In this document: positions 1-64,000 of the stretch, piece by piece
How positions within the stretch are numbered: the first letter of the stretch is position 1
How the letters are laid out: the number at the start of each line of letters is the position of its first letter
Origin: Gallionella sp.
GTDB taxonomy: Bacteria > Pseudomonadota > Gammaproteobacteria > Burkholderiales > Gallionellaceae
DNA: 64,000 nucleotides
Reading direction: 5' to 3'
NCBI GenBank assembly: GCA_028710525.1
Contig: JAQTTY010000005.1
Coordinates: 62,001-126,000 of the forward strand
Translations under genes and position numbers: made by a program
The notes under the pieces: model-generated
Database searches by the model: none
Told to the model about the DNA's origin: nothing
What the model saw: only the letters and a program-made list of their open reading frames with translations

Positions 1-1933
1 TCAGATGACTGTGGCCATCTTCGTGCTGCAGACCTTCACCGTTCAAGGTGGTACGACCGGCAGTACCACCCAACATGAAGCCACGCGCGCGCATGTCGCC
101 TGCCGCCCAAGCCAAGTCACCGATACGCTGGAAGCCGAACATGGAGTAGTAGATAAAGAACGGCAACATCGCCACGCCGTGGTTGGCGTAAGAAGTCGCC
201 GCAGCGATCCAATCCGCCATCGCACCCGCTTCATTGATACCTTCTTGCAACACCTGACCACTAGATGACTCTTTGTAGAACATCAGCTGATCGGCGTCTT
301 GTGGCGTGTACAGCTGACCGACCTGCGAGAAGATACCTAGCTGGCGGAACATCCCTTCCATACCAAAGGTGCGCGATTCGTCCGGCACGATAGGCACGAT
401 CTGTTTGCCGATGTTTTTGTCTTTGACCAAGATGCCCAGCATGCGCACGAAGGCCATGGTGGTGGAAATCTCTCGGTCGTCGGTGCTCTTCAACAAAGCA
501 TCGAACGCTTCCAGAGAAGGAATCTGCAACGCAGTGGTGACCGGCTTACGAGCAGGCATCTCGCCCATCACGGCACTACGCTCTTTCAGGTATTTCGCTT
601 CCAGACTGTCTGCTGGTGGACGGTAGAAATTCAAACTAGCGACTTGCTCATCGTTCAATGGAATATTGAAACGATCACGGAACTGCAGCAATACTTCACC
701 CGCCATCTTCTTCTGCTGATGGGTGATGTTCTGACCTTCGCCCGCTTCGCCCATGCCGTAACCCTTAACGGTCTTGGCCAAAATCACGGTCGGTTGACCA
801 GTGTGCTTGGTCGCTGATGCGTAAGCCGCGAACACCTTGTGCGGATCATGACCACCACGATTCAAGTGCCAGATCTCGTCGTCCGACATATCGGCGACCA
901 TCTCCAACAACTCGGGATATTTACCGAAGAAATGTTCGCGCACATACGCGCCATTCTTGGATTTGTAAGTTTGGTATTCACCGTCCACCACTTCCTGCAT
1001 ACGCTTTTGTAGCAAGCCTTTGGTGTCTTTAGCGAACAAACGATCCCACTTGCCACCCCATACCACTTTAATGACGTTCCAACCTGCACCACGGAACACA
1101 CCTTCCAGTTCCTGGATGATCTTGCCGTTGCCGCGTACCGGTCCGTCTAGGCGTTGCAAGTTACAGTTGATGACGAAGATCAGATTGTCGAGTTTTTCGC
1201 GACCCGCCATAGAAACAGCGCCCAAAGATTCCGGTTCGTCGGTCTCACCATCACCCAAGAAGGCCCAGACCTTGCGGCCTGCCGTGTTAGTGATACCGCG
1301 CAACTCCAGATAGCGCATAAAGCGCGCTTGATAAATGGCCATCAAAGGGCCCAAGCCCATCGACACAGTAGGGAACTGCCAGAAATCCGGCATCAACCAA
1401 GGGTGAGGATAGGAAGACAGACCGTCGCCTTTGGCTTCTTGACGGAACTTGTACATCTTCTCTTCGCTGATGCGGCCTTCGAGGTAGGCACGCGCATACA
1501 CACCAGGAGACGAGTGTCCCTGGAAGTACACCAAGTCGCCGCCATGGCTAGAAGTTTGGCCGTGGAAGAAATGGTTGAAACCCACGTCATACAAAGTCGC
1601 TGCAGAAGCGAAGCTGGCAATATGGCCACCCAACTCGGAAGACTCCCTGTTCGCATTCAATACCAGTGCCATCGCGTTCCAGCGCATCAATGCGCGAATG
1701 CGGTGTTCCAGGTCGTGGTTGCCAGAGGAGCGCTGCTCGTCGCCCACGGCGATACTATTGCAATATGGGGTGGTGGCGCTGAATGGCACGCCGGCGCCGG
1801 AACTACGCGCCTTATCCAGCAATTTTTCTAGGATGAAATGCACACGCTCCGAGCCTTCTTTCTCGAACACGGATTCCAGCGCATCCAACCACTCTTGGGT
1901 CTCTTGTGGATCGTAATCAGGTGTCGTTCCCAT
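1..1933 (-). CDS. aceE: Pyruvate dehydrogenase E1 component, homodimeric type (partial, C-terminus off the left edge)
   Basis: Thiamine-diphosphate enzyme that decarboxylates pyruvate and acetylates the lipoyl arm of E2, feeding acetyl-CoA into the TCA cycle in the cytoplasm. About 644 N-terminal residues are present out of roughly 890 usual for the proteobacterial homodimeric E1. Visible family stretches are HFFHGQTSSHGG near residue 125, the diphosphate-binding segment AFLGDGETDEPES with the downstream NCNLQRLDGPV, and MLPFFIYYSMFGFQRIGD near the cut end. The ATG at 1931-1933 is preceded by AGGAGAG at a good distance. The gene follows fau on the same strand after 86 bases. The downstream E2 and E3 genes would lie outside the window. 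Identification is secure; only the C-terminal part is unseen. Confidence 0.97.
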   Translation of the reverse strand, partial: MGTTPDYDPQETQEWLDALESVFEKEGSERVHFILEKLLDKARSSGAGVPFSATTPYCNSIAVGDEQRSSGNHDLEHRIRALMRWNAMALVLNANRESSELGGHIASFASAATLYDVGFNHFFHGQTSSHGGDLVYFQGHSSPGVYARAYLEGRISEEKMYKFRQEAKGDGLSSYPHPWLMPDFWQFPTVSMGLGPLMAIYQARFMRYLELRGITNTAGRKVWAFLGDGETDEPESLGAVSMAGREKLDNLIFVINCNLQRLDGPVRGNGKIIQELEGVFRGAGWNVIKVVWGGKWDRLFAKDTKGLLQKRMQEVVDGEYQTYKSKNGAYVREHFFGKYPELLEMVADMSDDEIWHLNRGGHDPHKVFAAYASATKHTGQPTVILAKTVKGYGMGEAGEGQNITHQQKKMAGEVLLQFRDRFNIPLNDEQVASLNFYRPPADSLEAKYLKERSAVMGEMPARKPVTTALQIPSLEAFDALLKSTDDREISTTMAFVRMLGILVKDKNIGKQIVPIVPDESRTFGMEGMFRQLGIFSQVGQLYTPQDADQLMFYKESSSGQVLQEGINEAGAMADWIAAATSYANHGVAMLPFFIYYSMFGFQRIGDLAWAAGDMRARGFMLGGTAGRTTLNGEGLQHEDGHSHL

Positions 1934-2019
1934 TTTTCTACTCTCTCCTAAGCTTGATTATTCTGTACATCCACATCCTGCCGCATCTTGGGGCGAGGTG
2001 TGGGCGGTGTAACTACAAC

Positions 2020-2613
2020 TCACACCGAACAAGAGATGCTCTCCTGTTCGGTGACTATTCGGTCGATCTTTACATCGGTGCTTTCCTGCGGGATGGCGTC
2101 TACCAACTGCAAGGCAAAAGCGGCCGCCACCAATACTGGGCGGCGCTCCATACGTGCCAACAGTTTGTCGTAATAACCGCCGCCATAGCCCAATCTAGCG
2201 CCATCGCGGGCAAAGGCCACCCCCGGCAAGAGGGCGAATTCTACAGCATTTAGTCCAATTAGCCTTTCGCAGCATTCCGGCATAGGCTCGGCGATACCCC
2301 AAGCACCTTGCTGCATCTGACATGCCAAGTCTTGCACCCGGTAAAGCTCCAATTGTTTGCTGGCAATGTCCACCCTAGGCAGAATCAAGTGCTTGCCATC
2401 GTCCAACACTTGTTGCAGCCAGTCGCGGCTGGCGAACTCCGTGCCGAAGCTCATATAGCCCAACACCATCGCAGCACCTTGATATTCGGGCATGGCTGCG
2501 AGGCGCTGAGTGATAACCTCACTGAGTTGCGCGTGCCGCGCAGCATCCATCTGCTCGCGCTGACGCAACACCAAACTGCGGATATCGGCCTTGTGGCGCT
2601 TCAATTCAGACAT
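2020..2613 (-). CDS. fau: 5-formyltetrahydrofolate cyclo-ligase
   Basis: ATP-dependent enzyme (YgfA/MTHFS family) that converts 5-formyl-THF to 5,10-methenyl-THF in one-carbon metabolism. The 197-residue protein has the basic N-terminus (K..IR..VLRQRE), LPGVAFARDGARLGYGGGYYD, the family's nucleotide/substrate loop, and a conserved tail near KIDRIVTE. A longer reading frame extends upstream to 2754, but the ATG at 2611-2613 lies one base after the ilvA stop and gives the family's usual length, so the genes are translationally coupled. The usual 6S RNA neighbour is absent because ilvA directly precedes it. The last ten codons sit inside a strong hairpin (2023-2053). Confidence 0.93.
   Translation of the reverse strand: MSELKRHKADIRSLVLRQREQMDAARHAQLSEVITQRLAAMPEYQGAAMVLGYMSFGTEFASRDWLQQVLDDGKHLILPRVDIASKQLELYRVQDLACQMQQGAWGIAEPMPECCERLIGLNAVEFALLPGVAFARDGARLGYGGGYYDKLLARMERRPVLVAAAFALQLVDAIPQESTDVKIDRIVTEQESISCSV
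2023..2053 (-). terminator. Strong hairpin overlapping the 3' end of fau
   Basis: CACCGAACA (2023-2031) pairs with TGTTCGGTG (2045-2053). After one A/C mismatch GAG (2033-2035) pairs with CTC (2041-2043), leaving the five-base loop ATGCT. This gives about 12 paired bases plus one mismatch. The hairpin lies within the last codons of fau and its stop. No clean T-run follows on the - strand, so it may be a weak terminator, a processing or stability element, or a site between ilvA-fau and aceE. Confidence 0.4.
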
Positions 2614-2614
2614 T

Positions 2615-4132
2615 TCAGCCCAAGAACAGCTTGTAAGCTGGGTTGTCGCTCTCATCCCAATACGGGTAGCCGAGCGTATCGAGGAAGGTCTTGAGCGCCT
2701 TCTTGTCACCACGCGGCACTTGCATACCGACCAACACGCGGCCGTAATCGGCACCGTGATTGCGATAATGGAACAGACTGATGTTCCAGTTGTGGCTCAT
2801 GCTGTTGAGGAAGTTCATCAGCGCGCCTGGGCGCTCAGGAAACTCAAAGCGGTACATGATCTCGTCCTTGGCTTCCGGCGCATGACCACCGACCAGATGA
2901 CGCAGGTGCAACTTAGCCATCTCGTTGTCGGTGAGATCCAGCGTAGGCAGTTGCGCCTTTTCCAAGGCACTCAGCAGCTTGCCGGTCTCGGCGGCATCCT
3001 TGACCTGTATACCGACAAACACCTGTGCCGCCTTGGGGTCGGCATAGCGGTAGTTGAATTCAGTGATATTGCGCTTGCCCAGCAGCGCGCAGAATTTGCG
3101 GAAACTGCCTGGCGTCTCGGGGATGGTGACAGCGAGCAAGGCTTCGCGCCGCTCACCGATTTCGGCGCGCTCGGCCACGAAGCGCAAACGATCGAAGTTC
3201 ATGTTCGCGCCGCAGGCGATAGGAATCAGAGTCTCGCCCTTAAGCTTCTCGCGTGCCGCATAAAGTTTGGCACCCGCCACCGCCAACGCACCGGCTGGCT
3301 CGAGGATGGAACGGGTGTCCTGGAACACATCCTTGATGGCCGCACACACTTCGTCGGTGTCCACCAAAATGACCTCGTCCACTAATTGCCTGCAGATACG
3401 GAAGGTCTCTTCGCCCACATATTTCACAGCCGTGCCGTCCGAGAACAGACCGACATCGGTAAGCGTGACGCGCTTCTTGGCCTTGAGCGAACGTGCCATG
3501 GCATCGGAGTCGGTGGTCTGCACACCAATGATCTTGATGTCAGGACGTACTTGCTTGACGTAGGCCGCAACACCGGCGATCAGTCCGCCACCGCCTATGG
3601 CGCAGAAGATGGCATGGATAGGCGCTTGGTGCTGGCGCAATATCTCCATACCTATGGTGCCCTGTCCGGCAATGACATCTGGGTCGTCGAAGGGGTGGAC
3701 AAAGGTAAGCTTGCGTTCTTTCTCCAAGGTCAAAGCGTATGTGTAAGCATCACTATAGCTATCGCCATGCAACACGATCTCCACGGAACGCTGACCGAAA
3801 TGCTTCACCGCCTCTATCTTCACCTGCGGAGTGGTGGTGGGCATCACGATGACTGCCTTGCAACCCAGACGGTGCGCGGACATCGCCACGCCTTGTGCAT
3901 GATTGCCTGCTGAAGCCGCGATCACGCCGCGCTTGAGCATCTCAGGAGAGAGGTGCGCCATCTTGTTGTAAGCACCGCGCAGCTTGAAGGAAAACACCGG
4001 CTGCATATCTTCGCGTTTGAATAGCACGGTGTTACCGATACGCGCCGACAGATTGGGCGCTAGCTCCAATGGGGATTCGATGGCAACGTCATAGACGCGC
4101 GCGGTGAGGATGCGTTTGAGATAACCGTTCAT
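2615..4132 (-). CDS. ilvA: Threonine ammonia-lyase, biosynthetic (threonine deaminase)
   Basis: PLP enzyme that deaminates threonine to 2-oxobutanoate, the committed step to isoleucine. The 505-residue product has the PLP lysine in SFKLRGAYNK (K50), the glycine-rich phosphate loop GGGGLIAG, and two C-terminal ACT-like regulatory domains (about residues 325-400 and 415-505) that bind isoleucine and valine in the family. That length marks the biosynthetic, feedback-regulated form rather than the short catabolic TdcB form. The start is the ATG at 4130-4132. The gene is divergent from apaG with 81 bases between starts, and co-directional with fau one base downstream. thrB, which makes the threonine precursor, lies about 7.5 kb away. 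Confidence 0.96.
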   Translation of the reverse strand: MNGYLKRILTARVYDVAIESPLELAPNLSARIGNTVLFKREDMQPVFSFKLRGAYNKMAHLSPEMLKRGVIAASAGNHAQGVAMSAHRLGCKAVIVMPTTTPQVKIEAVKHFGQRSVEIVLHGDSYSDAYTYALTLEKERKLTFVHPFDDPDVIAGQGTIGMEILRQHQAPIHAIFCAIGGGGLIAGVAAYVKQVRPDIKIIGVQTTDSDAMARSLKAKKRVTLTDVGLFSDGTAVKYVGEETFRICRQLVDEVILVDTDEVCAAIKDVFQDTRSILEPAGALAVAGAKLYAAREKLKGETLIPIACGANMNFDRLRFVAERAEIGERREALLAVTIPETPGSFRKFCALLGKRNITEFNYRYADPKAAQVFVGIQVKDAAETGKLLSALEKAQLPTLDLTDNEMAKLHLRHLVGGHAPEAKDEIMYRFEFPERPGALMNFLNSMSHNWNISLFHYRNHGADYGRVLVGMQVPRGDKKALKTFLDTLGYPYWDESDNPAYKLFLG

Positions 4133-4213
4133 ATCGTTCTGACTAAAATTTGAGCGCGAAGATTAGCATAAAAGCCAGCGACACCCTTGCGATGCGCGGC
4201 GAAATCAGTTCAA

Positions 4214-4606
4214 ATGCCGCGCATGGAAAATCTCGAACAACATGGCATCGTCGTGCAGACCAAAGTCTCTTATCTGCCCGATCAATCAGACGAATCAGCC
4301 GACCGCTTCGTATTCTCCTACACCATTACCATCAGCAATCTCGGCACTCAAACCGCCCAACTTATCAGCCGCCACTGGATCATCACCGACGCTTACAACC
4401 ATGTGCAGGAAGTGCGTGGCCAGGGCGTGGTTGGCGAACAGCCGATACTCAAACCCAAGCAGAGTTTCGAGTACAGCAGCGGTACGGTGCTGGCCACGCA
4501 GGTGGGCACCATGAAGGGCAGTTATCTGTTCCGCAGCGACGACGGCACCGAGTTCAGCGCTGAGATCGCTCAGTTCATCCTCAGCGTACCGCGCGTACTG
4601 CACTAA
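4214..4606 (+). CDS. apaG: ApaG family protein
   Basis: Small beta-sandwich protein of the ApaG/DUF525 family, linked in enterobacteria to cobalt and magnesium tolerance; its biochemical role is not settled. The 130-residue protein carries the conserved core FSYTITISNLG, LISRHWIITDA, VRGQGVVGEQP and SSGTVLATQVGTMKGSY, ending in the typical PRVLH. The start is uncertain: ATGs occur at 4187, 4214 and 4223 and none has a clear Shine-Dalgarno. The 4214 or 4223 start fits the family length. It probably forms an operon with mltA, 15 bases downstream. Unlike the enterobacterial arrangement, apaH lies about 18 kb away. Confidence 0.9.
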   Translation: MPRMENLEQHGIVVQTKVSYLPDQSDESADRFVFSYTITISNLGTQTAQLISRHWIITDAYNHVQEVRGQGVVGEQPILKPKQSFEYSSGTVLATQVGTMKGSYLFRSDDGTEFSAEIAQFILSVPRVLH

Positions 4607-4621
4607 TCCACGACAAGTACC

Positions 4622-5839
4622 ATGAAATCGTTCACGCCCCGCGTAACCCTGACCCTGTGCGCCAGCCTGCTATTGGCGGCTTGCCACACCACTCCGCCCA
4701 AGCCGCCTGCACCGTCCGTAGTCGTGCCTCAAGTGCCAGCAACTCCGGCCGCGCCCGTCGCCCCGTTCACCGCCAGCAGTTGGGATAAGTTACCGGAATG
4801 GCAGAGCACCGACCTGTTGCCCAGCTACAGCGCCTTGCAACAGAGTTGTCGCGCGCTAAAGAGCAGGCCCAACTGGCAAGCGGTATGCAGCCGCGCCGAG
4901 AGCTTGGCGCAGACTGATAATGCTGGCCTGCATCAATTCTTTGAGAGCGCCTTCTCGCCCTATCAGGTATCCAATCCGGACGGGAGTACGCTAGGCCTGA
5001 TCACAGGCTATTACGAACCCAAGCTACTGGGCAGCCGCACTAAGACCAAACGCTTTGCCTATCCCATCTATGGTGTACCGGAAGACCTGCTGACCATAGA
5101 CCTAGGTGACGTCTATCCGCAGCTCAAGGGCATGCGCTTACGCGGCCGCTTACAGGGCAAAAAGGTATTACCCTATTACGACCGCGCCGACATCGAACAA
5201 GGCAAGGCCGCGGTGCAAGGGCGTGAATTGTTCTGGGTGGACAATGCAGTGGAGCTGTTCTTCCTGCAGATACAAGGTTCGGGGCGTATCGAATTGCCGG
5301 ACGGTAGCAGCGTCAAGATCGGCTATGCCGACCAGAACGGCCAACCCTACGCCTCCATAGGTAAGAAGTTGATCGAGATGGGCGAACTTAAACTGGAGCA
5401 AGCCTCCATGCAGGGCATCAAGCAATGGGGCGAACAACATCCAGACAAGCTGCCTGCTCTGCTGGCGCAGAACCCCAGCTATGTATTCTTCCGCGAACTA
5501 CCCGATCAACTCTCAGCGCCCTTGGGTGCATTGGGCGTGCCACTCACCGATGCCTATAGCATCGCGGTCGATCCGCGCACCATCCCGCTAGGCGCGCCCG
5601 TGTTCCTATCCACCACCTACCCCAATACTACCCAGCCTTTGAATCGCCTGATGCTGGCACAGGATACCGGCGGTGCGATCCGTGGCGCGGTGCGCGCAGA
5701 CTTTTTCTGGGGCTATGGCGAAGAGGCAGGGACGATGGCCGGACGGATGAAACAGGATGGACAGATGTGGGTATTGTTCCCTAAAGGTGGCGAACCCGCA
5801 GCGAGTGCCGTACCCGCCACCAACGTGGTCACACGCTAG
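4622..5839 (+). CDS. mltA: Membrane-bound lytic murein transglycosylase A
   Basis: Outer-membrane lipoprotein that cleaves the glycan strand of peptidoglycan between MurNAc and GlcNAc with formation of the 1,6-anhydro end. The 405-residue product opens with a lipoprotein signal ending LLLAAC (lipidated Cys21), followed by a Pro/Ala-rich linker. The MltA domain contains GLITGYYEPKLLGS and LFFLQIQGSGRIEL. The C-terminal 3D-type barrel carries the three-Asp motif region, with the catalytic aspartate expected in AQDTGGAIRGAVRADFFWG. It lies 15 bases after apaG. Its TAG stop shares the palindrome CTAG (5836-5839) with the stop of the converging cyclase gene. Confidence 0.95.
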   Translation: MKSFTPRVTLTLCASLLLAACHTTPPKPPAPSVVVPQVPATPAAPVAPFTASSWDKLPEWQSTDLLPSYSALQQSCRALKSRPNWQAVCSRAESLAQTDNAGLHQFFESAFSPYQVSNPDGSTLGLITGYYEPKLLGSRTKTKRFAYPIYGVPEDLLTIDLGDVYPQLKGMRLRGRLQGKKVLPYYDRADIEQGKAAVQGRELFWVDNAVELFFLQIQGSGRIELPDGSSVKIGYADQNGQPYASIGKKLIEMGELKLEQASMQGIKQWGEQHPDKLPALLAQNPSYVFFRELPDQLSAPLGALGVPLTDAYSIAVDPRTIPLGAPVFLSTTYPNTTQPLNRLMLAQDTGGAIRGAVRADFFWGYGEEAGTMAGRMKQDGQMWVLFPKGGEPAASAVPATNVVTR

Positions 5840-6786
5840 CCCTCCACCACGCAGTTGCGGCCGCGCTCCTTGGCCGCATATAAAGCATCGTCAGCTTTCT
5901 TCAACAGCATAGAAATGGAATTCTCGCGCTTAGGCGTATGCGCCACCACACCGATGCTGACGGTGATACGCGCATGTTTGGACTTGAGGTGAGGAATATC
6001 CAAGGCCATCACTTTTTCTCGCAATTGCTGCGCATGTTGCTGCATCTCTTCCAGACTCACACCGAGTGACACCACCGCGAACTCCTCGCCACCATAACGC
6101 GCGGCGCAGTCCCCTGGCCGTTGGAAGGCCCCAGCGATAACCTTGCCCACTTGGATCAGACACGCGTCACCGGCGGCATGACCGTAGTGGTCGTTGTACT
6201 GTTTGAAATGGTCGATATCTATCATTAGCACGGCAAGCGTCGTCTTACTACGCTGCGCCATGGACAGCAAGGCCAACGCCTGCTCATCGAAGTGACGGCG
6301 ATTGCTGATGCCGGTCAGCCCGTCGGTCAACGCCAATATGCTGAGTTGACGATTTGCCTGCTGTAACTCTAACTTTGATTGACGCAGATGCTTGAGCATA
6401 TCTGCACGCGCCGTAACATCTTTGAGCACGCCGATGAAATGCGTCACCTTGCCAACTTCATCTTTTACCGGCGACAGACTGAACTCATTCCAGAACAGCG
6501 AGCCATCCTTGCGGAAGTTGCGCAAAATGACGATACAGTTCTCACCTTTTTTGATGGCCTCGCGTATCACCTCCAAGGCCGGCTGATCAGTCTCCTTGCC
6601 TTGCAAGTAACGACAATTTTTGCCTAACACCTCTTGAGCACGATAGCCCGTCAGATTCTCAAAGCCACGGTTAACGTAGAGGGTGGGATTATCCGGTTTG
6701 CTATTGTCAGTGATGATGATGCCGTCTACCGACTGGTCGACGACCTTAGCCAATAGTTCCGACGCTATCAAGGGGTGAGTCAACAT
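5836..6786 (-). CDS. LOV-GGDEF blue-light-type diguanylate cyclase
   Basis: Predicted light-responsive enzyme making cyclic di-GMP from two GTP. Residues about 8-128 form a LOV-type PAS domain with the flavin-adduct signature GKNCRYLQG (Cys58) and the flavin-contacting asparagines of NFRKDGSLFWN (N90, N100). After a short coiled-coil linker (128-150) comes a GGDEF domain with DLTGISNRR, the metal-binding MIDIDHFK, active GGEEF (232-236) and an intact RPGD inhibitory site (223-226), so product feedback is expected. Oddly, the flavin-sensing glutamine of the last LOV strand (FIGVQ in phototropins) is Leu121 here. The gene begins eight bases after the dsbC stop and is probably co-transcribed. 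Light sensing is inference from the motif. Confidence 0.92.
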   Translation of the reverse strand: MLTHPLIASELLAKVVDQSVDGIIITDNSKPDNPTLYVNRGFENLTGYRAQEVLGKNCRYLQGKETDQPALEVIREAIKKGENCIVILRNFRKDGSLFWNEFSLSPVKDEVGKVTHFIGVLKDVTARADMLKHLRQSKLELQQANRQLSILALTDGLTGISNRRHFDEQALALLSMAQRSKTTLAVLMIDIDHFKQYNDHYGHAAGDACLIQVGKVIAGAFQRPGDCAARYGGEEFAVVSLGVSLEEMQQHAQQLREKVMALDIPHLKSKHARITVSIGVVAHTPKRENSISMLLKKADDALYAAKERGRNCVVEG

Positions 6787-6794
6787 GGTGTCTG

Positions 6795-7493
6795 CTATTT
6801 CTTCATCGCCTCATTGAGGCGTGTGTCTAGATCGGACGCAGGCATGTAACCGGGATTTTGCACACCATCAGCAAAGATCAGATTAGGCGTACCGTTCACG
6901 CGCAACTTGCGCCCCAATGCCATCACCTGATCGGTATCGGTCTTGCAGCTCTTTTCCGCGGGAGCGTTGCCCTTGAGCATCAACTCATCCCATGCCTTGG
7001 CAGGATCTTTAGCACAATGGATGTTGCGCACGATCACATCCGAACCTTGGAAGATGGGATAAAGAAAGATATACAGCGTCACGTCGCTCATCTGACTCAA
7101 TTCCTTCTCCAATTTTTTGCAGTAGCCGCAATTGGGGTCAGAGAAATACGCCATCTTGCGCTTGCCGTTGCCCTTCACCTTTTTAATTGCCAAATTCAGC
7201 GGCAACTTATCGAAGTCTATGGCGAATAATTGCTGGCTGCGTTTCTCGGTCAGATTGGTGCGCGTTGCCATGTCGATGACGCTACCGTCGAACAGATACA
7301 CCCCCATCTCATCGGTATACATCACCTGTCCGCCCAGCACGATCTCATATAGCCCAGCGTAGGGTGTTTTGACGATGTGATCCAGCTTTTCCAGCTTGGG
7401 GAATTTGGTCTCGAAGGACTTGCGTATCTCAGCTTCACCAGCGTGCGCCAGCAATGCGTAACTACATAACAACAGTGCGAATAATTTTTTCAT
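6795..7493 (-). CDS. dsbC: Thiol:disulfide interchange protein DsbC
   Basis: Periplasmic disulfide isomerase that reshuffles wrong disulfides and is kept reduced by DsbD in known systems. The 232-residue protein has a signal peptide (MKKLFALLLCSYALLAHA), an N-terminal dimerisation domain (about 20-85), and a thioredoxin-fold domain with the active site DPNCGYCKKLE near residue 120. A cis-proline loop lies in VNGTPNLIFADG. The second cysteine pair expected in DsbC is represented by the Cys in NIHCAKD and KSCKTD. The gene is followed after eight bases by the LOV-GGDEF gene, an unusual partner. Confidence 0.95.
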   Translation of the reverse strand: MKKLFALLLCSYALLAHAGEAEIRKSFETKFPKLEKLDHIVKTPYAGLYEIVLGGQVMYTDEMGVYLFDGSVIDMATRTNLTEKRSQQLFAIDFDKLPLNLAIKKVKGNGKRKMAYFSDPNCGYCKKLEKELSQMSDVTLYIFLYPIFQGSDVIVRNIHCAKDPAKAWDELMLKGNAPAEKSCKTDTDQVMALGRKLRVNGTPNLIFADGVQNPGYMPASDLDTRLNEAMKK

Positions 7494-7614
7494 GATGAAG
7501 GGCTCAATATCGTTGAACGCGCACTATAACTGAAAGCACCAGCAATGTGACTCTACACAAGCCACCCCAACCTAGGGATATCCTTAGTCACCACAAATTA
7601 GTATGTATCTACAC

Positions 7615-10443
7615 CTAGTGCGCCTCTTCCCAGCTCTTACCCACGCCCATCTCTACTAGCAGCGGCACTTTCAGCGCAGCGACGTCGCACATCAGTCGCG
7701 GCAAGTGTGCCTTGACCTTTTCCAGTTCGGCATCCGGCACTTCCAGTATCAATTCGTCGTGCACCTGCATGATGAGTCGGGTGGCGAGTTGCTCTTTTTC
7801 CAGCCATGACTGCACCGCGATCATGGCGAGTTTGATGAGGTCGGCCGCCGTGCCCTGCATGGGCGCGTTGATGGCCGCACGTTCCGCGCCCTGACGCTTC
7901 ATGCCATTGCTGGCGTTGATCTCGGGCAACCACAAGCGACGTCCGAACACGGTCTCCACATAACCTTGTTGCTTAGCCTGTTCGCGAGTGCGCTCCATAT
8001 AGTCCTTCACGCCGGGATAGCGCGTGAAATATCGCTCTATATAGGCGGTGGCAGCACTGCGCTCTACGCCTAACTGCTTGGCCAGACCAAAAGCCGACAT
8101 GCCGTAGATCAGACCGAAGTTGATGACCTTGGCATATCGGCGCTGCTCGCTCGTCACTTCCGCGCGCGAGGTCATAAAGATCTCGGCGGCGGTGGCGCGA
8201 TGGATGTCCTCGTTATTGGCGAAGGCTGAAAGCAAGCCTGCATCGCCAGACAAGTGCGCCATGATGCGCAACTCGATCTGAGAGTAATCGGCAGAAATCA
8301 GCAACGCACCCAGCGGCGCGATAAAGGCTTCGCGGATGCGGCGTCCTTCAGCGGTACGCACCGGAATGTTCTGCAAGTTGGGGTCATTGGAGGCCAAGCG
8401 TCCGGTGACCGCCACGGCCTGCGAGTAACTAGTGTGCACCCGTCCGGTACTGCGATTCACCGATAAAGGTAGCTTGTCGGTATAGGTAGATTTGAGCTTG
8501 GCCATGCCGCGATAGTCCAGCAATATCTTGGGCAAAGGATAATCCAGCGCCAGTTCCTGCAACACTTCCTCGTCGGTAGATGGGTCGCCGCCCGGGGTCT
8601 TTTTCTTCACTGGCAGACCCAGCTTGTCGAACAAGATCTCGCGCAATTGTTTGGGCGAATTGAGGTTGAAAGGTTGTCCTGCCGCCTCATAGGCCTTGGC
8701 TTCCAAGGCCAACAGCTTCTCACCTAACTCGCGGCTCTGTATTTGCAACAACGCGCTATCCAGCAGCACACCGTTGCGTTCCATCTTGTACAGCACATGC
8801 ATGCTGGGAAGTTCGATAGCGCGGTACACGTGTTGCAGGCCCGCTTGCGCGGCGACTTGCGGAGCGAGCGCCTGATACAAGCGCAGCGTGATGTCGGCAT
8901 CCTCGGCCGCATAACGTGTAGCGATATCCAGATCGACCTGATCGAAACAGATTTGCTTCGCACCTTTGCCTACCACCTCGCTGTAACTGATGGTCTTGAC
9001 GTTGAGATGACGGAGCGCGAGGTTATCCATATCGTGCGGCTTGTGCGACTCCAACACATAGGATAGCAACAACGTGTCGTCGTATATGCCGGCTAGAGCG
9101 ATGCCATGATTGGCGAAGATGTGTTGGTCGTATTTGAGATTCTGGCCAAGCTTCTTGTGCTGCGCGCTTTCCAACCATGGCTTGAGTTTGAGCAGCGTCG
9201 CTTCGCGATCGAGCTGGTCGGGTGCGCCGGGATAGATATGCGCCAGTGGCAGATAGGCCGCCTCATGGGGCGTGATAGCGAAGGACATGCCCACCATCTG
9301 CGCCTGCATCACGTCCAAGGAGGTCGTCTCTGTATCTAAACACACCAATTCGGCTGCGAATAACTTAGCTAACCAGCTATCGAGCTGCGCCTCGGTGAGG
9401 ATGCATTCGTAATTTGCGGTGGAAGTATCCGAAGCTATTTCACCTTCAATTCCATCATTCCCTCCCTCTGACAGGGTGAGAGTTAGGGTGGGGGTTGATT
9501 CTTTGCGCCCCGGCTCATTACTTCCAAACAAGGAGGCTTGCTCAGAGTTACCACCCCCACCCCAGCCCTCCCCCTGAGAGGAGGAGGGGGCACCTACCGA
9601 TCCACCTGCTTCGCGTAACCAAGTACGGAAACCATAACGTTGATATAACTCGCGCAGAGTCGCCACATCTTGCGGCAACTCCGTCATAGTTTGATAAGGC
9701 GCAGCTAAAGGCACATCACACTTCACGGTGATCAAGCGGCGCGCCTGCGGTAACCAGTCCAGCGCCTTGCGCAAATTCTCGCCCACCACCCCTTTGATCT
9801 CGTCGGCATGTGCAACAATTTCGTCCAGTGAGCCATATTGCGTCAGCCATTTCACCGCCGTCTTGGGGCCGACTTTTTCCACGCCGGGCACGTTGTCCAC
9901 GGTGTCACCTATCAACGACAGATAATCGATGATGCGCTCGGGTGGCACGCCGAACTTGGCGTTCACACCGGCGATGTCCAAGGTCTCGTTGTTCATGGTG
10001 TTGATCAACGTGACATGCTCGTTGACCAGTTGCGCAAGGTCTTTGTCGCCGGTGGCGACGACACATTGCACGCCATCCAGCGTGGCTTGCGTGGTGAGCG
10101 TACCTATCACGTCGTCCGCTTCCACACCCTCGATGGCAGCGATATGCCAGCCGTTGGCGGCGATCAGTCTGTGCAGCGGCTCGATCTGAAGCACCAGGTC
10201 TTCGGGCATGTGCGCGCGCGTCGCCTTGTATTCGGGATACCAATCGTCGCGGAAGGTTTTGCCTTTTGCATCAAAAACGCACAAGCTATAATCGCTCGGA
10301 AAATCGGTGCGTAATTTGCGCAACATGTTCAGCACGCCATACATCGCACCGGTCGGAAAACCTTCTGCATTGCGCATATCCGGCATGGCATGGAAAGCGC
10401 GGTATAGGAACGACGAGCCGTCGACTAACAACAGTTTCTTCAT
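7615..10443 (-). CDS. polA: DNA polymerase I
   Basis: Repair and Okazaki-processing polymerase, 942 residues. The N-terminal 5'-3' exonuclease runs from MKKLLLVDGSSFLYRAFHAM to about residue 280. The 3'-5' exonuclease (about 340-520) keeps its metal residues in CLDTETTSLD, NLKYDQHIF and YAAEDADITLRLY, so proofreading looks active. The family A polymerase follows, with SADYSQIELRIMAHLSGD, the O-helix region RRYAKVINFGLIYGMSAFG and VHDELILEVP. An open upstream extension to 10527 exists, but the ATG at 10441-10443 matches the family start. Residues about 285-329 are encoded by two REP-like palindromes inserted in frame in the interdomain linker. The start lies only 20 bases from the divergent LOG-family gene. 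Confidence 0.97.
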   Translation of the reverse strand: MKKLLLVDGSSFLYRAFHAMPDMRNAEGFPTGAMYGVLNMLRKLRTDFPSDYSLCVFDAKGKTFRDDWYPEYKATRAHMPEDLVLQIEPLHRLIAANGWHIAAIEGVEADDVIGTLTTQATLDGVQCVVATGDKDLAQLVNEHVTLINTMNNETLDIAGVNAKFGVPPERIIDYLSLIGDTVDNVPGVEKVGPKTAVKWLTQYGSLDEIVAHADEIKGVVGENLRKALDWLPQARRLITVKCDVPLAAPYQTMTELPQDVATLRELYQRYGFRTWLREAGGSVGAPSSSQGEGWGGGGNSEQASLFGSNEPGRKESTPTLTLTLSEGGNDGIEGEIASDTSTANYECILTEAQLDSWLAKLFAAELVCLDTETTSLDVMQAQMVGMSFAITPHEAAYLPLAHIYPGAPDQLDREATLLKLKPWLESAQHKKLGQNLKYDQHIFANHGIALAGIYDDTLLLSYVLESHKPHDMDNLALRHLNVKTISYSEVVGKGAKQICFDQVDLDIATRYAAEDADITLRLYQALAPQVAAQAGLQHVYRAIELPSMHVLYKMERNGVLLDSALLQIQSRELGEKLLALEAKAYEAAGQPFNLNSPKQLREILFDKLGLPVKKKTPGGDPSTDEEVLQELALDYPLPKILLDYRGMAKLKSTYTDKLPLSVNRSTGRVHTSYSQAVAVTGRLASNDPNLQNIPVRTAEGRRIREAFIAPLGALLISADYSQIELRIMAHLSGDAGLLSAFANNEDIHRATAAEIFMTSRAEVTSEQRRYAKVINFGLIYGMSAFGLAKQLGVERSAATAYIERYFTRYPGVKDYMERTREQAKQQGYVETVFGRRLWLPEINASNGMKRQGAERAAINAPMQGTAADLIKLAMIAVQSWLEKEQLATRLIMQVHDELILEVPDAELEKVKAHLPRLMCDVAALKVPLLVEMGVGKSWEEAH
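9457..9495. repeat. REP-like palindromic unit A inside polA
   Basis: A pyrimidine/purine-biased palindromic unit with CCCTC...AGGGTGAGAG and a GTTAGGGTGGGGGT tail. Its complement has the form of the dispersed ACCCCCACCCTAAC... intergenic repeats common in beta- and gammaproteobacteria. It is read in frame by polA as TPTLTLTLSEGG. It is oriented opposite to unit B, 55 bases away. Confidence 0.65.
9551..9590. repeat. REP-like palindromic unit B inside polA
   Basis: This unit starts CCACCCCCACCCCAGCCC and folds through CCCTCCCCCT-gag-AGGAGGAGGG. It is inverted relative to unit A (9457-9495), so the two form a BIME-like pair around a 55-base spacer. polA reads it in frame as APSSSQGEGWGGGG, a peptide typical of translated REP repeats. 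Confidence 0.65.
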
Positions 10444-10463
10444 TTTTGAATGTGAGGTAAGTA

Positions 10464-11180
10464 ATGAACACTCCGCCCAAGCTGCCCATCCCGGCGATGC
10501 CAGATTCGTGGAACTCCAAGGAGGCATGGCGTGTGTTCGGCATTATGTCAGAGTTCGTCTCTGCGACCGAACGCCTTAACCGCATCCATCCCGCCGTCAG
10601 CATCTTCGGTAGCGCACGCACCAAGCCCGACAATGTCTATTACAAGCTCGCTGAGGAGATTGCGCGATTGCTCTCTGATGCCGGTTTCTCGGTCATCTCG
10701 GGTGGTGGCCCCGGCATCATGGAAGCGGTCAACAAGGGTGCGTTCTACGGCAAATCGCCCAGCGTAGGTCTGAATATCCAGCTGCCCCACGAGCAGGTCG
10801 GTAATGCCTACCAAAACATCAGCCAGACCTTCCAGCACTTCTTCTCTCGTAAGGTGATGTTCGTGAAGTTCGCCAGCGCCTATGTGGTGATGCCCGGCGG
10901 CTTCGGCACGTTGGACGAATTAATGGAGGCACTAACGCTAGTTCAGACCGGCAAGACCCGCCGCATCCCTATCATCTTGGTGGGTAGTGCGTTCTGGGCC
11001 GGCATGCTCGACTGGTTCCGCACCACGTTGATCGACGAGAAAGTCATCAGCCCCGACGATATGGATCTGATACAACTGACTGATGATCCTGCTGAGGTGG
11101 TGAGTGCGATTTTCAAACATTACGAGACACGCGGCTTTGAGCCTTCCGAAGCTGAACGCGAACGCCAGCTCTATCTATAA
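10464..11180 (+). CDS. LOG family protein (TIGR00730 type, cytokinin riboside 5'-monophosphate phosphoribohydrolase fold)
   Basis: Predicted Rossmann-fold nucleotide phosphoribohydrolase of the LOG/YgdH group. Characterised members hydrolyse nucleoside monophosphates to base and ribose 5-phosphate; the substrate here is unknown. The 238-residue protein has an N-terminal extension (1-45), VSIFGSARTKPD, GGGPGIMEAVNKGA and the family signature PGGFGTLDELMEALTLVQTGK. The ATG at 10464 is preceded by GAGG at suitable spacing. It lies 20 bases from the divergent polA start, so the promoters must overlap the coding regions or each other. A terminator-like structure follows. Confidence 0.9.
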   Translation: MNTPPKLPIPAMPDSWNSKEAWRVFGIMSEFVSATERLNRIHPAVSIFGSARTKPDNVYYKLAEEIARLLSDAGFSVISGGGPGIMEAVNKGAFYGKSPSVGLNIQLPHEQVGNAYQNISQTFQHFFSRKVMFVKFASAYVVMPGGFGTLDELMEALTLVQTGKTRRIPIILVGSAFWAGMLDWFRTTLIDEKVISPDDMDLIQLTDDPAEVVSAIFKHYETRGFEPSEAERERQLYL

Positions 11181-11226
11181 AAACCGAACGCGTGCCTGCC
11201 GATACGAAAGATGCGCGACGGTTTTT
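11179..11226 (+). terminator. Probable intrinsic terminator after the LOG-family gene
   Basis: AAAACCG just after the stop pairs with CGGTTTTT at 11219-11226, with an inner CGCG/CGCG pairing, and the right arm ends in a T-run. The loop is long (about 24 bases), so efficiency is uncertain. It separates the LOG-family gene from the DUF2782-thrB group. Confidence 0.45.
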
Positions 11227-11299
11227 CCGGCGCCGCAGATAATTCAGTTAAAATGCGCTCTCCACGATCTTTCATTCACGACTCACCCGAGAATTCACC

Positions 11300-11635
11300 A
11301 TGCGCCTGATGACCTTATTGCTACTCAGTGGCTTTGCAACCGGTGCGCTGGCGGCTCAAGCCGTACCACCCGACTTGCAGCCACTCCCTGCCCCCTCGGT
11401 GGATACGAGCAGCGACTCGCCGGTGGACGCAGATGAAGGTGTAACCATCACCAAAGAAGCTGCCAACAAAGTCGAAGAGTTCCGCGTCGGGGGCCGCTTG
11501 TACATGATCAAAGTCACCCCCAAACACGGCCAGCCCTACTATCTGGTGGATGATCACGGTGATGGCAAGTTCTCCCGTCAAGGCAGTTTGGATTCAGGTT
11601 TCCGTCCACCTCAATGGGTCATCAAGAAGTTTTAA
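11300..11635 (+). CDS. DUF2782 family periplasmic protein
   Basis: A 111-residue exported protein with a signal peptide (MRLMTLLLLSGFATGALA), a Pro/Ser-rich stretch (20-45) and a compact C-terminal domain ITKEAANKVEEFRVGGRLYMIKVTPK ending DSGFRPPQWVIKKF. It matches the DUF2782 family, found next to thrB and polA in betaproteobacteria. No function is established. It sits three bases before thrB and is certainly co-transcribed with it. Confidence 0.85.
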   Translation: MRLMTLLLLSGFATGALAAQAVPPDLQPLPAPSVDTSSDSPVDADEGVTITKEAANKVEEFRVGGRLYMIKVTPKHGQPYYLVDDHGDGKFSRQGSLDSGFRPPQWVIKKF

Positions 11636-11638
11636 GCT

Positions 11639-12583
11639 ATGGCAGTCTTCACTAGTGTTACCGAGGCGGAACTCTCCGCTTGGCTGAGCGATTATTCTCT
11701 AGGGCAAGTCCAGCAACTGCTGGGCATCTCTTCCGGCATAGAGAACACCAACTATTTCGTCACCACGGCGAATGGGCGCTTTGTACTTACTTTGTTCGAA
11801 AAACTCACTGCTTGCGAACTGCCGTTCTATCTCAATCTGATGTCGCATCTGGCGCGTCACGGCATCCCCTGCCCAGCACCGGTGGCCAACCGTCACAACA
11901 GTTTCTTGGGCGAGTTGAATGGGAAGCCCGCTTGCATCGTCAGCCGCTTGAGCGGCGCATCCACCACCACACCGAGCAGCGCACAGTGTGCAGCGATGGG
12001 CGCGATGCTGGGCCAGATGCATGTCGCCGGTCAGAGCTTCGCGCACAATATGCCGAATGCGCGCGGCGCGGCTTGGCGTGCTGCGACCGAACCATTGGTA
12101 CATCCCTATCTCGTTGCTGAACAGGCGGAGTTGTTGGCAAGCGAAGTGGCGCTGCATGCCGGCCGCGATTTGAGCAACTTGCCGCAAGGCGTGATTCATG
12201 CCGACCTGTTCCGCGACAATGTGCTGCTAGAAGGCGACCGTGTCGGTGGCCTGATCGATTTCTATTTTGCCTGCTCAGACGCGCTGCTCTATGACGTTGC
12301 CATCACCGTCAATGACTGGTGCATGAACCATCAGACCAAAGTATTAGATGCTGAGTTGGCGCAAGCTTTCTTGCGTGCCTATAACAGCGTACGTCCACTA
12401 CAAACCAATGAGTCCGAGGCTTGGCCACTGATGCTGCGCCTGGCTGCGCTACGCTTCTGGTTGTCGCGTTTATTCGATATGTATCTGCCGCGCGACGGTG
12501 AGATGGTCAACCCGCACGACCCGCGTCATTTCGAACGCGTGTTGCGCAACCATATCGCCGCCCCCGCTGCGGTGTGGTTATAA
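11639..12583 (+). CDS. thrB: Homoserine kinase (ThrB type II)
   Basis: Phosphorylates homoserine for threonine synthase in the aspartate pathway. The 314-residue protein belongs to the aminoglycoside-phosphotransferase-like fold, not the GHMP kinase fold of the E. coli enzyme. Visible motifs are SGIENTNYFVTT with the following nucleotide-binding strand FVLTLFEKL, the catalytic loop GVIHADLFRDNVLL (His-x-Asp and Asn) and the metal-binding segment GLIDFYFACSD. It is in an operon with the DUF2782 gene upstream (three-base gap) and a BPSS1780-type membrane protein downstream (ten-base gap). The product feeds threonine, the substrate of ilvA elsewhere in the window. Confidence 0.95.
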   Translation: MAVFTSVTEAELSAWLSDYSLGQVQQLLGISSGIENTNYFVTTANGRFVLTLFEKLTACELPFYLNLMSHLARHGIPCPAPVANRHNSFLGELNGKPACIVSRLSGASTTTPSSAQCAAMGAMLGQMHVAGQSFAHNMPNARGAAWRAATEPLVHPYLVAEQAELLASEVALHAGRDLSNLPQGVIHADLFRDNVLLEGDRVGGLIDFYFACSDALLYDVAITVNDWCMNHQTKVLDAELAQAFLRAYNSVRPLQTNESEAWPLMLRLAALRFWLSRLFDMYLPRDGEMVNPHDPRHFERVLRNHIAAPAAVWL

Positions 12584-12593
12584 AGGAAACACT

Positions 12594-13358
12594 ATGGAAG
12601 CATTACATGTGAACGCTGACCGTGGCTGGGCTTGGATCAAGCACGGCGCCACGCTGTTCATGAAAGCGCCACTGCTGTGGGGTGCGCTGCTCATCATCTG
12701 TCTGGTCTCGGCACTCGCGCTCACCAGCATCCCCTTTGCAGGCGAAGCGGTGGTCACCTTGTTGACCCCAGTCGTGCTGGCGGGACTGATGGTGGGCTGC
12801 CGTGCGCTCGATCAAAATCAAGAGTTGGAACTCCCGCATCTGTTCAGCGGTTTCAAGAAAGCAACGTCCACGCTGGTGACACTGGGCGCAATCTCGTTGG
12901 CCTGCCAATACGGCATTTTCGGCGTGATGAAGGCGATGGGCGGCGGCGATCTAGTTGATCTTATGATGAGCAAAGACCCGATTAGCGATTCTAATGTGTT
13001 GATACAAGCAGCAAACGGAGCGGGTATTTCCATGCTAATTGGCATGGCCTTATTCTTCCTGTTGATGATGGCGATGCAATACGCCCCCATGCTGGCCTAT
13101 TTCCGTGGTGTGCCCGCCCTACCCGCGATGCGCCTGAGTCTTAGCGCTTTCAAACGCAACATCGGCGCGATGTCGGTGTATGGCTTAATCTTCTTCTCAC
13201 TGGCCATCTTCGCCAGTCTGCCCATGATGCTAGGTTGGCTAGTGCTGATGCCAGTGATGTTCACTTCGCTGTATAGCAGTTACTCAGACATCTTCCCCGC
13301 CTACAAGACTGAAGAAGTAGTCGCCGCCGTAACCGTCAGCGAATCTGAGTCGAATTAG
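12594..13358 (+). CDS. BPSS1780 family membrane protein
   Basis: A 254-residue integral membrane protein with about five hydrophobic segments (roughly residues 25-45, 50-70, 95-115, 145-170, 195-235). The opening MEALHVNADRGWAWIKHGATLFMKAP is characteristic of the BPSS1780 family, whose function is unknown. The ATG at 12594 has AAAGGAAAC upstream; a longer upstream extension would overlap thrB and is not favoured. The persistent linkage to thrB is conserved in related bacteria but does not explain its role. Confidence 0.85.
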   Translation: MEALHVNADRGWAWIKHGATLFMKAPLLWGALLIICLVSALALTSIPFAGEAVVTLLTPVVLAGLMVGCRALDQNQELELPHLFSGFKKATSTLVTLGAISLACQYGIFGVMKAMGGGDLVDLMMSKDPISDSNVLIQAANGAGISMLIGMALFFLLMMAMQYAPMLAYFRGVPALPAMRLSLSAFKRNIGAMSVYGLIFFSLAIFASLPMMLGWLVLMPVMFTSLYSSYSDIFPAYKTEEVVAAVTVSESESN

Positions 13359-13381
13359 ATTGTGCTAATATTCTGCCTCGC

Positions 13382-13399
13382 GCCCGAGACCGTTCGGGC
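13382..13399 (+). other. Small GC-rich hairpin between two membrane-protein genes
   Basis: GCCCGA (13382-13387) and TCGGGC (13394-13399) form a six-pair stem with a six-base loop in the 58-base gap after the BPSS1780 gene. No T-run follows, so it is more likely an mRNA-stability or partial attenuation element than a terminator. Confidence 0.3.
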
Positions 13400-13416
13400 C
13401 GTCAGCGGAGAATAAG

Positions 13417-13962
13417 ATGCAATTCGAAGTCAGCAAGAAAGATGTAGCAGACGCGCACATCCCCCATAACCTGTTCGTCTCCAGCCTGTTCCTGATCGAT
13501 CTGATGATGAGCCCTGCGGTGATCGTGCTCAAGCTGGGCATGCCCGGCCTGATGTTCACCCTGATGTGTTCGCTCTCCGTGATGGGCTATATCTATCTGC
13601 GTAGCCGCAAGTCCACCACTTGGTTCGTCGATGCACATTGGCGTCTGTCTTGGTCACGCGCGCGTATCCTGCTGTTGGGTTACACGATCTCTGCGGTCTT
13701 GATAGCTCTGGCCTGGTTGGTGAGTCTGACTGCGCACGAAGCCAGCATGGCTCACATCATGTGGACGGCGATGACGCGTATCGCCCTAGTACCCACCCTG
13801 CTGTTCGTGCTGCTCACTGCCATCATGGAAGCGAGTGCAATCGGCGTGGCGACCAAGGGGGAAGTACCGGACAAGATCGTCTCCACTTTCCCGCCCCCAC
13901 CGGAGATGAAGCGCCGCGAACTTGAGATAAAAGAGCTGAGCACCCAACACCCGCCACAATAA
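13417..13962 (+). CDS. Hypothetical membrane protein
   Basis: A 181-residue protein I do not recognise. It has four hydrophobic segments (about 20-40, 43-62, 85-110 and 118-145), arranged as two hairpins separated by the basic loop RSRKSTTWFVDAHWRLSWSRAR. A soluble tail follows with FPPPPEMKRRELEIKEL. The ATG has GGAG upstream. It follows the BPSS1780 gene after 58 bases on the same strand and may be the last gene of the thrB operon. Nothing in it suggests an enzyme. Confidence 0.7.
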   Translation: MQFEVSKKDVADAHIPHNLFVSSLFLIDLMMSPAVIVLKLGMPGLMFTLMCSLSVMGYIYLRSRKSTTWFVDAHWRLSWSRARILLLGYTISAVLIALAWLVSLTAHEASMAHIMWTAMTRIALVPTLLFVLLTAIMEASAIGVATKGEVPDKIVSTFPPPPEMKRRELEIKELSTQHPPQ

Positions 13963-14028
13963 GCCGCCTCCCCGAGGGATCAAGTTTGACAATTTCCGAT
14001 GACCGCCAAACTATTGTGAACCCTAAGT

Positions 14029-15246
14029 CTAGTTTGGCACTTCGCTAACCTTAGCTGGCACTTCGCTGACCTTAATTGTCCCGATCAGTTTGCTTACCAA
14101 AGCTCGTGACAGATAGGTGATATCTTGCTCCGAAGGACGCGCATCACAAGAGCCCTCATTGATGGCATTAATAAACAATTTTGACTCCATCTGCCAGCTT
14201 GGGATGCGGATACTCTTATTGTCACGTCTTGCCTGTCTCTGACTTTCACTATTGTAGAAATTCACAGTACGGCTTATTTCCGCAGCGTTAGCCGGGAAGG
14301 TGCGTGTCACCAGCTCGACAGAGACGTTATTCACACCCGCATTTAAGGTGTTTAGATTGTAATCACCAATCCAAATAATCCCGCCTGACTTGACATCGAT
14401 TAACTTGGCGTTAAGTTTGGCGGCAACGACCGTACAAGAAGTGTATGGACTGCTATTTAGTTGAGCGTCAATCTCTGGATGCTTCCTTACAAACTCCCGA
14501 ACTTCTGCGAGTTGCCTCAGGTCTTTGCTAACCTTCACATGGACATCCCTATCAAAGGAGTTGATCTGCAAGATATAGTCAGCGCTAACTGGCCCAGACT
14601 GAGCAGCGCGAATGACTTCAGACATATCTACCAATTCCTTGTTATCAGCCTCTCTCTTTTTCCCTGCGGAGGAAGTTTTCAGGTTTTCCCGAATTTCGGT
14701 GGTCTTAACTTGGAATTGCTCGATACTCATCATCCCTTTGTCATACTTATTTTTGAGATCATCAAGTATGAACTGCGTCTCTGGCGCGACCTGTGAGCGT
14801 AAACAGCTATATTCGAATACATTACAACGAGATTCATCTCGCAAATCACGAAGTTTGGCCTCAAGTTTCGCTCGGCTCAACACACGAAAACCTTGGTTTA
14901 TAAATACTCTCTCAATCTCTTGTTCTGCCGAATTAAAGAAGTCTTGTGTGTTGTACTCGCCACTCTTTTCATCCCGCACAGCGTCTTCCTGAGCCCTTCT
15001 TTCTTTATTTTTAGAGTTAGGGTCGCGAGGAACATTGATAACGACTGAACTCCCCCTCATAACAGGCTGAGTTTTATCTTGACTTATATGCCCCTCGATA
15101 TCGTCTGAACTTGAAAAATCAAATTTGACTGCAATCTTATCTTCTGTTGATTCTGGAATGGCCGGCATAGCTACAAGTGGAGCCATTCCGCCACAACCCA
15201 CCAGTAATCCCGTCAAAACTACGGCGACCAGTAAAGACTTCTTCAT
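14029..15246 (-). CDS. Putative outer-membrane lipoprotein of unknown function
   Basis: A 405-residue protein with a lipoprotein signal ending GLLVGC (Cys18). A charged, lysine-rich stretch follows (80-100, 175-200). A later region contains DYILQINSFDRDV and LNAKLIDVKSGGIIWIGDYNL; this ALI DVKSG-x-IxW pattern resembles CsgG/LpoB-like periplasmic lipoproteins, but the match is weak. The very C-terminus is a tandem duplication (KVSEVP twice). It has its own 193-base upstream gap and stands alone between converging and co-directional genes. Base composition is nearer 50% GC than its neighbours. Function unknown. Confidence 0.7.
   Translation of the reverse strand: MKKSLLVAVVLTGLLVGCGGMAPLVAMPAIPESTEDKIAVKFDFSSSDDIEGHISQDKTQPVMRGSSVVINVPRDPNSKNKERRAQEDAVRDEKSGEYNTQDFFNSAEQEIERVFINQGFRVLSRAKLEAKLRDLRDESRCNVFEYSCLRSQVAPETQFILDDLKNKYDKGMMSIEQFQVKTTEIRENLKTSSAGKKREADNKELVDMSEVIRAAQSGPVSADYILQINSFDRDVHVKVSKDLRQLAEVREFVRKHPEIDAQLNSSPYTSCTVVAAKLNAKLIDVKSGGIIWIGDYNLNTLNAGVNNVSVELVTRTFPANAAEISRTVNFYNSESQRQARRDNKSIRIPSWQMESKLFINAINEGSCDARPSEQDITYLSRALVSKLIGTIKVSEVPAKVSEVPN
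14036..14074. repeat. Two-copy 21-base tandem repeat in the lipoprotein C-terminus
   Basis: GGCACTTCGCTAACCTTA (14036-14053) recurs as GGCACTTCGCTGACCTTA (14057-14074), one mismatch in 18 with a 21-base period. It encodes the duplicated KVSEVP at the end of the lipoprotein, a recent in-frame duplication. Confidence 0.85.
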
Positions 15247-15439
15247 TTTAAATTTTCCCTGAAATAACTAATTAAATGACATAAATGAGCAATACTATAT
15301 TTTGCACTAACGTCTTCCATTTATTAAAAACCACTCCAAAACTGGGGCAATATATCATTTCAAATGCGGATGTGTTTGAGATTAACTACCAGTAGCGGGT
15401 GTATGCCTGCCAACCTTTTACCTAACTTACTCTAGCCCA
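15247..15439. other. Intergenic region between uvrD and the lipoprotein gene
   Basis: An AT-rich 193-base gap upstream of the lipoprotein and downstream of uvrD. It presumably holds the lipoprotein promoter. I see no convincing -35/-10 pair, RNA gene or terminator with a T-run. Confidence 0.4.
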
Positions 15440-17635
15440 TTAAATCACTTCGAGTTTAGCGTATTCCAGCGACAGCCACTTGCTACCAGCACGCTTAAAG
15501 TTCACCTGCACGCGCCCCTCGTTGCCGCTGCCTTCGGTGTCAGTGACCATGCCCTCGCCGAACTTCTGATGGAACACCTGCTGCCCCACATGCCAGAGCG
15601 CACCTGAGTCACGCGATGCGCTGCTGGGCATGACGAACGGCGCAGGAGAGGCTTTGCCATAAGTCGCGCCGCCATACGCTGGGCCGGAATATGCGGGGCT
15701 AGAGAATGAAGGGGCACGCTGCACGAAGCGCGGCGACAACCACAACAACAGCGGCTCCGGCAGCTCGCGCATAAAGCTGGAAACCATGCTGTAGTTGGTC
15801 TTGCCATGCAGCATGCGGCTCTGCGCGAAAGTCATATACAGCCTGCGCCGCGCACGCGTGATCGCCACATACATCAAGCGCCGCTCCTCATCCACTTCGC
15901 CGTTATCGACACTGTTTTGGTGAGGGAACAAACCCTCCTCCAAGCCAGTGATAAACACCGTATGGAACTCCAGACCCTTGGCGGAATGCACCGTCATCAG
16001 ATGCAGCGCGTCATCCGAATCGCCTGCCTGATGCTCGCCCGACTCCAAGGTGGCGTGGGTCAAAAATGCGGTGAGGCTGTCGTCTTCATTCTCATGCACG
16101 AACAAAGTCGCGGCATTGATCAGTTCGTTCAGATTCTCCAAGCGCTCTTCCGCCTCGCGCTTTTTCGCAGGCGTCGCCAGTTCACTTTCATAGTTAGCGC
16201 GCAGGCCGCTGTGATGCAGCACATGTTCCATGATCTCGGGCAGCGGCAGTTCGCGCGTGCCAGCACGCAAGGTCTCCATCAGCGCAACGAAGGCAGACAC
16301 CTTGCCACCCGCACGTGCTGCCGCATCCCACAAAGTGGTGTTGTTGATACGCGCCGATTCCTGCAACTGTTCGATGCCGCGCGCGCCGATGCCGCGTGTG
16401 GGGAAATTGATGATGCGCAGCAACGCGTTATCGTCGTCAGTGTTCTCCATCAGACGCAGATAGGCCAGCGCATGCTTGATCTCTTGGCGCTCGAAGAAAC
16501 GCAGCCCACCGTACACGCGATACGAAAGCCCCGCCGACACCAGCGCATGTTCCAACACCCGCGACTGCGCATTGGAACGGTACAACAACGCCATCTCGGT
16601 GAGGTTCACGCCCTCGCGTTTGAGTTGCTGTATCTCCTCTACGATGAACTTGGCCTCTTCCACATCAGTGGGTGCTTCGTACACGCGCAACTGCTCGCCG
16701 CCATTCTCGGCTGTCCACAGATTTTTGCCCAAACGGTTACGGTTGTTGGCGATCAGCGCGTTAGCCGCGTCTAGGATGTTGCCGTGCGAGCGGTAGTTCT
16801 GCTCCAGCTTGATGACGTTCTCGACATGAAAATCGCGCAACAACTCCTGCATATTGCCCACGTTCGCGCCACGGAAGGCATAGATGGATTGATCATCGTC
16901 GCCCACCGCGAACAAGGCATTGTTCTCACCCGCCAACAACTTCAACCAGCGATATTGCAGCGGGTTAGTGTCCTGAAACTCGTCCACCAAGATGTGCTTG
17001 AAGCGTTCCTGATAATGCTCGCGCAGCTGCTGATTGCGCGACAACAGATCATAGCAACGCAACAACAACTCGGAGAAATCCACCACGCCCTCGCGCTGGC
17101 ATTGCGCGTCGTATTCGGCGAATACCTCGATCTTGCGGCGCGTGTAAGGGTCGTACGCCTCCACCTCGTGTGCACGCAAGCCCTGCTCTTTGCTGCCGCT
17201 GATGAAGTTCTGTAACTCGCGCGGAATGAATTTTTCTGGGTCCACGTTCAACTGCTTCATCACGCGTTTGATCGCGGAAAGTTGATCGCCCGAATCCAAG
17301 ATCTGAAAGGTCTGCGGCAAGTTCGCTTCGCGGTGATGCGCGCGCAACATGCGGTTACACAGCCCGTGGAAAGTGCCTATCCACATCCCGCGCGTATTGA
17401 TCGGCAACATCGCCGACAGCCGCGTCACCATTTCCTTTGCTGCCTTATTGGTAAAGGTCACCGCCAACAAACCATGCGGACTGACCGCCCCGCTGCTAAT
17501 GAGATGCGCGATGCGCGTGGTCAACACCCGCGTCTTACCGCTACCCGCCCCAGCAAGAATAAGTGCGGAACGATGCGGCAAGGTGACGGCTTGAGATTGT
17601 TCGGGATTGAGACCGGCAAGTAGGGAAGGATTCAT
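15440..17635 (-). CDS. uvrD: DNA helicase II (UvrD/PcrA family)
   Basis: ATP-dependent 3'-5' helicase of superfamily 1A acting in nucleotide excision and mismatch repair. The 731-residue protein has the Q motif LNPEQSQAV, Walker A LAGAGSGKT, LLAVTFTNKAAKEM, Walker B ILVDEFQDTNPLQ, GDDDQSIYAFRGA, and helicase motifs V/VI LMTVHSAKGLEF and LMYVAITRARRRLYM. The C-terminus (about 685-731) is the Tudor-like module typical of UvrD/PcrA (GQQVFHQKFGEGMV). The start is the ATG at 17633-17635; length and domain order are normal. It follows the MEKHLA gene by about 50 bases on the same strand. Confidence 0.95.
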   Translation of the reverse strand: MNPSLLAGLNPEQSQAVTLPHRSALILAGAGSGKTRVLTTRIAHLISSGAVSPHGLLAVTFTNKAAKEMVTRLSAMLPINTRGMWIGTFHGLCNRMLRAHHREANLPQTFQILDSGDQLSAIKRVMKQLNVDPEKFIPRELQNFISGSKEQGLRAHEVEAYDPYTRRKIEVFAEYDAQCQREGVVDFSELLLRCYDLLSRNQQLREHYQERFKHILVDEFQDTNPLQYRWLKLLAGENNALFAVGDDDQSIYAFRGANVGNMQELLRDFHVENVIKLEQNYRSHGNILDAANALIANNRNRLGKNLWTAENGGEQLRVYEAPTDVEEAKFIVEEIQQLKREGVNLTEMALLYRSNAQSRVLEHALVSAGLSYRVYGGLRFFERQEIKHALAYLRLMENTDDDNALLRIINFPTRGIGARGIEQLQESARINNTTLWDAAARAGGKVSAFVALMETLRAGTRELPLPEIMEHVLHHSGLRANYESELATPAKKREAEERLENLNELINAATLFVHENEDDSLTAFLTHATLESGEHQAGDSDDALHLMTVHSAKGLEFHTVFITGLEEGLFPHQNSVDNGEVDEERRLMYVAITRARRRLYMTFAQSRMLHGKTNYSMVSSFMRELPEPLLLWLSPRFVQRAPSFSSPAYSGPAYGGATYGKASPAPFVMPSSASRDSGALWHVGQQVFHQKFGEGMVTDTEGSGNEGRVQVNFKRAGSKWLSLEYAKLEVI

Positions 17636-17686
17636 AGGGCGAATTATCCCACAGTCACCGGCACGGGCTGCAGCAAACTGCCCATA

Positions 17687-18145
17687 TCACAGCGCTTCGG
17701 TGCGACCTATCAGCGCGGCTTGGCCCATGAACACACCCTCAGGTGAAACCACGTTCCAGATGGTGGTGTCGCGTATCCAGAAGCGTCGGCCTGAACTGGC
17801 GATGCGGATGCCTGCGTAGCCTTGTGTGTAGCCTTGTTGCGCGACTTCTTCCAGCGCCTTGCCGCGTTTTTCTTGATTCGCGGTCTCGGCGGATAAGCGC
17901 GAGGGCAGCTGGGTGAAGCTGTCCCAGTCCATTTCGAACAGTTGCAGCGCAGCCGTGTTAGCGTAGTTGAAGATGGGGTCGGCGGTGGTGTCGTGCGAGA
18001 CCACGGCAAGCGGCGAGTCACGCAATGCGGCGACGGCGGCAAGGTCATCAAGTTGCGCATCGACTAGATGCAGTCCTGTCCAATGGTGGTAGCTGTAGCG
18101 CAACAGCGCGACCTGATCGCGCAGGAAGTTGTGGGTCGTATTCAT
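17687..18145 (-). CDS. MEKHLA domain protein
   Basis: A 152-residue single-domain protein of the PAS-like MEKHLA family, with IFNYANTAALQLFEMDWDSFTQLPSRLSAE, GYAGIRIASSGRRFWIRDTTIWNV and G..MGQAALI. In plants the domain ends HD-ZIP III regulators. Stand-alone bacterial forms have no established function but probably bind a small ligand. No membrane segment or effector domain is present. It lies upstream of uvrD and downstream of the cyclic-nucleotide-binding-fold gene, all on the - strand. Confidence 0.85.
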   Translation of the reverse strand: MNTTHNFLRDQVALLRYSYHHWTGLHLVDAQLDDLAAVAALRDSPLAVVSHDTTADPIFNYANTAALQLFEMDWDSFTQLPSRLSAETANQEKRGKALEEVAQQGYTQGYAGIRIASSGRRFWIRDTTIWNVVSPEGVFMGQAALIGRTEAL

Positions 18146-18219
18146 GGCGTTAAACAGGAGTTAGAGGCGGCGTATTTTACACGCCGCCTTCGTCATTCCT
18201 GCGCGCGCATGACAGTTGG

Positions 18220-18714
18220 CTAGTAGCGCCCGTTCATGTGATACATGTAGTTGCTCAACTCTTCCTTCTCGGTGTTGCTGCGGCGCGCCACGCTGTGCAT
18301 ATGGCGCACGAGGTTGCGCATCACCAGATAGGCGAGCATGGGGCTGGGCAACAACAGTGCTTCCAGTTCGGCGCGCTTGATCAACAACACGGTGCTGTCA
18401 CGCTTGACGTGCAGGGTTGCCGCGATCGTGACGTTGCCACCGACAAAACTGAGGATGCGCGCCATGTCGCCCTGATGTGCCAGATTGAGTGCGACATGTT
18501 CCTTATCTACCGTGCCGTTGATGGCGATCTCGCCCTCGACCAGTATCATCAAGGCGTCCTGCAATATGTTGCCGTCCATGCGCAGCTCGCCGTTGTGTAG
18601 AACATAGCGGCGCACATGCGCCAGCTCGGCAAGCACTTCTAGCTGCGTGGTGCTGAGGTCTTCGGCCAACTTGCTATGGCTCAGGGTGGTGACGATCATT
18701 TCATCGTTACTCAT
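18220..18714 (-). CDS. Cyclic nucleotide-binding-fold (CRP/FNR-type sensor) protein
   Basis: A 164-residue protein resembling the cNMP-binding beta-roll alone: LVEGEIAING, EHVALNLAHQGDMARILSFVGG and the helical tail LAYLVMRNLVRHMHSV. No helix-turn-helix DNA-binding domain follows, so it is probably not a transcription factor by itself. The phosphate-binding RxSA-type cassette of true cAMP binders is not obvious, so ligand binding is uncertain. The chosen ATG (18712-18714) has AAGGAG upstream; a 14-residue upstream extension exists but lacks that support. Confidence 0.75.
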   Translation of the reverse strand: MSNDEMIVTTLSHSKLAEDLSTTQLEVLAELAHVRRYVLHNGELRMDGNILQDALMILVEGEIAINGTVDKEHVALNLAHQGDMARILSFVGGNVTIAATLHVKRDSTVLLIKRAELEALLLPSPMLAYLVMRNLVRHMHSVARRSNTEKEELSNYMYHMNGRY

Positions 18715-18963
18715 GATGTGTCTCCTTACTAAAGGCTCGCCGGATGGGGCGAGCATGCTGCTACACGCAAGCTCTGTGCCAGCTATTAAAAAAACGCCAC
18801 ATTAGCCATGCCACGCATGGCGCCTATGGGGTATCTATTTAATTGTTACTAATAGAAAAATCACGCGTTTTTGCACTGTAATATGGCGGCGGCACTGCCT
18901 CAGTGCTTAAGCCTGAGGCGGCACGATGCTACAATCCGCTCCTTTCAAATTTGGAGCAGGGCG
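18715..18963. other. Divergent intergenic region
   Basis: A 249-base gap between the cNMP-fold gene (-) and the PfkB kinase gene (+). It contains an A-run near 18787-18793 and an AT-rich patch near 18836-18860 that could hold promoters. No RNA gene or clear -35/-10 pair was recognised. Confidence 0.4.
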
Positions 18964-19902
18964 ATGCACACACTGATTTGCGGTTCGATGGCTTACGACA
19001 CCATCATGGTGTTTCAGGATCAATTCAAGAAGCACATCCTGCCCGAGAAGATTCACATGCTGAACGTGGCATTTTTGGTTCCCGAGATGCGCCGCGAATT
19101 CGGCGGCTGCGCCGGTAACATCGCCTACAACCTGCATCTGCTGGGCGGCGACCCGATGATCATGGCGACCGTGGGTGACGACTTCTCCACCTATGCGCTG
19201 CATCTGAAAAATCTGGGTATCTCGCAAGCCTATATCCGCCATGTGTCCGGCAGCTATACCGGCCAAGCTTTCATCACCACCGACCTAGACGACAACCAGA
19301 TCACTGCCTTCCACCCCGGTGCGATGGGCTATTCCGAACAGAATAAAGTGGCCGATGCCACCAAGGTCAGTCTGGGCATCGTCTCACCCGATGGCCGCAC
19401 CGGCATGTTGGAACACGCGCAACAGTTCGTTGATGCGAACATCCCTTGGGTGTTCGACCCAGGTCAGGGCATGCCTATGTTCAGCGGCGAAGAGTTGCTG
19501 CACTTCGTCAAGCTTGCGACCTATGTGACGGTCAACGATTACGAAGCGCAACTGCTGCAAGACAAGACTGGCAAGTCCCTCGCCGAATTGGCACAAGGTA
19601 AGCGCGCGCTGATCGTGACACGCGGCGGCGAAGGCTCAACAATCTATGCGGATGGCAAAGAGATCCTGATCCCCTGCGCGAAAGCAACCGCTCTGCTCGA
19701 CCCAACCGGCTGCGGCGACGCTTATCGCGCAGGTCTGCTATTCGGCATCCAAAAGGGTTGGGACTGGGAGACGACTGGCCGTCTTGCTTCACTGATGGGC
19801 ACCATCAAAATCGCCAGCCGTGGCGGACAGAACCACAAGCCGACACGCGACGACATCATGGCGCAGTTCCAGCAACACTTCGGTTACGCCATCAGCCTAT
19901 AA
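18964..19902 (+). CDS. PfkB family carbohydrate/nucleoside kinase
   Basis: A 312-residue ribokinase-fold kinase. The N-terminal FGGCAGNIAYNLHLLGGDPMIMATVGDD binds the sugar or nucleoside in this family. The anion-hole and catalytic-base motif is DPTGCGDAYRAGLLFGI near residue 250. Composition and length are closest to adenosine kinase-like PfkB proteins, but the substrate cannot be fixed from sequence. The ATG at 18964 has GGAG upstream, giving a family-typical N-terminus; a longer frame from 18871 is rejected. It is followed after three bases by a lipoprotein gene. Confidence 0.9.
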   Translation: MHTLICGSMAYDTIMVFQDQFKKHILPEKIHMLNVAFLVPEMRREFGGCAGNIAYNLHLLGGDPMIMATVGDDFSTYALHLKNLGISQAYIRHVSGSYTGQAFITTDLDDNQITAFHPGAMGYSEQNKVADATKVSLGIVSPDGRTGMLEHAQQFVDANIPWVFDPGQGMPMFSGEELLHFVKLATYVTVNDYEAQLLQDKTGKSLAELAQGKRALIVTRGGEGSTIYADGKEILIPCAKATALLDPTGCGDAYRAGLLFGIQKGWDWETTGRLASLMGTIKIASRGGQNHKPTRDDIMAQFQQHFGYAISL

Positions 19903-19905
19903 ACC

Positions 19906-20325
19906 ATGCGCCGCGCACTCCTGCTCTCCGCTTTGCTCTTGGGCGCTTGCGCCAGCAATCCCAAGACCTCCTCGCCCGAGCTTATTAAGCCGGGCGTGAT
20001 CGAGAGTGTCACCCCCATAGAGTTAGACGACAGCAGTAGTGGCGGTGGCACGGCGGGCAGTGTGGCGGGTCAAGTGGGTGGCATCTACAGCGGCTCGGTG
20101 CTAGGCGTGATACTGGGTTCGGTAGTGGGCGGCACGGTAGGGAGTCAGGCCAGTATCGCGACCAAACCGGGCGTGGAGTTGTGGGTGAAGCTGGACGAAG
20201 ACGGCAGCAGCGTCTACGTGATGCAGGCCCTAGGCAAAGACAGCTTCAAGGTTGGCGACCCCGTGCGGCTTCATATCAAAAACGGCGAGCGCAAGGTCGA
20301 GATGCTCAGCGAAGCCCAGAAGTAA
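19906..20325 (+). CDS. Glycine-zipper outer-membrane lipoprotein (SlyB/Pcp-like)
   Basis: A 139-residue lipoprotein with signal MRRALLLSALLLGAC (Cys15). A glycine-zipper segment (about 48-85: GGGTAGSVAGQVGG, GVILGSVVGGTVG) is followed by a beta-rich tail VELWVKLDEDGSSVYVMQALG. This is the architecture of the SlyB/Pcp/17 kDa antigen lipoproteins that stabilise the outer membrane. It sits three bases after the PfkB gene. Its TAA is immediately adjacent to the stop of the converging waaA. Confidence 0.85.
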   Translation: MRRALLLSALLLGACASNPKTSSPELIKPGVIESVTPIELDDSSSGGGTAGSVAGQVGGIYSGSVLGVILGSVVGGTVGSQASIATKPGVELWVKLDEDGSSVYVMQALGKDSFKVGDPVRLHIKNGERKVEMLSEAQK

Positions 20326-21600
20326 CTACACAGACAAATGTCGCCCAATCAGGTCTATCGCCTTGTCGGTCGCACCTTGATGAGTCGCCACAAAATCTAG
20401 TCCGTGTGCCTTCATCGCGGCGAGAGCCGCTTCATCCTGTAGCAATTCCTGCGCAACCTTGACCAACTCGTCCGCGTCCTGCACACGACGGGCTGCGCCT
20501 TGGGCTACGGCCAATCTTGTTGCATCAGCGAAGTTAAAGGTGTGCGGGCCGATCAACACCGGCGTGCCGACAGCCAACGCTTCTATCAGATTCTGACCGC
20601 CAAAAGGCAGCAGACTCCCGCCGATAAAAGTGGCCTCGGCGGCCGCGTAATAGGCGAACATCTCGCCCATGCTGTCGCCCAACACCACTTGAACTTCCTT
20701 ATCGACAGGCTCGCTCGCACTGCGCCGCGCCATGCGCAGATGGCGTTGCTCTATCAACGCGGCGACTTCGTTGAAGCGTTGCGGATGACGCGGGACCAAC
20801 ACCAGCAAGGCATCCGGCGCGGCGGCGCGCCAAGCGTCGAGTAGCAGCACTTCTTCACCCTCGCGCGTACTAGCGGCAAGGAATACTTTTCGTGTTGCGC
20901 CGAACCGTTCACGCAACACCTTGCCTAACTCCAGCATCACGCGCGGTGGCGCGATATCAAATTTTAAATTACCCATCACAACGAGGTCGTGCGCACCCAA
21001 CGCTCGCAGACGCTGCGCATCATCCTCGGTCTGCGCGGCGATACCGCTCAACGCTTGCAAAGCCGGACGGGTGAGTGCGGCGAAGCGCGCATATCCGCGT
21101 GCCGATTTCTCTGACATGCGTGCATTCAACAACAGCAGTGGCACGTGTTCACACTGGCAAGCGTGAATCAGATTGAACCAGATCTCGGTCTCCATCAGCA
21201 TGCCCAACTCCGGCTGGAAGTGGCGCAGGAAACGTTTCACCGCAAATGGATAGTCGTAGGGCAGATAGACGCGTATCACCTGGTTGCCGTAGAGCTGTTC
21301 GCTGGTGGCGCGTCCGGTCGGCGTGGTGTGGGTCAGCACGATTTGATGTTGCGGATATTGCTTGAGCAACTTCTCCACCAGACTCACCGTGGCGCGCGTC
21401 TCGCCCACCGACACGGCATGCAACCAGATCACTGGCTGCTCGCAGCGCGGCTTATAGAAGCCAAAACGTTCCGCCACATGTTGCAGATATTCCGGCTGCA
21501 GTCGCGCGCGCCATAGCAGCTTGATGAAGATGAAAGGGAACAGCAGGCACAACACCAAGGTGTATAGGAGTCGCGCCGCCTTGTTGTTGGTTAAGGTCAT
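20326..21600 (-). CDS. waaA: 3-deoxy-D-manno-octulosonic acid (Kdo) transferase
   Basis: Inner-membrane GT30 enzyme that transfers Kdo from CMP-Kdo to lipid IVA, starting the LPS core. The 424-residue protein has an N-terminal membrane anchor (about 8-28), the acceptor-domain motif PVIWLHAVSVGETRA with the catalytic glutamate, the ETEIWFNLIH segment, NARMSEKSARGY, and the CMP-Kdo-binding region GSLLPFGGQNLIEALAVGTPVLIGPHTFNF. The start is the ATG at 21598-21600. It lies downstream of apaH (21-base gap), same strand. Confidence 0.95.
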   Translation of the reverse strand: MTLTNNKAARLLYTLVLCLLFPFIFIKLLWRARLQPEYLQHVAERFGFYKPRCEQPVIWLHAVSVGETRATVSLVEKLLKQYPQHQIVLTHTTPTGRATSEQLYGNQVIRVYLPYDYPFAVKRFLRHFQPELGMLMETEIWFNLIHACQCEHVPLLLLNARMSEKSARGYARFAALTRPALQALSGIAAQTEDDAQRLRALGAHDLVVMGNLKFDIAPPRVMLELGKVLRERFGATRKVFLAASTREGEEVLLLDAWRAAAPDALLVLVPRHPQRFNEVAALIEQRHLRMARRSASEPVDKEVQVVLGDSMGEMFAYYAAAEATFIGGSLLPFGGQNLIEALAVGTPVLIGPHTFNFADATRLAVAQGAARRVQDADELVKVAQELLQDEAALAAMKAHGLDFVATHQGATDKAIDLIGRHLSV

Positions 21601-21621
21601 TGGGTTTCTAGTGCAAGGCTT

Positions 21622-22446
21622 TCAGTTATGTGGAGCTTTGATTGGGTTAGCGGATGGTACTTGAAAGACTCGTTTATCCTCCAGCCGTATCGCCGTGAGC
21701 GGCCCGCCCCACAGACAGCCGGTATCTAAAGCGATGATATCGTCGCGACACAACAGACCGAGTGCCGACCAGTGGCCAAAAATAACCGATGTATTGCGGC
21801 TAGCACGCTGCGGCACATCGAACCAAGGGATATATCCCGCCGGTATCTTGTGCTGCTCACCCTTGAACTTGAACTCCATCGCGCCCTCTAGCGTACAGAC
21901 ACGCATGCGGGTGAGCGCGTTGGTGATGACGCGCAAGCGCTTGTAACCGTCCAACTCGTCATCCCACGTGTCGGGCTGATTGCCATACATATGCGCGAAG
22001 AATTTGTCGTAGTGCTTGCCGCGCAACTCGGCCTCTACTTCAGCGGCAAGCTCACACGACTGTGCCACCGTCCACGAGGGCAACAACCCCGCATGCACCA
22101 GCACGTGGCCTTGATCCGCATGCAACATGCGCTGATTGCGCAACCAGTCCAGCAACTCGTCTTTATCCTCAGCGGCCAAGATCTCATCCAGCGTATCGCT
22201 GGGATGGGGCTTGGAGTGGCCTTGCGCGATAGCCAGCAGATGCAGGTCGTGATTGCCCAGCACCGTGATGGCGCTATCGCCCAGCGATTTGACCAGACGC
22301 AGCACCTGCAAAGACTCCGCGCCGCGATTGACTAGGTCGCCGACAAACCATAGCTGATCGCGCCGCGCGTCGAAGTCCAGCTTGTCGATCAGCGCGACCA
22401 GTTCGGTATAGCAGCCCTGCACATCGCCTATCGCGTAGATAGCCAT
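21622..22446 (-). CDS. apaH: Bis(5'-nucleosyl)-tetraphosphatase, symmetrical
   Basis: Metallophosphoesterase that splits Ap4A into two ADP and can decap NpnN-RNA in E. coli. The 274-residue protein begins MAIYAIGDVQGCYTEL and contains GDLVNRGAESLQVLR, TVLGNHDLHLL, HAGLLP and a final FGHWSALGL / ALDTGCLWGGPLTAIRLED. A GTG lies one codon upstream (22449), but the Shine-Dalgarno AGGGA is better spaced for the ATG at 22446. It is divergent from the wecE-like gene, with 55 bases between starts. Confidence 0.95.
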   Translation of the reverse strand: MAIYAIGDVQGCYTELVALIDKLDFDARRDQLWFVGDLVNRGAESLQVLRLVKSLGDSAITVLGNHDLHLLAIAQGHSKPHPSDTLDEILAAEDKDELLDWLRNQRMLHADQGHVLVHAGLLPSWTVAQSCELAAEVEAELRGKHYDKFFAHMYGNQPDTWDDELDGYKRLRVITNALTRMRVCTLEGAMEFKFKGEQHKIPAGYIPWFDVPQRASRNTSVIFGHWSALGLLCRDDIIALDTGCLWGGPLTAIRLEDKRVFQVPSANPIKAPHN

Positions 22447-22501
22447 CACGTTTCCCTAGTGTTATCTGTAAAATAGCGTATCAGATTTTAATGGAATCCA
22501 G

Positions 22502-23632
22502 ATGAAACCTATCCCCTTCAACAAACCTTTCATCATCGGCCGCGAGCTCTCTCTGATCGCCGATGCCGTCGCGCTGGGGCATCTGTCAGGTGATGGGGCT
22601 TATACCAAGAAGTGCAATCGCTGGTTCGAAGAGAAACTGGGTTGCGGCAAAGCCCTGCTCACGCACTCTTGTACCGCCGCATTGGAAATGGCCGCGATCC
22701 TGTGCGACCTGCAACCCGGCGACGAAGTCATCCTGCCTTCCTACACCTTTGTCTCCACCGCCAATGCCTTCGTGCTGCGCGGCGCTGTGCCGGTGTTCGT
22801 GGACATCCGCCCCGACACGCTGAACATAGATGAGAATCTCATCGAGGCCGCCATCACGCCCAAGACCCGCGCCATCGTGCCGGTGCATTACGCGGGCGTG
22901 CCCTGCGAGATGGATCGCATCATGTCCATTGCAAAGAAACACAATCTACTGGTGGTGGAAGATGCCGCGCAAGCCATGCTTTCCACCTATAACGGAAAAT
23001 TCCTCGGCACCATAGGTCACTTCGGTTGCCTGAGTTTCCACGAGACCAAGAACATCATCAGCGGCGAGGGTGGAGCACTGCTCATCAACGATGCACGTTT
23101 CGTCGAGCGTGCCGAGATCATCCGCGAGAAGGGCACCAACCGTAGCCAGTTCTTCCGTGGCGCGGTAGACAAATACACTTGGGTGGACATCGGCTCGTCT
23201 TATCTGCCCAGCGAGTTGGTGAGCGCCTTCCTATACGCGCAACTGGAGCGCGCCGACGAGATCATCGGCCACCGTCGCGCCATCTGTAGTGCTTATGCAA
23301 AACGTTTAGTCGCACTTGAGCAAGCGGGCCATATGCGCTTGCCGCACTTCGATGAACACAGCAACGGCCACATGTATTACTTGCTGCTGGACAGCCTAGA
23401 CACACGTACTGCCATGATCGCCCATCTCAAGACCCAGGGCGTGAATCCGGTGTTCCACTACGTGCCTTTGCATTCCGCACCGGCGGGCAAAAAATACGGT
23501 CGCGTGTGCGGCAGCATGGAGCAGACCGACACGCTGAGTGAACGTCTAGTGCGACTGCCTTTGTATTACGAGATGAACCAAGCTGACATCGCGCGCGTCT
23601 GCGCCGCCATAGAAAGTTTCTACGCGCGCTGA
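22502..23632 (+). CDS. wecE: dTDP-4-amino-4,6-dideoxygalactose transaminase (WecE/RffA-like)
   Basis: PLP aminotransferase of the DegT/DnrJ/EryC1 group. In E. coli WecE converts dTDP-4-keto-6-deoxyglucose to dTDP-Fuc4N for common-antigen synthesis. The 376-residue protein follows WecE closely by recall: PFNKPFIIGRELSLI, LTHSCTAALEMAAILCDLQPGDEVI, PSYTFVSTANAFVLRGA, the PLP lysine in SFHETKN (Lys183) and REKGTNRSQFFRG-VDKYTW-DIGSSYLPS. Its dTDP-keto sugar must come from RmlA/RmlB outside the window. The stop overlaps the MBOAT start by one base (TGATG). The WecD-like acetyltransferase that would act next lies in the facing operon at 29.6-30.3 kb. Confidence 0.88.
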   Translation: MKPIPFNKPFIIGRELSLIADAVALGHLSGDGAYTKKCNRWFEEKLGCGKALLTHSCTAALEMAAILCDLQPGDEVILPSYTFVSTANAFVLRGAVPVFVDIRPDTLNIDENLIEAAITPKTRAIVPVHYAGVPCEMDRIMSIAKKHNLLVVEDAAQAMLSTYNGKFLGTIGHFGCLSFHETKNIISGEGGALLINDARFVERAEIIREKGTNRSQFFRGAVDKYTWVDIGSSYLPSELVSAFLYAQLERADEIIGHRRAICSAYAKRLVALEQAGHMRLPHFDEHSNGHMYYLLLDSLDTRTAMIAHLKTQGVNPVFHYVPLHSAPAGKKYGRVCGSMEQTDTLSERLVRLPLYYEMNQADIARVCAAIESFYAR

Positions 23633-25176
23633 TGCTGTTCAATTCCTACGCCTTCATCTTCCTGTATCTGCCGCTGGTACTGCTGGGCTTCTTCGCACTG
23701 GCACGCATCCATCAGGCTTGGGCAGCGGCATGGCTGGCGTTGGCCTCATTGTTCTTCTACGGCTATTGGAATCCGATCTATGTCGGCCTATTGATGGCGT
23801 CCATCGTCTGCAACTACGGCTTCGGTACTTGGCTAGGCAAAGCGGTCGCGCATCGCAAACGCATCCTCACGCTGGCAGTGAGCGCGGATCTGTTGCTGTT
23901 GGGTTATTACAAATACGCCAACTTCTTCGTCGATAGCGTCAACACCGTAAGCGGTAGCGACTGGCAGGTCGGCACCATCATCCTGCCGCTGGGCATCTCC
24001 TTCTTCACCTTCACCCAGATCGCGTTTCTAGTCGACACCTATCAGGGCAAGGTCAAAGAATTCAACTTCATCCACTACACCTTGTTCGTCACTTATTTTC
24101 CGCATCTGATCGCTGGGCCGGTGCTACACCACAAGGAGATGATGCCGCAGTTCGCGCTGCCCGCGACCTACCGTTTCAACCCAGAGAACATGGCTGTGGG
24201 CCTGACCATCTTCTTCATCGGCCTGTTCAAGAAAGTCATCCTCGCCGACGGTCTAGCCGAATATGTGGGCCCGGTGTTTGCCGCGCACGGCGCGGGCATG
24301 CAGCTGTCTTTCATCGATGCTTGGGGCGGCGCGCTGTGCTACACCCTGCAACTGTATTTCGATTTCTCCGGCTACTCGGACATGGCTATCGGCCTGTCGC
24401 GCTTGTTCGGCGTGACGCTGCCGCTCAATTTCCATTCGCCCTACAAGTCGGTGAACATCGTCGAGTTCTGGCGACGTTGGCATATGACTTTGTCGCGCTT
24501 CTTGCGTGACTATCTCTACATCCCGCTGGGCGGCAACCGTAAAAGCAAAGCACATCGCTATATGAATCTGATGGCGACCATGTTGCTCGGCGGCTTGTGG
24601 CACGGCGCGGGCTGGACCTTCGTATTATGGGGTGGCTTGCACGGCCTGTATCTGACCATCAACCACGCATGGCACGGCCTGCGTCGCCGCATGGGGCAAG
24701 ACCCCAAGGCCAAGCTCTCCAAGCCCATGCATGCTTTGGCAGTGTTGCTCACCTTCGTCGCAGTAGTGGTGGGTTGGGTGCTATTTCGCGCCGAGAACCT
24801 CGCCAGTGCAGGCGCAATCTTGCAAGCCATGTCGGGCTGGAACGGCATCGTTTTACCCGATGCATGGTTGGCGAAATGGGGTAACGGCGGCGCATGGCTG
24901 GCAGCGCATGGCGTGCAGTTCGGCGCGACCAACAACCTCATCATGGGCGGCGCGATGAACTGGATATGGATCGCCTTGCTGATCGCTTGGTTCGCGCCCA
25001 ACACGCAACAGATCATGGCCGCCTATCGGCCTGCGTTGGATATGCCTGCGGGTAGCAGCGCGAAAATCTTGTTGTGGCAACCTACCTTGCGCGCAGCACT
25101 ATTGGTCTGGGCGATCGCCTTCACCGCACTGATCAACGTCAGCCAGCAATCGGCGTTCTTGTACTTCCAGTTCTGA
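23632..25176 (+). CDS. MBOAT family O-acyltransferase (AlgI/DltB-like)
   Basis: A 514-residue polytopic membrane protein of the MBOAT family, which moves acyl groups across or at the inner membrane onto sugars. It begins MLFNSYAFIFLYLPLVL, the classic AlgI/PatA-type start, and has YFPHLIAGPVLHHKEMMPQ, YFDFSGYSDMAIGLSRLFG and the invariant catalytic-histidine segment LLGGLWHGAGWTFVLWGGLHG. It is translationally coupled to wecE upstream. It is followed two bases later by an SGNH-like exported protein, the usual partner of AlgI-type systems. The acceptor is probably the glycan made by this locus (inference). Confidence 0.92.
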   Translation: MLFNSYAFIFLYLPLVLLGFFALARIHQAWAAAWLALASLFFYGYWNPIYVGLLMASIVCNYGFGTWLGKAVAHRKRILTLAVSADLLLLGYYKYANFFVDSVNTVSGSDWQVGTIILPLGISFFTFTQIAFLVDTYQGKVKEFNFIHYTLFVTYFPHLIAGPVLHHKEMMPQFALPATYRFNPENMAVGLTIFFIGLFKKVILADGLAEYVGPVFAAHGAGMQLSFIDAWGGALCYTLQLYFDFSGYSDMAIGLSRLFGVTLPLNFHSPYKSVNIVEFWRRWHMTLSRFLRDYLYIPLGGNRKSKAHRYMNLMATMLLGGLWHGAGWTFVLWGGLHGLYLTINHAWHGLRRRMGQDPKAKLSKPMHALAVLLTFVAVVVGWVLFRAENLASAGAILQAMSGWNGIVLPDAWLAKWGNGGAWLAAHGVQFGATNNLIMGGAMNWIWIALLIAWFAPNTQQIMAAYRPALDMPAGSSAKILLWQPTLRAALLVWAIAFTALINVSQQSAFLYFQF

Positions 25177-25178
25177 CC

Positions 25179-26339
25179 ATGCGCACCGCTCATAAACGCT
25201 TCCTGCTGATACTCACACTGTGCTTCGCGGTGACGCTGCTGCCGATGTTCTTGCTCAATCTGGCGCTGGTGAACGCGACGCTGGGCAACACCGACAAAGT
25301 CGCGCTGGCCAGCGCCTGGCAGCAACAGACCAAAGGCGTAACTTATGCGCCCACGCTGAGCGACACACATCTGTTCAAGACGCTGCGCTTGGATGACAGG
25401 CTGCCGGAGATTGATACCGTGGTGATGGGCTCGTCCACGGCCTTGGCCATCACCGCCGACATGTTCCCCGGTCGCAAGGTCTACAACTACGCGCAGACCG
25501 GACACGGCCTTACATCCGTTCTGGATGAAGCTAACTATCTGCTCGCCCACGCGCCACAGATCAAAACCTTGGTCATCCCGCTGGATTGGTCTATAGGTTT
25601 CGTCTATGAATATGCGCCCCCCAACCCTATCGACCTGTCGCGTGCTGCCAACACGCTGCCACGTGCGCCGCAGCAAGTGCCCTGGCTGAGCCGAGCTGCC
25701 GATGCGCTGAGCTATCCGCGCATGGCCGGGTTGATGGAGATGCTCAAAGCCTCTGCTCACACACCCGACCCGCTACAAACCTTCAGCGGCTATTTCCGCG
25801 ATGATGGCGGCGCGGTGTATACCTGCAGCGACGGCGCACCCGCCAAGGATTACGACATCGTGCACCGCGGCACCTGCACGGGCTTCCGCTATGACGGCAG
25901 TGCCACCTTCGCCAGTTCCTCACGGGTGAGCGACGCGCATGCGCTGATCGCGGCGGCGACGGCCAGCAATTCCAAGTACTACCAAAATCTGAGTTCGCGC
26001 AAAGGCGTACCGGACGCTGCGCTGCTGCAACGTCTGGCCGAATTTGCCGAACGTGCCCGTGCGCAAGACGTGGAAGTGCTGTTGTTCATGCCACCGCTGT
26101 TGCCTAATATGGAGCAGGAGTTCTCGCGTCATCGCGAGCTCGGCCCTTATTTACGCACCACGCAAAACGGCCTGCACGCATGGGCGGACGCGCAGCACTT
26201 ATTCCTATTCGATGCCGGACGCTCGGAAGACTTTGGCTGTGACAGCAACGAGTTCCTCGATGAACATCACGCTGCCAGCAGCTGTTATGCCAAGATATAC
26301 ACCGCGCTGTGGCGCGCCTACCCCAACCGGAAAGATTGA
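25179..26339 (+). CDS. Exported SGNH/DUF1574-like protein, partner of the MBOAT acyltransferase
   Basis: A 386-residue protein with one N-terminal membrane anchor (about 8-30) and a periplasmic domain. VVMGSSTALAITADMFPG and YNYAQTGHG form the serine-containing first block of SGNH-like hydrolases, and NEFLDEHHAASSCYAKIY near the C-terminus supplies a possible Asp-x-x-His pair. This matches AlgJ/AlgX/DltD-type partners that finish acyl transfer started by MBOAT proteins. The ATG comes two bases after the MBOAT stop with no clear ribosome site, so it depends on coupling. The specific substrate is unknown. Confidence 0.75.
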   Translation: MRTAHKRFLLILTLCFAVTLLPMFLLNLALVNATLGNTDKVALASAWQQQTKGVTYAPTLSDTHLFKTLRLDDRLPEIDTVVMGSSTALAITADMFPGRKVYNYAQTGHGLTSVLDEANYLLAHAPQIKTLVIPLDWSIGFVYEYAPPNPIDLSRAANTLPRAPQQVPWLSRAADALSYPRMAGLMEMLKASAHTPDPLQTFSGYFRDDGGAVYTCSDGAPAKDYDIVHRGTCTGFRYDGSATFASSSRVSDAHALIAAATASNSKYYQNLSSRKGVPDAALLQRLAEFAERARAQDVEVLLFMPPLLPNMEQEFSRHRELGPYLRTTQNGLHAWADAQHLFLFDAGRSEDFGCDSNEFLDEHHAASSCYAKIYTALWRAYPNRKD

Positions 26340-26341
26340 AC

Positions 26342-27757
26342 ATGCTGCAAACCATGAATCGCTCACAAACTAAAGACCTGCTGTGGCTGCTGCTGTTCGC
26401 CGCGCTCAGCATGTTGCCCGCGCTCAATCTCTATTACATAGGCGAAGAGGCGATCTTCCCCATCACCTCGCTAGAGATGCGCCAGAACGGCATGTGGATG
26501 ATCCAACATCTGTACGGCACGGATGTCCGCCACAACCCGCTGTTCAACTGGATGATCATTCCGGTCGCCGATGTGGTGGGTTGGGCGCATATGGAATGGG
26601 CCGCGCGCGGCATCACCATCGCCGCGACTTGGGGTAGCGCCGCAATCCTCGGTTGGTTGTGTCTGCGCCTGTATGGCGAAGCGCGATTCGCCGTGTTCGC
26701 CGCGCTGCTCTATCTGACTTTCTCCGACGTGATGATGTACCACGGCTGGCTGGCCTATGTGGACCCGCTGTTCGCGCTGTTCATCTTCGCCGCCATCGCC
26801 GCACTGTGGGTGGGTTGCAAAGAACAGCGTCGCGGTTTATTTTTTGTCGCCGCCATCTCCATCAGTCTCGCGCTGCTAAGCAAGGCCTTCACCGCCTATG
26901 TGTTCTACTTCGCCGCCGTGTTGGTGCTGGGTTTGCAGCGTGACTACCGCCGCATGCTACTGAGCAAGACCTCGCTACTCGCACATGTGCTGATACTCGC
27001 CTTCCCCTTGTGGTGGTTCTCACTATTGCCTGCTGGCGGCGCGCAGAGCGGTCGCATGTTCGACGAGATACTCGCTAAGTTGGCCCTGCCCGGCATCTTG
27101 GAATATCTACAAAGACTGGTGAGCTTCCCTGTCGAGGTATGGCTAGGCCTACTACCCGGCACTGCACTAGGTACGTATTTCTGGCTGCGTCATCGCAACG
27201 CCGAAGCCGACGAACAGCCACAACATTTTCAAACAGCCTTGATGATCGCGGGCCTCAACTTCCTGCCTTATTGGCTAGCACCGCACGGCGGCATGCGCTA
27301 CCTCATCCCCATGTATCCGCTGTTCGCGTTTGTGCTGGCGCGGCTGGTGTGGCGCGCGGGTGATGTGGCGATACGCACCACGGCGCGCTGGCTCACCGCC
27401 GCCATCGCTTTCAACTTCGTCGTGCTGCTGGTCTTGTTCCCCTATTACCAAAGCCACTACCGTGGCGCGAACTACCAAGTCACCGCGCGCGAAATCATAG
27501 ACATCGCCAAGGATCAGCCGCTCTACTCCGCCGACACCCGCGCCACCGGCTTGAACGTCACCGCCTATATCGACCAAGCACGTTACCCAGCACCCGCTTT
27601 GATGTGGCCACCGCAAAACTTCGAGCATGGTTACGTCATCGCGCTGAGTGCGGATGAGACGCTGGGCAAGGTCGTGAAAAAATATCAGCTGCTCGGTGAC
27701 GAGATGTATCTGCTGTGTCGCGGTAGTGCGTGCGACCAGACGAAGCCTTTAGAATGA
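26342..27757 (+). CDS. GT39/ArnT-like membrane glycosyltransferase
   Basis: A 471-residue GT-C fold protein with about 10-12 hydrophobic segments. The first periplasmic loop, YYIGEEAIFPITSLEMRQNGMWMIQHLYG...NPLFNWMI, has the acidic pair and E-M-x-x-x-G-x-W pattern of the PMT/ArnT family, which transfers sugars from polyprenyl phosphate carriers in the periplasm. A further family-like segment is LPYWLAPHGGMRYLIPMYPLFAFVLARL. It follows the SGNH-like gene after two bases, with GGAAAG before the ATG. By context it could be the final transferase for the undecaprenyl-phosphate sugar made by the facing GtrB/GtrA-like operon (inference). Confidence 0.82.
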   Translation: MLQTMNRSQTKDLLWLLLFAALSMLPALNLYYIGEEAIFPITSLEMRQNGMWMIQHLYGTDVRHNPLFNWMIIPVADVVGWAHMEWAARGITIAATWGSAAILGWLCLRLYGEARFAVFAALLYLTFSDVMMYHGWLAYVDPLFALFIFAAIAALWVGCKEQRRGLFFVAAISISLALLSKAFTAYVFYFAAVLVLGLQRDYRRMLLSKTSLLAHVLILAFPLWWFSLLPAGGAQSGRMFDEILAKLALPGILEYLQRLVSFPVEVWLGLLPGTALGTYFWLRHRNAEADEQPQHFQTALMIAGLNFLPYWLAPHGGMRYLIPMYPLFAFVLARLVWRAGDVAIRTTARWLTAAIAFNFVVLLVLFPYYQSHYRGANYQVTAREIIDIAKDQPLYSADTRATGLNVTAYIDQARYPAPALMWPPQNFEHGYVIALSADETLGKVVKKYQLLGDEMYLLCRGSACDQTKPLE

Positions 27758-27797
27758 TGCGCACGTTTGCCGCCCCACAGAATCACGGAACCCCACT

Positions 27798-28688
27798 ATG
27801 AAGATCTGCCCACAATGTGATGCCCGCTACGACAGCCCAGAATGGGTCTGCCCTTCCTGCGGCGCAACGCCACCACTAGCCGATGGCTACCCCGCGCTAG
27901 CGATAGAATTCGCCAATGCCGGTGACGGATTTAATCCCGAATATTTCGCGCAACTGGCCGGTCTGGAAAAAGGCAACTTCTGGTTCCAATCACGCAACCG
28001 CCTCATCCTGATGTTGCTGCGCCGCCACGCCCCCGCGCTGACTTCCTTTATGGAGATAGGCTGCGGCACCGGCTTCGTGCTCTCCAACATCGCCAGCGAA
28101 TATCCAGCCGCCGCATTGATGGGCGCGGAGATATTCAGCACCGGACTCGCCCATGCCGCCCGCCGCGTGCCGAGCGCGAAGTTCATCCAGATGGACGCAC
28201 GCAACATCCCTTTCGAAGCACAGTTCGACGCGCTAGGTGCTTTTGATGTTATTGAACATATAGAAGAAGACGAAGCCGTGCTGGCGCAGATCAACAAAGC
28301 CCTAAAACCCGGCGGCATCATGCTGCTGACCGTACCGCAGCATCCCGCACTGTGGAGCAAACAAGACGAGAAGGCCTGCCATGTGCGGCGCTACACCGCC
28401 GCAGAACTGGAAAGCAAAGTGACGGCTGCTGGTTTCGAGATACTAGACAGCGGCTCCTTCGTCTCACTGCTGCTGCCGCTGATGTGGCTATCCCGCAGCA
28501 TGGCTAACCGCGACAGCAACACCGAGCACGACGCGATGGCAGAACTGCGTATAGGCAAGCTGATGAATATGACGCTTAAGGCAGTGATGAGTGTAGAGAT
28601 GATGCTGACCCGTATCGGTGTGCGCTTCCCAGCGGGTGGGTCGAGATTCTTGGTGGCACGCAAAGTTCCAATTAGCAAGGTTGAGTAA
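27798..28688 (+). CDS. Class I SAM-dependent methyltransferase with N-terminal zinc ribbon
   Basis: A 296-residue protein opening with a zinc ribbon (CPQCDARYDSPEWVCPSCG, residues 4-22). A Rossmann methyltransferase domain follows: SFMEIGCGTGFVLSNIA is the SAM-binding glycine loop, IQMDARNIPF and AFDVIEHIEEDEAVLAQINKALKPGGIMLLTVPQ follow in the family order. The hydrophobic helix LLLPLMWLS near residue 225 may touch the membrane. It comes 40 bases after the GT39-type gene on the same strand, so it probably methylates a sugar or lipid intermediate of the locus; the acceptor is unknown. Confidence 0.88.
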   Translation: MKICPQCDARYDSPEWVCPSCGATPPLADGYPALAIEFANAGDGFNPEYFAQLAGLEKGNFWFQSRNRLILMLLRRHAPALTSFMEIGCGTGFVLSNIASEYPAAALMGAEIFSTGLAHAARRVPSAKFIQMDARNIPFEAQFDALGAFDVIEHIEEDEAVLAQINKALKPGGIMLLTVPQHPALWSKQDEKACHVRRYTAAELESKVTAAGFEILDSGSFVSLLLPLMWLSRSMANRDSNTEHDAMAELRIGKLMNMTLKAVMSVEMMLTRIGVRFPAGGSRFLVARKVPISKVE

Positions 28689-28721
28689 CAATGTCGTTTT
28701 TTTGAAAGGGACGGAGTGATT

Positions 28722-28820
28722 ATGAATGCCACGCCCAAACAAATCGACCCGTTGAAAGTTTCAACTAAGATTGTGCGACATTCAAGTACAGATTATCAGG
28801 CACAATTGTTGTCTATTTAA
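28722..28820 (+). CDS. Doubtful 32-codon reading frame or degraded attC
   Basis: ATG at 28722 with GGGACGGAG upstream opens a 32-residue frame beginning MNATPKQIDPLKVSTK. The predicted peptide is unrecognised. The same stretch starts with GCCCAAAC and ends near AACGTT (28820-28825), the outline of an eroded integron attC site, so the frame may be accidental. Low confidence as a gene. Confidence 0.2.
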   Translation: MNATPKQIDPLKVSTKIVRHSSTDYQAQLLSI

Positions 28821-28845
28821 CGTTGCGCATATCTAAGGAGGAGCC

Positions 28846-29163
28846 GTGTTTAAATCAATCAGAAATATTCTAGTAATAATCTCGTTGTCTTCGGCATTTC
28901 TTTCAAATGCGTTCGCTGAGCCGAGCGCGACCATTCAGAATCCTCGCTTTCAAATCCTATTTAATCCCAATGCCCGCGTAGATACCTTCTTGATTGATAC
29001 ACAAACAGGAAAGATATGGCAGTTAACTAAATTCTCCGACATCGAAGGCGAGCCTGTAGTTTGGAATCACATGGAACGTATCGATGACGATAAGCAGCTA
29101 TACCAGTTTGTCCTTCAACATGGCGTGAAAAAAGCACCAGAGTCTGCGGGGCCAGGTCAATGA
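28846..29163 (+). CDS. Small secreted protein of unknown function (cassette-borne)
   Basis: A 105-residue protein with a signal peptide (MFKSIRNILVIISLSSAFLSNAFA). The mature domain contains RFQILFNPNARVDTFLIDTQTGKIWQLTKFSDIEGEPVVWNHMERID; the LIDTQTGKIWQL strand resembles short exported domains often found as single-domain proteins, but I know no function. It starts with GTG (28846-28848) behind a near-perfect AAGGAGG. It is lower in GC than neighbours and is followed five bases after the stop by an attC-like site, so it was probably acquired as a mobile cassette. Confidence 0.75.
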   Translation: MFKSIRNILVIISLSSAFLSNAFAEPSATIQNPRFQILFNPNARVDTFLIDTQTGKIWQLTKFSDIEGEPVVWNHMERIDDDKQLYQFVLQHGVKKAPESAGPGQ

Positions 29164-29167
29164 GTAC

Positions 29168-29230
29168 GCCCAACCCGCCAATCGAGAGTGACAGCTCCAA
29201 AGCGGGCTGCCTTTCACATTTACGTTAGAC
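29168..29230 (+). repeat. attC-like integron recombination site
   Basis: The 63-base site begins GCCCAAC, matching RYYYAAC, and ends GTTAGAC, matching GTTRRRY; the two boxes are complementary at five of seven positions. Inside, GTGA-CAGC can pair with GCTG-cctt-TCAC around a ten-base loop, giving the imperfect cruciform with extrahelical bases expected of attC. The order CCCGCCAATCGAG after the first box resembles attC sites of environmental and chromosomal integrons as I recall them. It follows directly on the small secreted-protein gene. Confidence 0.55.
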
Positions 29231-29248
29231 AATCAGTGCAGATTGCTA

Positions 29249-29647
29249 TTACCTTTTTGAGTCAGACACCTTGCCGTCGTTGAACACCAAAAACTTAAAG
29301 ATCACAAACAGACATCCTGCCACGACGATAATCGCAGCGGCTTGTACCCATTGATGGGGATAGCCGTAACGATCGACGAAGACATAGAGGATGGTGAGGT
29401 TAAGTAGATAGCCGAAGGTATGCGCCAACACGTAGCGCAGCGCAGCACCGGTCGCCGCTCCGCTATGCTCGAAGGTCCATTTGCGATTGCCGACAAAGCC
29501 TATAGTCGCACCGACCAGATAGACCAAGGTCATGGCGAGCTTGGCTTCCACACCCAGATAGGTGATGAGCAGATAGAGGCAGTAGATGGCCGCGTTGCTC
29601 GCGACACCCACCACGCCGTAGCGTATCAGTTGCAGCATGGAACTCAT
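29249..29647 (-). CDS. GtrA family membrane protein (putative lipid-linked sugar flippase)
   Basis: A 132-residue protein with four hydrophobic helices and the family features QLIRYGVVGVASNAAIYCLYLLIT, GATIGFVGNRKWTFEHSG and FVIFKFLVFND. GtrA proteins are thought to flip undecaprenyl-phosphate-linked monosaccharides to the periplasm. A much longer upstream frame exists, but the ATG at 29645-29647 overlaps the acetyltransferase stop in an ATGA arrangement and gives the family length. It is the last gene of the GT4 - GtrB-like - GNAT - GtrA operon. Confidence 0.9.
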   Translation of the reverse strand: MSSMLQLIRYGVVGVASNAAIYCLYLLITYLGVEAKLAMTLVYLVGATIGFVGNRKWTFEHSGAATGAALRYVLAHTFGYLLNLTILYVFVDRYGYPHQWVQAAAIIVVAGCLFVIFKFLVFNDGKVSDSKR

Positions 29648-30309
29648 GGCACGATGCGGTGATAGATGTCTTGCGGTGCGCGGAAAGAGAAACCCAAACC
29701 CGCGTACAGATTGAGCACCGCGAGATTGCCTGCCGAGATGGAGCTGTGCACTTCCTGATGCTCGCGCAGCAATTCCACACACACCGCGCTCCACCAGTAT
29801 TTCGCCAAGCCTTTGCCACGGCAGTTGTCGCCGACCGCGTGCAATACCAAGCCGCCTTTGTTGTGGCCGATGAAGCCGCCTAACTTGCCCTGATAGTACA
29901 AGCCGTAGACGTTGCCTTCGTCCAGCAACTGCTTGAGCCAAGTGTCGTAGCGTTGTTCGGCTGCCGCTTTGGGCAGATTGAAATCGCGCTGGAAACGACC
30001 ATGTGCGAATACGCCGTGGCCCATCGCCAATACTTTTTCCGCATCACAGACTTTGGAAACCGTTGCCTCGGGATGCGCGACCGGACGCAGCTTGTTCACA
30101 TCGGCATAAGGCTCAATCAAGGTGTCGCAGTAGTAGAAGCCGTAGTCGTGCAGCAGCTTCTTGTCATCCAGTGGCGCAACCTTGATGGTGTGATGACCGG
30201 GCGTCTGCATACATAGACGCAAGGCAGCTTCGCTATAGCTGAGCAACTCCCAAGTGGGCATGCCCAGCGGGACAGTGTCCCAAGGGGTGGGTCTAATCAG
30301 TGTGTGCAT
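29644..30309 (-). CDS. GNAT N-acetyltransferase, WecD/RffC-like
   Basis: A 221-residue protein. The C-terminal GNAT core has LGGFIGHNKGGLVLHAVGDNCRGKGLAKYWWSAVCVELL, the acetyl-CoA loop being NCRGKGLAKYWW, then VLNLYAGLGFSFRAPQDIYHR. The N-terminal half (W-D-x-x-x-x-G, then HDYGFYYCDTLIEP) resembles the TDP-fucosamine acetyltransferase WecD in layout and length. With a WecE-like aminotransferase 6 kb away, the likely reaction is acetylation of the 4-amino group of dTDP-Fuc4N or a close relative (inference). It overlaps the GtrB-like gene by 17 bases upstream and GtrA by 4 bases downstream. Confidence 0.8.
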   Translation of the reverse strand: MHTLIRPTPWDTVPLGMPTWELLSYSEAALRLCMQTPGHHTIKVAPLDDKKLLHDYGFYYCDTLIEPYADVNKLRPVAHPEATVSKVCDAEKVLAMGHGVFAHGRFQRDFNLPKAAAEQRYDTWLKQLLDEGNVYGLYYQGKLGGFIGHNKGGLVLHAVGDNCRGKGLAKYWWSAVCVELLREHQEVHSSISAGNLAVLNLYAGLGFSFRAPQDIYHRIVP

Positions 30310-31237
30310 CGTAGGTAGTTCTTCTCACGATATACAGGGGACGCTTCTTGCTCTCGTCGAAGGTCTTGCCCAGATAGATGCCGATGATGCCGAGCATTGC
30401 GATGATGATGCCGCCGATGAAATACAGCGACACAATCAAGCTGTTCCAACCAGGGATGGGCGAGCCGTAGATGAGCGCGTGGCAGAGGATATATATACCG
30501 TAAGCGAAGGCCAGCGCCGCCATAGTGAAGCCGATGCGCACACCGATGCGCAAGGGTTTGTCGGAGTAGGCGATGATGGTCTCGGAGGCAAGCTTCCACA
30601 GCTTGGCGAAGGTGTAGCTGGACTGCCCCTCGAAACGCTCGGCATGTTCGACACGGATGCTGGCGGTAGGGAAACCCAGCCACTGCACCAAGCCACCGAA
30701 GAAGCGCAGCTGCTCGCGCATCTGGCTGAAGCTATCTACCACCTTGCGCGACATGATGCGGAAGTTGCCTACCTCGCCGTCGTAATCGATATCGGCCAGA
30801 TAACTGAACGCTTTGTAGAACAGGCCAGAGGTGATGCGTTTGAGCATGCCGTCCTGACGCACGCCGCGTCTTGCCAGCACGATGTCGTAGCCTTCTTGTG
30901 CCTTGGCGTAGAGGCGCGGGATCTCTTCGGGTTGGTCTTGCAGGTCGCAATCCATCACCACCGCCCAATCGCCACGACATAGATCCATACCCGCAGTGAT
31001 GCCGTAGTGCTGGCCGAAGTTGCGACTGAACTGCACACCGCGAACACGTGCATCGGCAGCACTCAATCGTTCGATGACTTGCCAAGAGCTATCACCGCCG
31101 CAGTCTTCCACGAGGATGATCTCAAAGTTAGGGCTGATGGTCTCCAAGGAAGTTTTAAGGCGCTGGTATAACTCGTCCAGACATTTCTCGGCCTTGTAGA
31201 CCGGCACGATGATGGAGATTAGCGGATGTGAACTCAT
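30293..31237 (-). CDS. GT2 polyprenyl-phosphate glycosyltransferase, GtrB/ArnC/DPMS-like
   Basis: A 314-residue inner-membrane enzyme that loads a nucleotide-activated sugar onto undecaprenyl phosphate. The GT-A domain has ISIIVPVYKAEKCLDELYQRL, EDCGGDSSWQVI, FSRNFGQHYGITAGMD and the metal site DCDLQDQPEEIP. Two C-terminal transmembrane helices (about 233-255 and 270-293) are followed by YLGKTFDESKKRPLYIV, the standard GtrB/CsbB ending. It forms ATGA overlaps with the GT4 gene upstream and overlaps the WecD-like gene downstream. The pairing with that gene suggests the sugar carried is an N-acetylated 4-amino-6-deoxyhexose. Confidence 0.92.
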   Translation of the reverse strand: MSSHPLISIIVPVYKAEKCLDELYQRLKTSLETISPNFEIILVEDCGGDSSWQVIERLSAADARVRGVQFSRNFGQHYGITAGMDLCRGDWAVVMDCDLQDQPEEIPRLYAKAQEGYDIVLARRGVRQDGMLKRITSGLFYKAFSYLADIDYDGEVGNFRIMSRKVVDSFSQMREQLRFFGGLVQWLGFPTASIRVEHAERFEGQSSYTFAKLWKLASETIIAYSDKPLRIGVRIGFTMAALAFAYGIYILCHALIYGSPIPGWNSLIVSLYFIGGIIIAMLGIIGIYLGKTFDESKKRPLYIVRRTTYDAHTD

Positions 31238-32295
31238 GAGTGTCTCTTGGCGAAATGGGCGCGGTAGATTATTTCATACTCTTGTGCCGCGACGCGCCAA
31301 CCGCGCTCGAAACGCGGCACTTGGCTGGTACGCGACAACTGCATCTGTATGGCGTCAGCCCATTCTTGTACGCCATCATTCAGCGACAAGACCTCGCCGT
31401 TCTCTGCACTCACTTGCGGCGCAGCACCGCACAGGTCGGAGATCACCACCGGCACGCAAGCCGCCATCGCTTCTGAGATGACCATGCCATAAGGCTCGGC
31501 CTTGGCTGGATGCAGCAACACGTCGAACTCGGTGTAGTGCGAATCAGTGCTCCAGCCTAATAGCTGATCATTCTGCGGAGAGTCGAACAGATGCTGGATG
31601 TCTTTCACGGCGGGGCCGACCACACGGAACTTAAGATTGGGTCGGTTGTGACGCAATCGTTTGACGACCTCCACCGCAAAAGGCAAACCTTTACGCTGCC
31701 ACTCCTTGCCGACGAAACCGACCACACCGCCATCTGCCGGCACCGCATGATCGGCACGCGTCGCACCACGGGTCACGCCGGGCACAACGGGTGGCGTGAG
31801 CTTGTGTTTATGTTCGGGATAGTAATGCGCCAACTGCGCAGAGATAAGATCGGAGTTGGGTACGATGTAGTGCGCCTCGCGCAGCTCACGGCGCTCTAGA
31901 AACAGCTGCATGGCGACGCGCAAGGACACGCGTTTCCACCAGGGCTTTTCAAATATGGTGGCGAAGGGAGGGCCGTGGAAAGTGGTGACATCGTGATGCG
32001 CCAATCGCTCGTTGCTGTGGATCAGACTGCCGGGTTGCGGATGCTCGTCCAACCAGCGCGTCACATTTTTACTGAAGCACAACAGCGCAGACCAACGCGG
32101 ACGCGGTCTGCATTTGCCTAACTCGACCACGGTGATGCCGTCTGGTTTTACGGCCAGACATTCCTCGCACAACACCAGCACCTCGTGACCGAGGTCGCGC
32201 AGGTTCAGCGTGACTTCCCACACGTAGCGCTCCATGCCACCGACTGGGCCGTAGCGTCTTACCACATGGATCAATTTCATCTTTTCTTGCTGCAT
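31234..32295 (-). CDS. Glycosyltransferase family 4 protein
   Basis: A 353-residue GT-B fold enzyme with the N-terminal VVRRYGPVGGMERYVWEVTLNLRDLGHEVLVL, the donor-domain VVGFVGKEWQRKGLPFAVEVVKRL, and the E-x7-E motif AEPYGMVISEAMAACVPVVISD. It retains a sugar from a nucleotide donor on a cytoplasmic acceptor; resemblance to LPS core transferases such as WaaG is general only. The start is the ATG at 32293-32295 with GGGA upstream; a second ATG lies five codons in. It is first in the operon leading to GtrB-like, WecD-like and GtrA-like genes, with a four-base overlap to the next. Confidence 0.87.
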   Translation of the reverse strand: MQQEKMKLIHVVRRYGPVGGMERYVWEVTLNLRDLGHEVLVLCEECLAVKPDGITVVELGKCRPRPRWSALLCFSKNVTRWLDEHPQPGSLIHSNERLAHHDVTTFHGPPFATIFEKPWWKRVSLRVAMQLFLERRELREAHYIVPNSDLISAQLAHYYPEHKHKLTPPVVPGVTRGATRADHAVPADGGVVGFVGKEWQRKGLPFAVEVVKRLRHNRPNLKFRVVGPAVKDIQHLFDSPQNDQLLGWSTDSHYTEFDVLLHPAKAEPYGMVISEAMAACVPVVISDLCGAAPQVSAENGEVLSLNDGVQEWADAIQMQLSRTSQVPRFERGWRVAAQEYEIIYRAHFAKRHS

Positions 32296-32425
32296 AACTA
32301 TCCCGTTTGATGGCGTTTAAGAGCCGTTATAATCGCGCACCTTGAACACAAGGCTGGCATGGTAGCAAAACCCCGCGCTCTAACCACCATTTATTGCCAG
32401 CCGGACACGCTTACACACCCGACAC

Positions 32426-34429
32426 ATGACCATGCATTCCGACCAGATCATCCAGAGCACGATGCGCGCGCAAGCGGTGTCGGGCAAAAGCGACTACCGT
32501 CCCGACATAGACGGTCTGCGCGCGATCGCGGTGCTCGCGGTGCTGTGCTTCCATGCTTTCCCCGAGCTGTTGCACGGCGGCTTCGTCGGCGTGGACATCT
32601 TCTTCGTCATCTCTGGCTATCTCATTTCCAAGCATATCTGGGAGGCTTTGGCGGCCGGCAACTACAGCATCAAGACTTTCTACGCGCGGCGTGTGCGGCG
32701 CATCTTCCCCGCCTTGGCCATCGTGCTGTTCGCCTGTCTGGCGATGGGCTGGGTGATACTCGCACCAGGGGAATATGAGCAACTCGGCAAGCACGTCACG
32801 GCCGGCACGTTGTTCGTCTCCAATCTGGTGTTCTGGAAAGAAGCGGGCTATTTCGATAACGCCGCCGACACCAAACCTTTGCTGCACCTCTGGTCGCTGG
32901 GCATAGAGGAACAGTTCTATATCGTGTGGCCTTTGCTGCTGGCATTCTTCTGGCGCAACACGCGCTACTTCGCAGCCGGCTTCCTGTTGGTATTGGGCGC
33001 GTCGCTGCTCTATAGCGTGCTGTTAGTGCAGCACGATGTCACCGCCGATTTCTACTCGCCGCTGACGCGCTTCTGGGAGCTGGCAGTCGGCGCCGGTGTC
33101 GCCTACCTCTTGGCCGAGCAGTTCGCGCATAGCGATAAGCTACGCAATGTCATCGCTGCTGTAGGCCTGCTGCTGATCGTGTTGGCCGTAAGCGTGATAC
33201 AGAAGCACGACCTATTCCCCGGCGCATGGGCCTTGCTGCCCACACTGGGCGCGGCTTGTCTGATCTATGCCGGCGAACGCACTTGGGCGAGCCGTACCCT
33301 GCTATCCAATCCGCTGATGGTGTGGGTGGGGTTGATCAGCTATCCGCTCTATCTGTGGCATTGGCCACTGTTGTCTTTCGCCCGCATCATGGAATCGCAA
33401 ACGCCCTCTGCCGAGCTACGCGCTGCCATGCTCGCCGCCAGCGTGCTGCTAGCTTGGCTCACCTACAAGCTACTGGAGCGTCCGGTGCGCGCACGTCCGC
33501 ACACGCGCAAAGGCATCTGGGTGTTGTCACTGCTGATGGTGTTGCTGGGTGTGGGCGGCTTGATCGTGAAGAAGACCGACGGCATCAAGTCGCGCCAACT
33601 CTCCATGCTCAACGGCGACCCTACGACGCTCACCATAGGCTACGACCGAGACCAAGTTCAGCACGATTGCGGCCTGCCAGAAGCCGAGAAAGCCAACTTC
33701 CAATATTGCTTTAGCAGCGGAGCGAGCCCGCAGCACTACGCGCTGTTCGGTGACAGCAAAGCCGAGGCTTTGTATTACGGTCTGGCGCGTGCGAAGAATT
33801 CAGCTATGTCTTGGCTGATGATAGGCACGGTATATCCCCCGCTGCCCAATGCCGCCGCAGACGATAAGCAGCAGCACAAGAACCGCCTCGCGGTAGACAC
33901 CTTAAGCGCGAACCCTGAGCTTAAAGTCATCGCCATCACCGTGGCCTTACGCGGCATCGCGCCGGTGAACGAGGAAACGGGCTTCATCAACGGTGCAATC
34001 TACGCCGGCAGCGTAGCGAACTACAGCGCCACCATCTCGCGCTTCGAACAGGCAGGTAAGCGTGTGGTGTGGGTGATAGACAATCCCACCTTCCCCGATC
34101 CGCGCAGCTGTCTCAGCGGCGGCGCAACTTCCAGCCCGATGCTGAACACCGTGCTGCGCCGCAAGGAAAATCCGTATTGCACGATAAGTTATAGCAGCCA
34201 TCTGGCCGGCACTCGTGCCTACCGTGACTTCGTCGCACAGCTACAAAGTTTGCATCCCAATATGGTGGTGTACGACCCCACGCCACTGCTGTGTGACATC
34301 CCGAACAACGTGTGTCGTGTCACGCAGGACGGCAAGTTCCTATACAGCTATGGTGATCACATCTCAGATTTTGCGAACGCCAAGATCGCGAAGGATATGG
34401 AAGAGAAGTTGAAAGCTGCTGGCTTGTAA
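32426..34429 (+). CDS. OafA/YrhL-type acyltransferase 3 with C-terminal SGNH domain
   Basis: A 667-residue membrane acyltransferase that O-acylates surface polysaccharides. Residues about 20-370 form the acyltransferase-3 module with YRPDIDGLRAIAVLAVLCFHAFP, FVGVDIFFVISGYLIS, FYARRVRRIFPAL and LHLWSLGIEEQFYIVWPLL. After the last helix the periplasmic SGNH domain (about 420-667) carries YALFGDSKAEALYYGL and a late GDHISDF that can supply Asp and His. The length is typical for the fused OafA/OatA type. It is divergent from the GT4 gene and convergent with the waaE-like gene, one base between stops. It may decorate the O-antigen encoded next door. Confidence 0.93.
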   Translation: MTMHSDQIIQSTMRAQAVSGKSDYRPDIDGLRAIAVLAVLCFHAFPELLHGGFVGVDIFFVISGYLISKHIWEALAAGNYSIKTFYARRVRRIFPALAIVLFACLAMGWVILAPGEYEQLGKHVTAGTLFVSNLVFWKEAGYFDNAADTKPLLHLWSLGIEEQFYIVWPLLLAFFWRNTRYFAAGFLLVLGASLLYSVLLVQHDVTADFYSPLTRFWELAVGAGVAYLLAEQFAHSDKLRNVIAAVGLLLIVLAVSVIQKHDLFPGAWALLPTLGAACLIYAGERTWASRTLLSNPLMVWVGLISYPLYLWHWPLLSFARIMESQTPSAELRAAMLAASVLLAWLTYKLLERPVRARPHTRKGIWVLSLLMVLLGVGGLIVKKTDGIKSRQLSMLNGDPTTLTIGYDRDQVQHDCGLPEAEKANFQYCFSSGASPQHYALFGDSKAEALYYGLARAKNSAMSWLMIGTVYPPLPNAAADDKQQHKNRLAVDTLSANPELKVIAITVALRGIAPVNEETGFINGAIYAGSVANYSATISRFEQAGKRVVWVIDNPTFPDPRSCLSGGATSSPMLNTVLRRKENPYCTISYSSHLAGTRAYRDFVAQLQSLHPNMVVYDPTPLLCDIPNNVCRVTQDGKFLYSYGDHISDFANAKIAKDMEEKLKAAGL

Positions 34430-34430
34430 T

Positions 34431-35177
34431 TCAGCGCTGTTGCTTAAGCCAAAGTTTGATATATCGATAGTAACTATTCTCGGCATTCATGATCGCCAGC
34501 ATCACTCCCTCGCGGCCATCGAGGAAACCGCGCCGTAGCACATAGGTACGGAAGAACGCCCAGCCACCATGCAGTAACGCAGTGCCCAACCCGCCACGCT
34601 TACCGCGTCGCTGCTGCATATCCGCCGCCGCACTTGAGTAGTTATTGAGCTTGGCGATGACATCCTCGAAGTCACGATAACTGTAGTGCAACAGCGAGTG
34701 TTGCAACTGTCCGCGCTGACCTTGCATCTGCACCGCTTCATGCACCAACGCGTCACTGAATTTGGCCTTGTCGCGACGGAACAAGCGCAACACATAGTCG
34801 GGACGCCAACCGGAGTGATGAATAAAGCGTCCGCAGAAACTAGATAGGCGTGGAATCTCGTAGCCATCCAGACTCGTTGCATCAGCCAGCACTTGCTCGA
34901 TCTCAGCGCGCAGCTCAGGCGTGACGCGCTCATCAGCATCGATGGACAACACCCAGTCATGGCTGGCATAGCCCAACGCGCGATTCTTCTGCACGCCGAA
35001 GCCCGGCCAATCATGTTCGTAAACCTGCGCACCGAGTTCGCGGCACACGTCCAGCGTGCCATCGGTACTGCCCGAGTCCACCACGATGATCTCATCCGCC
35101 CATGACACCGAGGCCAGACACTCACGGATATTGAGTATCTCGTTCTTGGTGATCAAGATGACGGATAGTTTGCTCAT
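34431..35177 (-). CDS. GT2 family glycosyltransferase, WaaE/KdtX-like LPS core enzyme
   Basis: A 248-residue GT-A enzyme beginning KLSVILITKNEILNIRECLASVSWADEIIVVDSGSTDGTLD, then HDWPGFGVQKNRALGYA, the metal site SIDADERVTPEL and VHEAVQMQG. This organisation matches the WaaE/KdtX beta-1,4-glucosyltransferase group acting on the LPS inner core. The start ATG overlaps the stop of the ligase gene (ATGA). It is the last gene of the wbpL-like - wbpM-like - waaL - waaE-like run, tying core completion to O-antigen attachment. The sugar specificity is assigned by family only. Confidence 0.82.
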   Translation of the reverse strand: MSKLSVILITKNEILNIRECLASVSWADEIIVVDSGSTDGTLDVCRELGAQVYEHDWPGFGVQKNRALGYASHDWVLSIDADERVTPELRAEIEQVLADATSLDGYEIPRLSSFCGRFIHHSGWRPDYVLRLFRRDKAKFSDALVHEAVQMQGQRGQLQHSLLHYSYRDFEDVIAKLNNYSSAAADMQQRRGKRGGLGTALLHGGWAFFRTYVLRRGFLDGREGVMLAIMNAENSYYRYIKLWLKQQR

Positions 35178-36418
35178 GGCTTGTTCGCACGCAAGGTGCT
35201 AAACCACAGCGCACTCATAAAGGCGAAGAACAATCCATCGGCGTGGTCGTGCAACGCGGAATTGAACGAACAGTTCACGACATAAGCGATTAAAAGTCCG
35301 CGTGCCGCATCTTGTGCATAGGGCGATTCCAATAAGGGTGCGACGCGCCACTCGGTGTAGTAGAGATAGAGCAGTAGCAACAACCCCAACACGCCGGTCT
35401 GTACCGTAATCATCAAGTATTCGTTATGCGGGTTGCGAGTGGGTATCGCGTTCGTCCCCTGTATCTGCGCTTCATAAGCATCAGGAAAACCGCCCGTGCC
35501 CACGCCCAGAAATAAGTTTCGTTCGATTATCTGCGCTGTGTTGGTATAGAAATCCAACCTCTCTCCAATCGAAGAGGCTTCTATACCTTGGTTTGGTTTC
35601 CAATCCTCGAACTCTTGAACCATTATCCCCACTCTGTCATGCATACGAGAGGAGCTCATATAAGTACCGCCGACCAACATCGCTGCGGCAACCATAATGA
35701 CGACCCCTTGTTTCCAGCCCCAATGTTTACCCCGGGCTTGAAAATTTCGGGCCAGACTGGTCCAAGAGAACCAGCACAACAGTAGCAGTAGAATGAGATA
35801 GCCAGTACGCCCTTGCACCATGAACATCACATTGATTATTGCCAATGCGGCGTAGGCGCCCCATATCAATCTGGGCTTTAGTTGCAGTGCATCACGACAT
35901 TTCAGCAGTGCCAAGAATGCAGCATAAGCCATCATATTGTTCTGCGTGATGTGGCTATGGAAAACCACCGGATTGTCCAACCTATAGAAGCTACTCATCC
36001 AAGGCTGCGCGCTGAATAAATGCCAATTCAACATATACGAAAGTATCAGCGTTACGCCCATCGCCCACAGGAATACTCGTTCAGCAAGTACACGAGTCTT
36101 TAACTCTGAGAACATAAAGATGAACAAGGGTACGAAGGCCAGATCGATATATTTCCCCAGTATGCCGAAAGCTTCGCTAATTGGCGTCGGTCCATACAGT
36201 GCAGCCAAGCCCAACATACCGAACAACGCAAACGACGCGCGTGCCACCGGATTGGTCATGACGATGCCCCATGCACCACGAAAATTGAAGAACAAACCCA
36301 GTAACACTATCGCCAGCAAAAAGTTATCTAGTGCTGTTGATATAGGCAATGCCAGCCCTATCATCGCAGTTGCAATGCGAATCGGCGGAGTGACTCGGCT
36401 AGCAATCTGTAAGCTCAT
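35174..36418 (-). CDS. waaL: O-antigen ligase (WaaL-like)
   Basis: A 414-residue protein with about 11 hydrophobic segments and a large periplasmic loop. The conserved ligase/polymerase region RNPHNEYLMITVQTGVLGLLLLL contains the His seen in WaaL proteins, and preceding LGVGTGGFPDAYEAQIQ is also family-like. WaaL joins undecaprenyl-linked O-antigen to lipid A-core in the periplasm. The chosen ATG (36416-36418) shares one base with the upstream dehydratase stop; an earlier in-frame start at 36436 would overlap more. A Wzy polymerase of the same fold is a possible alternative, but a separate Wzy candidate exists at 43.7-44.8 kb. Confidence 0.75.
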   Translation of the reverse strand: MSLQIASRVTPPIRIATAMIGLALPISTALDNFLLAIVLLGLFFNFRGAWGIVMTNPVARASFALFGMLGLAALYGPTPISEAFGILGKYIDLAFVPLFIFMFSELKTRVLAERVFLWAMGVTLILSYMLNWHLFSAQPWMSSFYRLDNPVVFHSHITQNNMMAYAAFLALLKCRDALQLKPRLIWGAYAALAIINVMFMVQGRTGYLILLLLLCWFSWTSLARNFQARGKHWGWKQGVVIMVAAAMLVGGTYMSSSRMHDRVGIMVQEFEDWKPNQGIEASSIGERLDFYTNTAQIIERNLFLGVGTGGFPDAYEAQIQGTNAIPTRNPHNEYLMITVQTGVLGLLLLLYLYYTEWRVAPLLESPYAQDAARGLLIAYVVNCSFNSALHDHADGLFFAFMSALWFSTLRANKP

Positions 36419-38259
36419 CAGTCTTTCTTCTCGCAATAAGGTAGATATTCAGGCACCCATCCGGTCAGATCATCACGCACGGTGATGTCGGCTTTTGAAG
36501 TGGCTGCAGTCCATGCCAAAAGACGCGGCAGCCAATCTACTTCGACCTGATTGGCTTGGGCGATACGCAACTTGGGATGGGGGGTGGGCAGGGTCTGCTC
36601 ATCATCCGCAAGCAGTTCTTCATAGAGCTTTTCACCGGGACGCAGCCCGCTATATTCAATCTTAATGTCTTCTACGCTGGCACCAGACAGTCGTATCAAT
36701 TCCTTGGCCAGATCGACGATCTTCACTGGCTCGCCCATATCCAGCACGAAAATCTCGCCGCCCTTGCCCATCAAGCCGGCTTGCAACACCAGTTGCGCAG
36801 CTTCGGGTATAGACATGAAGTATCGCGTGATCTCGGGGTGCGTGACGGTGATAGGTCCGCCTTGTGCGATCTGCGCACGGAACTTGGGGATTACGCTGCC
36901 GGTACTGCCCAGCACATTGCCGAAACGCACCATAACGAATCGTGTTTCTCCACCATTCTGCAAAGCCTGACACACCAACTCAGCCAAACGCTTGGAAGCA
37001 CCCATCACATTGGTCGGGTTCACCGCCTTGTCAGTGGAGATCAGCACGAATTTGCGCACACCATGCTGTTGCGCTGCCTGTGCCACCGTCCATGTGCCCA
37101 GTACGTTATTGCGTATCGCCTGCCAAGCATTGTTCTGCTCCATCATGGGCACATGCTTGTAGGCTGCGGCATGAAACACGCTACTGGGTCTATATTGTTG
37201 CAACACTTCAGCGACGCGTGCGCCATCCTTCACATCACCTACGATGCAGACGAAGTTGAGTTCTGGATAGCTTCTTTCCAGCTCTTGCCCGAGCGTATAT
37301 AAGGCGAACTCGCTCTGCTCGAACAGCACCAATTTGGACGGCTGGAAATTGGCAATCTGCCTGCAAAGTTCTGAGCCTATAGAGCCACCTGCACCGGTCA
37401 CCATCACTACTTGCTCGGCCAGAAATTCATGCAGCCCTTCTTTGTCCAACTTGACCGGATCACGCCCCAGCAAGTCATCCAGCTCTATAGCGCGTAGCTC
37501 GGACACTCCCACCTTGCCGCTCATCAAGTCATCGAAAGAGGGGACGGTCAATGCCGTCACCTTGGCTTGTTGCGCCAGAGCGATCACACGTTGACGCTGT
37601 TGGTGCGAACTGGCGGGCATCGCGATGATGACCTTTTCTATGCTGTAGTAATCGACCCAGTGCTGCAGACTATCCAACTGGCCTAACACTCTGACCCCGT
37701 TCAGCACATAGTTTTGTTTGCTTTTATCATCATCCAAAAAGCCCACCAATTGCCAAGCTGGGTTCTTGGCTAGATCCTTGGACAGACTCACTGCCGCGTC
37801 ACCCGCACCCAAAACCAACACGGGCTCCGATGATAGTTTCAGCGCCGACTTACCGCGCGTCTCTTTCCAGAAACGATAAGACAAGCGGCTACCCCCCATC
37901 AACAAAAGTAGCAACACTGGATTAAATATCAGCACGGTTCGAGGCACGACCAATTGCGTGCGTAACATCCACAACACAAAGGGGATCAATACTGCTGCCA
38001 GAGACACTGCTATAACGATACGGCGCAAGTCGTGCAGGCTTGCGTAGCGCCAGATGCCTTTGTATAAGCCCAAGGCCCAGAACACCGCCAGCTGCAAAAC
38101 GGCGACCCATACGACGGTCTGCCTCATTTCATCTACATACTCGGGAGGCAGCTCGAAATTGAAGCGCAATTGATATGCCAGCATCCAAGCCACTATCGCT
38201 GCAACCATATCGTGCAGCATCGCCAGCGTGGTTCTAGATATCGATTTATTTATCATCAT
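36418..38259 (-). CDS. Membrane-bound UDP-GlcNAc 4,6-dehydratase (WbpM/PglF/FlaA1-type)
   Basis: A 613-residue long-form dehydratase. Four N-terminal helices (about 10-130) anchor it; a first Rossmann region (145-260) has LVLGAGDAAVSLSKDLAKN; the catalytic SDR domain (about 285-560) begins VMVTGAGGSIGSELCRQI. The active site uses Met in place of the SDR tyrosine (NPTNVMGASKRLAE), with HAAAYKHVPMME nearby, as in WbpM and PglF. The product, UDP-4-keto-6-deoxy-GlcNAc, would be reduced by the WbpV-like protein and passed to the WbpL-like transferase. It overlaps the WbpL-like gene by 14 bases and the ligase by one base. Confidence 0.93.
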   Translation of the reverse strand: MMINKSISRTTLAMLHDMVAAIVAWMLAYQLRFNFELPPEYVDEMRQTVVWVAVLQLAVFWALGLYKGIWRYASLHDLRRIVIAVSLAAVLIPFVLWMLRTQLVVPRTVLIFNPVLLLLLMGGSRLSYRFWKETRGKSALKLSSEPVLVLGAGDAAVSLSKDLAKNPAWQLVGFLDDDKSKQNYVLNGVRVLGQLDSLQHWVDYYSIEKVIIAMPASSHQQRQRVIALAQQAKVTALTVPSFDDLMSGKVGVSELRAIELDDLLGRDPVKLDKEGLHEFLAEQVVMVTGAGGSIGSELCRQIANFQPSKLVLFEQSEFALYTLGQELERSYPELNFVCIVGDVKDGARVAEVLQQYRPSSVFHAAAYKHVPMMEQNNAWQAIRNNVLGTWTVAQAAQQHGVRKFVLISTDKAVNPTNVMGASKRLAELVCQALQNGGETRFVMVRFGNVLGSTGSVIPKFRAQIAQGGPITVTHPEITRYFMSIPEAAQLVLQAGLMGKGGEIFVLDMGEPVKIVDLAKELIRLSGASVEDIKIEYSGLRPGEKLYEELLADDEQTLPTPHPKLRIAQANQVEVDWLPRLLAWTAATSKADITVRDDLTGWVPEYLPYCEKKD

Positions 38260-39238
38260 TTCTGCTCGTTTGTTGCGCCTGATACTTGCTCCAACGCTTG
38301 TCTATCCACATCGAGATCGCCAGATAGATGCCCGCCCAGCCTGCCAGCAGATTAGCCTGCACTGTGGCATCTTGCCCCAAGCCCCATAGCGCCGAAGCTC
38401 CCGAAAGGAACATCAATACATATTCCAAGATTGCGGTGCTTTGATGCCCCCAACCACTCAGTATCAAACGCTGGTAATAGTGGCTACGGTGTGCCTGTGA
38501 CAGGGCTTCCTTCCTACGTAATCGCAGCAATAAAGTAACTGTTGCATCCGCGATGAAGGGAGAGAACACCAGCACTGGGAACCAGATCGTCCAATAGCCC
38601 TGCTGCCATCCCAAAACGCCAAAAGCTGCGGCTAGAAAACCCAGCGGGATAGAGCCCGCATCACCCATAAAAACCTTGGCTGGGGGAAAGTTGTAATACA
38701 GAAAACCCATCGCTGCTGCGCCCACGGTAAAGCACATCATGGCAAGCGATTCACCCTCAGTGACCCCGCTGCGCAATGCGGCGAAACCGTACATGGTGAA
38801 ACCGAACATGGCCATGCCGCCCGCCAAGCCATCTGCACCGTCCATAAAGTTATACAGATTGGTCATCCACACAATGAAGAGTAGTACCGGCAACCACCAG
38901 TACCAAGCTAGGCCAGAAGCCAGCACCACGATGGTCGCCGCCATAAAGTGTCCAATCAGGCGAAGCTTGGGTGTCAATCCGCGCATATCATCGACCATGG
39001 ACATGGCGAACAATCCCAGCATGGGCAACACGATCCACAGTTGCAAATCGTGCATCAGCAACATCCAACCGGACAATACCCCCGCCATGATGCCCATCCC
39101 ACCGATACGCGGTACCGGCTCGCTATGCAGCGAGCGTTCGTTGGATACATCTGTGATCGTGCCATCTTTGTTCAGCGTCAGCACCAGCGTCAGAATCAAC
39201 GTGACCAGTGCAGCAACCATGGGTGGGTAATGGGACAT
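38246..39238 (-). CDS. Undecaprenyl-phosphate HexNAc-1-phosphate transferase (WbpL/WecA/MraY superfamily)
   Basis: A 330-residue polyprenol phosphosugar transferase with about 10 helices, initiating O-unit assembly on undecaprenyl phosphate. Signature acidic sites are MVDDMRGLTPKLRLIGH, TNLYNFMDGADGLAGG and FMGDAGSIPLGFLA; the basic cytoplasmic loop RRKEALSQAHRSHYYQRLILSGWGH is typical of WbpL/WecA. Together with the neighbouring WbpM- and WbpV-like genes, the best guess is transfer of FucNAc-1-P or QuiNAc-1-P, as in Pseudomonas aeruginosa WbpL (inference). It is divergent from waaC and overlaps the dehydratase by 14 bases. Confidence 0.9.
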   Translation of the reverse strand: MSHYPPMVAALVTLILTLVLTLNKDGTITDVSNERSLHSEPVPRIGGMGIMAGVLSGWMLLMHDLQLWIVLPMLGLFAMSMVDDMRGLTPKLRLIGHFMAATIVVLASGLAWYWWLPVLLFIVWMTNLYNFMDGADGLAGGMAMFGFTMYGFAALRSGVTEGESLAMMCFTVGAAAMGFLYYNFPPAKVFMGDAGSIPLGFLAAAFGVLGWQQGYWTIWFPVLVFSPFIADATVTLLLRLRRKEALSQAHRSHYYQRLILSGWGHQSTAILEYVLMFLSGASALWGLGQDATVQANLLAGWAGIYLAISMWIDKRWSKYQAQQTSRNDDK

Positions 39239-39350
39239 ATTCTTCTAGGCTAATTTCGGGTGGCGCATTCTAACATTAGCCACAGTGCTTCCTCTCAATG
39301 TGCTACATCCTTTAAGATGCAGGCTCTGACCACTTAGCACCTCGCCCACT

Positions 39351-40325
39351 TTGGACCACCCCACCTCTCCCCGCATACTGCTCATCAAGACCTCTTCACT
39401 GGGGGATGTCATCCACAACTTGCCGGTGGTCAGCGACATCGTGTCGCACTACCCCGAAGCGCACATAGATTGGCTGGTTGAAGAGGGATTTGCCTCCCTG
39501 CCCAAGCTGCATCCACGGGTAGATATGGTGATTCCTGTTGCTGTGCGGCGCTGGAAACGTGCAGTTTTCCAAAGCAATACGTGGCGTGAAATCGGTGCGC
39601 TGCGTAGGTCATTGGCGCAATGCCGTTACGACTTGATCATAGACACACAGGGTTTGCTTAAGAGCGCGTTGCTAGGCATGAACGCTAAGGGGCCGCATTA
39701 TGGTTACGACCTCAGCAGCGCACGCGAGCCACTGGCCTCTTTGTTCTATCAACATACTTTCCCAGTTGCACGACTACAGCATGCGGTCGAACGTAACCGC
39801 CAACTTGCTGCTCTAGCATTGGGCTACAACCTACAAGGCAAGGCGAATTTCGGTATACATGCTCCCGATATCGCCAGACTAGAATGGCTACCTTCAGCGC
39901 GCTATGTCGTGCTGTTACACGCCACGAGTCGCGACGACAAACTTTGGGAAGAGGCCAGCTGGGTCGAACTGGGTAAGCAACTCCGTGAGCAGGAAATAGT
40001 CTGTGTTCTGCCCTGGGGGAGTGCAAAGGAACAAGAACGTAGTCAGCGACTGGCAGCATTGATACCTGATGCCATCGCTACGCCGAAATTGAATTTGGAT
40101 CAAGTTGCCGCGCTACTGGCGGGTGCATATGCCATCGTCGGTGTGGACACGGGAATCGCTCATCTGGCGGCCGCGCTGCATAGACCCACTATAGGCATAT
40201 ACACCGCGACTGATCCACTATTGACCGGAGTCTATCAAGGCGACCTGTCTATCAATCTGGGCGGCATACAACGTTCACCCAGTGTCGCCGAAGTCAGCGC
40301 AGCTATCAGCAAACTGACCGCCTAA
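39351..40325 (+). CDS. waaC: LPS heptosyltransferase I
   Basis: GT9 enzyme adding the first L-glycero-D-manno-heptose to Kdo2-lipid A. The 324-residue protein contains ILLIKTSSLGDVIHNLPVVSDI, IDTQGLLKSALLG, AREPLASLFYQHTF, HATSRDDKLWEEASW and the C-terminal ADP-heptose region GVDTGIAHLAAALHRPTIGIYTATDP, all standard for WaaC. The only plausible start is TTG at 39351, four to eight codons before the conserved strand; no ATG or good ribosome site is nearby. It lies on the + strand inside an otherwise - strand O-antigen block, converging on the wbpV-like gene. Confidence 0.92.
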   Translation: MDHPTSPRILLIKTSSLGDVIHNLPVVSDIVSHYPEAHIDWLVEEGFASLPKLHPRVDMVIPVAVRRWKRAVFQSNTWREIGALRRSLAQCRYDLIIDTQGLLKSALLGMNAKGPHYGYDLSSAREPLASLFYQHTFPVARLQHAVERNRQLAALALGYNLQGKANFGIHAPDIARLEWLPSARYVVLLHATSRDDKLWEEASWVELGKQLREQEIVCVLPWGSAKEQERSQRLAALIPDAIATPKLNLDQVAALLAGAYAIVGVDTGIAHLAAALHRPTIGIYTATDPLLTGVYQGDLSINLGGIQRSPSVAEVSAAISKLTA

Positions 40326-40333
40326 GCTAAACG

Positions 40334-41287
40334 CTATCTTTGCTGGTGGTACCAGCGCGCAGTCTCAGCCAACCCTTGTTGCAAGGTGTATGGCGGTGTC
40401 CAAGCCAATTGCTGGCCTAGTTTGCTGCTATCTACCCGCAAAGAGCCGAACAGTCTGTCGACCTGTGCAGTCTTGCCTAACAACCCAGCGACTGCACTTA
40501 ATATGCTAGGCGGAAAATAGAAGGAACGATCCTTACGTCCTAGCGCGCGCGCAATCTCGCTCACCAGCTCCGCAGTAGAAACCGCCTTACCATCACTCAC
40601 CAAATAAGTCTGACCTGCCGCTTCTGCTTTTGTCGCACAGGTAATCAAAGCATCCACCAGATTGCCCACATAGACCAGACTGCGTGCATTGCGCGCACCC
40701 GCCAATGGCAACGGCAAGCCCTTATCTATCGCCTTGAACAAACTAATGAAGTTACCCTTCACGCCTGGCCCATAGACTAGTGGAGGACGGACGATGACCA
40801 CTTCTAAACCGGTCTCTTGTGAGATGCGATGCAAGGCTTGTTCGGCCTCCCACTTGGAGATGCCATAGGGATCTTGCGGGTCGGCGGCATCACTTTCCGA
40901 GTACGGCGATTCTTCCGTGCCCTCACCATTGACCTTGATGGAGCTGACATAGACTAAGCGCTTGACGCCTGCACTTGCAGCTTGTCGCGCCAGATTCTCA
41001 GTACCATGCAGATTGACCTTGCGGAATTCGGCGAGCGGGTCGGTGGAAACATCTTTCATCACATGCACACGGGCGGCCAGATGGAACAGAAGGTCCGTAT
41101 CTTTCAACGCATTTTGCCAGTCAGTTAGACCATCCACATTGCCGACAACTATCTGTGTTCCCACTTGCAATCCTGCAGATTCTCCTCGAACCGCAGCGCG
41201 TACCAGACAACCCTGGCTACTCAATTTTGCACAAAGTTCTCGACCTACAAAACCATTAGCGCCAGTAACTAATACTCTAGATTTCAC
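40334..41287 (-). CDS. NAD-dependent epimerase/reductase, WbpV-like
   Basis: A 317-residue extended SDR protein with the nucleotide loop VTGANGFVGRELC, LLFHLAARVHVMKD, YVSSIKVNGEGTEESPYSESD and the catalytic YGISKWEAEQAL. The sequence layout and its neighbours (WbpL- and WbpM-like) fit the UDP-4-keto-6-deoxy-HexNAc reductase group such as WbpV, giving UDP-FucNAc or UDP-QuiNAc. A GTG at 41285-41287 is the start, as no ATG precedes the first strand; its ribosome site is poor. It is separated from its partners by the opposing waaC gene. Confidence 0.85.
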   Translation of the reverse strand: MKSRVLVTGANGFVGRELCAKLSSQGCLVRAAVRGESAGLQVGTQIVVGNVDGLTDWQNALKDTDLLFHLAARVHVMKDVSTDPLAEFRKVNLHGTENLARQAASAGVKRLVYVSSIKVNGEGTEESPYSESDAADPQDPYGISKWEAEQALHRISQETGLEVVIVRPPLVYGPGVKGNFISLFKAIDKGLPLPLAGARNARSLVYVGNLVDALITCATKAEAAGQTYLVSDGKAVSTAELVSEIARALGRKDRSFYFPPSILSAVAGLLGKTAQVDRLFGSLRVDSSKLGQQLAWTPPYTLQQGLAETARWYHQQR

Positions 41288-41484
41288 GGATTGTGCTCAC
41301 ACTTATCAAATCATACAAAACAGCCACCATTGATTCCTTTAACATGTTCATGATCAACACAAAAATTCTAGGTACCACAGGCTTACTAAGCACATTCACG
41401 TTTGAGGGTAGTACTGTCTCTAAACATTGCGTTGTTTGAACAATGCCAGCCGGTTATACCGAACTGGATTCCCACCAAAACTGA
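41288..41484. other. Intergenic region, compositional boundary
   Basis: A 197-base AT-rich gap between the wbpV-like gene and the GT4 gene. A short palindrome TTGTT-tg-AACAA occurs near 41440. No gene, RNA or T-run terminator was recognised. From here rightwards the sequence is generally lower in GC than the genes to the left. Confidence 0.4.
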
Positions 41485-42714
41485 TTAATTAATAATTGGG
41501 CTTTCAATTTTTTGCATGTTCAAAAGCGCATGGTACTCGTTGATAAGTTGCTGGTTGATTTTCTCAGCATCAAATAATTCCCGCGCACGATGCTTCGCAG
41601 CCTGGCCCATATCGAGTCGCAAGCGACTATCGCCCAACAAATTTGTTAACGCATTGGTCAGCGCCTTTACACTCTTTGGTTCAACTAAAAGACCCGTTTC
41701 CCCATCCATGACTGCATCCGTCAAACCGTAAATTGAGGTACCAACTGTAGGAAGGCCCATAGCCGCGGCCTCGATTACTACCGTACCAAACCCCTCCCTA
41801 TAGCTCGGCAAACAAAGTACATCTGCCATCGCCAGATAGGCCTCAGGGATATCTGTAAATGCGACCCAATGTGCATCCGGCACTTGCTCAATGTCCTCTC
41901 GACTTACACAACCTGCGGCACCGCTTGCAATATCAATAGGGCCTACGAATAGCAGATGAGCCGGGCTACCTGATGCCTTGAGATTTTCGAATGATCCCAA
42001 TAGTTCGCGAACACCCTTATCTATGGATATTCTGCCCAAAAACAATATCAGCGGCGCTCCCTGAGGGATCAACAATGAATTCCGCAACTCTTCACATTGC
42101 TGGCTTGTAAAACGCTCTCGATTAAAGCGCTGTATATCTACGCCTGCGAGTGAGCCAGCGCCAAGCACAGAAATTTTTTTGCTCGATATGATTTTCTGCT
42201 CAACAAGGAAATTCATTTGACTAGGGCTATCTGCGTAGCATCTCGTATTGAGTTTTGCTATCAGCTTATCGCTTGCTTTAGCAATCCAACCCTTCAACCC
42301 ATGCATCCCCACCCACGGCTGACCTGTATAGGTGTGTAAGCGAATAGGAACACCTGCCAGCTTGCCTGCAATGGCAGTCAATAAACCAGCCTTAGGTGTA
42401 GTTGAGTGAGAAATTTGAATTCTCTCCCGCTTAAAAAACAAATACAGCTTGATCAATCCAACCAGGTCCGAAATCAAACTAACGGATCTTGCAATTTCAA
42501 TAGGTACCGAACGTACACCCATCATGCTATCTAGAATTGAGAGCTCCGGCCCATCACTGCTCACTGCCATTACAAAAGCACCACTTTCACCCAATGCCTG
42601 TAGCTGTTTTTTCAGCTGAGTGATAACAAAATATGGGACAGTTGACACGCGTGCGATTCGCACATTATGAAGAACGAGATGACCGTCCATATCAGATTGA
42701 GGTATGTTGCTCAT
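41485..42714 (-). CDS. Glycosyltransferase family 4 protein of the O-antigen cluster
   Basis: A 409-residue GT-B enzyme. The N-terminal domain has FVITQLKKQLQALGESGAFVMAVSSDG and SHSTTPKAGLLTAIAGKLAGVPIRLHTYTGQPW, the donor domain APLILFLGRISIDKGVRELL and the E-x7-E motif SYREGFGTVVIEAAAMGLPTVGTSIYG. It is probably one of the O-unit transferases acting on the lipid-linked HexNAc (inference). The ATG at 42712-42714 has GAGGAAA at good spacing and follows the preceding stop by one base. A TTG start 15 bases upstream is possible but less likely. Confidence 0.88.
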   Translation of the reverse strand: MSNIPQSDMDGHLVLHNVRIARVSTVPYFVITQLKKQLQALGESGAFVMAVSSDGPELSILDSMMGVRSVPIEIARSVSLISDLVGLIKLYLFFKRERIQISHSTTPKAGLLTAIAGKLAGVPIRLHTYTGQPWVGMHGLKGWIAKASDKLIAKLNTRCYADSPSQMNFLVEQKIISSKKISVLGAGSLAGVDIQRFNRERFTSQQCEELRNSLLIPQGAPLILFLGRISIDKGVRELLGSFENLKASGSPAHLLFVGPIDIASGAAGCVSREDIEQVPDAHWVAFTDIPEAYLAMADVLCLPSYREGFGTVVIEAAAMGLPTVGTSIYGLTDAVMDGETGLLVEPKSVKALTNALTNLLGDSRLRLDMGQAAKHRARELFDAEKINQQLINEYHALLNMQKIESPIIN

Positions 42715-42715
42715 G

Positions 42716-43675
42716 CTAGCTTTCCTCAAACATTGTTGTCACTTCGCGTGGAATTGAATAGTGCGGTACAAAGCCCATCATGGTTTTAATTTTAGTGACT
42801 GGGTAACTCGTGTGCCTCACCAAAGCGTCTATTCTAGCCTGCGTCAAAGGGAAGCCCGCTTTTCGACTCATGAGCTTAGCAATCATACGCAATGACCACT
42901 CTGGCGCACATAGTCTGGGCGGCTTTATGGGCACCGATAAAGCAACTGCATTTACGATTTCCGACAATGCACAATCATTTGAAAGATTAAATACCTGTCC
43001 TTTTGCGCGCTCATCATTGCCACACAATATCAGCGCAGCAGCAACATCTTTGACATGAATATAGGTTGCGATTGAAGTTCGCGAACCTATATAAAAGAAA
43101 CGACCATTTTTAATTACATTTACCAATGAGCGCAGAGATTGATTTGTCATTGACGGACCAATCACGTTGGAGGGCCTCAATATCGAATACGAGAATTGAG
43201 GCTCAATTTTTGCATACGCCATAACCAGCTCATCTGAAAGTGTCTTTGTTGTTTCATACTCACCTTGAGGAGCGGTTGGAGTGACTTCTGTTACCTCACG
43301 TACCTCGTGTGCTTTTCGTGCAGGTATCCCATAGGCGCCTACACTACTTAATTGTACCCAGTGAATATTCCTTTTTTTTGATTTTATTACCCTATCAACT
43401 TCTCTTAGTAGTCGCGTCGTTCCATCGACATGCAACACACGCATTAATGCTTCGTTCTTTATTTCGCCAGCGCAATGATAAATTACACTTACATCGTCAA
43501 GTAAGCCCTCAAGTGCTACTGACTGATCAGCCAAATCACCCAAGAAATACTGCGTATTAGCTTTATCTTCCTTTGGTGACCGACTTAACAATATTAGATC
43601 TGCGCCTGCAGCCTCCAAGCTGTTAACTAATTGTCGGCCTATAAATCCAGCACCTCCAGTTACACAAACTTTCAA
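42716..43675 (-). CDS. NAD-dependent epimerase/dehydratase family protein
   Basis: A 319-residue extended SDR with KVCVTGGAGFIGRQLVNSLEAAG, VIYHCAGEIKNEALM, WVQLSSVGAYGIP and the catalytic GEYETTKTLSDELV. Specificity cannot be fixed; it is a nucleotide-sugar epimerase or reductase of the O-unit pathway. The start is TTG at 43675, with AAGGAG six bases upstream and the first base pattern TTGA overlapping the stop of the polymerase candidate. No in-frame ATG precedes the glycine loop, so the TTG call is firm. Confidence 0.88.
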   Translation of the reverse strand: MKVCVTGGAGFIGRQLVNSLEAAGADLILLSRSPKEDKANTQYFLGDLADQSVALEGLLDDVSVIYHCAGEIKNEALMRVLHVDGTTRLLREVDRVIKSKKRNIHWVQLSSVGAYGIPARKAHEVREVTEVTPTAPQGEYETTKTLSDELVMAYAKIEPQFSYSILRPSNVIGPSMTNQSLRSLVNVIKNGRFFYIGSRTSIATYIHVKDVAAALILCGNDERAKGQVFNLSNDCALSEIVNAVALSVPIKPPRLCAPEWSLRMIAKLMSRKAGFPLTQARIDALVRHTSYPVTKIKTMMGFVPHYSIPREVTTMFEES

Positions 43676-44793
43676 GGCATCTCCTTAACTAATAATTTAG
43701 CTTCTTCTCTGTGCAGATTCTCAGCGCGAAGATATTTCATTAAGTATATTGATGCAGCGACAAAAAACACTGCAAGGTAGTTGAATACCCTTAACCGCAC
43801 TGCAGTCCCTAAATTGTCATTTGCTATGATCCAAACCGTTCCGTAAACCACCGAGAAAATTAATATGCATCGCATGAATTTTGTTAGGAATTGCCTATTT
43901 TTGTAGATATACCAACAGCAACCTGAAAACAATATCGACTCTGACAAAAATAATAAGCCTGCTTTAAACGAAACTATGTACAAACCAAAAAGTTGAAGTA
44001 GGCCAGACCAAATCGTCAAGATAAGGAACGTCACTGAGTTCTGATTATTCAGGTTAATACTCAACGTTGTTCCGCCACCTACAAAGACATCCAGACTCCG
44101 ATAGCGGAGTAACGCGTCCAGTACTCCTAGCGAATGTATAATTGCTATTAAAATTAAATATCCAATGAGGATATATATTAATTTTATTTTTGCTACGTTA
44201 ATTTGAGAGATGCACAGGGCCACTAAGAGTGACATCCCGAGGTAGGGCCTGAATAGGTAGAGTACATAAGTCAAAGCCGCTAAAGCCATAATAATGCCCA
44301 CGTTGCGAATCGATTTTTCTCCACTCACTTTTAGTCCTACGAACACCCAAAGTGTAAAAATCAAAGCCATCATCACATCGCGATAAATATCGATTGAGTA
44401 AAAAAATATCGTTGGATACAGCGAGACCAAGGTCGCAACATGCCAATATATCTTTAGATAGCTTTCTCGCGAAGCTGTGAATTCTGGCCTAGGAAGAGAT
44501 TCTGCGACGAGCATTGGCAAGACACAACTTCCAATCACAAACATGGCCCATGAAATTACATGGCGGTTGTATATCCCAAATCGGTCAAGCTCACGGAGGA
44601 TTATCGGCCAGATACTAGAAGCCCATTTTTCATCGATTAATCCGTGTGCAAACTGATCATAATAATTTGCATCTCCGCCTAACGAAAGCAACCCCGTTTG
44701 AATATTTGTCAGCCATAAATATACGATTAGTTTTAATAGTAAAAATATAACGAACAGGGCTTTAATGTGTCTTAACGGCAGTAGGTTTGGCAT
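43672..44793 (-). CDS. Polytopic membrane protein, candidate O-antigen polymerase (Wzy)
   Basis: A 373-residue protein with about 10 hydrophobic segments and little sequence signature, as usual for Wzy. Periplasmic-type loops include GGDANYYDQFAHGLIDEKWASSIWP and ALLRYRSLDVFVGGGTTLSINLNNQNS. It lies between wzx/GT2 and GT/SDR genes in the only position left for a polymerase. It is the most AT-rich gene of the cluster (19 of 60 G/C at 44161-44220), again typical of wzy. The start is the ATG at 44791-44793. A different membrane role cannot be excluded. Confidence 0.65.
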   Translation of the reverse strand: MPNLLPLRHIKALFVIFLLLKLIVYLWLTNIQTGLLSLGGDANYYDQFAHGLIDEKWASSIWPIILRELDRFGIYNRHVISWAMFVIGSCVLPMLVAESLPRPEFTASRESYLKIYWHVATLVSLYPTIFFYSIDIYRDVMMALIFTLWVFVGLKVSGEKSIRNVGIIMALAALTYVLYLFRPYLGMSLLVALCISQINVAKIKLIYILIGYLILIAIIHSLGVLDALLRYRSLDVFVGGGTTLSINLNNQNSVTFLILTIWSGLLQLFGLYIVSFKAGLLFLSESILFSGCCWYIYKNRQFLTKFMRCILIFSVVYGTVWIIANDNLGTAVRLRVFNYLAVFFVAASIYLMKYLRAENLHREEAKLLVKEMP

Positions 44794-44908
44794 TATTTGA
44801 TTGACTGACTATGTTTACATTGACCAACTTGCAATAGAGTCACATCTCTTGACGCTGACATCATGGCTAGATATTCAACTCCTACACATGTCCAAAATTT
44901 TGTGAGAA

Positions 44909-45967
44909 TTAGATTCCCCTTTTGATACCGTCAAAACTCCCTAATGCTTGTTTCCTTTCCCTATATGCGTCCATATCTTTTCTTTGTCCTATTAAGCATA
45001 AGAGCCATCTCAGCACAGGCGCAGGCGTTATATAAGTTGCCAACAAAATTATGGAATGCATTAAAACCAGTAACACATATGGAGTACGAAGCAATGCATA
45101 CCTTGCGCTGTATTCGCGCAGCGCTCTGCGATTAAAGTCCTCTGACTCAAGTGCTTTCCAGAACAGCAAAGTTCTTATGTCCCTCGCAAGATATAATTCT
45201 CGCAATATAAGAGCGTCGTAAAACCATTGGTGTTTTTTTACAGACAATCGTGCTTCAGAAATAATATTGAGCTTTCTAAGTTTGATGTGAGCCATGTCAT
45301 ATATATTCCAAAAAAGCATCGCCCCACCTCTGGCCTGTTGAACGACTGGATCTGAAAAAACTTCAACGTGACCATCCTGTATATGCCTAAGAAATAGGGC
45401 CAAATGTGGCCAAGGCTGAGCTTGCTCTAGTGAAAACTTGACGAATTCCTGCTTTAACGCCGCAGGGTAGAGATGCATACCGATGAACCCATAACAGTAC
45501 AAACCGGTGCGCAAAACGGAACTTCTAATTGATTTAGAATCATATCTGCCGTCTTTTAAGGGGCCTAGGTAGGCTTCACGTCCAGATGAGTCAGCCACTC
45601 CCGCTAAAATCCAGTCTGCCTCATTAGCCGTGTTAAGGCGCTCCATCAATTGCGTAAAGTTTTCTGTTATGAATCCATCATCATCACCTACAAGCATGAT
45701 CCACTTGCCTGAAGCGATTCCTGACACAGCAAAACTGTTCTTAGTTGCGCCTATGTTTTCAGCCTGCGTAACAACCCTCAGTTCTAATTGGTCTTGCCAT
45801 CTTTTAATCACATCTTCCGTCTCATCGGTTGAGTGATTATTTGATATGCATATTTCTACAGCACTACCATGTACCTTTTTTATTTCCGCAAAATTCTGTA
45901 ATAACTTGTCAAGGCCGATAGCTCGATTAAACGTGGGAACACAGATTGAAACAATAGGATTATTCAT
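44909..45967 (-). CDS. Glycosyltransferase family 2 protein of the O-antigen cluster
   Basis: A 352-residue GT-A enzyme starting MNNPIVSICVPTFNRAIGLDKLLQNF, with ISNNHSTDETEDVIKRW, ENIGATKNSFAVSG and the metal site MLVGDDDGFITENF. The C-terminal third contains a hydrophobic stretch (YVLLVLMHSIILLATYI) that may bind the membrane. It probably adds one O-unit sugar. Two ATGs are possible: 45997, or 45967 behind GGAAG; the latter puts the GT2 first strand at the usual position. About 115 AT-rich bases separate it from the wzy candidate downstream. Confidence 0.87.
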   Translation of the reverse strand: MNNPIVSICVPTFNRAIGLDKLLQNFAEIKKVHGSAVEICISNNHSTDETEDVIKRWQDQLELRVVTQAENIGATKNSFAVSGIASGKWIMLVGDDDGFITENFTQLMERLNTANEADWILAGVADSSGREAYLGPLKDGRYDSKSIRSSVLRTGLYCYGFIGMHLYPAALKQEFVKFSLEQAQPWPHLALFLRHIQDGHVEVFSDPVVQQARGGAMLFWNIYDMAHIKLRKLNIISEARLSVKKHQWFYDALILRELYLARDIRTLLFWKALESEDFNRRALREYSARYALLRTPYVLLVLMHSIILLATYITPAPVLRWLLCLIGQRKDMDAYRERKQALGSFDGIKRGI

Positions 45968-46093
45968 AGTTAGTACTTCCGATGCTGTCGCATTCATTAG
46001 TGTCCAAAATCAATTGAACCGATATATTTAAGTATACAAATCTGTCATCACAGAATTTGTCCAAATTAAGCGAGCGATCCTATTGCGCTATCA

Positions 46094-47443
46094 TTAGCAA
46101 CTTTGCGTCCACTGCTTTCGCTTATAGAAAAATATTGCCGTACTCCCTGATAGGCCTATAAATAGGGTGGTAGCAGCATATGAATATACCGCCCCTGCCA
46201 CCCCTAACGCCGGAACCAGAAAACTAGCTAAAACTGCAGTAGCTAGACCAGCGAACACTGTTAATAGCATCATTGGATCTTGCTTATGTGCTCGTAGATA
46301 GGCAGCCTCGGCAAAAATAATATGATTGGCAATGCATACTACGCAAAGTAATGAGAATAGTGATAGTGGCACAACGCGGAGTGCATAGGTGGAGGCCATA
46401 CGCTCCATAAAGTAAAGAGCAAACCAAACAGAGCTGACAGCAATGAGCAAAAATACCAATGATTGTGTAAATCCGCGCAAGAATAAGCTGTCCAACAGCC
46501 GTCTCTGATTAGTTGCAATCAATTGCCCATAAAGTGGTGCCTTAGGAGATATCCACGCCATCGCAGCTCCATTCATGGCAGAAATTATTTGCAAGCTCAT
46601 TCCCATTTGGCCCGCAGATACAGCCCCATGGGTTTTAAATATAAGCGGTGTGAACAACTGAAAAATCAAATACCCACTCATCCAGCTCGCCGCAATTCTC
46701 CACTGGAATGGCCAAATCTCTCTTCGCCAACTCATCCCAGGCAGTTCTGTACTGTGTTTAATGAGGTCTTTAAAGAAAATGCGGTGCTTGATCCAAAGCC
46801 ATGCTAACCCACTAATACCAATCATCATGCTGCTGACCGCCAAGGCATACAATTCACCGCCCAAGCTCAGAATAATCCATACCGTTGACATCGCAAATAT
46901 TGATTGCCAAAGTCGCATTGCAGCCACTTGGGATACTTTTCCGCATCCTTCAAGAATTGCTGTTGCTGCCGTGATAAATAAATTCACGGCGGAAAAAATC
47001 ACTAATAGCGTCCACGGTACACTTACGTGACTTGCTTCGGGTGCCCTTAGGTTGCCCGATGAAAAAAAGTATAAGCCTGCTGGCAACAAAACAACAATCA
47101 GTAGAACAGATGCCACCCCGAACCACGAAAATACGAAATGTAACAGCGACTGTAATCGACGCTTCGATTCATGGCTGCCAGAAACCGTCCCATCTTGTTG
47201 CCATGAAAGCTGCGCCATCTCGTGGCTGGAAAATTGAATAATTGCAAAGCTGAGTCCCAGCTCTGCAAAAATTTGCAGTGCGATTAACCCGTTAAACGTG
47301 TAGTAGTAACCCTGAAGTTCAGGTGAAAGTGCGCGCACTACAAATACAATAGTCAGCAAACCAGAAAATATATTCCAGCCTCGCAACATCAAAGTAAATA
47401 AAACCGCCCGATCAATACCCATCAGGGCTAGTAGCCTCTTCAT
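46094..47443 (-). CDS. wzx: O-antigen flippase (Wzx-like, polysaccharide biosynthesis transporter)
   Basis: A 449-residue membrane protein with about 12 helices, no enzymatic motif, and the MOP-superfamily opening LFTLMLRGWNIFSGLLTIVFVVRALSPELQGYYYTFNGLIALQIFAELGL. GAVSAGQMGMSLQIISAMNGAAMAW mid-protein is also characteristic. It would flip undecaprenyl-pyrophosphate O-units to the periplasm for Wzy. The cluster has a single such gene. The ATG is at 47441-47443. Confidence 0.85.
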   Translation of the reverse strand: MKRLLALMGIDRAVLFTLMLRGWNIFSGLLTIVFVVRALSPELQGYYYTFNGLIALQIFAELGLSFAIIQFSSHEMAQLSWQQDGTVSGSHESKRRLQSLLHFVFSWFGVASVLLIVVLLPAGLYFFSSGNLRAPEASHVSVPWTLLVIFSAVNLFITAATAILEGCGKVSQVAAMRLWQSIFAMSTVWIILSLGGELYALAVSSMMIGISGLAWLWIKHRIFFKDLIKHSTELPGMSWRREIWPFQWRIAASWMSGYLIFQLFTPLIFKTHGAVSAGQMGMSLQIISAMNGAAMAWISPKAPLYGQLIATNQRRLLDSLFLRGFTQSLVFLLIAVSSVWFALYFMERMASTYALRVVPLSLFSLLCVVCIANHIIFAEAAYLRAHKQDPMMLLTVFAGLATAVLASFLVPALGVAGAVYSYAATTLFIGLSGSTAIFFYKRKQWTQSC

Positions 47444-47657
47444 TGCGGCCTTGCAGCTTTGTGCAAAGTGTAGGAATTATTCATTTGATACTCAACACAC
47501 ATAATTTGAGGGGATATTTGAGTAGGTTATCGCTAGCTCACGACAAGAAACTACCTCGTTCTGGAGAAAATGCAGGGTTCTCGAGATTAAATGTAATTTT
47601 TATATTTTAGAATTAGTCGAACATGGCGTGTTTGGTTAATGTCATGCAAATTTGAAA
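47444..47657. other. AT-rich intergenic region between wzx and the acyltransferase gene
   Basis: A 214-base AT-rich gap. It may carry an internal promoter for wzx and downstream genes. No RNA gene or hairpin with a T-run was recognised. Confidence 0.35.
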
Positions 47658-48146
47658 CTATCTCGACCCGACCATTTTTGAGGGGACTCCGAAGTTTATC
47701 GAGAATGCTTCTACATTTTTAGTTACCACGGCGCCAGCCCCAATTACAGCACCTTGACCAATTGTTACACCATCCAAAATGGTAACATTTGCAGAAATCC
47801 AGACGTCCTCCTCGATGACTATGCCCCCCTTTGATGCTGGGTATCCTTGCAACCTGATTGGGATACTTCTATCGGATATATTATGATTTACCGGTACGAT
47901 ATTGCAGTTTGGACCGATAACCACATTGTTTCCAATTGATACGCCATTGCCTGAATAAATTACTGTTCCAGAATTAATATAAACATTCTGTCCGATTTTC
48001 ACATCCCCATTGCCCGCAACGTGCTTAATTTTAACAAAATCATCTATTGCTGAACCCGAGCCAATATACGTATGAGTGCCCCTCGAAGAAATTTCAATTG
48101 AGGCCATTGTCCCAATTTTTATATTTTCACTAAAAAAATTTGCCAT
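47658..48146 (-). CDS. Hexapeptide-repeat acyltransferase
   Basis: A 162-residue left-handed beta-helix protein with repeated [LIV]-G-x4 turns (VKIGQNVYINSGTVIYSGNGVSIGNNVVIGPNCNI) and the C-terminal cap VWISANVTILDGVTIGQGAVIGAGAVVTKNV. The central VPVNHNISDRS has the His expected to act as base in the LacA/WbbJ group. It likely O- or N-acetylates a sugar of the O-unit, possibly a deoxyhexose made by the adjacent rfb genes. The ATG has GGGACGGA upstream. It lies 57 bases after the SDR gene on the same strand. Confidence 0.88.
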   Translation of the reverse strand: MANFFSENIKIGTMASIEISSRGTHTYIGSGSAIDDFVKIKHVAGNGDVKIGQNVYINSGTVIYSGNGVSIGNNVVIGPNCNIVPVNHNISDRSIPIRLQGYPASKGGIVIEEDVWISANVTILDGVTIGQGAVIGAGAVVTKNVEAFSINFGVPSKMVGSR

Positions 48147-48203
48147 TCCGTCCCAACCTATCCAAGGAAAATTTATCTACCAAAATAAAATAGATGGCTA
48201 GCT

Positions 48204-49274
48204 TCAATTAACACTATAGCTCTCAACTGTTTTGCGGAATCCATCTTCAAGCGAGGTCCAAGGTGCCCAACCAAGTTTCCTTGCAAGGTCAATATTTGGG
48301 CTGGTTACTTGAATGCTACTTGTAACGTATTGCCCTGTATCCTCACGATGCTCAAATCCAACTTTGATTTCTTTTTCTGGATAAAGCTCTGCTAGCATCT
48401 TTGCCAAATCACGAATGCTTATCTCACAATCCGGATTCCCAATGTTATAGGCTTGCGCACTTGCTCCACACAACAACACCAACCAAAATCCTGCTGTTGC
48501 ATCAGCAAGGTAGCAAAATGCTCGCCTCGCCAACCCATTGCTTCTCAATGTGATGTCTTTTCCATTTACCACGTCTGACACAAAGTCAGCGTATACACGT
48601 CCATCGTCAAGCTGCATTCCTGGACCATAAGTGTGAAAGGGCCTTACTATTTTGGCTGGAACCCCATACTGATGATGCCAAGATACGCACATATTTTCAC
48701 CCATGCGCTTGCTCTCTGCATAACACGAGCGAACTGCTAATGGATCAAGATATCCATAGTCATTTTCGGAAGTTGGCACGTGTATAGCTTCGCCATATAC
48801 CTCTGCGCTGCTAAAGTACAAGAAACTCTCTACCTTATTTCTTCGTGCCAGTTCGAGCAGATGGGCAGTACCCATTGTATTCGCGCTTAGTGTCCCCACT
48901 GGATCAGTAGCATAGAATTTCGGGCTGGCTTGGCTAGCTGCGTGAATCATGAAATCGACTTTCTTGTCGATTAGCATTGCGGTACTAATGTCATGTTCTA
49001 CAACAATTAAATCAGACCGGTTTATATGATGATTAAACCTTTTATTAAATCTGGCGCTACTTCTTACTACTGCAATAACAGTGACATTCAACTTTTTAAC
49101 ATCATTAAGGAACAATAATGTTTCGACCATATATGCAGCCAAAAAGCCGGCCGCACCTGTAATTAATACAGTCTTTTCACCCAACTTCTCCCATGGAATA
49201 CTTCGAATATTTGTAATACTCTCTAAGTCAGCCGCAATGATTGAGCGATTATTTCCACTACCATCGCCTTTCAA
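48204..49274 (-). CDS. SDR-family NDP-sugar reductase/epimerase at the end of the CDP-deoxyhexose genes
   Basis: A 356-residue extended SDR with an N-terminal extension (SIIAADLESITNIRSIPWEKLGEK), the loop VLITGAAGFLAAYMVETLL, FMIHAASQASPKFYATDP, LYFSSAEVYGE and the catalytic CYAESKRMGENMC. It resembles the decarboxylase/epimerase-like group found beside rfbFGH. By position it may reduce the keto group of the YerE product, the role of YerF in Yersinia, but that is inference. The start is TTG at 49274 with GGGAG upstream, overlapping the previous stop as TTGA; no usable ATG precedes the glycine loop. Confidence 0.8.
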   Translation of the reverse strand: MKGDGSGNNRSIIAADLESITNIRSIPWEKLGEKTVLITGAAGFLAAYMVETLLFLNDVKKLNVTVIAVVRSSARFNKRFNHHINRSDLIVVEHDISTAMLIDKKVDFMIHAASQASPKFYATDPVGTLSANTMGTAHLLELARRNKVESFLYFSSAEVYGEAIHVPTSENDYGYLDPLAVRSCYAESKRMGENMCVSWHHQYGVPAKIVRPFHTYGPGMQLDDGRVYADFVSDVVNGKDITLRSNGLARRAFCYLADATAGFWLVLLCGASAQAYNIGNPDCEISIRDLAKMLAELYPEKEIKVGFEHREDTGQYVTSSIQVTSPNIDLARKLGWAPWTSLEDGFRKTVESYSVN

Positions 49275-50998
49275 TTTGCGCTCCCACTGAAAACTTCCAT
49301 GGATGGATATTGCTCATCCAGTTTTGAGCCGAAGGCTAATCGTGGGCGGCACTCCGTTGCGCCATCCATCATCAGTTCGATAAGCAACGGCCCTTTATGT
49401 TGAGGTATGCGGCTTAAGGCAATTTCCATTTCTGTTTCGTTATGTACACGACATGCCTCAATACCATAGGCTTTGGCAATGTCTGCAAATTGGGGGCTGC
49501 TGTATCCTTTTTTAGTCGATTGATCTCGTCCATCGAAATACATGTCTTGAAAGTTTTTCACCATGCCCAATACTGAGTTGTTCATCACGATGATGGTCAT
49601 ATCTAGCCCAAGTCGATTGAGCGTGTCCAGCTCCTGAATATTGATTTGCAGACTCCCGTCACCCGTGATGACAACAACCTTGTGCTTGGATTGAATGCCG
49701 ATACCTAGCGCGGTCGGCAGGGCGAAACCCATCGCCCCCATACCGCCGCTGTAATGAACCGCCTGATTGGGTGATAGTCGCAGACTTTGCGCGGCCCACA
49801 TCTGATGATTGCCGACATCGCAAACGTAATCGACAGGATGGTCACTCAGCAATTTGTTGAGCGATTTAAATAGGATACTTGGACTGATCTTCCAGTCTGC
49901 ATATTCATTAACTTCGCAGCGCTCTCTCAGGTGAGTCAAGGCGTGTATCCATGCAAGATCTAATTTCGGAAAGGCATTTTTAGAGGGTGGAAATTCACGG
50001 AAGAACCCTTCGGCAGAGGCACAGATGCTCATATCTGCCTGCACTCTATTTTCCAGCTGAGCGGGGTCGATATCTATCTGAACAACTTTTGCATGGCGCG
50101 CAAAGTCCTCTACATCTGATCCCGTTTGGCGTACGTCCAACCGAGCACCCACCACGATCAACAGATCACAGTTTTGTACTGCCCAGTTGGCTTCACGATT
50201 GCCGTAACTGCCTATCATATTGAAATAGTTGTTACGTGCGACCACACGTTCATGGCCCATCAATGTGGACACGTAGGGAATCCCTAACGTATCCGCGGCC
50301 AACAGCCATTGATCCATGGCATTGGCCCAGCGCGCTCCACCGCCTATGCAAATTAAAGGGCGCAGTGCGTCCTTGCAAAGGGCCGCTAATTTCTCAATGT
50401 CATTCGGTTGCATTTTCAATTCAGCGCTGATTGATAATGGTTTGGACAACCATTCCTCAACGAGCGTATCTGGAATATCGGCGCGTTGCACATCATTTGG
50501 TATATCTATTAAAACTGGCCCTTGTCGTCCACTTAACGCTGCCGATATAGCACGATGCAAAGCGGGCAGTAGATCTTCAGCTTTATCCACTCTTGCCGCA
50601 TACTTGGTCAAAGACTTAGTGACTTCAACGATATCTAACTCTTGAAAACCTTGCTGCCGAATCGCTCGCTCGCCCCTAAGTTCGCGCGTGTTGACCTGGC
50701 CGGTTATGAATAGGCAAGGTACAGAATCGAACCAGCAACTTCCTATACCTGTAATCAGGTTAGTCGCTCCCGGTCCACTTGTACCCATCGCTACCGCAAT
50801 CGTTTTCCCCTTGGTATGTCTTGCAACACCTTCTGCAGCAAAGGCAGCTGACTGTTCGTGGTGCATTGAGACTATGTTGAACTGTCCTGATTCGGCATAG
50901 CTATCCAAAAGATGGGTGATCATGCCGCCCACCAGCTCAAAGCAAGTTTGAACCTTATGGGTAATCAGAAATTTGGCGACTGCGTCAGATGCTTTCAA
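49271..50998 (-). CDS. Thiamine-diphosphate carboligase, YerE-like (acetolactate-synthase superfamily)
   Basis: A 575-residue TPP enzyme with the catalytic glutamate in MHHEQSAAFAAEGVA, FAD-region GTSGPGATNLITGIGSCW, QELDIVEVTKSLTKYA and the TPP-Mg motif ITGDGSLQINIQELDTLNRLGLDMTIIVMNN. It sits between rfbH and an SDR in a CDP-3,6-dideoxyhexose operon, exactly where Yersinia pseudotuberculosis O:VI has yerE. YerE attaches a two-carbon unit from pyruvate to C-4 of CDP-4-keto-3,6-dideoxyglucose. An ordinary acetolactate synthase is less likely because no small subunit or ilv gene adjoins. The start is TTG at 50998 with AGGA upstream. Confidence 0.82.
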   Translation of the reverse strand: MKASDAVAKFLITHKVQTCFELVGGMITHLLDSYAESGQFNIVSMHHEQSAAFAAEGVARHTKGKTIAVAMGTSGPGATNLITGIGSCWFDSVPCLFITGQVNTRELRGERAIRQQGFQELDIVEVTKSLTKYAARVDKAEDLLPALHRAISAALSGRQGPVLIDIPNDVQRADIPDTLVEEWLSKPLSISAELKMQPNDIEKLAALCKDALRPLICIGGGARWANAMDQWLLAADTLGIPYVSTLMGHERVVARNNYFNMIGSYGNREANWAVQNCDLLIVVGARLDVRQTGSDVEDFARHAKVVQIDIDPAQLENRVQADMSICASAEGFFREFPPSKNAFPKLDLAWIHALTHLRERCEVNEYADWKISPSILFKSLNKLLSDHPVDYVCDVGNHQMWAAQSLRLSPNQAVHYSGGMGAMGFALPTALGIGIQSKHKVVVITGDGSLQINIQELDTLNRLGLDMTIIVMNNSVLGMVKNFQDMYFDGRDQSTKKGYSSPQFADIAKAYGIEACRVHNETEMEIALSRIPQHKGPLLIELMMDGATECRPRLAFGSKLDEQYPSMEVFSGSAN

Positions 50999-51022
50999 TG
51001 CTTATCCTAACTTTGGGCTGGA

Positions 51023-52336
51023 TTAGAAATTTACACCGAAGAACGCCTCTATTTTGTCGACCACAAAGCTCAACATCTCTTCCGACAGGCCAGGATATAC
51101 GCCTATCCATAAGGTGTTATTCATAATGTTGTCGGTATTGGTCAACTCGCCACTAATGCGGTAAGTGCGGCCTTCAAAGTATGGCTGACGTGTAAGATTG
51201 CCAGCAAAAAGCAGACGTGTTCCTATTTTGTATTGGTCTAGATACTTCAGCAACTCCACACGATCCACCCCTGCTGCTGGCTTGATGGTGATGGGGAAGC
51301 CGAACCATGAGGGTTCACTACCGGCAGTTGCTTCTGGCAAGATTAAAAATTCTTCACAAGACTTCAGACGCGCTTTCAGGAAATCAAAGTTGTTTCGGCG
51401 AGCAGCGATAAAGCCAGACAATTTATCCATCTGCGCCAATGCGCAAGCAGCTTGCATGTCGGTGATTTTAAGGTTGTAGCCCAAGTGTGAGTAGGTGTAC
51501 TTGTGGTCATAGCCGAAAGGCAACGAGCCAAGTTGTTGGCCGAAACGTTTGCCACAGGTGTTGTCGCAGCCAGGGCCACAATAACAATCACGTCCCCAAT
51601 CGCGGAATGATTCGATGATGGTGCGCAGTTCACGATCTTTAGTGAAAATCATGCCGCCCTCACCCATGGTGATGTGGTGTGCCGGGTAGAAGCTGCAAGT
51701 TGCGATGTGGCCAAATGTACCGACATGCTGCCCCTTGTAGCGCGAGCCTAGGGCATCGCAGCAATCTTCGATGACCCACAGATTGTGCTGTTTAGCTACG
51801 GCCATCACTGCATCTAGGTCGAACGGGTTGCCCAAGGTATGAGCAATCATGATGGCCTTAGTCTTGGGGCTCACCGCTGCGGCGATTTTGCTCGGGTCAA
51901 TGTTATAGGTAGTGGGATCAACATCGACGAACACAGGGACCATGCCGTTTTGCAGCATAGGATTCACGGTAGTAGGGAAACCAGCTGCTACAGTGATGAC
52001 TTCATCACCTGGCTTGAGCGCACGTGCGCCCAACTTATGCGAGGTCAGTGCGGTGAAGGCGAGCAGGTTCGCTGAGGAGCCAGATGTTGTGGTCAGCGCA
52101 TAAGGCACGCCGACGAATTCGGCAAAGCGTTTCTCGAACGCCTCATTGAAACGCCCCGTGGTCAACCATGCATCAAGCGATGCCTCGACCATATTCTTCA
52201 ATTCCGCTGCATCTAGCACTTTGCCAGACGGGGGTACCACGCTCATGCCAGCCTCAAAGGGCTTGGCAGCGAAATGCAGGGCACTGTATTGCTCGACCAG
52301 TTTGAAGATCTCTTGTTTTAATTGCGACTTATCCAA
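51023..52336 (-). CDS. rfbH: CDP-4-keto-6-deoxy-D-glucose 3-dehydratase (E1, RfbH/DdhC)
   Basis: PMP- and [2Fe-2S]-dependent enzyme removing the C-3 hydroxyl in CDP-3,6-dideoxyhexose synthesis. The 437-residue protein has the diagnostic replacement of the PLP lysine by His220 in [13 protein letters not shown] and the exact iron-sulfur spacing C193-x57-C251-x1-C253-x7-C261 (in EDCC and [14 protein letters not shown]). [28 protein letters not shown] also matches the Salmonella enzyme. It normally needs the reductase E3 (RfbI/DdhD), which is absent here. The start is TTG at 52336 with AGGAG seven bases upstream. Confidence 0.95.
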
Positions 52337-52345
52337 TTAGGACTC

Positions 52346-53425
52346 CTAGTTAATTTGTGTTGAATTTGTGTACTTGGCAATCTGAAGCAAGGTCAGTTCC
52401 CGCATGTCTTGTCCGTCGCGATAGGCTTGATGCCAATCGGCTATTGCTATCAGCGCTTCACCCAGACGCCAGCGTGGATGCCAATCTAAGCGCCCTTTAG
52501 CCTTTGAGCAATCTAGCTTGAGGTAGTGCGCTTCATGTGGATGTTCACCGCTATCCAATTCCCAGCACGCGCCTTCGCCCCATGCAGTGGTGAGTTTTTC
52601 TACTATCCATTGCACTGGTTTGGCATCTTCGTCATTAGGGCCGAAGTTCCAGCCTTCTGCGTAGTCCGCGCCTGATTCATAGAGCTTCTGAGCCAGCAAT
52701 AGATAGCCCGACAAGGGTTCGAGTACATGTTGCCATGGTCTAATTGCATGTGGATTACGGATGCGTACAGCTTGATCTACTTCGATTGCACGCATGATGT
52801 CAGGTATTAGTCGGTCGTCTGCCCAATCACCACCTCCAATCACATTGCCTGCGCGACCTGAAGCTATTGCGACACCGTGCTGCGAATATTTTTCAGGATG
52901 AAAGTAAGAGTTGCGATAAGCTGCTGTGACTAATTCGGCACAACCTTTGCTGCTGGAATAAGGATCGTAGCCACCCATGGCTTCATTCTCACGATAACCC
53001 CAGACCCATTCACGATTCTCGTAACACTTGTCGGTTGTGACATTGACCACGGCCTTGACGCTCTTAGTACTGCGCACAGCTTCAAGCAGGTTGACCACGC
53101 CCATCACGTTGGTGGAATAGGTCTCAACCGGCTCGACATATGAATAGCGCACCAAGGGTTGAGCCGCCATGTGAATCACAATCTCAGGCTGGTGTTCAGC
53201 AAATACTGCCTTTAGATGTGCTAAATCTCGGATATCACCAATGACGCTTGTCATGCCCTTAGTGATACCGGCGACTTCAAATATACTAGGCGTTGTTGGC
53301 GGAGCTAGGGCATATCCGACCACTTCCGCCCCCATAGATTGCAGCCAGAGCGATAGCCAACTGCCTTTAAAACCAGTATGTCCTGTCAAGAGTATGCGCT
53401 TACCCTTCCAAAATGCAGCGTTCAC
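52346..53425 (-). CDS. rfbG: CDP-glucose 4,6-dehydratase (RfbG/DdhB)
   Basis: NAD-dependent SDR that turns CDP-glucose into CDP-4-keto-6-deoxyglucose. The 359-residue protein begins around [29 protein letters not shown] and contains [51 protein letters not shown] and [19 protein letters not shown] with the catalytic YxxxK-type triad, then [18 protein letters not shown]. The preferred start is GTG at 53425, forming a GTGA overlap with the rfbF stop and preceded by GGAAGG; a TTG at 53440 would add five residues. It lies nine bases before rfbH. Confidence 0.94.
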
Positions 53426-54195
53426 TTCCACACCTTCCAAGGTGCCTTATTGGTCTGCCAGAGTTCTTCTAGATGCATTTTGTCACGCAACGTATCCATG
53501 GGTTGCCAGAATCCATGGTGATGGTAGGCTGCCAAATTACCTTCTTCTGATAGTCGCTCGAGCGGATATCGCTCCCATATCGTCTGGTCACCATCTATAT
53601 AGTCAATCACCTCGGGGGACAGTACAAAAAATCCACCGTTTATCATTGCTCCATCTCCTTGGGGTTTTTCGCGGAAACTATTAACCTTGTCGCCATCAAT
53701 GTCCAGCGCGCCAAATCGGCCAGGCGGAGTCGCAGCAGTAAGCGTGGCCTTTACCTTTTGTGCTTTATGGAATGCAATCAACTCAGTAATGTTCACATCA
53801 CTTACGCCATCACCATAGGTAAAGCAAAATGCCTCTTCATCTTTGACATATTCGGCTACGCGCTTCAGACGGCCGCCTGTCATGGTGCTTTCGCCCGTGT
53901 CGACCAAAGTAACTTTCCAAGGCTCTGCATACTTCTGATGTACCTGCATTTGGTTATGCTCCATGTCAAAGGTAACATCGGACATGTGCAAAAAGTAGTT
54001 AGCGAAATACTCTTTGATGACGTAACCCTTGTAACCACAGCAGATTACAAACTCATTGATGCCATGAGCTGAATATCCCTTAAGGATGTGCCAAAGAATA
54101 GGCTTTCCGCCGATCTCAACCATAGGCTTGGGTCGCGTCGAGGTTTCTTCGCTGATTCGCGTACCTAAACCGCCAGCTAATATTACGGCTTTCAT
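53422..54195 (-). CDS. rfbF: Glucose-1-phosphate cytidylyltransferase (RfbF/DdhA)
   Basis: First enzyme of the CDP-deoxyhexose branch, making CDP-glucose from CTP and glucose 1-phosphate. The 257-residue protein has the nucleotidyltransferase start [65 protein letters not shown] and [22 protein letters not shown], all typical of RfbF. The ATG has GGAAGGG upstream. It heads the long - strand O-antigen transcript, with 273 AT-rich bases before dgt that should contain the main promoter. Confidence 0.95.
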
Positions 54196-54468
54196 ATTCG
54201 TTACCCTTCCTTAATTTCTCGCCATTGTATTTGAAACGGGAGAACTCATCATTCACCCATTTTTGTATTTAACATACTGATACCGCACATGGTTTTTGCA
54301 TTTCATGCTTTAAATATAGGGAAACTTGTTTATTTACTGCACTATCTGCATCTATATGCATGATGGGGCATCAATTGTTGCGCATATTTGATTGGTTGCG
54401 ATCTCAGGAGCTAATCTTCACTTTTCGTGAATTTCGATGTAACGTAGACGATTGTAATTTGCTACAAG
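54196..54468. other. AT-rich region upstream of the O-antigen operon
   Basis: A 273-base gap between rfbF (start) and dgt (stop), both on the - strand. It should contain the promoter of the rfb-O-antigen genes and the end of the dgt transcript. I saw no ops/JUMPstart GGCGGTAG motif on the - strand, no convincing -35/-10 pair and no T-run hairpin. Confidence 0.4.
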
Positions 54469-55596
54469 CTATTCTGATACTTCTTCTATGGCAAAGATCC
54501 GTCTGTGCTCGCGTACAGCATATCTGTCCGTCATACCGGCGATATAGTCCGCAACCGCGCGGGGCTTGTCCTTCTCTGCATAAGCCTGAAACTGCGGTGG
54601 AAGCAAACGTGTGTCATCCATGAATACAGTGAACAAATCAATAATGACACGTTTGGCTTTGCTGCTCATACGCAGAACTTTGTAATGTCGGTAAAGATTA
54701 CTGCGCAAAAATGCTTTCATGGCCTTCTGTTGCTCTGCCATCTCCGCACTGAATGCAAGCATTCGTGGTGCAGCATATACATCTGCCAGGGTTTCAATTT
54801 GATGTTTCTTTATCTGCATCGCGCTGTTTGCAATCACATCTCCAACCAAGGTGTTGATCATGCGCCTTATCGTTTCGTGCACCACTCTGCGCTCTGGTAG
54901 ACCTTTATGTTCTGACTTGACCTTATATAAGTGGCTTGCCATCAAAGGCACATCTTCTAGCTGCTCCAAGGTGATGAGACCAGATCTCAATCCGTCATCC
55001 ACATCGTGATTGTTATAGGCGATTTCATCAGCGAGATCTGCAATCTGCGCTTCCAAAGACGGTCGAGTATTATTGATGAACCTCTCCCCCAGCTCGTCCA
55101 GATGGACCGCATTCTCCTTAGAACAATGCTTCAATATCCCAGACCGAGTCTCGAATGTGAGGTTCAATCCATCAAATTCTGCATATCGCTCTTCCAGAGT
55201 GTCTACGACACGTAACGATTGTAGGTTATGCTCAAATCCGCCGTGTTCTCGCATGCACTCATTCAGCGCATCCTGCCCCGCGTGACCAAAGGGTGTATGC
55301 CCAAGATCATGCGCTAATGATATTGCCTCTGCTAAGTCTTCGTTGAGTTTCAGCCTGCGCGCTATCGACCTAGCTATCTGTGAGACTTCTATGCTGTGAG
55401 TTAGTCGAGTCCGGAATAGATCACCTTCATGATTTACGAAAACTTGTGTCTTGTACTCCAAACGCCTAAATGCACCAGAGTGAATTATTCTGTCTCTGTC
55501 TCGCTGGAATTCGCTTCTGCCTACAGGGGCGCTCTCCTGAATCCGACGCCCCTTTGAATTCAGTTCACTCACTGCATATGCAGCTCTTTCAAACAT
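54469..55596 (-). CDS. dgt: Deoxyguanosinetriphosphate triphosphohydrolase-like protein
   Basis: HD-domain enzyme that removes triphosphate from dGTP or other dNTPs. The 375-residue protein has [43 protein letters not shown], the metal-binding [17 protein letters not shown], and [18 protein letters not shown]. This shorter form is the usual betaproteobacterial dGTPase-like subfamily. The ATG overlaps the end of aroKB by eight bases (ATGTTTGA), so the two are translationally coupled. The order aroK-aroB-dgt is conserved in betaproteobacteria. Confidence 0.94.
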
Positions 55597-57235
55597 GAGT
55601 GCAGCTCTCTATGGTTTGCTTGAGTAGTTCTGTTGGAACTTCCGATTCTATCACCGCCCGACCAACCGCTTTTAACAACACGAATCTAATCTTGCCGCCC
55701 TCTACTTTCTTATCCATACCCATATAGTCCAAATATTTTTCTACTCCGAGATTTGGAGCAACAACAGGCAAACCGGCACGTGTGAATATATTTTTTATTC
55801 GATCAACATCCTTTTGATCCAACCATCCCATACGGCGAGACAAGTCAGCAGCCATCACCGTACCCGCTGCTACGGCTTCTCCATGCAGCCACACTCCATA
55901 CCCCATACCCGATTCGATCGCGTGTCCAAATGTATGGCCGAGATTCAGCAATGCACGCTCTCCGCTCTCACGCTCATCCCTACCAACAATTTCTGCCTTG
56001 TTTATACAGCTTCTGGTTATTGCGTGTTTAAGAGCTTCGGTATCTCTGCTTACTAGAGCTTCCATGTTTTCCTCCAACCACTCGAGAAAATCAACGTCAC
56101 GAATCAATCCATATTTGACAACCTCGGCCAAACCCGCCGACAGCTCCTTATCCGGTAAAGTTGACAGCACGCTTACATCGGCAATTACGATACGCGGTTG
56201 GTAGAACGCACCTATCATATTTTTTCCCAGCGGATGATTGATGCCCGTCTTACCGCCTACTGATGAGTCAACTTGTGACAAAAGAGTCGTGGGAATTTGG
56301 ATAAAGGGCACCCCCCTTAAATATGTTGCTGCTGCGAATCCGGTCATATCTCCTATTACACCGCCACCTAGGGCAATGAGCGGCGTACTACGCTCGCAGC
56401 GATTCTTTAATAGTTCATCATAGATCAGATTCAATATATCGATGCTTTTGTACTGCTCACCATCTGGCAGTATCACGCTTATAGTTTCCACTGCAGCGTT
56501 GTTTAGTATATTTTGCAGCGACTGCAGATAAAGTGGTGCGACAGTAGTATTGCTTATGATTGCAGCACGCTTATTCGGTATATGCGGTATCAATAGCTCA
56601 CATGAACCCAGTAGTCCATTTCCTACGTGTATTTCGTAGCTTCGCTCATTAAGCTCGACCTTCAGTTTCTGACTTGTATTTTTTTTGCTATCCATCTTTT
56701 TTTTGTAATTCTCGATTTGTTGCTCAAGTTGCAGAATCAGGCTATGTACGCTCTGCCTGCCTGTTTGAAGGACTATGTCTGCAACCTCGATATATAAGTC
56801 ATTTCGCCGTGCATACAACTCATTCAGTTTGCGCAATGGGTCTTCATTCTGCAACAAAGGCCGTCCCTTATCATGTCTAGTTCGTTGCCATAATTCATTC
56901 ATATTTGCATGCAGATATACGACCAAACCTCGAGATTTCATTATCGCTCGGTTATTTTCAAGAAGTACGGAACCTCCACCCGTCGCCAAAACAATACCAT
57001 CTTGTTGCAGAATCGTTTCCAGCTCTTGCGACTCTCTGTCCCTAAAGCCTTGCTCCCCTTCCACATCAAAGATATGGTTGATAGATACACCTGTTCTTTG
57101 CTGTATTTCATGGTCACTATCGACGAATTTCATCCTCAAGTGTTTAGCCAAGGCACGACCGACCGTGGACTTTCCAGAGCCCATCATTCCAACCAAAATA
57201 ATGTTATTTGAACCTACTTTTTCATTAACCAGCAT
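55589..57235 (-). CDS. aroKB: Fused shikimate kinase / 3-dehydroquinate synthase
   Basis: One 548-residue frame holds two shikimate-pathway enzymes. Residues about 1-175 are shikimate kinase: P-loop [34 protein letters not shown] and LATGGGSVL. Residues 181-548 are dehydroquinate synthase: [60 protein letters not shown] and [12 protein letters not shown]. They are normally separate adjacent genes. At the junction an A8 tract (56697-56704) directly precedes ATG 56695, the natural AroB start, and a second A8 follows. A one-base gain or loss in the first tract would restore a stop soon after AroK. Separate AroB initiation at 56695 remains possible. It is coupled to dgt by an eight-base overlap. 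Confidence 0.93.
56679..56704 (-). other. Paired A8 homopolymers at the aroK-aroB junction
   Basis: On the - strand, C-A8-G (56697-56704) and C-A8-T (56679-56686) flank the internal ATG at 56693-56695. One extra A in the first tract gives KKKDG then TAG; one A fewer reaches TGA about ten codons later. The site is therefore a candidate for polymerase slippage that would release AroK alone, or for a sequencing/assembly error creating an artificial fusion. Confidence 0.6.
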
Positions 57236-57254
57236 ATTCTCTGCCTATCAAAGG

Positions 57255-57280
57255 AAATGCCCGGAACTAGCCGGGCATTT
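57255..57280 (-). terminator. Perfect 10-bp hairpin between pilQ and aroKB
   Basis: AAATGCCCGG (57255-57264) and CCGGGCATTT (57271-57280) form a perfect stem with the loop AACTAG. On the - strand the stem's trailing side is followed by TCCTTTGAT, a weak T-tract. It lies in the 67-base gap after pilQ and is best read as a terminator or attenuator, allowing some read-through into aroKB-dgt. Confidence 0.6.
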
Positions 57281-57302
57281 CTCTAGCCAATTACAAATTA
57301 GC

Positions 57303-59333
57303 TTATTTTATATTCAAAGTATCTTTCATGATCTTAGGGGTAATAAATACCAGCAACTCATTCTTATTATCAATTTTGTTGGTGCTCCTAAAGAAATATC
57401 CTAGCAATGGTATATCACCTAGCAGGGGGACTTTATTATCGGCACTGTTTTGAGTTTGCGTGTAAACGCCACCAATCACAACCGTACCACCATTCTCTAC
57501 CAACACTTGAGTATTTACTTTATTAGTATCGATACTGGGAATGCCAGCATATAACTGGCCCACAGAGTCCTTATTTATCTTGACGTCAAGTATCACATTG
57601 TCATCGGGAGTAATTTGCGGCTTCACTCTTAGACTCAATGTTGCGAGCTTGAATGCAACGTTAGCAGCACCGCTACTACTTGCTTGCAAGTAAGGAACCT
57701 CTGTGCCGGTTTCTATTAGCGCTTCAGTTTTGTCTGCCGTTACTACGCGCGGACTGGAAATAATCTTGCCCTTGCTATCAGTTTCAAGTGCTTGTAACTG
57801 CAAAGTCAACAAGCGCGTATTCGCTGCATTGAAAAGCACTGCGGTCAGATTACCAACTCCTGCTACAGGAGCAGTCACACCTGCTGACTGCACGCCCCCA
57901 CCGCCAGGAGGTCCAACCAACGCATTGTTATTGAAATTCATATTTACGCCCAAGCTGCGGCTGAATTTATCTGAGGCCTCAACGACACGCCCCTCAATCA
58001 TAACTTGTCTAACTGGTATATCAACTTTCGCAATGATTTTACGCACCTCGTCTAGCTTGCTAGGGATGTCTTGAATGAACAGTTGATTAGTACGTTCATC
58101 CCAAACTGCACTGCCACGTTTGGATAACATCTTTTGCTGGGGGTCGACCAAAATCTTCTTAAATGCCTCAGCCTTGATATAGTTCAGCTGGAAGGTCTCA
58201 GTTCTAACATCCTCAAGCTCTGATATTTCTTGGCGCGCAGTTAAATCTATTTTTTCCTTAGCTGCCAACTCTTCTCTTGGCGCAACCTGAATGACGTTGC
58301 CATTCTTTCTCATATCGAGTCCACGACTCTGCAGGATGATATCTAGAGCCTGATCCCATGGCACATCTTTCAGTCTTAGTGTCAAATTGCCAGTCACAGT
58401 ATCACTGATAACGACATTTAAGTTTGTAAAGTCAGCTATGACATTCAATGCTTCACGAACTGCTATGTTTTGGAAATCGAGTGTCAATTTTTCACCGGCA
58501 TAGCCCATGTGACTTCCCTTAACCAGTTTATTAGGGTCTTCAGTTACCGGCTTGACTTCTACTATAAATTTATTGTCAGTCTGATATGCGGCATACTCCC
58601 ACAAACCTTTAGGCTCAATCACCATCTGCACATTGTCCCCTTTGACAAATGTGTCAACAGCTTGAATAGGCGTACCAAAATCGGTTACATCAAGTTTTCG
58701 CTGAAGGTTATGTGGCAAGCTTGTTTTTACATAATCCACAATCAACTTACTACCCTGCTGCTTGATATCTATACCCGTAACAGCATCAGAGAGTTCAACA
58801 AGCACACGACCTTCACCATTCTTTCCTCGCCTAAAATCAACATCTTTGAGCGCGTGTAACTGGTTGTTGGATTTTGCTACTGCAAATTTGGAGACATTAG
58901 CTGATTCTGAGTTTGCACTCCCGCTACCCTTCAGCGTAACTATCAGACTATTACCATCTATCTTACTTTCATAGGAATTCATCTGATTTAAGTTCACAAC
59001 CAAACGCGTCCGGTTTCCTGCCTGAATCAAATTCACGCTTCTCAAGTCACCTTCATTGATTTCTTGTGTAGTTTTTCCTACAGAGTTGCTTGTATCAACA
59101 AAGTCAAAAGCAATTCTCGGCGGAGTATTTACCGAAAATCCATTTGGTGAGGTTGAAAGTGGCTGAGCAAGATCAACCTTGAGTACAATTGTTCCGTTGC
59201 CAACACTAGTTGCACTTACCCCTGTAATGCTGTTCTGAGTTGCGTCGATCGCTAAGGCCCCAGTTGCTCCAAAAGCAAAAACCAAGGTCATAAGTCCTGC
59301 AAACGATTTCAATATACTTTTTATCTGGCTCAT
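57303..59333 (-). CDS. pilQ: Type IV pilus secretin PilQ
   Basis: Outer-membrane channel for type IV pili, 676 residues. It has a signal peptide (about 1-28, ending FGATGALA), two AMIN domains binding peptidoglycan (about 40-130 and 155-260), a secretin short N-domain (KLTLDFQNIAVREALNVIADFTNLNVV, about 285-355), an N1/NolW domain (about 375-450) and the secretin barrel with VMIEGRVVEASDKFSRSLGV, GTEVPYLQASSSG, LSLRVKPQITPDDNVILDVKINKDS and the closing VPLLGDIPLLGYFFRS. It is last in the pilMNOPQ operon, 14 bases after pilP, with a hairpin behind it. Confidence 0.97.
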   Translation of the reverse strand: MSQIKSILKSFAGLMTLVFAFGATGALAIDATQNSITGVSATSVGNGTIVLKVDLAQPLSTSPNGFSVNTPPRIAFDFVDTSNSVGKTTQEINEGDLRSVNLIQAGNRTRLVVNLNQMNSYESKIDGNSLIVTLKGSGSANSESANVSKFAVAKSNNQLHALKDVDFRRGKNGEGRVLVELSDAVTGIDIKQQGSKLIVDYVKTSLPHNLQRKLDVTDFGTPIQAVDTFVKGDNVQMVIEPKGLWEYAAYQTDNKFIVEVKPVTEDPNKLVKGSHMGYAGEKLTLDFQNIAVREALNVIADFTNLNVVISDTVTGNLTLRLKDVPWDQALDIILQSRGLDMRKNGNVIQVAPREELAAKEKIDLTARQEISELEDVRTETFQLNYIKAEAFKKILVDPQQKMLSKRGSAVWDERTNQLFIQDIPSKLDEVRKIIAKVDIPVRQVMIEGRVVEASDKFSRSLGVNMNFNNNALVGPPGGGGVQSAGVTAPVAGVGNLTAVLFNAANTRLLTLQLQALETDSKGKIISSPRVVTADKTEALIETGTEVPYLQASSSGAANVAFKLATLSLRVKPQITPDDNVILDVKINKDSVGQLYAGIPSIDTNKVNTQVLVENGGTVVIGGVYTQTQNSADNKVPLLGDIPLLGYFFRSTNKIDNKNELLVFITPKIMKDTLNIK

Positions 59334-59347
59334 GTCTTACTCCTAAT

Positions 59348-59857
59348 TCACTCAACTAATTGCAGGGTACTCATGCGCTCGGTCCAATCACCTGAGCTAT
59401 CTTGCACCATTTCTTTTATCTTCACTTCAGTTCCCTGCACTTCTAGGATTTTGCCAAAGTTCAACCCCAGATAGTTTCCAGCCTTTACTCTATATATCTT
59501 TGTGTCTGGCGCGCGAACCACAGCATATCCCACATTTTTTTGTTCCAAATAACCCACCATCTTTAAAGCCTCAAGTGGAAATTCCTCCAGCGCTTCTTTT
59601 GGCCTATCCAAATCTGGCTGATTTAATCCTGACCTGCCACCAGATCGCAAATCAGGCTTTCTGGGTTTGAACGGATCTGGGAGATTTGTTGCATTATCAT
59701 ATGCAAACGGCTCATAAGGCTTAACTTCGGGCGCTGGAGGAATTTTTCCTCTCAAATCGGCCCCAGAGTTTTTTACGTAATCCCGGAGATCCTGAAACTC
59801 TTCGCCGCCGCAACCAACTAAGATCATGGCAAATAAAGCTACAAATATAGGCTTCAT
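59348..59857 (-). CDS. pilP: Type IV pilus lipoprotein PilP
   Basis: Inner-membrane lipoprotein linking the PilMNO platform to the PilQ secretin. The 169-residue protein has signal MKPIFVALFAMILVGC (lipidated Cys16), a disordered Pro-rich linker containing FAYDNATNLPDPFKPRKP, and a C-terminal beta domain with LEEFPLEALKMVGYLEQKNVGYAVVRAPD and YRVKAGNYLGLNFGKI. The start ATG overlaps the pilO stop (ATGA). All features are normal for the family. Confidence 0.95.
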   Translation of the reverse strand: MKPIFVALFAMILVGCGGEEFQDLRDYVKNSGADLRGKIPPAPEVKPYEPFAYDNATNLPDPFKPRKPDLRSGGRSGLNQPDLDRPKEALEEFPLEALKMVGYLEQKNVGYAVVRAPDTKIYRVKAGNYLGLNFGKILEVQGTEVKIKEMVQDSSGDWTERMSTLQLVE

Positions 59858-60483
59858 CTTCCACCCCCAGCTCTTGTTGTTTTTCTTTGCGCTGCGACCT
59901 CGTTTTCATCCAAATATCTGTATGTTTTAGCGATGGCATCCATTGAAAGCAGTCCGCCTTGACCTGGGTTTATCGCAATCTCATTCAAGGTAACTATTCT
60001 TGGCAACATTGATATATCACTAGAAAAACGACCCAAGTCATCATAGTTACCACTAACTTTAATTGTTATAGGCTGCTCAACGAATGAACCATCAATTACT
60101 GCCTCGGCACCCGGCCTAAATAAATCAAACTGCAGACCTCGACCTAAGCCAGCCTGATTTATGTCCGTTAACAGTGCATCCATTTCGGATTTATTTGGGA
60201 GTTGCTTCAACAAGGCGCCAAGCGACTCCTGCGTCTCAATCAACTGTTTTTTAATCAAATCAAGGTTAATTGCCTGCTTCTTTTTCTCAAGGAAGGTTAC
60301 TTTTAGAGTTTCCTCTTCCGCCTTTACTGTCTGCAAACCATCCCATTGATCTTTTGAATCAACCATGACACCAATTGCGACTGCGGCGGCGAATATAAGC
60401 ACAAATGAAAGTAGCTTGGCAGACCAAGGCCACGAGCCAGGATCTTGGGGATTTAGATTCTTTAACTCATCTAAGTTAATCAT
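59854..60483 (-). CDS. pilO: Type IV pilus inner-membrane protein PilO
   Basis: A 209-residue bitopic protein, partner of PilN in the alignment complex. It has a short cytoplasmic tail containing LKNLNPQDPGSWPWSAKL, one transmembrane helix (about 26-43), a coiled-coil region (about 55-95, LEKKKQAINLDLIKKQLIETQESLGALLKQLPNKSEM) and a ferredoxin-like periplasmic domain with GNYDDLGRFSSDISMLPRIVTL. The gene starts four bases after pilN ends and overlaps pilP by four bases. Confidence 0.95.
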   Translation of the reverse strand: MINLDELKNLNPQDPGSWPWSAKLLSFVLIFAAAVAIGVMVDSKDQWDGLQTVKAEEETLKVTFLEKKKQAINLDLIKKQLIETQESLGALLKQLPNKSEMDALLTDINQAGLGRGLQFDLFRPGAEAVIDGSFVEQPITIKVSGNYDDLGRFSSDISMLPRIVTLNEIAINPGQGGLLSMDAIAKTYRYLDENEVAAQRKTTRAGGGR

Positions 60484-60487
60484 GCTT

Positions 60488-61075
60488 TCAACCCTTTTTG
60501 ACTACTGGCTTACCCGCCACATCGGACTGGATCTGCTCTTTGGTTAAGTTGAATGTTAATGTGAATTCACTCACACGCGCACCCGAGTTTGTAGCAGCAT
60601 GTATCTCTATCAATGCTGGCGAATCCAACCAAGGAGAAGATTCTATCGCTCTCATAAGCGTTGATACTCTTGCATTAGACTGCGCGTATCCTGCCATTGA
60701 TATCTTGCCGCCCGACTGTTTTATGGTTTTAATGTATACACCGTCTGGCAATATCCTCAACATCTGATCCATCAAGTGCACAACATCTGCCCGCGTACTT
60801 TGCAATCGCTCTACCACACTCTTCCTAGCTAATAGCGAAGCCGTTTGTTCACGCAACTTTTTTATTTCTTCTATTTGTTTATCCAAGAGGACTATCTCTT
60901 GCTTGAGATATAGATTTCGTCTTTCTTGGTAGGATATTTTAGCGCTGATTATTCCATGCACTATACCTATCAATAATCCACCGGCCATCAAGCTAATCAC
61001 ACTTAGCGCAATGAACTGAACCTTCCTGGCATGTCTTTTTTCCGCACGATGCGGCAGTAAGTTGATACGTATCAT
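60488..61075 (-). CDS. pilN: Type IV pilus assembly protein PilN
   Basis: A 195-residue bitopic inner-membrane protein that contacts PilM through its N-terminus: MIRINLLPHRAEKR holds the conserved INLLP motif. A transmembrane helix (about 24-46) and a coiled coil (50-85) follow, then a periplasmic domain with LRILPDGVYIKTIKQSGGKISMAGYAQSNARVSTLMRAIE. Its ATG overlaps the pilM stop by four bases and pilO starts four bases after it. Confidence 0.95.
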   Translation of the reverse strand: MIRINLLPHRAEKRHARKVQFIALSVISLMAGGLLIGIVHGIISAKISYQERRNLYLKQEIVLLDKQIEEIKKLREQTASLLARKSVVERLQSTRADVVHLMDQMLRILPDGVYIKTIKQSGGKISMAGYAQSNARVSTLMRAIESSPWLDSPALIEIHAATNSGARVSEFTLTFNLTKEQIQSDVAGKPVVKKG

Positions 61076-62172
61076 GATGGATCGAACCTCCTCATTGCCA
61101 ATCCGCAGGCGATAATCAATGCAGGCGCATCCATTTGTAGTTGCCTAGGCTTAATTCTGCTCGACAAGGTCATGAGCGCAAAAGGATTAGCAACCATCGT
61201 ACTTACTTGCGTTTTAGTTGCCACCGCATCATCCAATCCTGGCAATACCGCACATCCACCAGCCAATACTATATAGTCGACTTGGTTATATTGGGATGAT
61301 GTAAAGAAGAACTGTAGTGCACGCGCAATTTCCATGACCACATTTTGGCGGAAAGGCGCAAGAACATCATTTTCGTAGTTATCTGGCAATCCACCAGCTC
61401 GTTTTGCAACTTCAGCCTCTTCTGTCGAAAGTCCGAAAGTAGACTGAATCTGCTGAGTTAATTGATTTCCACCAATTTGTTGGTCTCGCGTATATACTGA
61501 CTGCCCATTTCGCAAGACATTTATATTCATTACGTTCGCACCGATATCGACCAAGGCTATACAGAGATCGTTCGCGCCACCTGGCAATTGCGCAGTAATG
61601 TGAGCAAATGCCGACTCAGCAGCATAAGTCTCTACATCCACAACTACCGCTTTCAAGCCAGCCGATTCTGCTGCTGCAACCCTATCCTCAACATTCGCTT
61701 TACGAGAGGCTGCTAACAGCACTTCCAACTCTTCTGCATTCCCCGAAGCCAAACCTAATACTTGAAAATCCAAGTTCACCTCATCCAACGCAAAGGGTAT
61801 GTACTGATTCGCTTCCGACTCTACTTGATACTCCAAATCCTCTTCTCTCAAACCTGCTGGCAGCAATATCTTCTTAGTAATTACCGCTCCGGCCGGAAGT
61901 GCGAGGCTGACATTCTTAATCTTCCCTCCCAAGCGCTTCCACGCTCTTCTCAAACTCTCCGAGACTGCGTCCAGATTATTGATATTGCCATCGCTCACAG
62001 CATCTTTGGGCAAAGGCTCTATAGAGTATCGCTCTACTACATATCCCGTACCTTTGGGCAACTGGCTTAATTCGACCATCTTGACTGATGACGTGCCAAT
62101 ATCCACCCCTATCATGGGCGGCGTTTTGGTTTGTAGAAAGTCTAGTGGGATATCAAAATTTACTTTAGGCAT
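61072..62172 (-). CDS. pilM: Type IV pilus assembly ATPase-like protein PilM
   Basis: Cytoplasmic actin-like (FtsA-fold) protein that docks on PilN. The 366-residue protein has the nucleotide loop MIGVDIGTSSVKMVELSQ, LCIALVDIGANVMNINVLRNGQ and IVLAGGCAVLPGLDDAVA in the order expected of the ASKHA fold. It is the first gene of the pilMNOPQ operon. A probable sigma-70-type promoter with a 7-bp inverted repeat lies in the 156-base gap to divergent mrcA. The ATG is at 62170-62172. Confidence 0.96.
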   Translation of the reverse strand: MPKVNFDIPLDFLQTKTPPMIGVDIGTSSVKMVELSQLPKGTGYVVERYSIEPLPKDAVSDGNINNLDAVSESLRRAWKRLGGKIKNVSLALPAGAVITKKILLPAGLREEDLEYQVESEANQYIPFALDEVNLDFQVLGLASGNAEELEVLLAASRKANVEDRVAAAESAGLKAVVVDVETYAAESAFAHITAQLPGGANDLCIALVDIGANVMNINVLRNGQSVYTRDQQIGGNQLTQQIQSTFGLSTEEAEVAKRAGGLPDNYENDVLAPFRQNVVMEIARALQFFFTSSQYNQVDYIVLAGGCAVLPGLDDAVATKTQVSTMVANPFALMTLSSRIKPRQLQMDAPALIIACGLAMRRFDPS

Positions 62173-62231
62173 AGACCGTTTAGAGCTGTTCTGTATAAAG
62201 TGGTTTAAATCCTAGCAATAACTACAGAAAG

Positions 62232-62260
62232 TGTAAAGCCATTTTTAGAATGGCTGTCAA
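62232..62260 (-). promoter_or_regulatory. Probable pilM promoter with embedded palindrome
   Basis: On the - strand TTGACA (62255-62260) is followed after 17 bases by TTTACA (62232-62237), a perfect -35 with a fair -10, about 60 bases before the pilM start. The spacer holds the perfect inverted repeat AGCCATT (62237-62243) / AATGGCT (62249-62255) with a five-base gap, a possible operator. Confidence 0.45.
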
Positions 62261-62274
62261 GAAGCTTAAGCCGA

Positions 62275-62280
62275 TATAAT
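62275..62280 (+). promoter_or_regulatory. Candidate -10 element for mrcA
   Basis: A perfect TATAAT on the + strand lies 49 bases before the mrcA ATG. No good -35 is seen at 16-18 bases upstream, where the sequence is the palindrome shared with the pilM promoter, so activity may need an activator. Confidence 0.35.
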
Positions 62281-62328
62281 GCCGGACTTTTCTAAATTGT
62301 CTTGTTCATATCTTTCGGGACTATTTCC

Positions 62329-64000
62329 ATGCCTTCTCGTCGCCTGACCTTAATCTTACTAATTTGCTCGGCAATTATATTGCTACCCGTCATTTTGTTG
62401 GGTATCGCTGTCGTTGTAACTTACCCCACACTACCTTCTTTGGAATCACTGACCGACTACCACCCCAAGATCCCTCTTCGCATTTATACGCAAGAAGGTA
62501 ATCTGCTTGGCGAGTATGGTGAAGAGCGTCGAGCGTTGGTTAAAATCGAGGATGTGCCTCTGCTGATGAAGCAGGCGATATTGGCTGCCGAGGACGATAG
62601 ATTCTACGAACATGGTGGCGTAGATTACGTAGGTGTTCTGCGAGCAGCAGCCTCGAATTTTACGTCTGGTGGCGCTAAGCAGGGCGCGAGCACTATCACA
62701 ATGCAAGTTGCGCGTAACTTTTTTCTCACCAAAGAAAAGACGCTCACCAGAAAATTTAATGAAGTCTTACTTTCTTTCAAAATCGAAGCCGCATTAAGCA
62801 AAGACGAAATACTTCAGCTATATATAAATCAGATTTACTTAGGGCAGAGAGCTTATGGCTTCGCTACTGCGTCACAAGTTTATTTTGGCAAGCCACTTGC
62901 TCAACTTTCTATTGCTGAATATGCCATGTTGGCCGGCCTTCCAAAAGCGCCATCGGCTTACAACCCCGTCGTGAATCCTAAACGTGCGAAGTTGCGCCAA
63001 TTATATGTTCTTCGTCGCATGCATGAACTCAGCTTTATCAATGACGAGTCCTTCCAATCTGCCCAAACTCAGCCTCTAAACACACATCATTTATCCAACA
63101 ACACCAGCCAAGCAGACTACTTGGCTGAAATGGTTAGAAGTATGATGTTTGAAAAGTTTGGTGATGCCACCTACACACAAGGGTTCAAGGTATATACAAC
63201 GATACGACAACTTGACCAATCTGCTGCCTATCAGGCTGTGCGCAAAGGCGTACTTGATTACGACCGCCGCCATGGTTACCGAGGTCCAGAAGGCTTTGCT
63301 GATCTAACGCAGGGGAATAGCGACGAGCAATTAGAAGAGGCATTGCAAGATACAGCGGACAGCGGCGACCTAATCCCAGCGATTGTGACTGCTGCATCGA
63401 GTCGTACAGTGACTGCGTATGCAAAGGGCGGTGAACGCATCAACTTAACTGCAGATGCACTTCGCTTCGCTGAGCGCGCGCTTAGCAATCGGACACCACT
63501 CAACCAGCGCATCATCGTTGGTTCCATCATCCGAGTGCAAAAGGATGAAAAGGGTGTGTGGCAGGTCAGTCAATTACCTCAGGTTGAAGCGGCTTTTGTT
63601 TCGGGAGACCCTCAAAACGGTGCTATCTATTCATTGATTGGCGGCTTCGACTTCAACAAGAATCAATTTAACCATGTCATTCAGGCTTGGCGTCAACCTG
63701 GCTCTAGTTTCAAGCCTTTCATATACTCTGCTGCCTTGGAAAAGGGATTCACGCCAGCAACCGTCATCAACGATGCGCCTTTAGATTTCGATGCACAGCA
63801 GACCGGTAGCGAACCATGGCAACCCAAAAATTATGACGGGACATATGATGGCCCCATGCGTATGCGTCAGGCACTCATCAAATCAAAGAACTTGGTGTCC
63901 ATACGCATTTTGCAATCCATCACTCCAAAATATGCTCAGGATTATGTGACCAAATTTGGTTTCGATGCTGACAAGCATCCGCCCTATCTGACCATGGCAC
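62329..64000 (+). CDS. mrcA: Penicillin-binding protein 1A (partial, C-terminus off the right edge)
   Basis: Bifunctional class A PBP that polymerises and cross-links peptidoglycan. About 557 residues are present of roughly 770-850 expected. An N-terminal anchor (about 8-33) is followed by the GT51 glycosyltransferase domain with AILAAEDDRFYEHGGVD, GASTITMQVARNFFL, and QIYLGQRAYGF. A PBP-OB region lies at about 300-430. The transpeptidase domain keeps the catalytic serine in RQPGSSFKPFIYSAAL and the SxN motif in IKSKNLVS. The ATG at 62329 is divergent from pilM, the usual betaproteobacterial arrangement. The KTG motif lies beyond the window. Confidence 0.97.
   Translation, partial: MPSRRLTLILLICSAIILLPVILLGIAVVVTYPTLPSLESLTDYHPKIPLRIYTQEGNLLGEYGEERRALVKIEDVPLLMKQAILAAEDDRFYEHGGVDYVGVLRAAASNFTSGGAKQGASTITMQVARNFFLTKEKTLTRKFNEVLLSFKIEAALSKDEILQLYINQIYLGQRAYGFATASQVYFGKPLAQLSIAEYAMLAGLPKAPSAYNPVVNPKRAKLRQLYVLRRMHELSFINDESFQSAQTQPLNTHHLSNNTSQADYLAEMVRSMMFEKFGDATYTQGFKVYTTIRQLDQSAAYQAVRKGVLDYDRRHGYRGPEGFADLTQGNSDEQLEEALQDTADSGDLIPAIVTAASSRTVTAYAKGGERINLTADALRFAERALSNRTPLNQRIIVGSIIRVQKDEKGVWQVSQLPQVEAAFVSGDPQNGAIYSLIGGFDFNKNQFNHVIQAWRQPGSSFKPFIYSAALEKGFTPATVINDAPLDFDAQQTGSEPWQPKNYDGTYDGPMRMRQALIKSKNLVSIRILQSITPKYAQDYVTKFGFDADKHPPYLTMA

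Follow-up and report, generated by a model that had tools for sequence, protein, structure and literature searches.

A Gallionella Locus Predicted to Encode Arn-like Glycosylation with an N-Acylated 4-Amino-4,6-Dideoxyhexose

Organization of the Locus

The window is a 64,000-nucleotide stretch of Gallionella sp. (GCA_028710525.1, contig JAQTTY010000005.1, positions 62,001–126,000, forward strand), and all positions given here follow the window numbering. The genes below were found on its two strands, with all the open reading frames named in the first-pass annotation recovered at the coordinates it had given:

22502..23632, forward: WecE-type sugar 4-aminotransferase (TIGR02379, PRK11706, PDB)
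23632..25176, forward: MBOAT (DltB/AlgI-like) O-acyltransferase partner (PF03062)
25179..26339, forward: SGNH-like, DUF1574-related protein, putative MBOAT partner (PF07611 below cut-off, gene order)
26342..27757, forward: ArnT-like GT-C transferase (PMT_2, fold)
27798..28688, forward: SAM methyltransferase, predicted sugar tailoring (PF08241)
28846..29163, forward: small ORF of the forward group
29249..29647, reverse: GtrA, predicted flippase for a lipid-linked sugar (PF04138)
29644..30309, reverse: WecD-fold GNAT, predicted 4-amino-sugar N-acetyltransferase (GNAT domain, fold)
30293..31237, reverse: GtrB/ArnC-type GT2, predicted undecaprenyl-phosphate sugar synthase (PDB match, DxD)
31234..32295, reverse: GT4 glycosyltransferase (PF13692)

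Neighbouring genes on the reverse strand overlap by 4 (GT4/GT2), 17 (GT2/GNAT) and 4 (GNAT/GtrA) bases. Scans for promoter-like and terminator-like sites gave one and five, respectively, fewer than the means of 5.9 and 8.8 in shuffled sequence.

Families and Folds of the Encoded Proteins

The aminotransferase carries a DegT domain (308.5 bits) and scored above the cut-offs of both WecE models, TIGR02379 (580.7 bits, cut-off 434.85) and PRK11706 (611.1 bits, cut-off 375), while its best PDB matches, 4piw and 6blg, are both WecE. The lysine of its HETKN motif, which we take to be the PLP-binding lysine of WecE-type aminotransferases, is invariant in all 98 aligned rows. The earlier assignment as a WecE-like 4-aminotransferase was thus borne out by the TIGR02379 score, the PDB matches and the tree (which has two duplicate rows and takes some of its GtrB-minus labels from short contigs), and a 3-aminotransferase was ruled out by the WecE-family scores and the best PDB matches. 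The E. coli WecE product is the Fuc4N form, and the window enzyme would most likely convert dTDP-4-keto-6-deoxyglucose to dTDP-Fuc4N.

The GNAT reached 23.9 bits for the GNAT domain (cut-off 23.6). It had no match to the WecD models TIGR02382 and PRK10975 at E up to 10, and the PDB sequence search gave weak matches only, but its clear best fold match is WecD, including the two-domain WecD fold, and relatives do reach the WecD model. The WecD-like N-acetyltransferase proposed earlier therefore stands by fold and not by sequence model.

The GT2 contains a GT2 domain (93.8 bits) and has GtrB sll0501 as its best PDB match (5ekp, 219.9 bits), followed by ArnC (about 156), in keeping with the earlier GtrB/ArnC-like label. 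Residues 7–305 of its 314 align with 28–327 of the 341 of 5ekp, through the C-terminal membrane part, and D96 and D98 of the DxD motif are invariant in 14 rows; domain, motif and membrane alignment together place it among GtrB/ArnC-type polyprenyl-phosphate GT2 enzymes. With the ArnC model PRK10714 it scored 174 bits, under the cut-off of 529, and its being the Arn enzyme of this genome was ruled out, an ArnC-like gene (346 bits) lying at a separate Arn-like locus. The GtrA named earlier was confirmed by PF04138 (GtrA_DPMS_TM) at 67.1 bits against a cut-off of 26.1. In the relatives L011, L013, L017, L019 and L172, the flippase slot is occupied by an ArnE/F-like SMR protein instead of GtrA.

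The GT-C transferase scored 27.7 bits for PMT_2 (cut-off 26.1), with no match to ArnT sequence models at E up to 10 and none in the PDB sequence search. Its fold is of the ArnT type, ArnT lying about 6 Z units above every other entry with 419 of 471 residues aligned; the "GT39-type transferase" of the first-pass annotation is thus present as a GT-C transferase, but its fold is nearer to ArnT than to a GT39 PMT. ArnT uses undecaprenyl-phosphate-aminoarabinose as donor. The window therefore encodes a polyprenyl-phosphate GT2, a flippase and a GT-C together, which is the Gtr-type three-component gene set.

Among the accessory genes, the MBOAT reached 129 bits for PF03062 and 191.7 bits for the DltB model (below its cut-off of 375), and the SGNH-like protein, scanned from 25185, reached 22.5 bits for PF07611 (below its cut-off of 29.1) and had no match in the PDB sequence search. 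MBOAT recurs with SGNH and GT-C across loci in the conserved order MBOAT-SGNH-GT-C. Of 51 loci taken from the best 80 of 575, 19 have an orthologue of the methyltransferase (PF08241, 59.3 bits) close to WecE or GtrB. Seven close relatives and L058 have an orthologue of the GT4 (PF13692, 66.2 bits) in the vicinity of GtrB; the GT4 is likely an LPS core or O-antigen enzyme sharing an operon with the GT2, and its part in the module is uncertain.

Co-occurrence of the Gene Set

WecE loci were sampled in two ways: as the best 80 of 575 loci with likeness to the window WecE, which favours near relatives, and as 16 loci drawn evenly from the class. The 40 controls were centred on non-WecE DegT genes of the own genome and the genomes of the even sample, not those of the first, and represent 40 of 43 such matches (G162:C1:398823, G213:C9:38860 and G139:C11:368792 were left out). 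Loci with less than 3 kb of flank on one side were dropped (29/80, 3/16 and 6/40, respectively), and GtrB and flippase genes were counted within 6 kb of WecE. With profiles built from six proteins beside WecE (SMR) or from loci of the first sample and the window (all others), so that source loci match by construction, a GtrB-like gene was found in 43 of 51 loci of the best 80 of 575 against 3 of 34 controls, a flippase gene in 37 against one, and both in 35 against one (Fisher P about 2e-10, the loci not being independent). Both genes were retained in 29 of 41 loci of the best 80 of 575 after removal of the ten closest relatives. The even sample gave a weaker signal, with GtrB in 6, a flippase in 4 and both in 3 of its 13 WecE loci.

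The sole control with both genes, L140, is the Arn-like operon of the own genome. Another control, L153, overlaps locus L106, and its one GNAT match may well be the WecE neighbour of L106. By the thresholds used, no flippase was detected in 14 of the 51 loci of the best 80 of 575; the near relatives L009, L010 and L018 (weak GtrA-like match only) and also L020 are among the flippase-less loci.

The linkage is reciprocal across 399 genomes of the order: a GNAT of the window type occurs in 16, all WecE-positive, at 446–6027 bp from WecE, and the GtrB subfamily occurs in 21, of which 19 are WecE-positive, 18 of them within 6.7 kb. Three loci (L024, L035 and L058) carry the single series GtrB-GNAT-SMR-MTase-WecE-MBOAT-SGNH-GT-C. 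WecE is thus associated with GtrB and a flippase beyond chance; a chance neighbourhood was ruled out by the counts and the reciprocal linkage, and the recurrence of the gene set, which the first-pass annotation had proposed to check, was found.

WecE with a GtrB-like gene is found also in loci, often from metagenome bins, that are labelled as betaproteobacterial, deltaproteobacterial, Chlorobiaceae, Cyanobacteria, Lentisphaerae and Thermoguttaceae. Cultured environmental carriers include Duganella and Massilia isolates (L055, L069, L070, L088). Genome G492, of the same family, carries GtrB-MBOAT-SGNH-GT-C near ApaH without WecE or the GNAT, and in G353 the module is adjoined by an ArnB-like aminotransferase without WecE. 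As the transferases thus persist in two genomes that have no WecE, GtrB and GT-C are not necessarily restricted to this sugar, and others may be carried.

Genomic Context and Candidate Acceptor

The own genome holds rmlBDAC elsewhere, as looked for on the earlier suggestion of rmlA/rmlB, and has no match to WecF (PF07429; E. coli control positive), in line with the expected absence of wecF. It contains one WecE at E ≤ 1e-100, and an ECA cluster elsewhere that uses WecE was therefore ruled out. A separate Arn-like operon (L165) has a gene set analogous to the module. No ArnD-like protein was found in the stretches of 96 WecE loci by phmmer with the single own ArnD-like query, a search that distant deacetylases could escape; its sole match lay at the Arn-like locus of this genome.

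We consider it rather improbable that WecE and the GNAT supply dTDP-Fuc4NAc to a cytoplasmic transferase of a nearby O-antigen cluster (Wzx/Wzy), with GtrA, GtrB and GT-C forming an independent glucosylation cassette that is merely adjacent. At about 34–54 kb of the window there is indeed an O-antigen-type cluster that includes flippase-like and ligase-like genes, G492 has GtrB and GT-C without WecE, and some WecE loci elsewhere are without GtrB; L106, from the even sample, resembles an ECA or O-antigen locus, with a WecD-like gene, RmlA, RmlB and, below cut-off, a WzxE-like flippase. However, GNAT and GtrB are each tightly and reciprocally linked to WecE, and this linkage, the continuous GtrB-to-GT-C series in three loci and the lack of WecF in this genome argue for one pathway.

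WaaA and ApaH adjoin the window WecE. msbA occurs in 9 of 96 WecE loci and in one control (L126), and in eight loci it precedes GtrB in the same orientation (MsbA confirmed by model in L035), which points to LPS. A protein or exopolysaccharide acceptor, with the GT-C acting like a PMT or an oligosaccharyltransferase, appears unlikely given the lead of ArnT over the other fold entries and the neighbouring msbA, WaaA and gene with an O-antigen ligase domain.

Proposed Pathway

From the families, folds, neighbourhoods and reciprocal co-occurrence observed, we infer the reactions, sugar, linkage and acceptor as follows. The locus likely represents an Arn-like three-component glycosylation pathway in which an N-acylated 4-amino-4,6-dideoxyhexose, probably the 4-acetamido sugar Fuc4NAc, would be carried on undecaprenyl phosphate to LPS. 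RmlA and RmlB, encoded elsewhere, would provide dTDP-4-keto-6-deoxyglucose, the WecE-type enzyme would aminate it, most likely to dTDP-Fuc4N, and the WecD-fold GNAT would acetylate the amine of the dTDP-linked sugar. The GtrB-type GT2 would then load the acetylated sugar onto undecaprenyl phosphate, GtrA (the ArnE/F-like SMR in relatives) would flip it, and the ArnT-like GT-C would pass it on at the periplasmic side, with lipid A-core or other LPS as the most likely acceptor; the MBOAT, SGNH and methyltransferase proteins might decorate the sugar or its acceptor. Since the search gave no ArnD-like deacetylase, the acetyl group would be expected to remain, leaving the sugar without the charge of Ara4N. 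The overall interpretation of the first-pass annotation is hereby supported, also against the outcomes it had named as contrary: the aminotransferase goes with WecE and not with the 3-aminotransferases by family score and PDB match, the GNAT has WecD as its best fold match, and no full ECA cluster accompanies the single WecE.

Because acyltransferase and aminotransferase vary between loci, the same pathway might handle another dTDP-4-acylamino sugar (of the Qui4N type, with another acyl group, or methylated). WecE loci carry WecD-like GNATs of several subgroups, L112 and L113 have a NeuD/PglD-type enzyme, an ArnB-like aminotransferase adjoins the module in L169, and the methyltransferase is common among loci; yet the window aminotransferase lies well inside the WecE family, whose E. 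coli member yields Fuc4N, and we regard a different sugar in the window as a minor prospect beside Fuc4NAc.

Comparison with Known Systems

No description of WecE with GtrB, or of Fuc4NAc on undecaprenyl monophosphate, was found in a literature search that covered subscription journals thinly. The Xanthomonas wxc genes may form a precedent with Fuc3NAc. The accessible part of PMC2238763 does not decide on it, and a 3-amino-sugar precedent may exist. According to the portion available of the genome survey PMC7725333, Fuc4NAc is confined to Gammaproteobacteria, with which the WecE and GtrB-like loci beyond that class, with another enzyme logic, contrast. We tentatively suggest, at somewhat less than even confidence, that sugars of the Fuc4NAc type on undecaprenyl phosphate form a widespread but so far unrecognised class of surface-glycosylation donors in Gram-negatives from several phyla and supply ArnT-like transferases that act on LPS; the WecE of ECA would be one branch of its family, the lipid-linked route that family's commoner partner, and the module a plug-in with exchangeable aminotransferase, acyltransferase and flippase. 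The module offers an annotation rule for many GtrB and GT-C genes, and its prediction is checkable through one lipid mass.

The three-component pentofuranose systems (Kelly et al. 2024, PMC11127046), in the part of that paper available, share extracytoplasmic addition, a polyprenyl-phosphate donor and a GT-C enzyme, but theirs is a pentofuranose from PRPP and no aminotransferase is mentioned there. Gtr O-antigen glucosylation (GtrA, GtrB and a serotype-specific Gtr) likewise has a GtrA flippase, a GtrB-type GT2 and a GT-C, whereas the module brings its own amino-sugar synthesis genes and a GT-C of ArnT-like fold. The Fuc4NAc branch of ECA (RmlA, RmlB, WecE, WecD and WecF) has the same predicted donor via WecE-type and WecD-fold enzymes, but the module has no WecF, and its sugar would go onto undecaprenyl phosphate, unlike that of ECA, which goes onto the growing ECA unit. 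The Arn pathway, in which UDP-Ara4N serves lipid A through ArnB, ArnA, ArnC, ArnD, ArnE/F and ArnT, is matched by the module in the 4-aminotransferase, predicted cytoplasmic N-acylation, predicted undecaprenyl-phosphate GT2, small flippase and ArnT-fold transferase. The module differs in that no ArnD-like deacylase was found, in GtrA replacing ArnE/F in the window, in a locus separate from the own Arn-like operon, and in the predicted use of a dTDP-6-deoxy sugar with an acetyl group where Arn uses a UDP-pentose with a formyl group, which would make its product an uncharged relative of the aminoarabinose modification.

Gene Content of the Module

All ten ORFs of the module are present where the first-pass annotation had placed them, in two series facing each other, and adjacent ORFs of the reverse series overlap by 4, 17 and 4 bases. 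Pfam and NCBIfam confirmed WecE of the DegT family, MBOAT, PMT_2-type GT-C, methyltransferase, GtrA, GNAT, GT2 and GT4, while the sole family match of the SGNH-like protein was DUF1574, at a sub-threshold score. Also noted in the window, the first of them being one of the ten ORFs:

28846-29163 (+), small ORF separating the two operons, its N-terminus signal-like; matched neither Pfam nor NCBIfam
32426-34429 (+), acyltransferase-3 protein with a fused SGNH domain, adjoining the module; candidate for further O-acetylation
48204-54195 (-), three genes that exceed their cut-offs (glucose-1-phosphate cytidylyltransferase, CDP-glucose 4,6-dehydratase and RfbH), followed by two whose best models stay under theirs (an acetolactate-synthase-like and an NAD-dependent sugar enzyme)

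The last set resembles a yersiniose-type branched-sugar pathway. DegT genes on two short contigs of this genome, C28 (locus L146) and C5 (L004), cluster in the tree with the window's RfbH region (L163), as if 3,6-dideoxy-sugar genes were held in more than one copy.

Identity of the Aminotransferase

The proposed WecE-like identity of the aminotransferase was borne out: at 580.7 bits it clears the WecE model's cut-off of 434.85, and its top PDB sequence matches are two WecE proteins (488 and 482 bits), with ArnB at 183 and QdtB at 150. In a DegT tree of 140 rows, 138 of them different (the L106 aminotransferase entered twice, again via L153), the 98 WecE-type rows form a single branch (SH-aLRT 100%). 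Within it, L106, L107 and L108, which carry no GtrB-like gene, form a small group that looks like ECA or O-antigen use of WecE, since WecD-like proteins are encoded in L106 and also in L108 (there at 198 bits, cut-off 219), and L106 in addition harbors RmlA, RmlB and a flippase resembling WzxE (210 bits, cut-off 325). GtrB linkage is scattered over the WecE tree, with 22 changes.

Co-occurrence and Distribution

The expected co-occurrence was recovered within 6 kb of WecE: GtrB-like genes at 43/51 loci, a flippase at 37, both at 35 and GNAT at 29, versus 3, 1, 1 and 1 of the 34 control DegT loci from the own and class-sample genomes. At the thresholds used, no flippase was detected at 14 of the 51. 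Leaving out the ten nearest relatives gave 34, 31, 29 and 20 of 41, respectively. The link was weaker in the class-wide sample, where WecE occurs in 17/274 genomes (GtrB 6/13, flippase 4/13, both 3/13, GNAT 5/13).

Among 399 genomes of the order, 49 contain WecE. The GNAT subfamily was detected in 16, and in every one of them WecE shares its contig at a distance of 446-6027 bp (hypergeometric P 2e-16, overstated because seven of the 16 belong to one genus). Of the 21 genomes with the GtrB subfamily, 19 have WecE; the two genes share a contig in 18, 1.1-6.7 kb apart, and lie on different contigs in one. WecE is patchy near home (2/6 of the genus and 3/13 of the family among genomes listed), so the module has the distribution of an accessory element. 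The Gallionella bin JAUSLX01 holds two wecE loci (L017 and L060) with differing neighbourhoods.

From two exceptions we conclude that this is modular machinery and that its sugar may vary. G492, of the same family, carries GT-C, SGNH, MBOAT and GtrB (L168:4017-9249). As in the window, ApaH and a gene for a PfkB-type kinase are nearby, but the locus has no WecE, GNAT or flippase, and no WecE scores above cut-off genome-wide. G353 (L169:8645-17668) carries GtrB, a divergent GNAT, SMR, methyltransferase, MBOAT, SGNH and GT-C, then, in place of WecE, an aminotransferase resembling ArnB, which scores 330 bits (cut-off 631).

Further genes lie between GtrB and the flippase in L112:6010-8221, L113:11057-11719 and L078:7096-7758, where no GNAT was found; one in L112 and L113 is a NeuD/PglD-type sugar acetyltransferase over cut-off, which L078, compared by first residues only, resembles. 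A WbqC-like protein (PF08889) recurs near WecE in L051:8334-9038, L111:6672-7367 and L078:3107-3817 (257-286 bits) and in L117:6336-7019 (assigned by first residues).

Likely Donor Sugar and Acceptor

The anticipated rmlA and rmlB are grouped with rmlD and rmlC on another contig than the window's, and WecF, expected to be absent, was not found in the genome. Contig C10 harbors a separate Arn-like operon with deformylase-, formyltransferase-, ArnC-, aminotransferase-, ArnF- and ArnT-like genes, most scoring under curated cut-offs; the WecE module is therefore additional to it. A single-sequence search of the DNA retrieved around 80 + 16 WecE loci found no ArnD-like protein, which suggests that the acetyl group would stay on the sugar, so that polymyxin-type charge masking is not predicted.

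In eight loci, L035 among them, GtrB is preceded on its own strand by a gene with 62-74% identity to the msbA of L035, at gaps of 0-427 bp, within 68 bp in six. The L035 gene itself scores 781.7 bits against the MsbA model (cut-off 602). The window locus adjoins ApaH and WaaA, the Kdo transferase (593 bits, cut-off 524), with an O-antigen ligase-domain gene near the module. Because of the msbA, WaaA and ligase-domain genes, we hold LPS, with slightly better than even confidence, to be the likeliest acceptor; protein is a possible acceptor instead. An msbA-like gene also occurs at one control locus, L126.

Comparison with Known Systems

The first-pass reading was correct in substance. We favour Fuc4NAc as the sugar with moderate confidence. 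A genome survey, in the portion available, places Fuc4NAc in Gammaproteobacteria only (PMC7725333). Our literature search found no description of a WecE/GtrB/GT-C pathway. In the accessible parts of the sources, the known sugars of three-component glycosylation are glucose, galactose and pentofuranoses (PMC11127046), and an E. coli review treats the ECA, Ara4N and Gtr pathways as separate entries (PMC12826051). The pathway is probably a variant of the Arn/Gtr kind, previously undescribed in the literature found.
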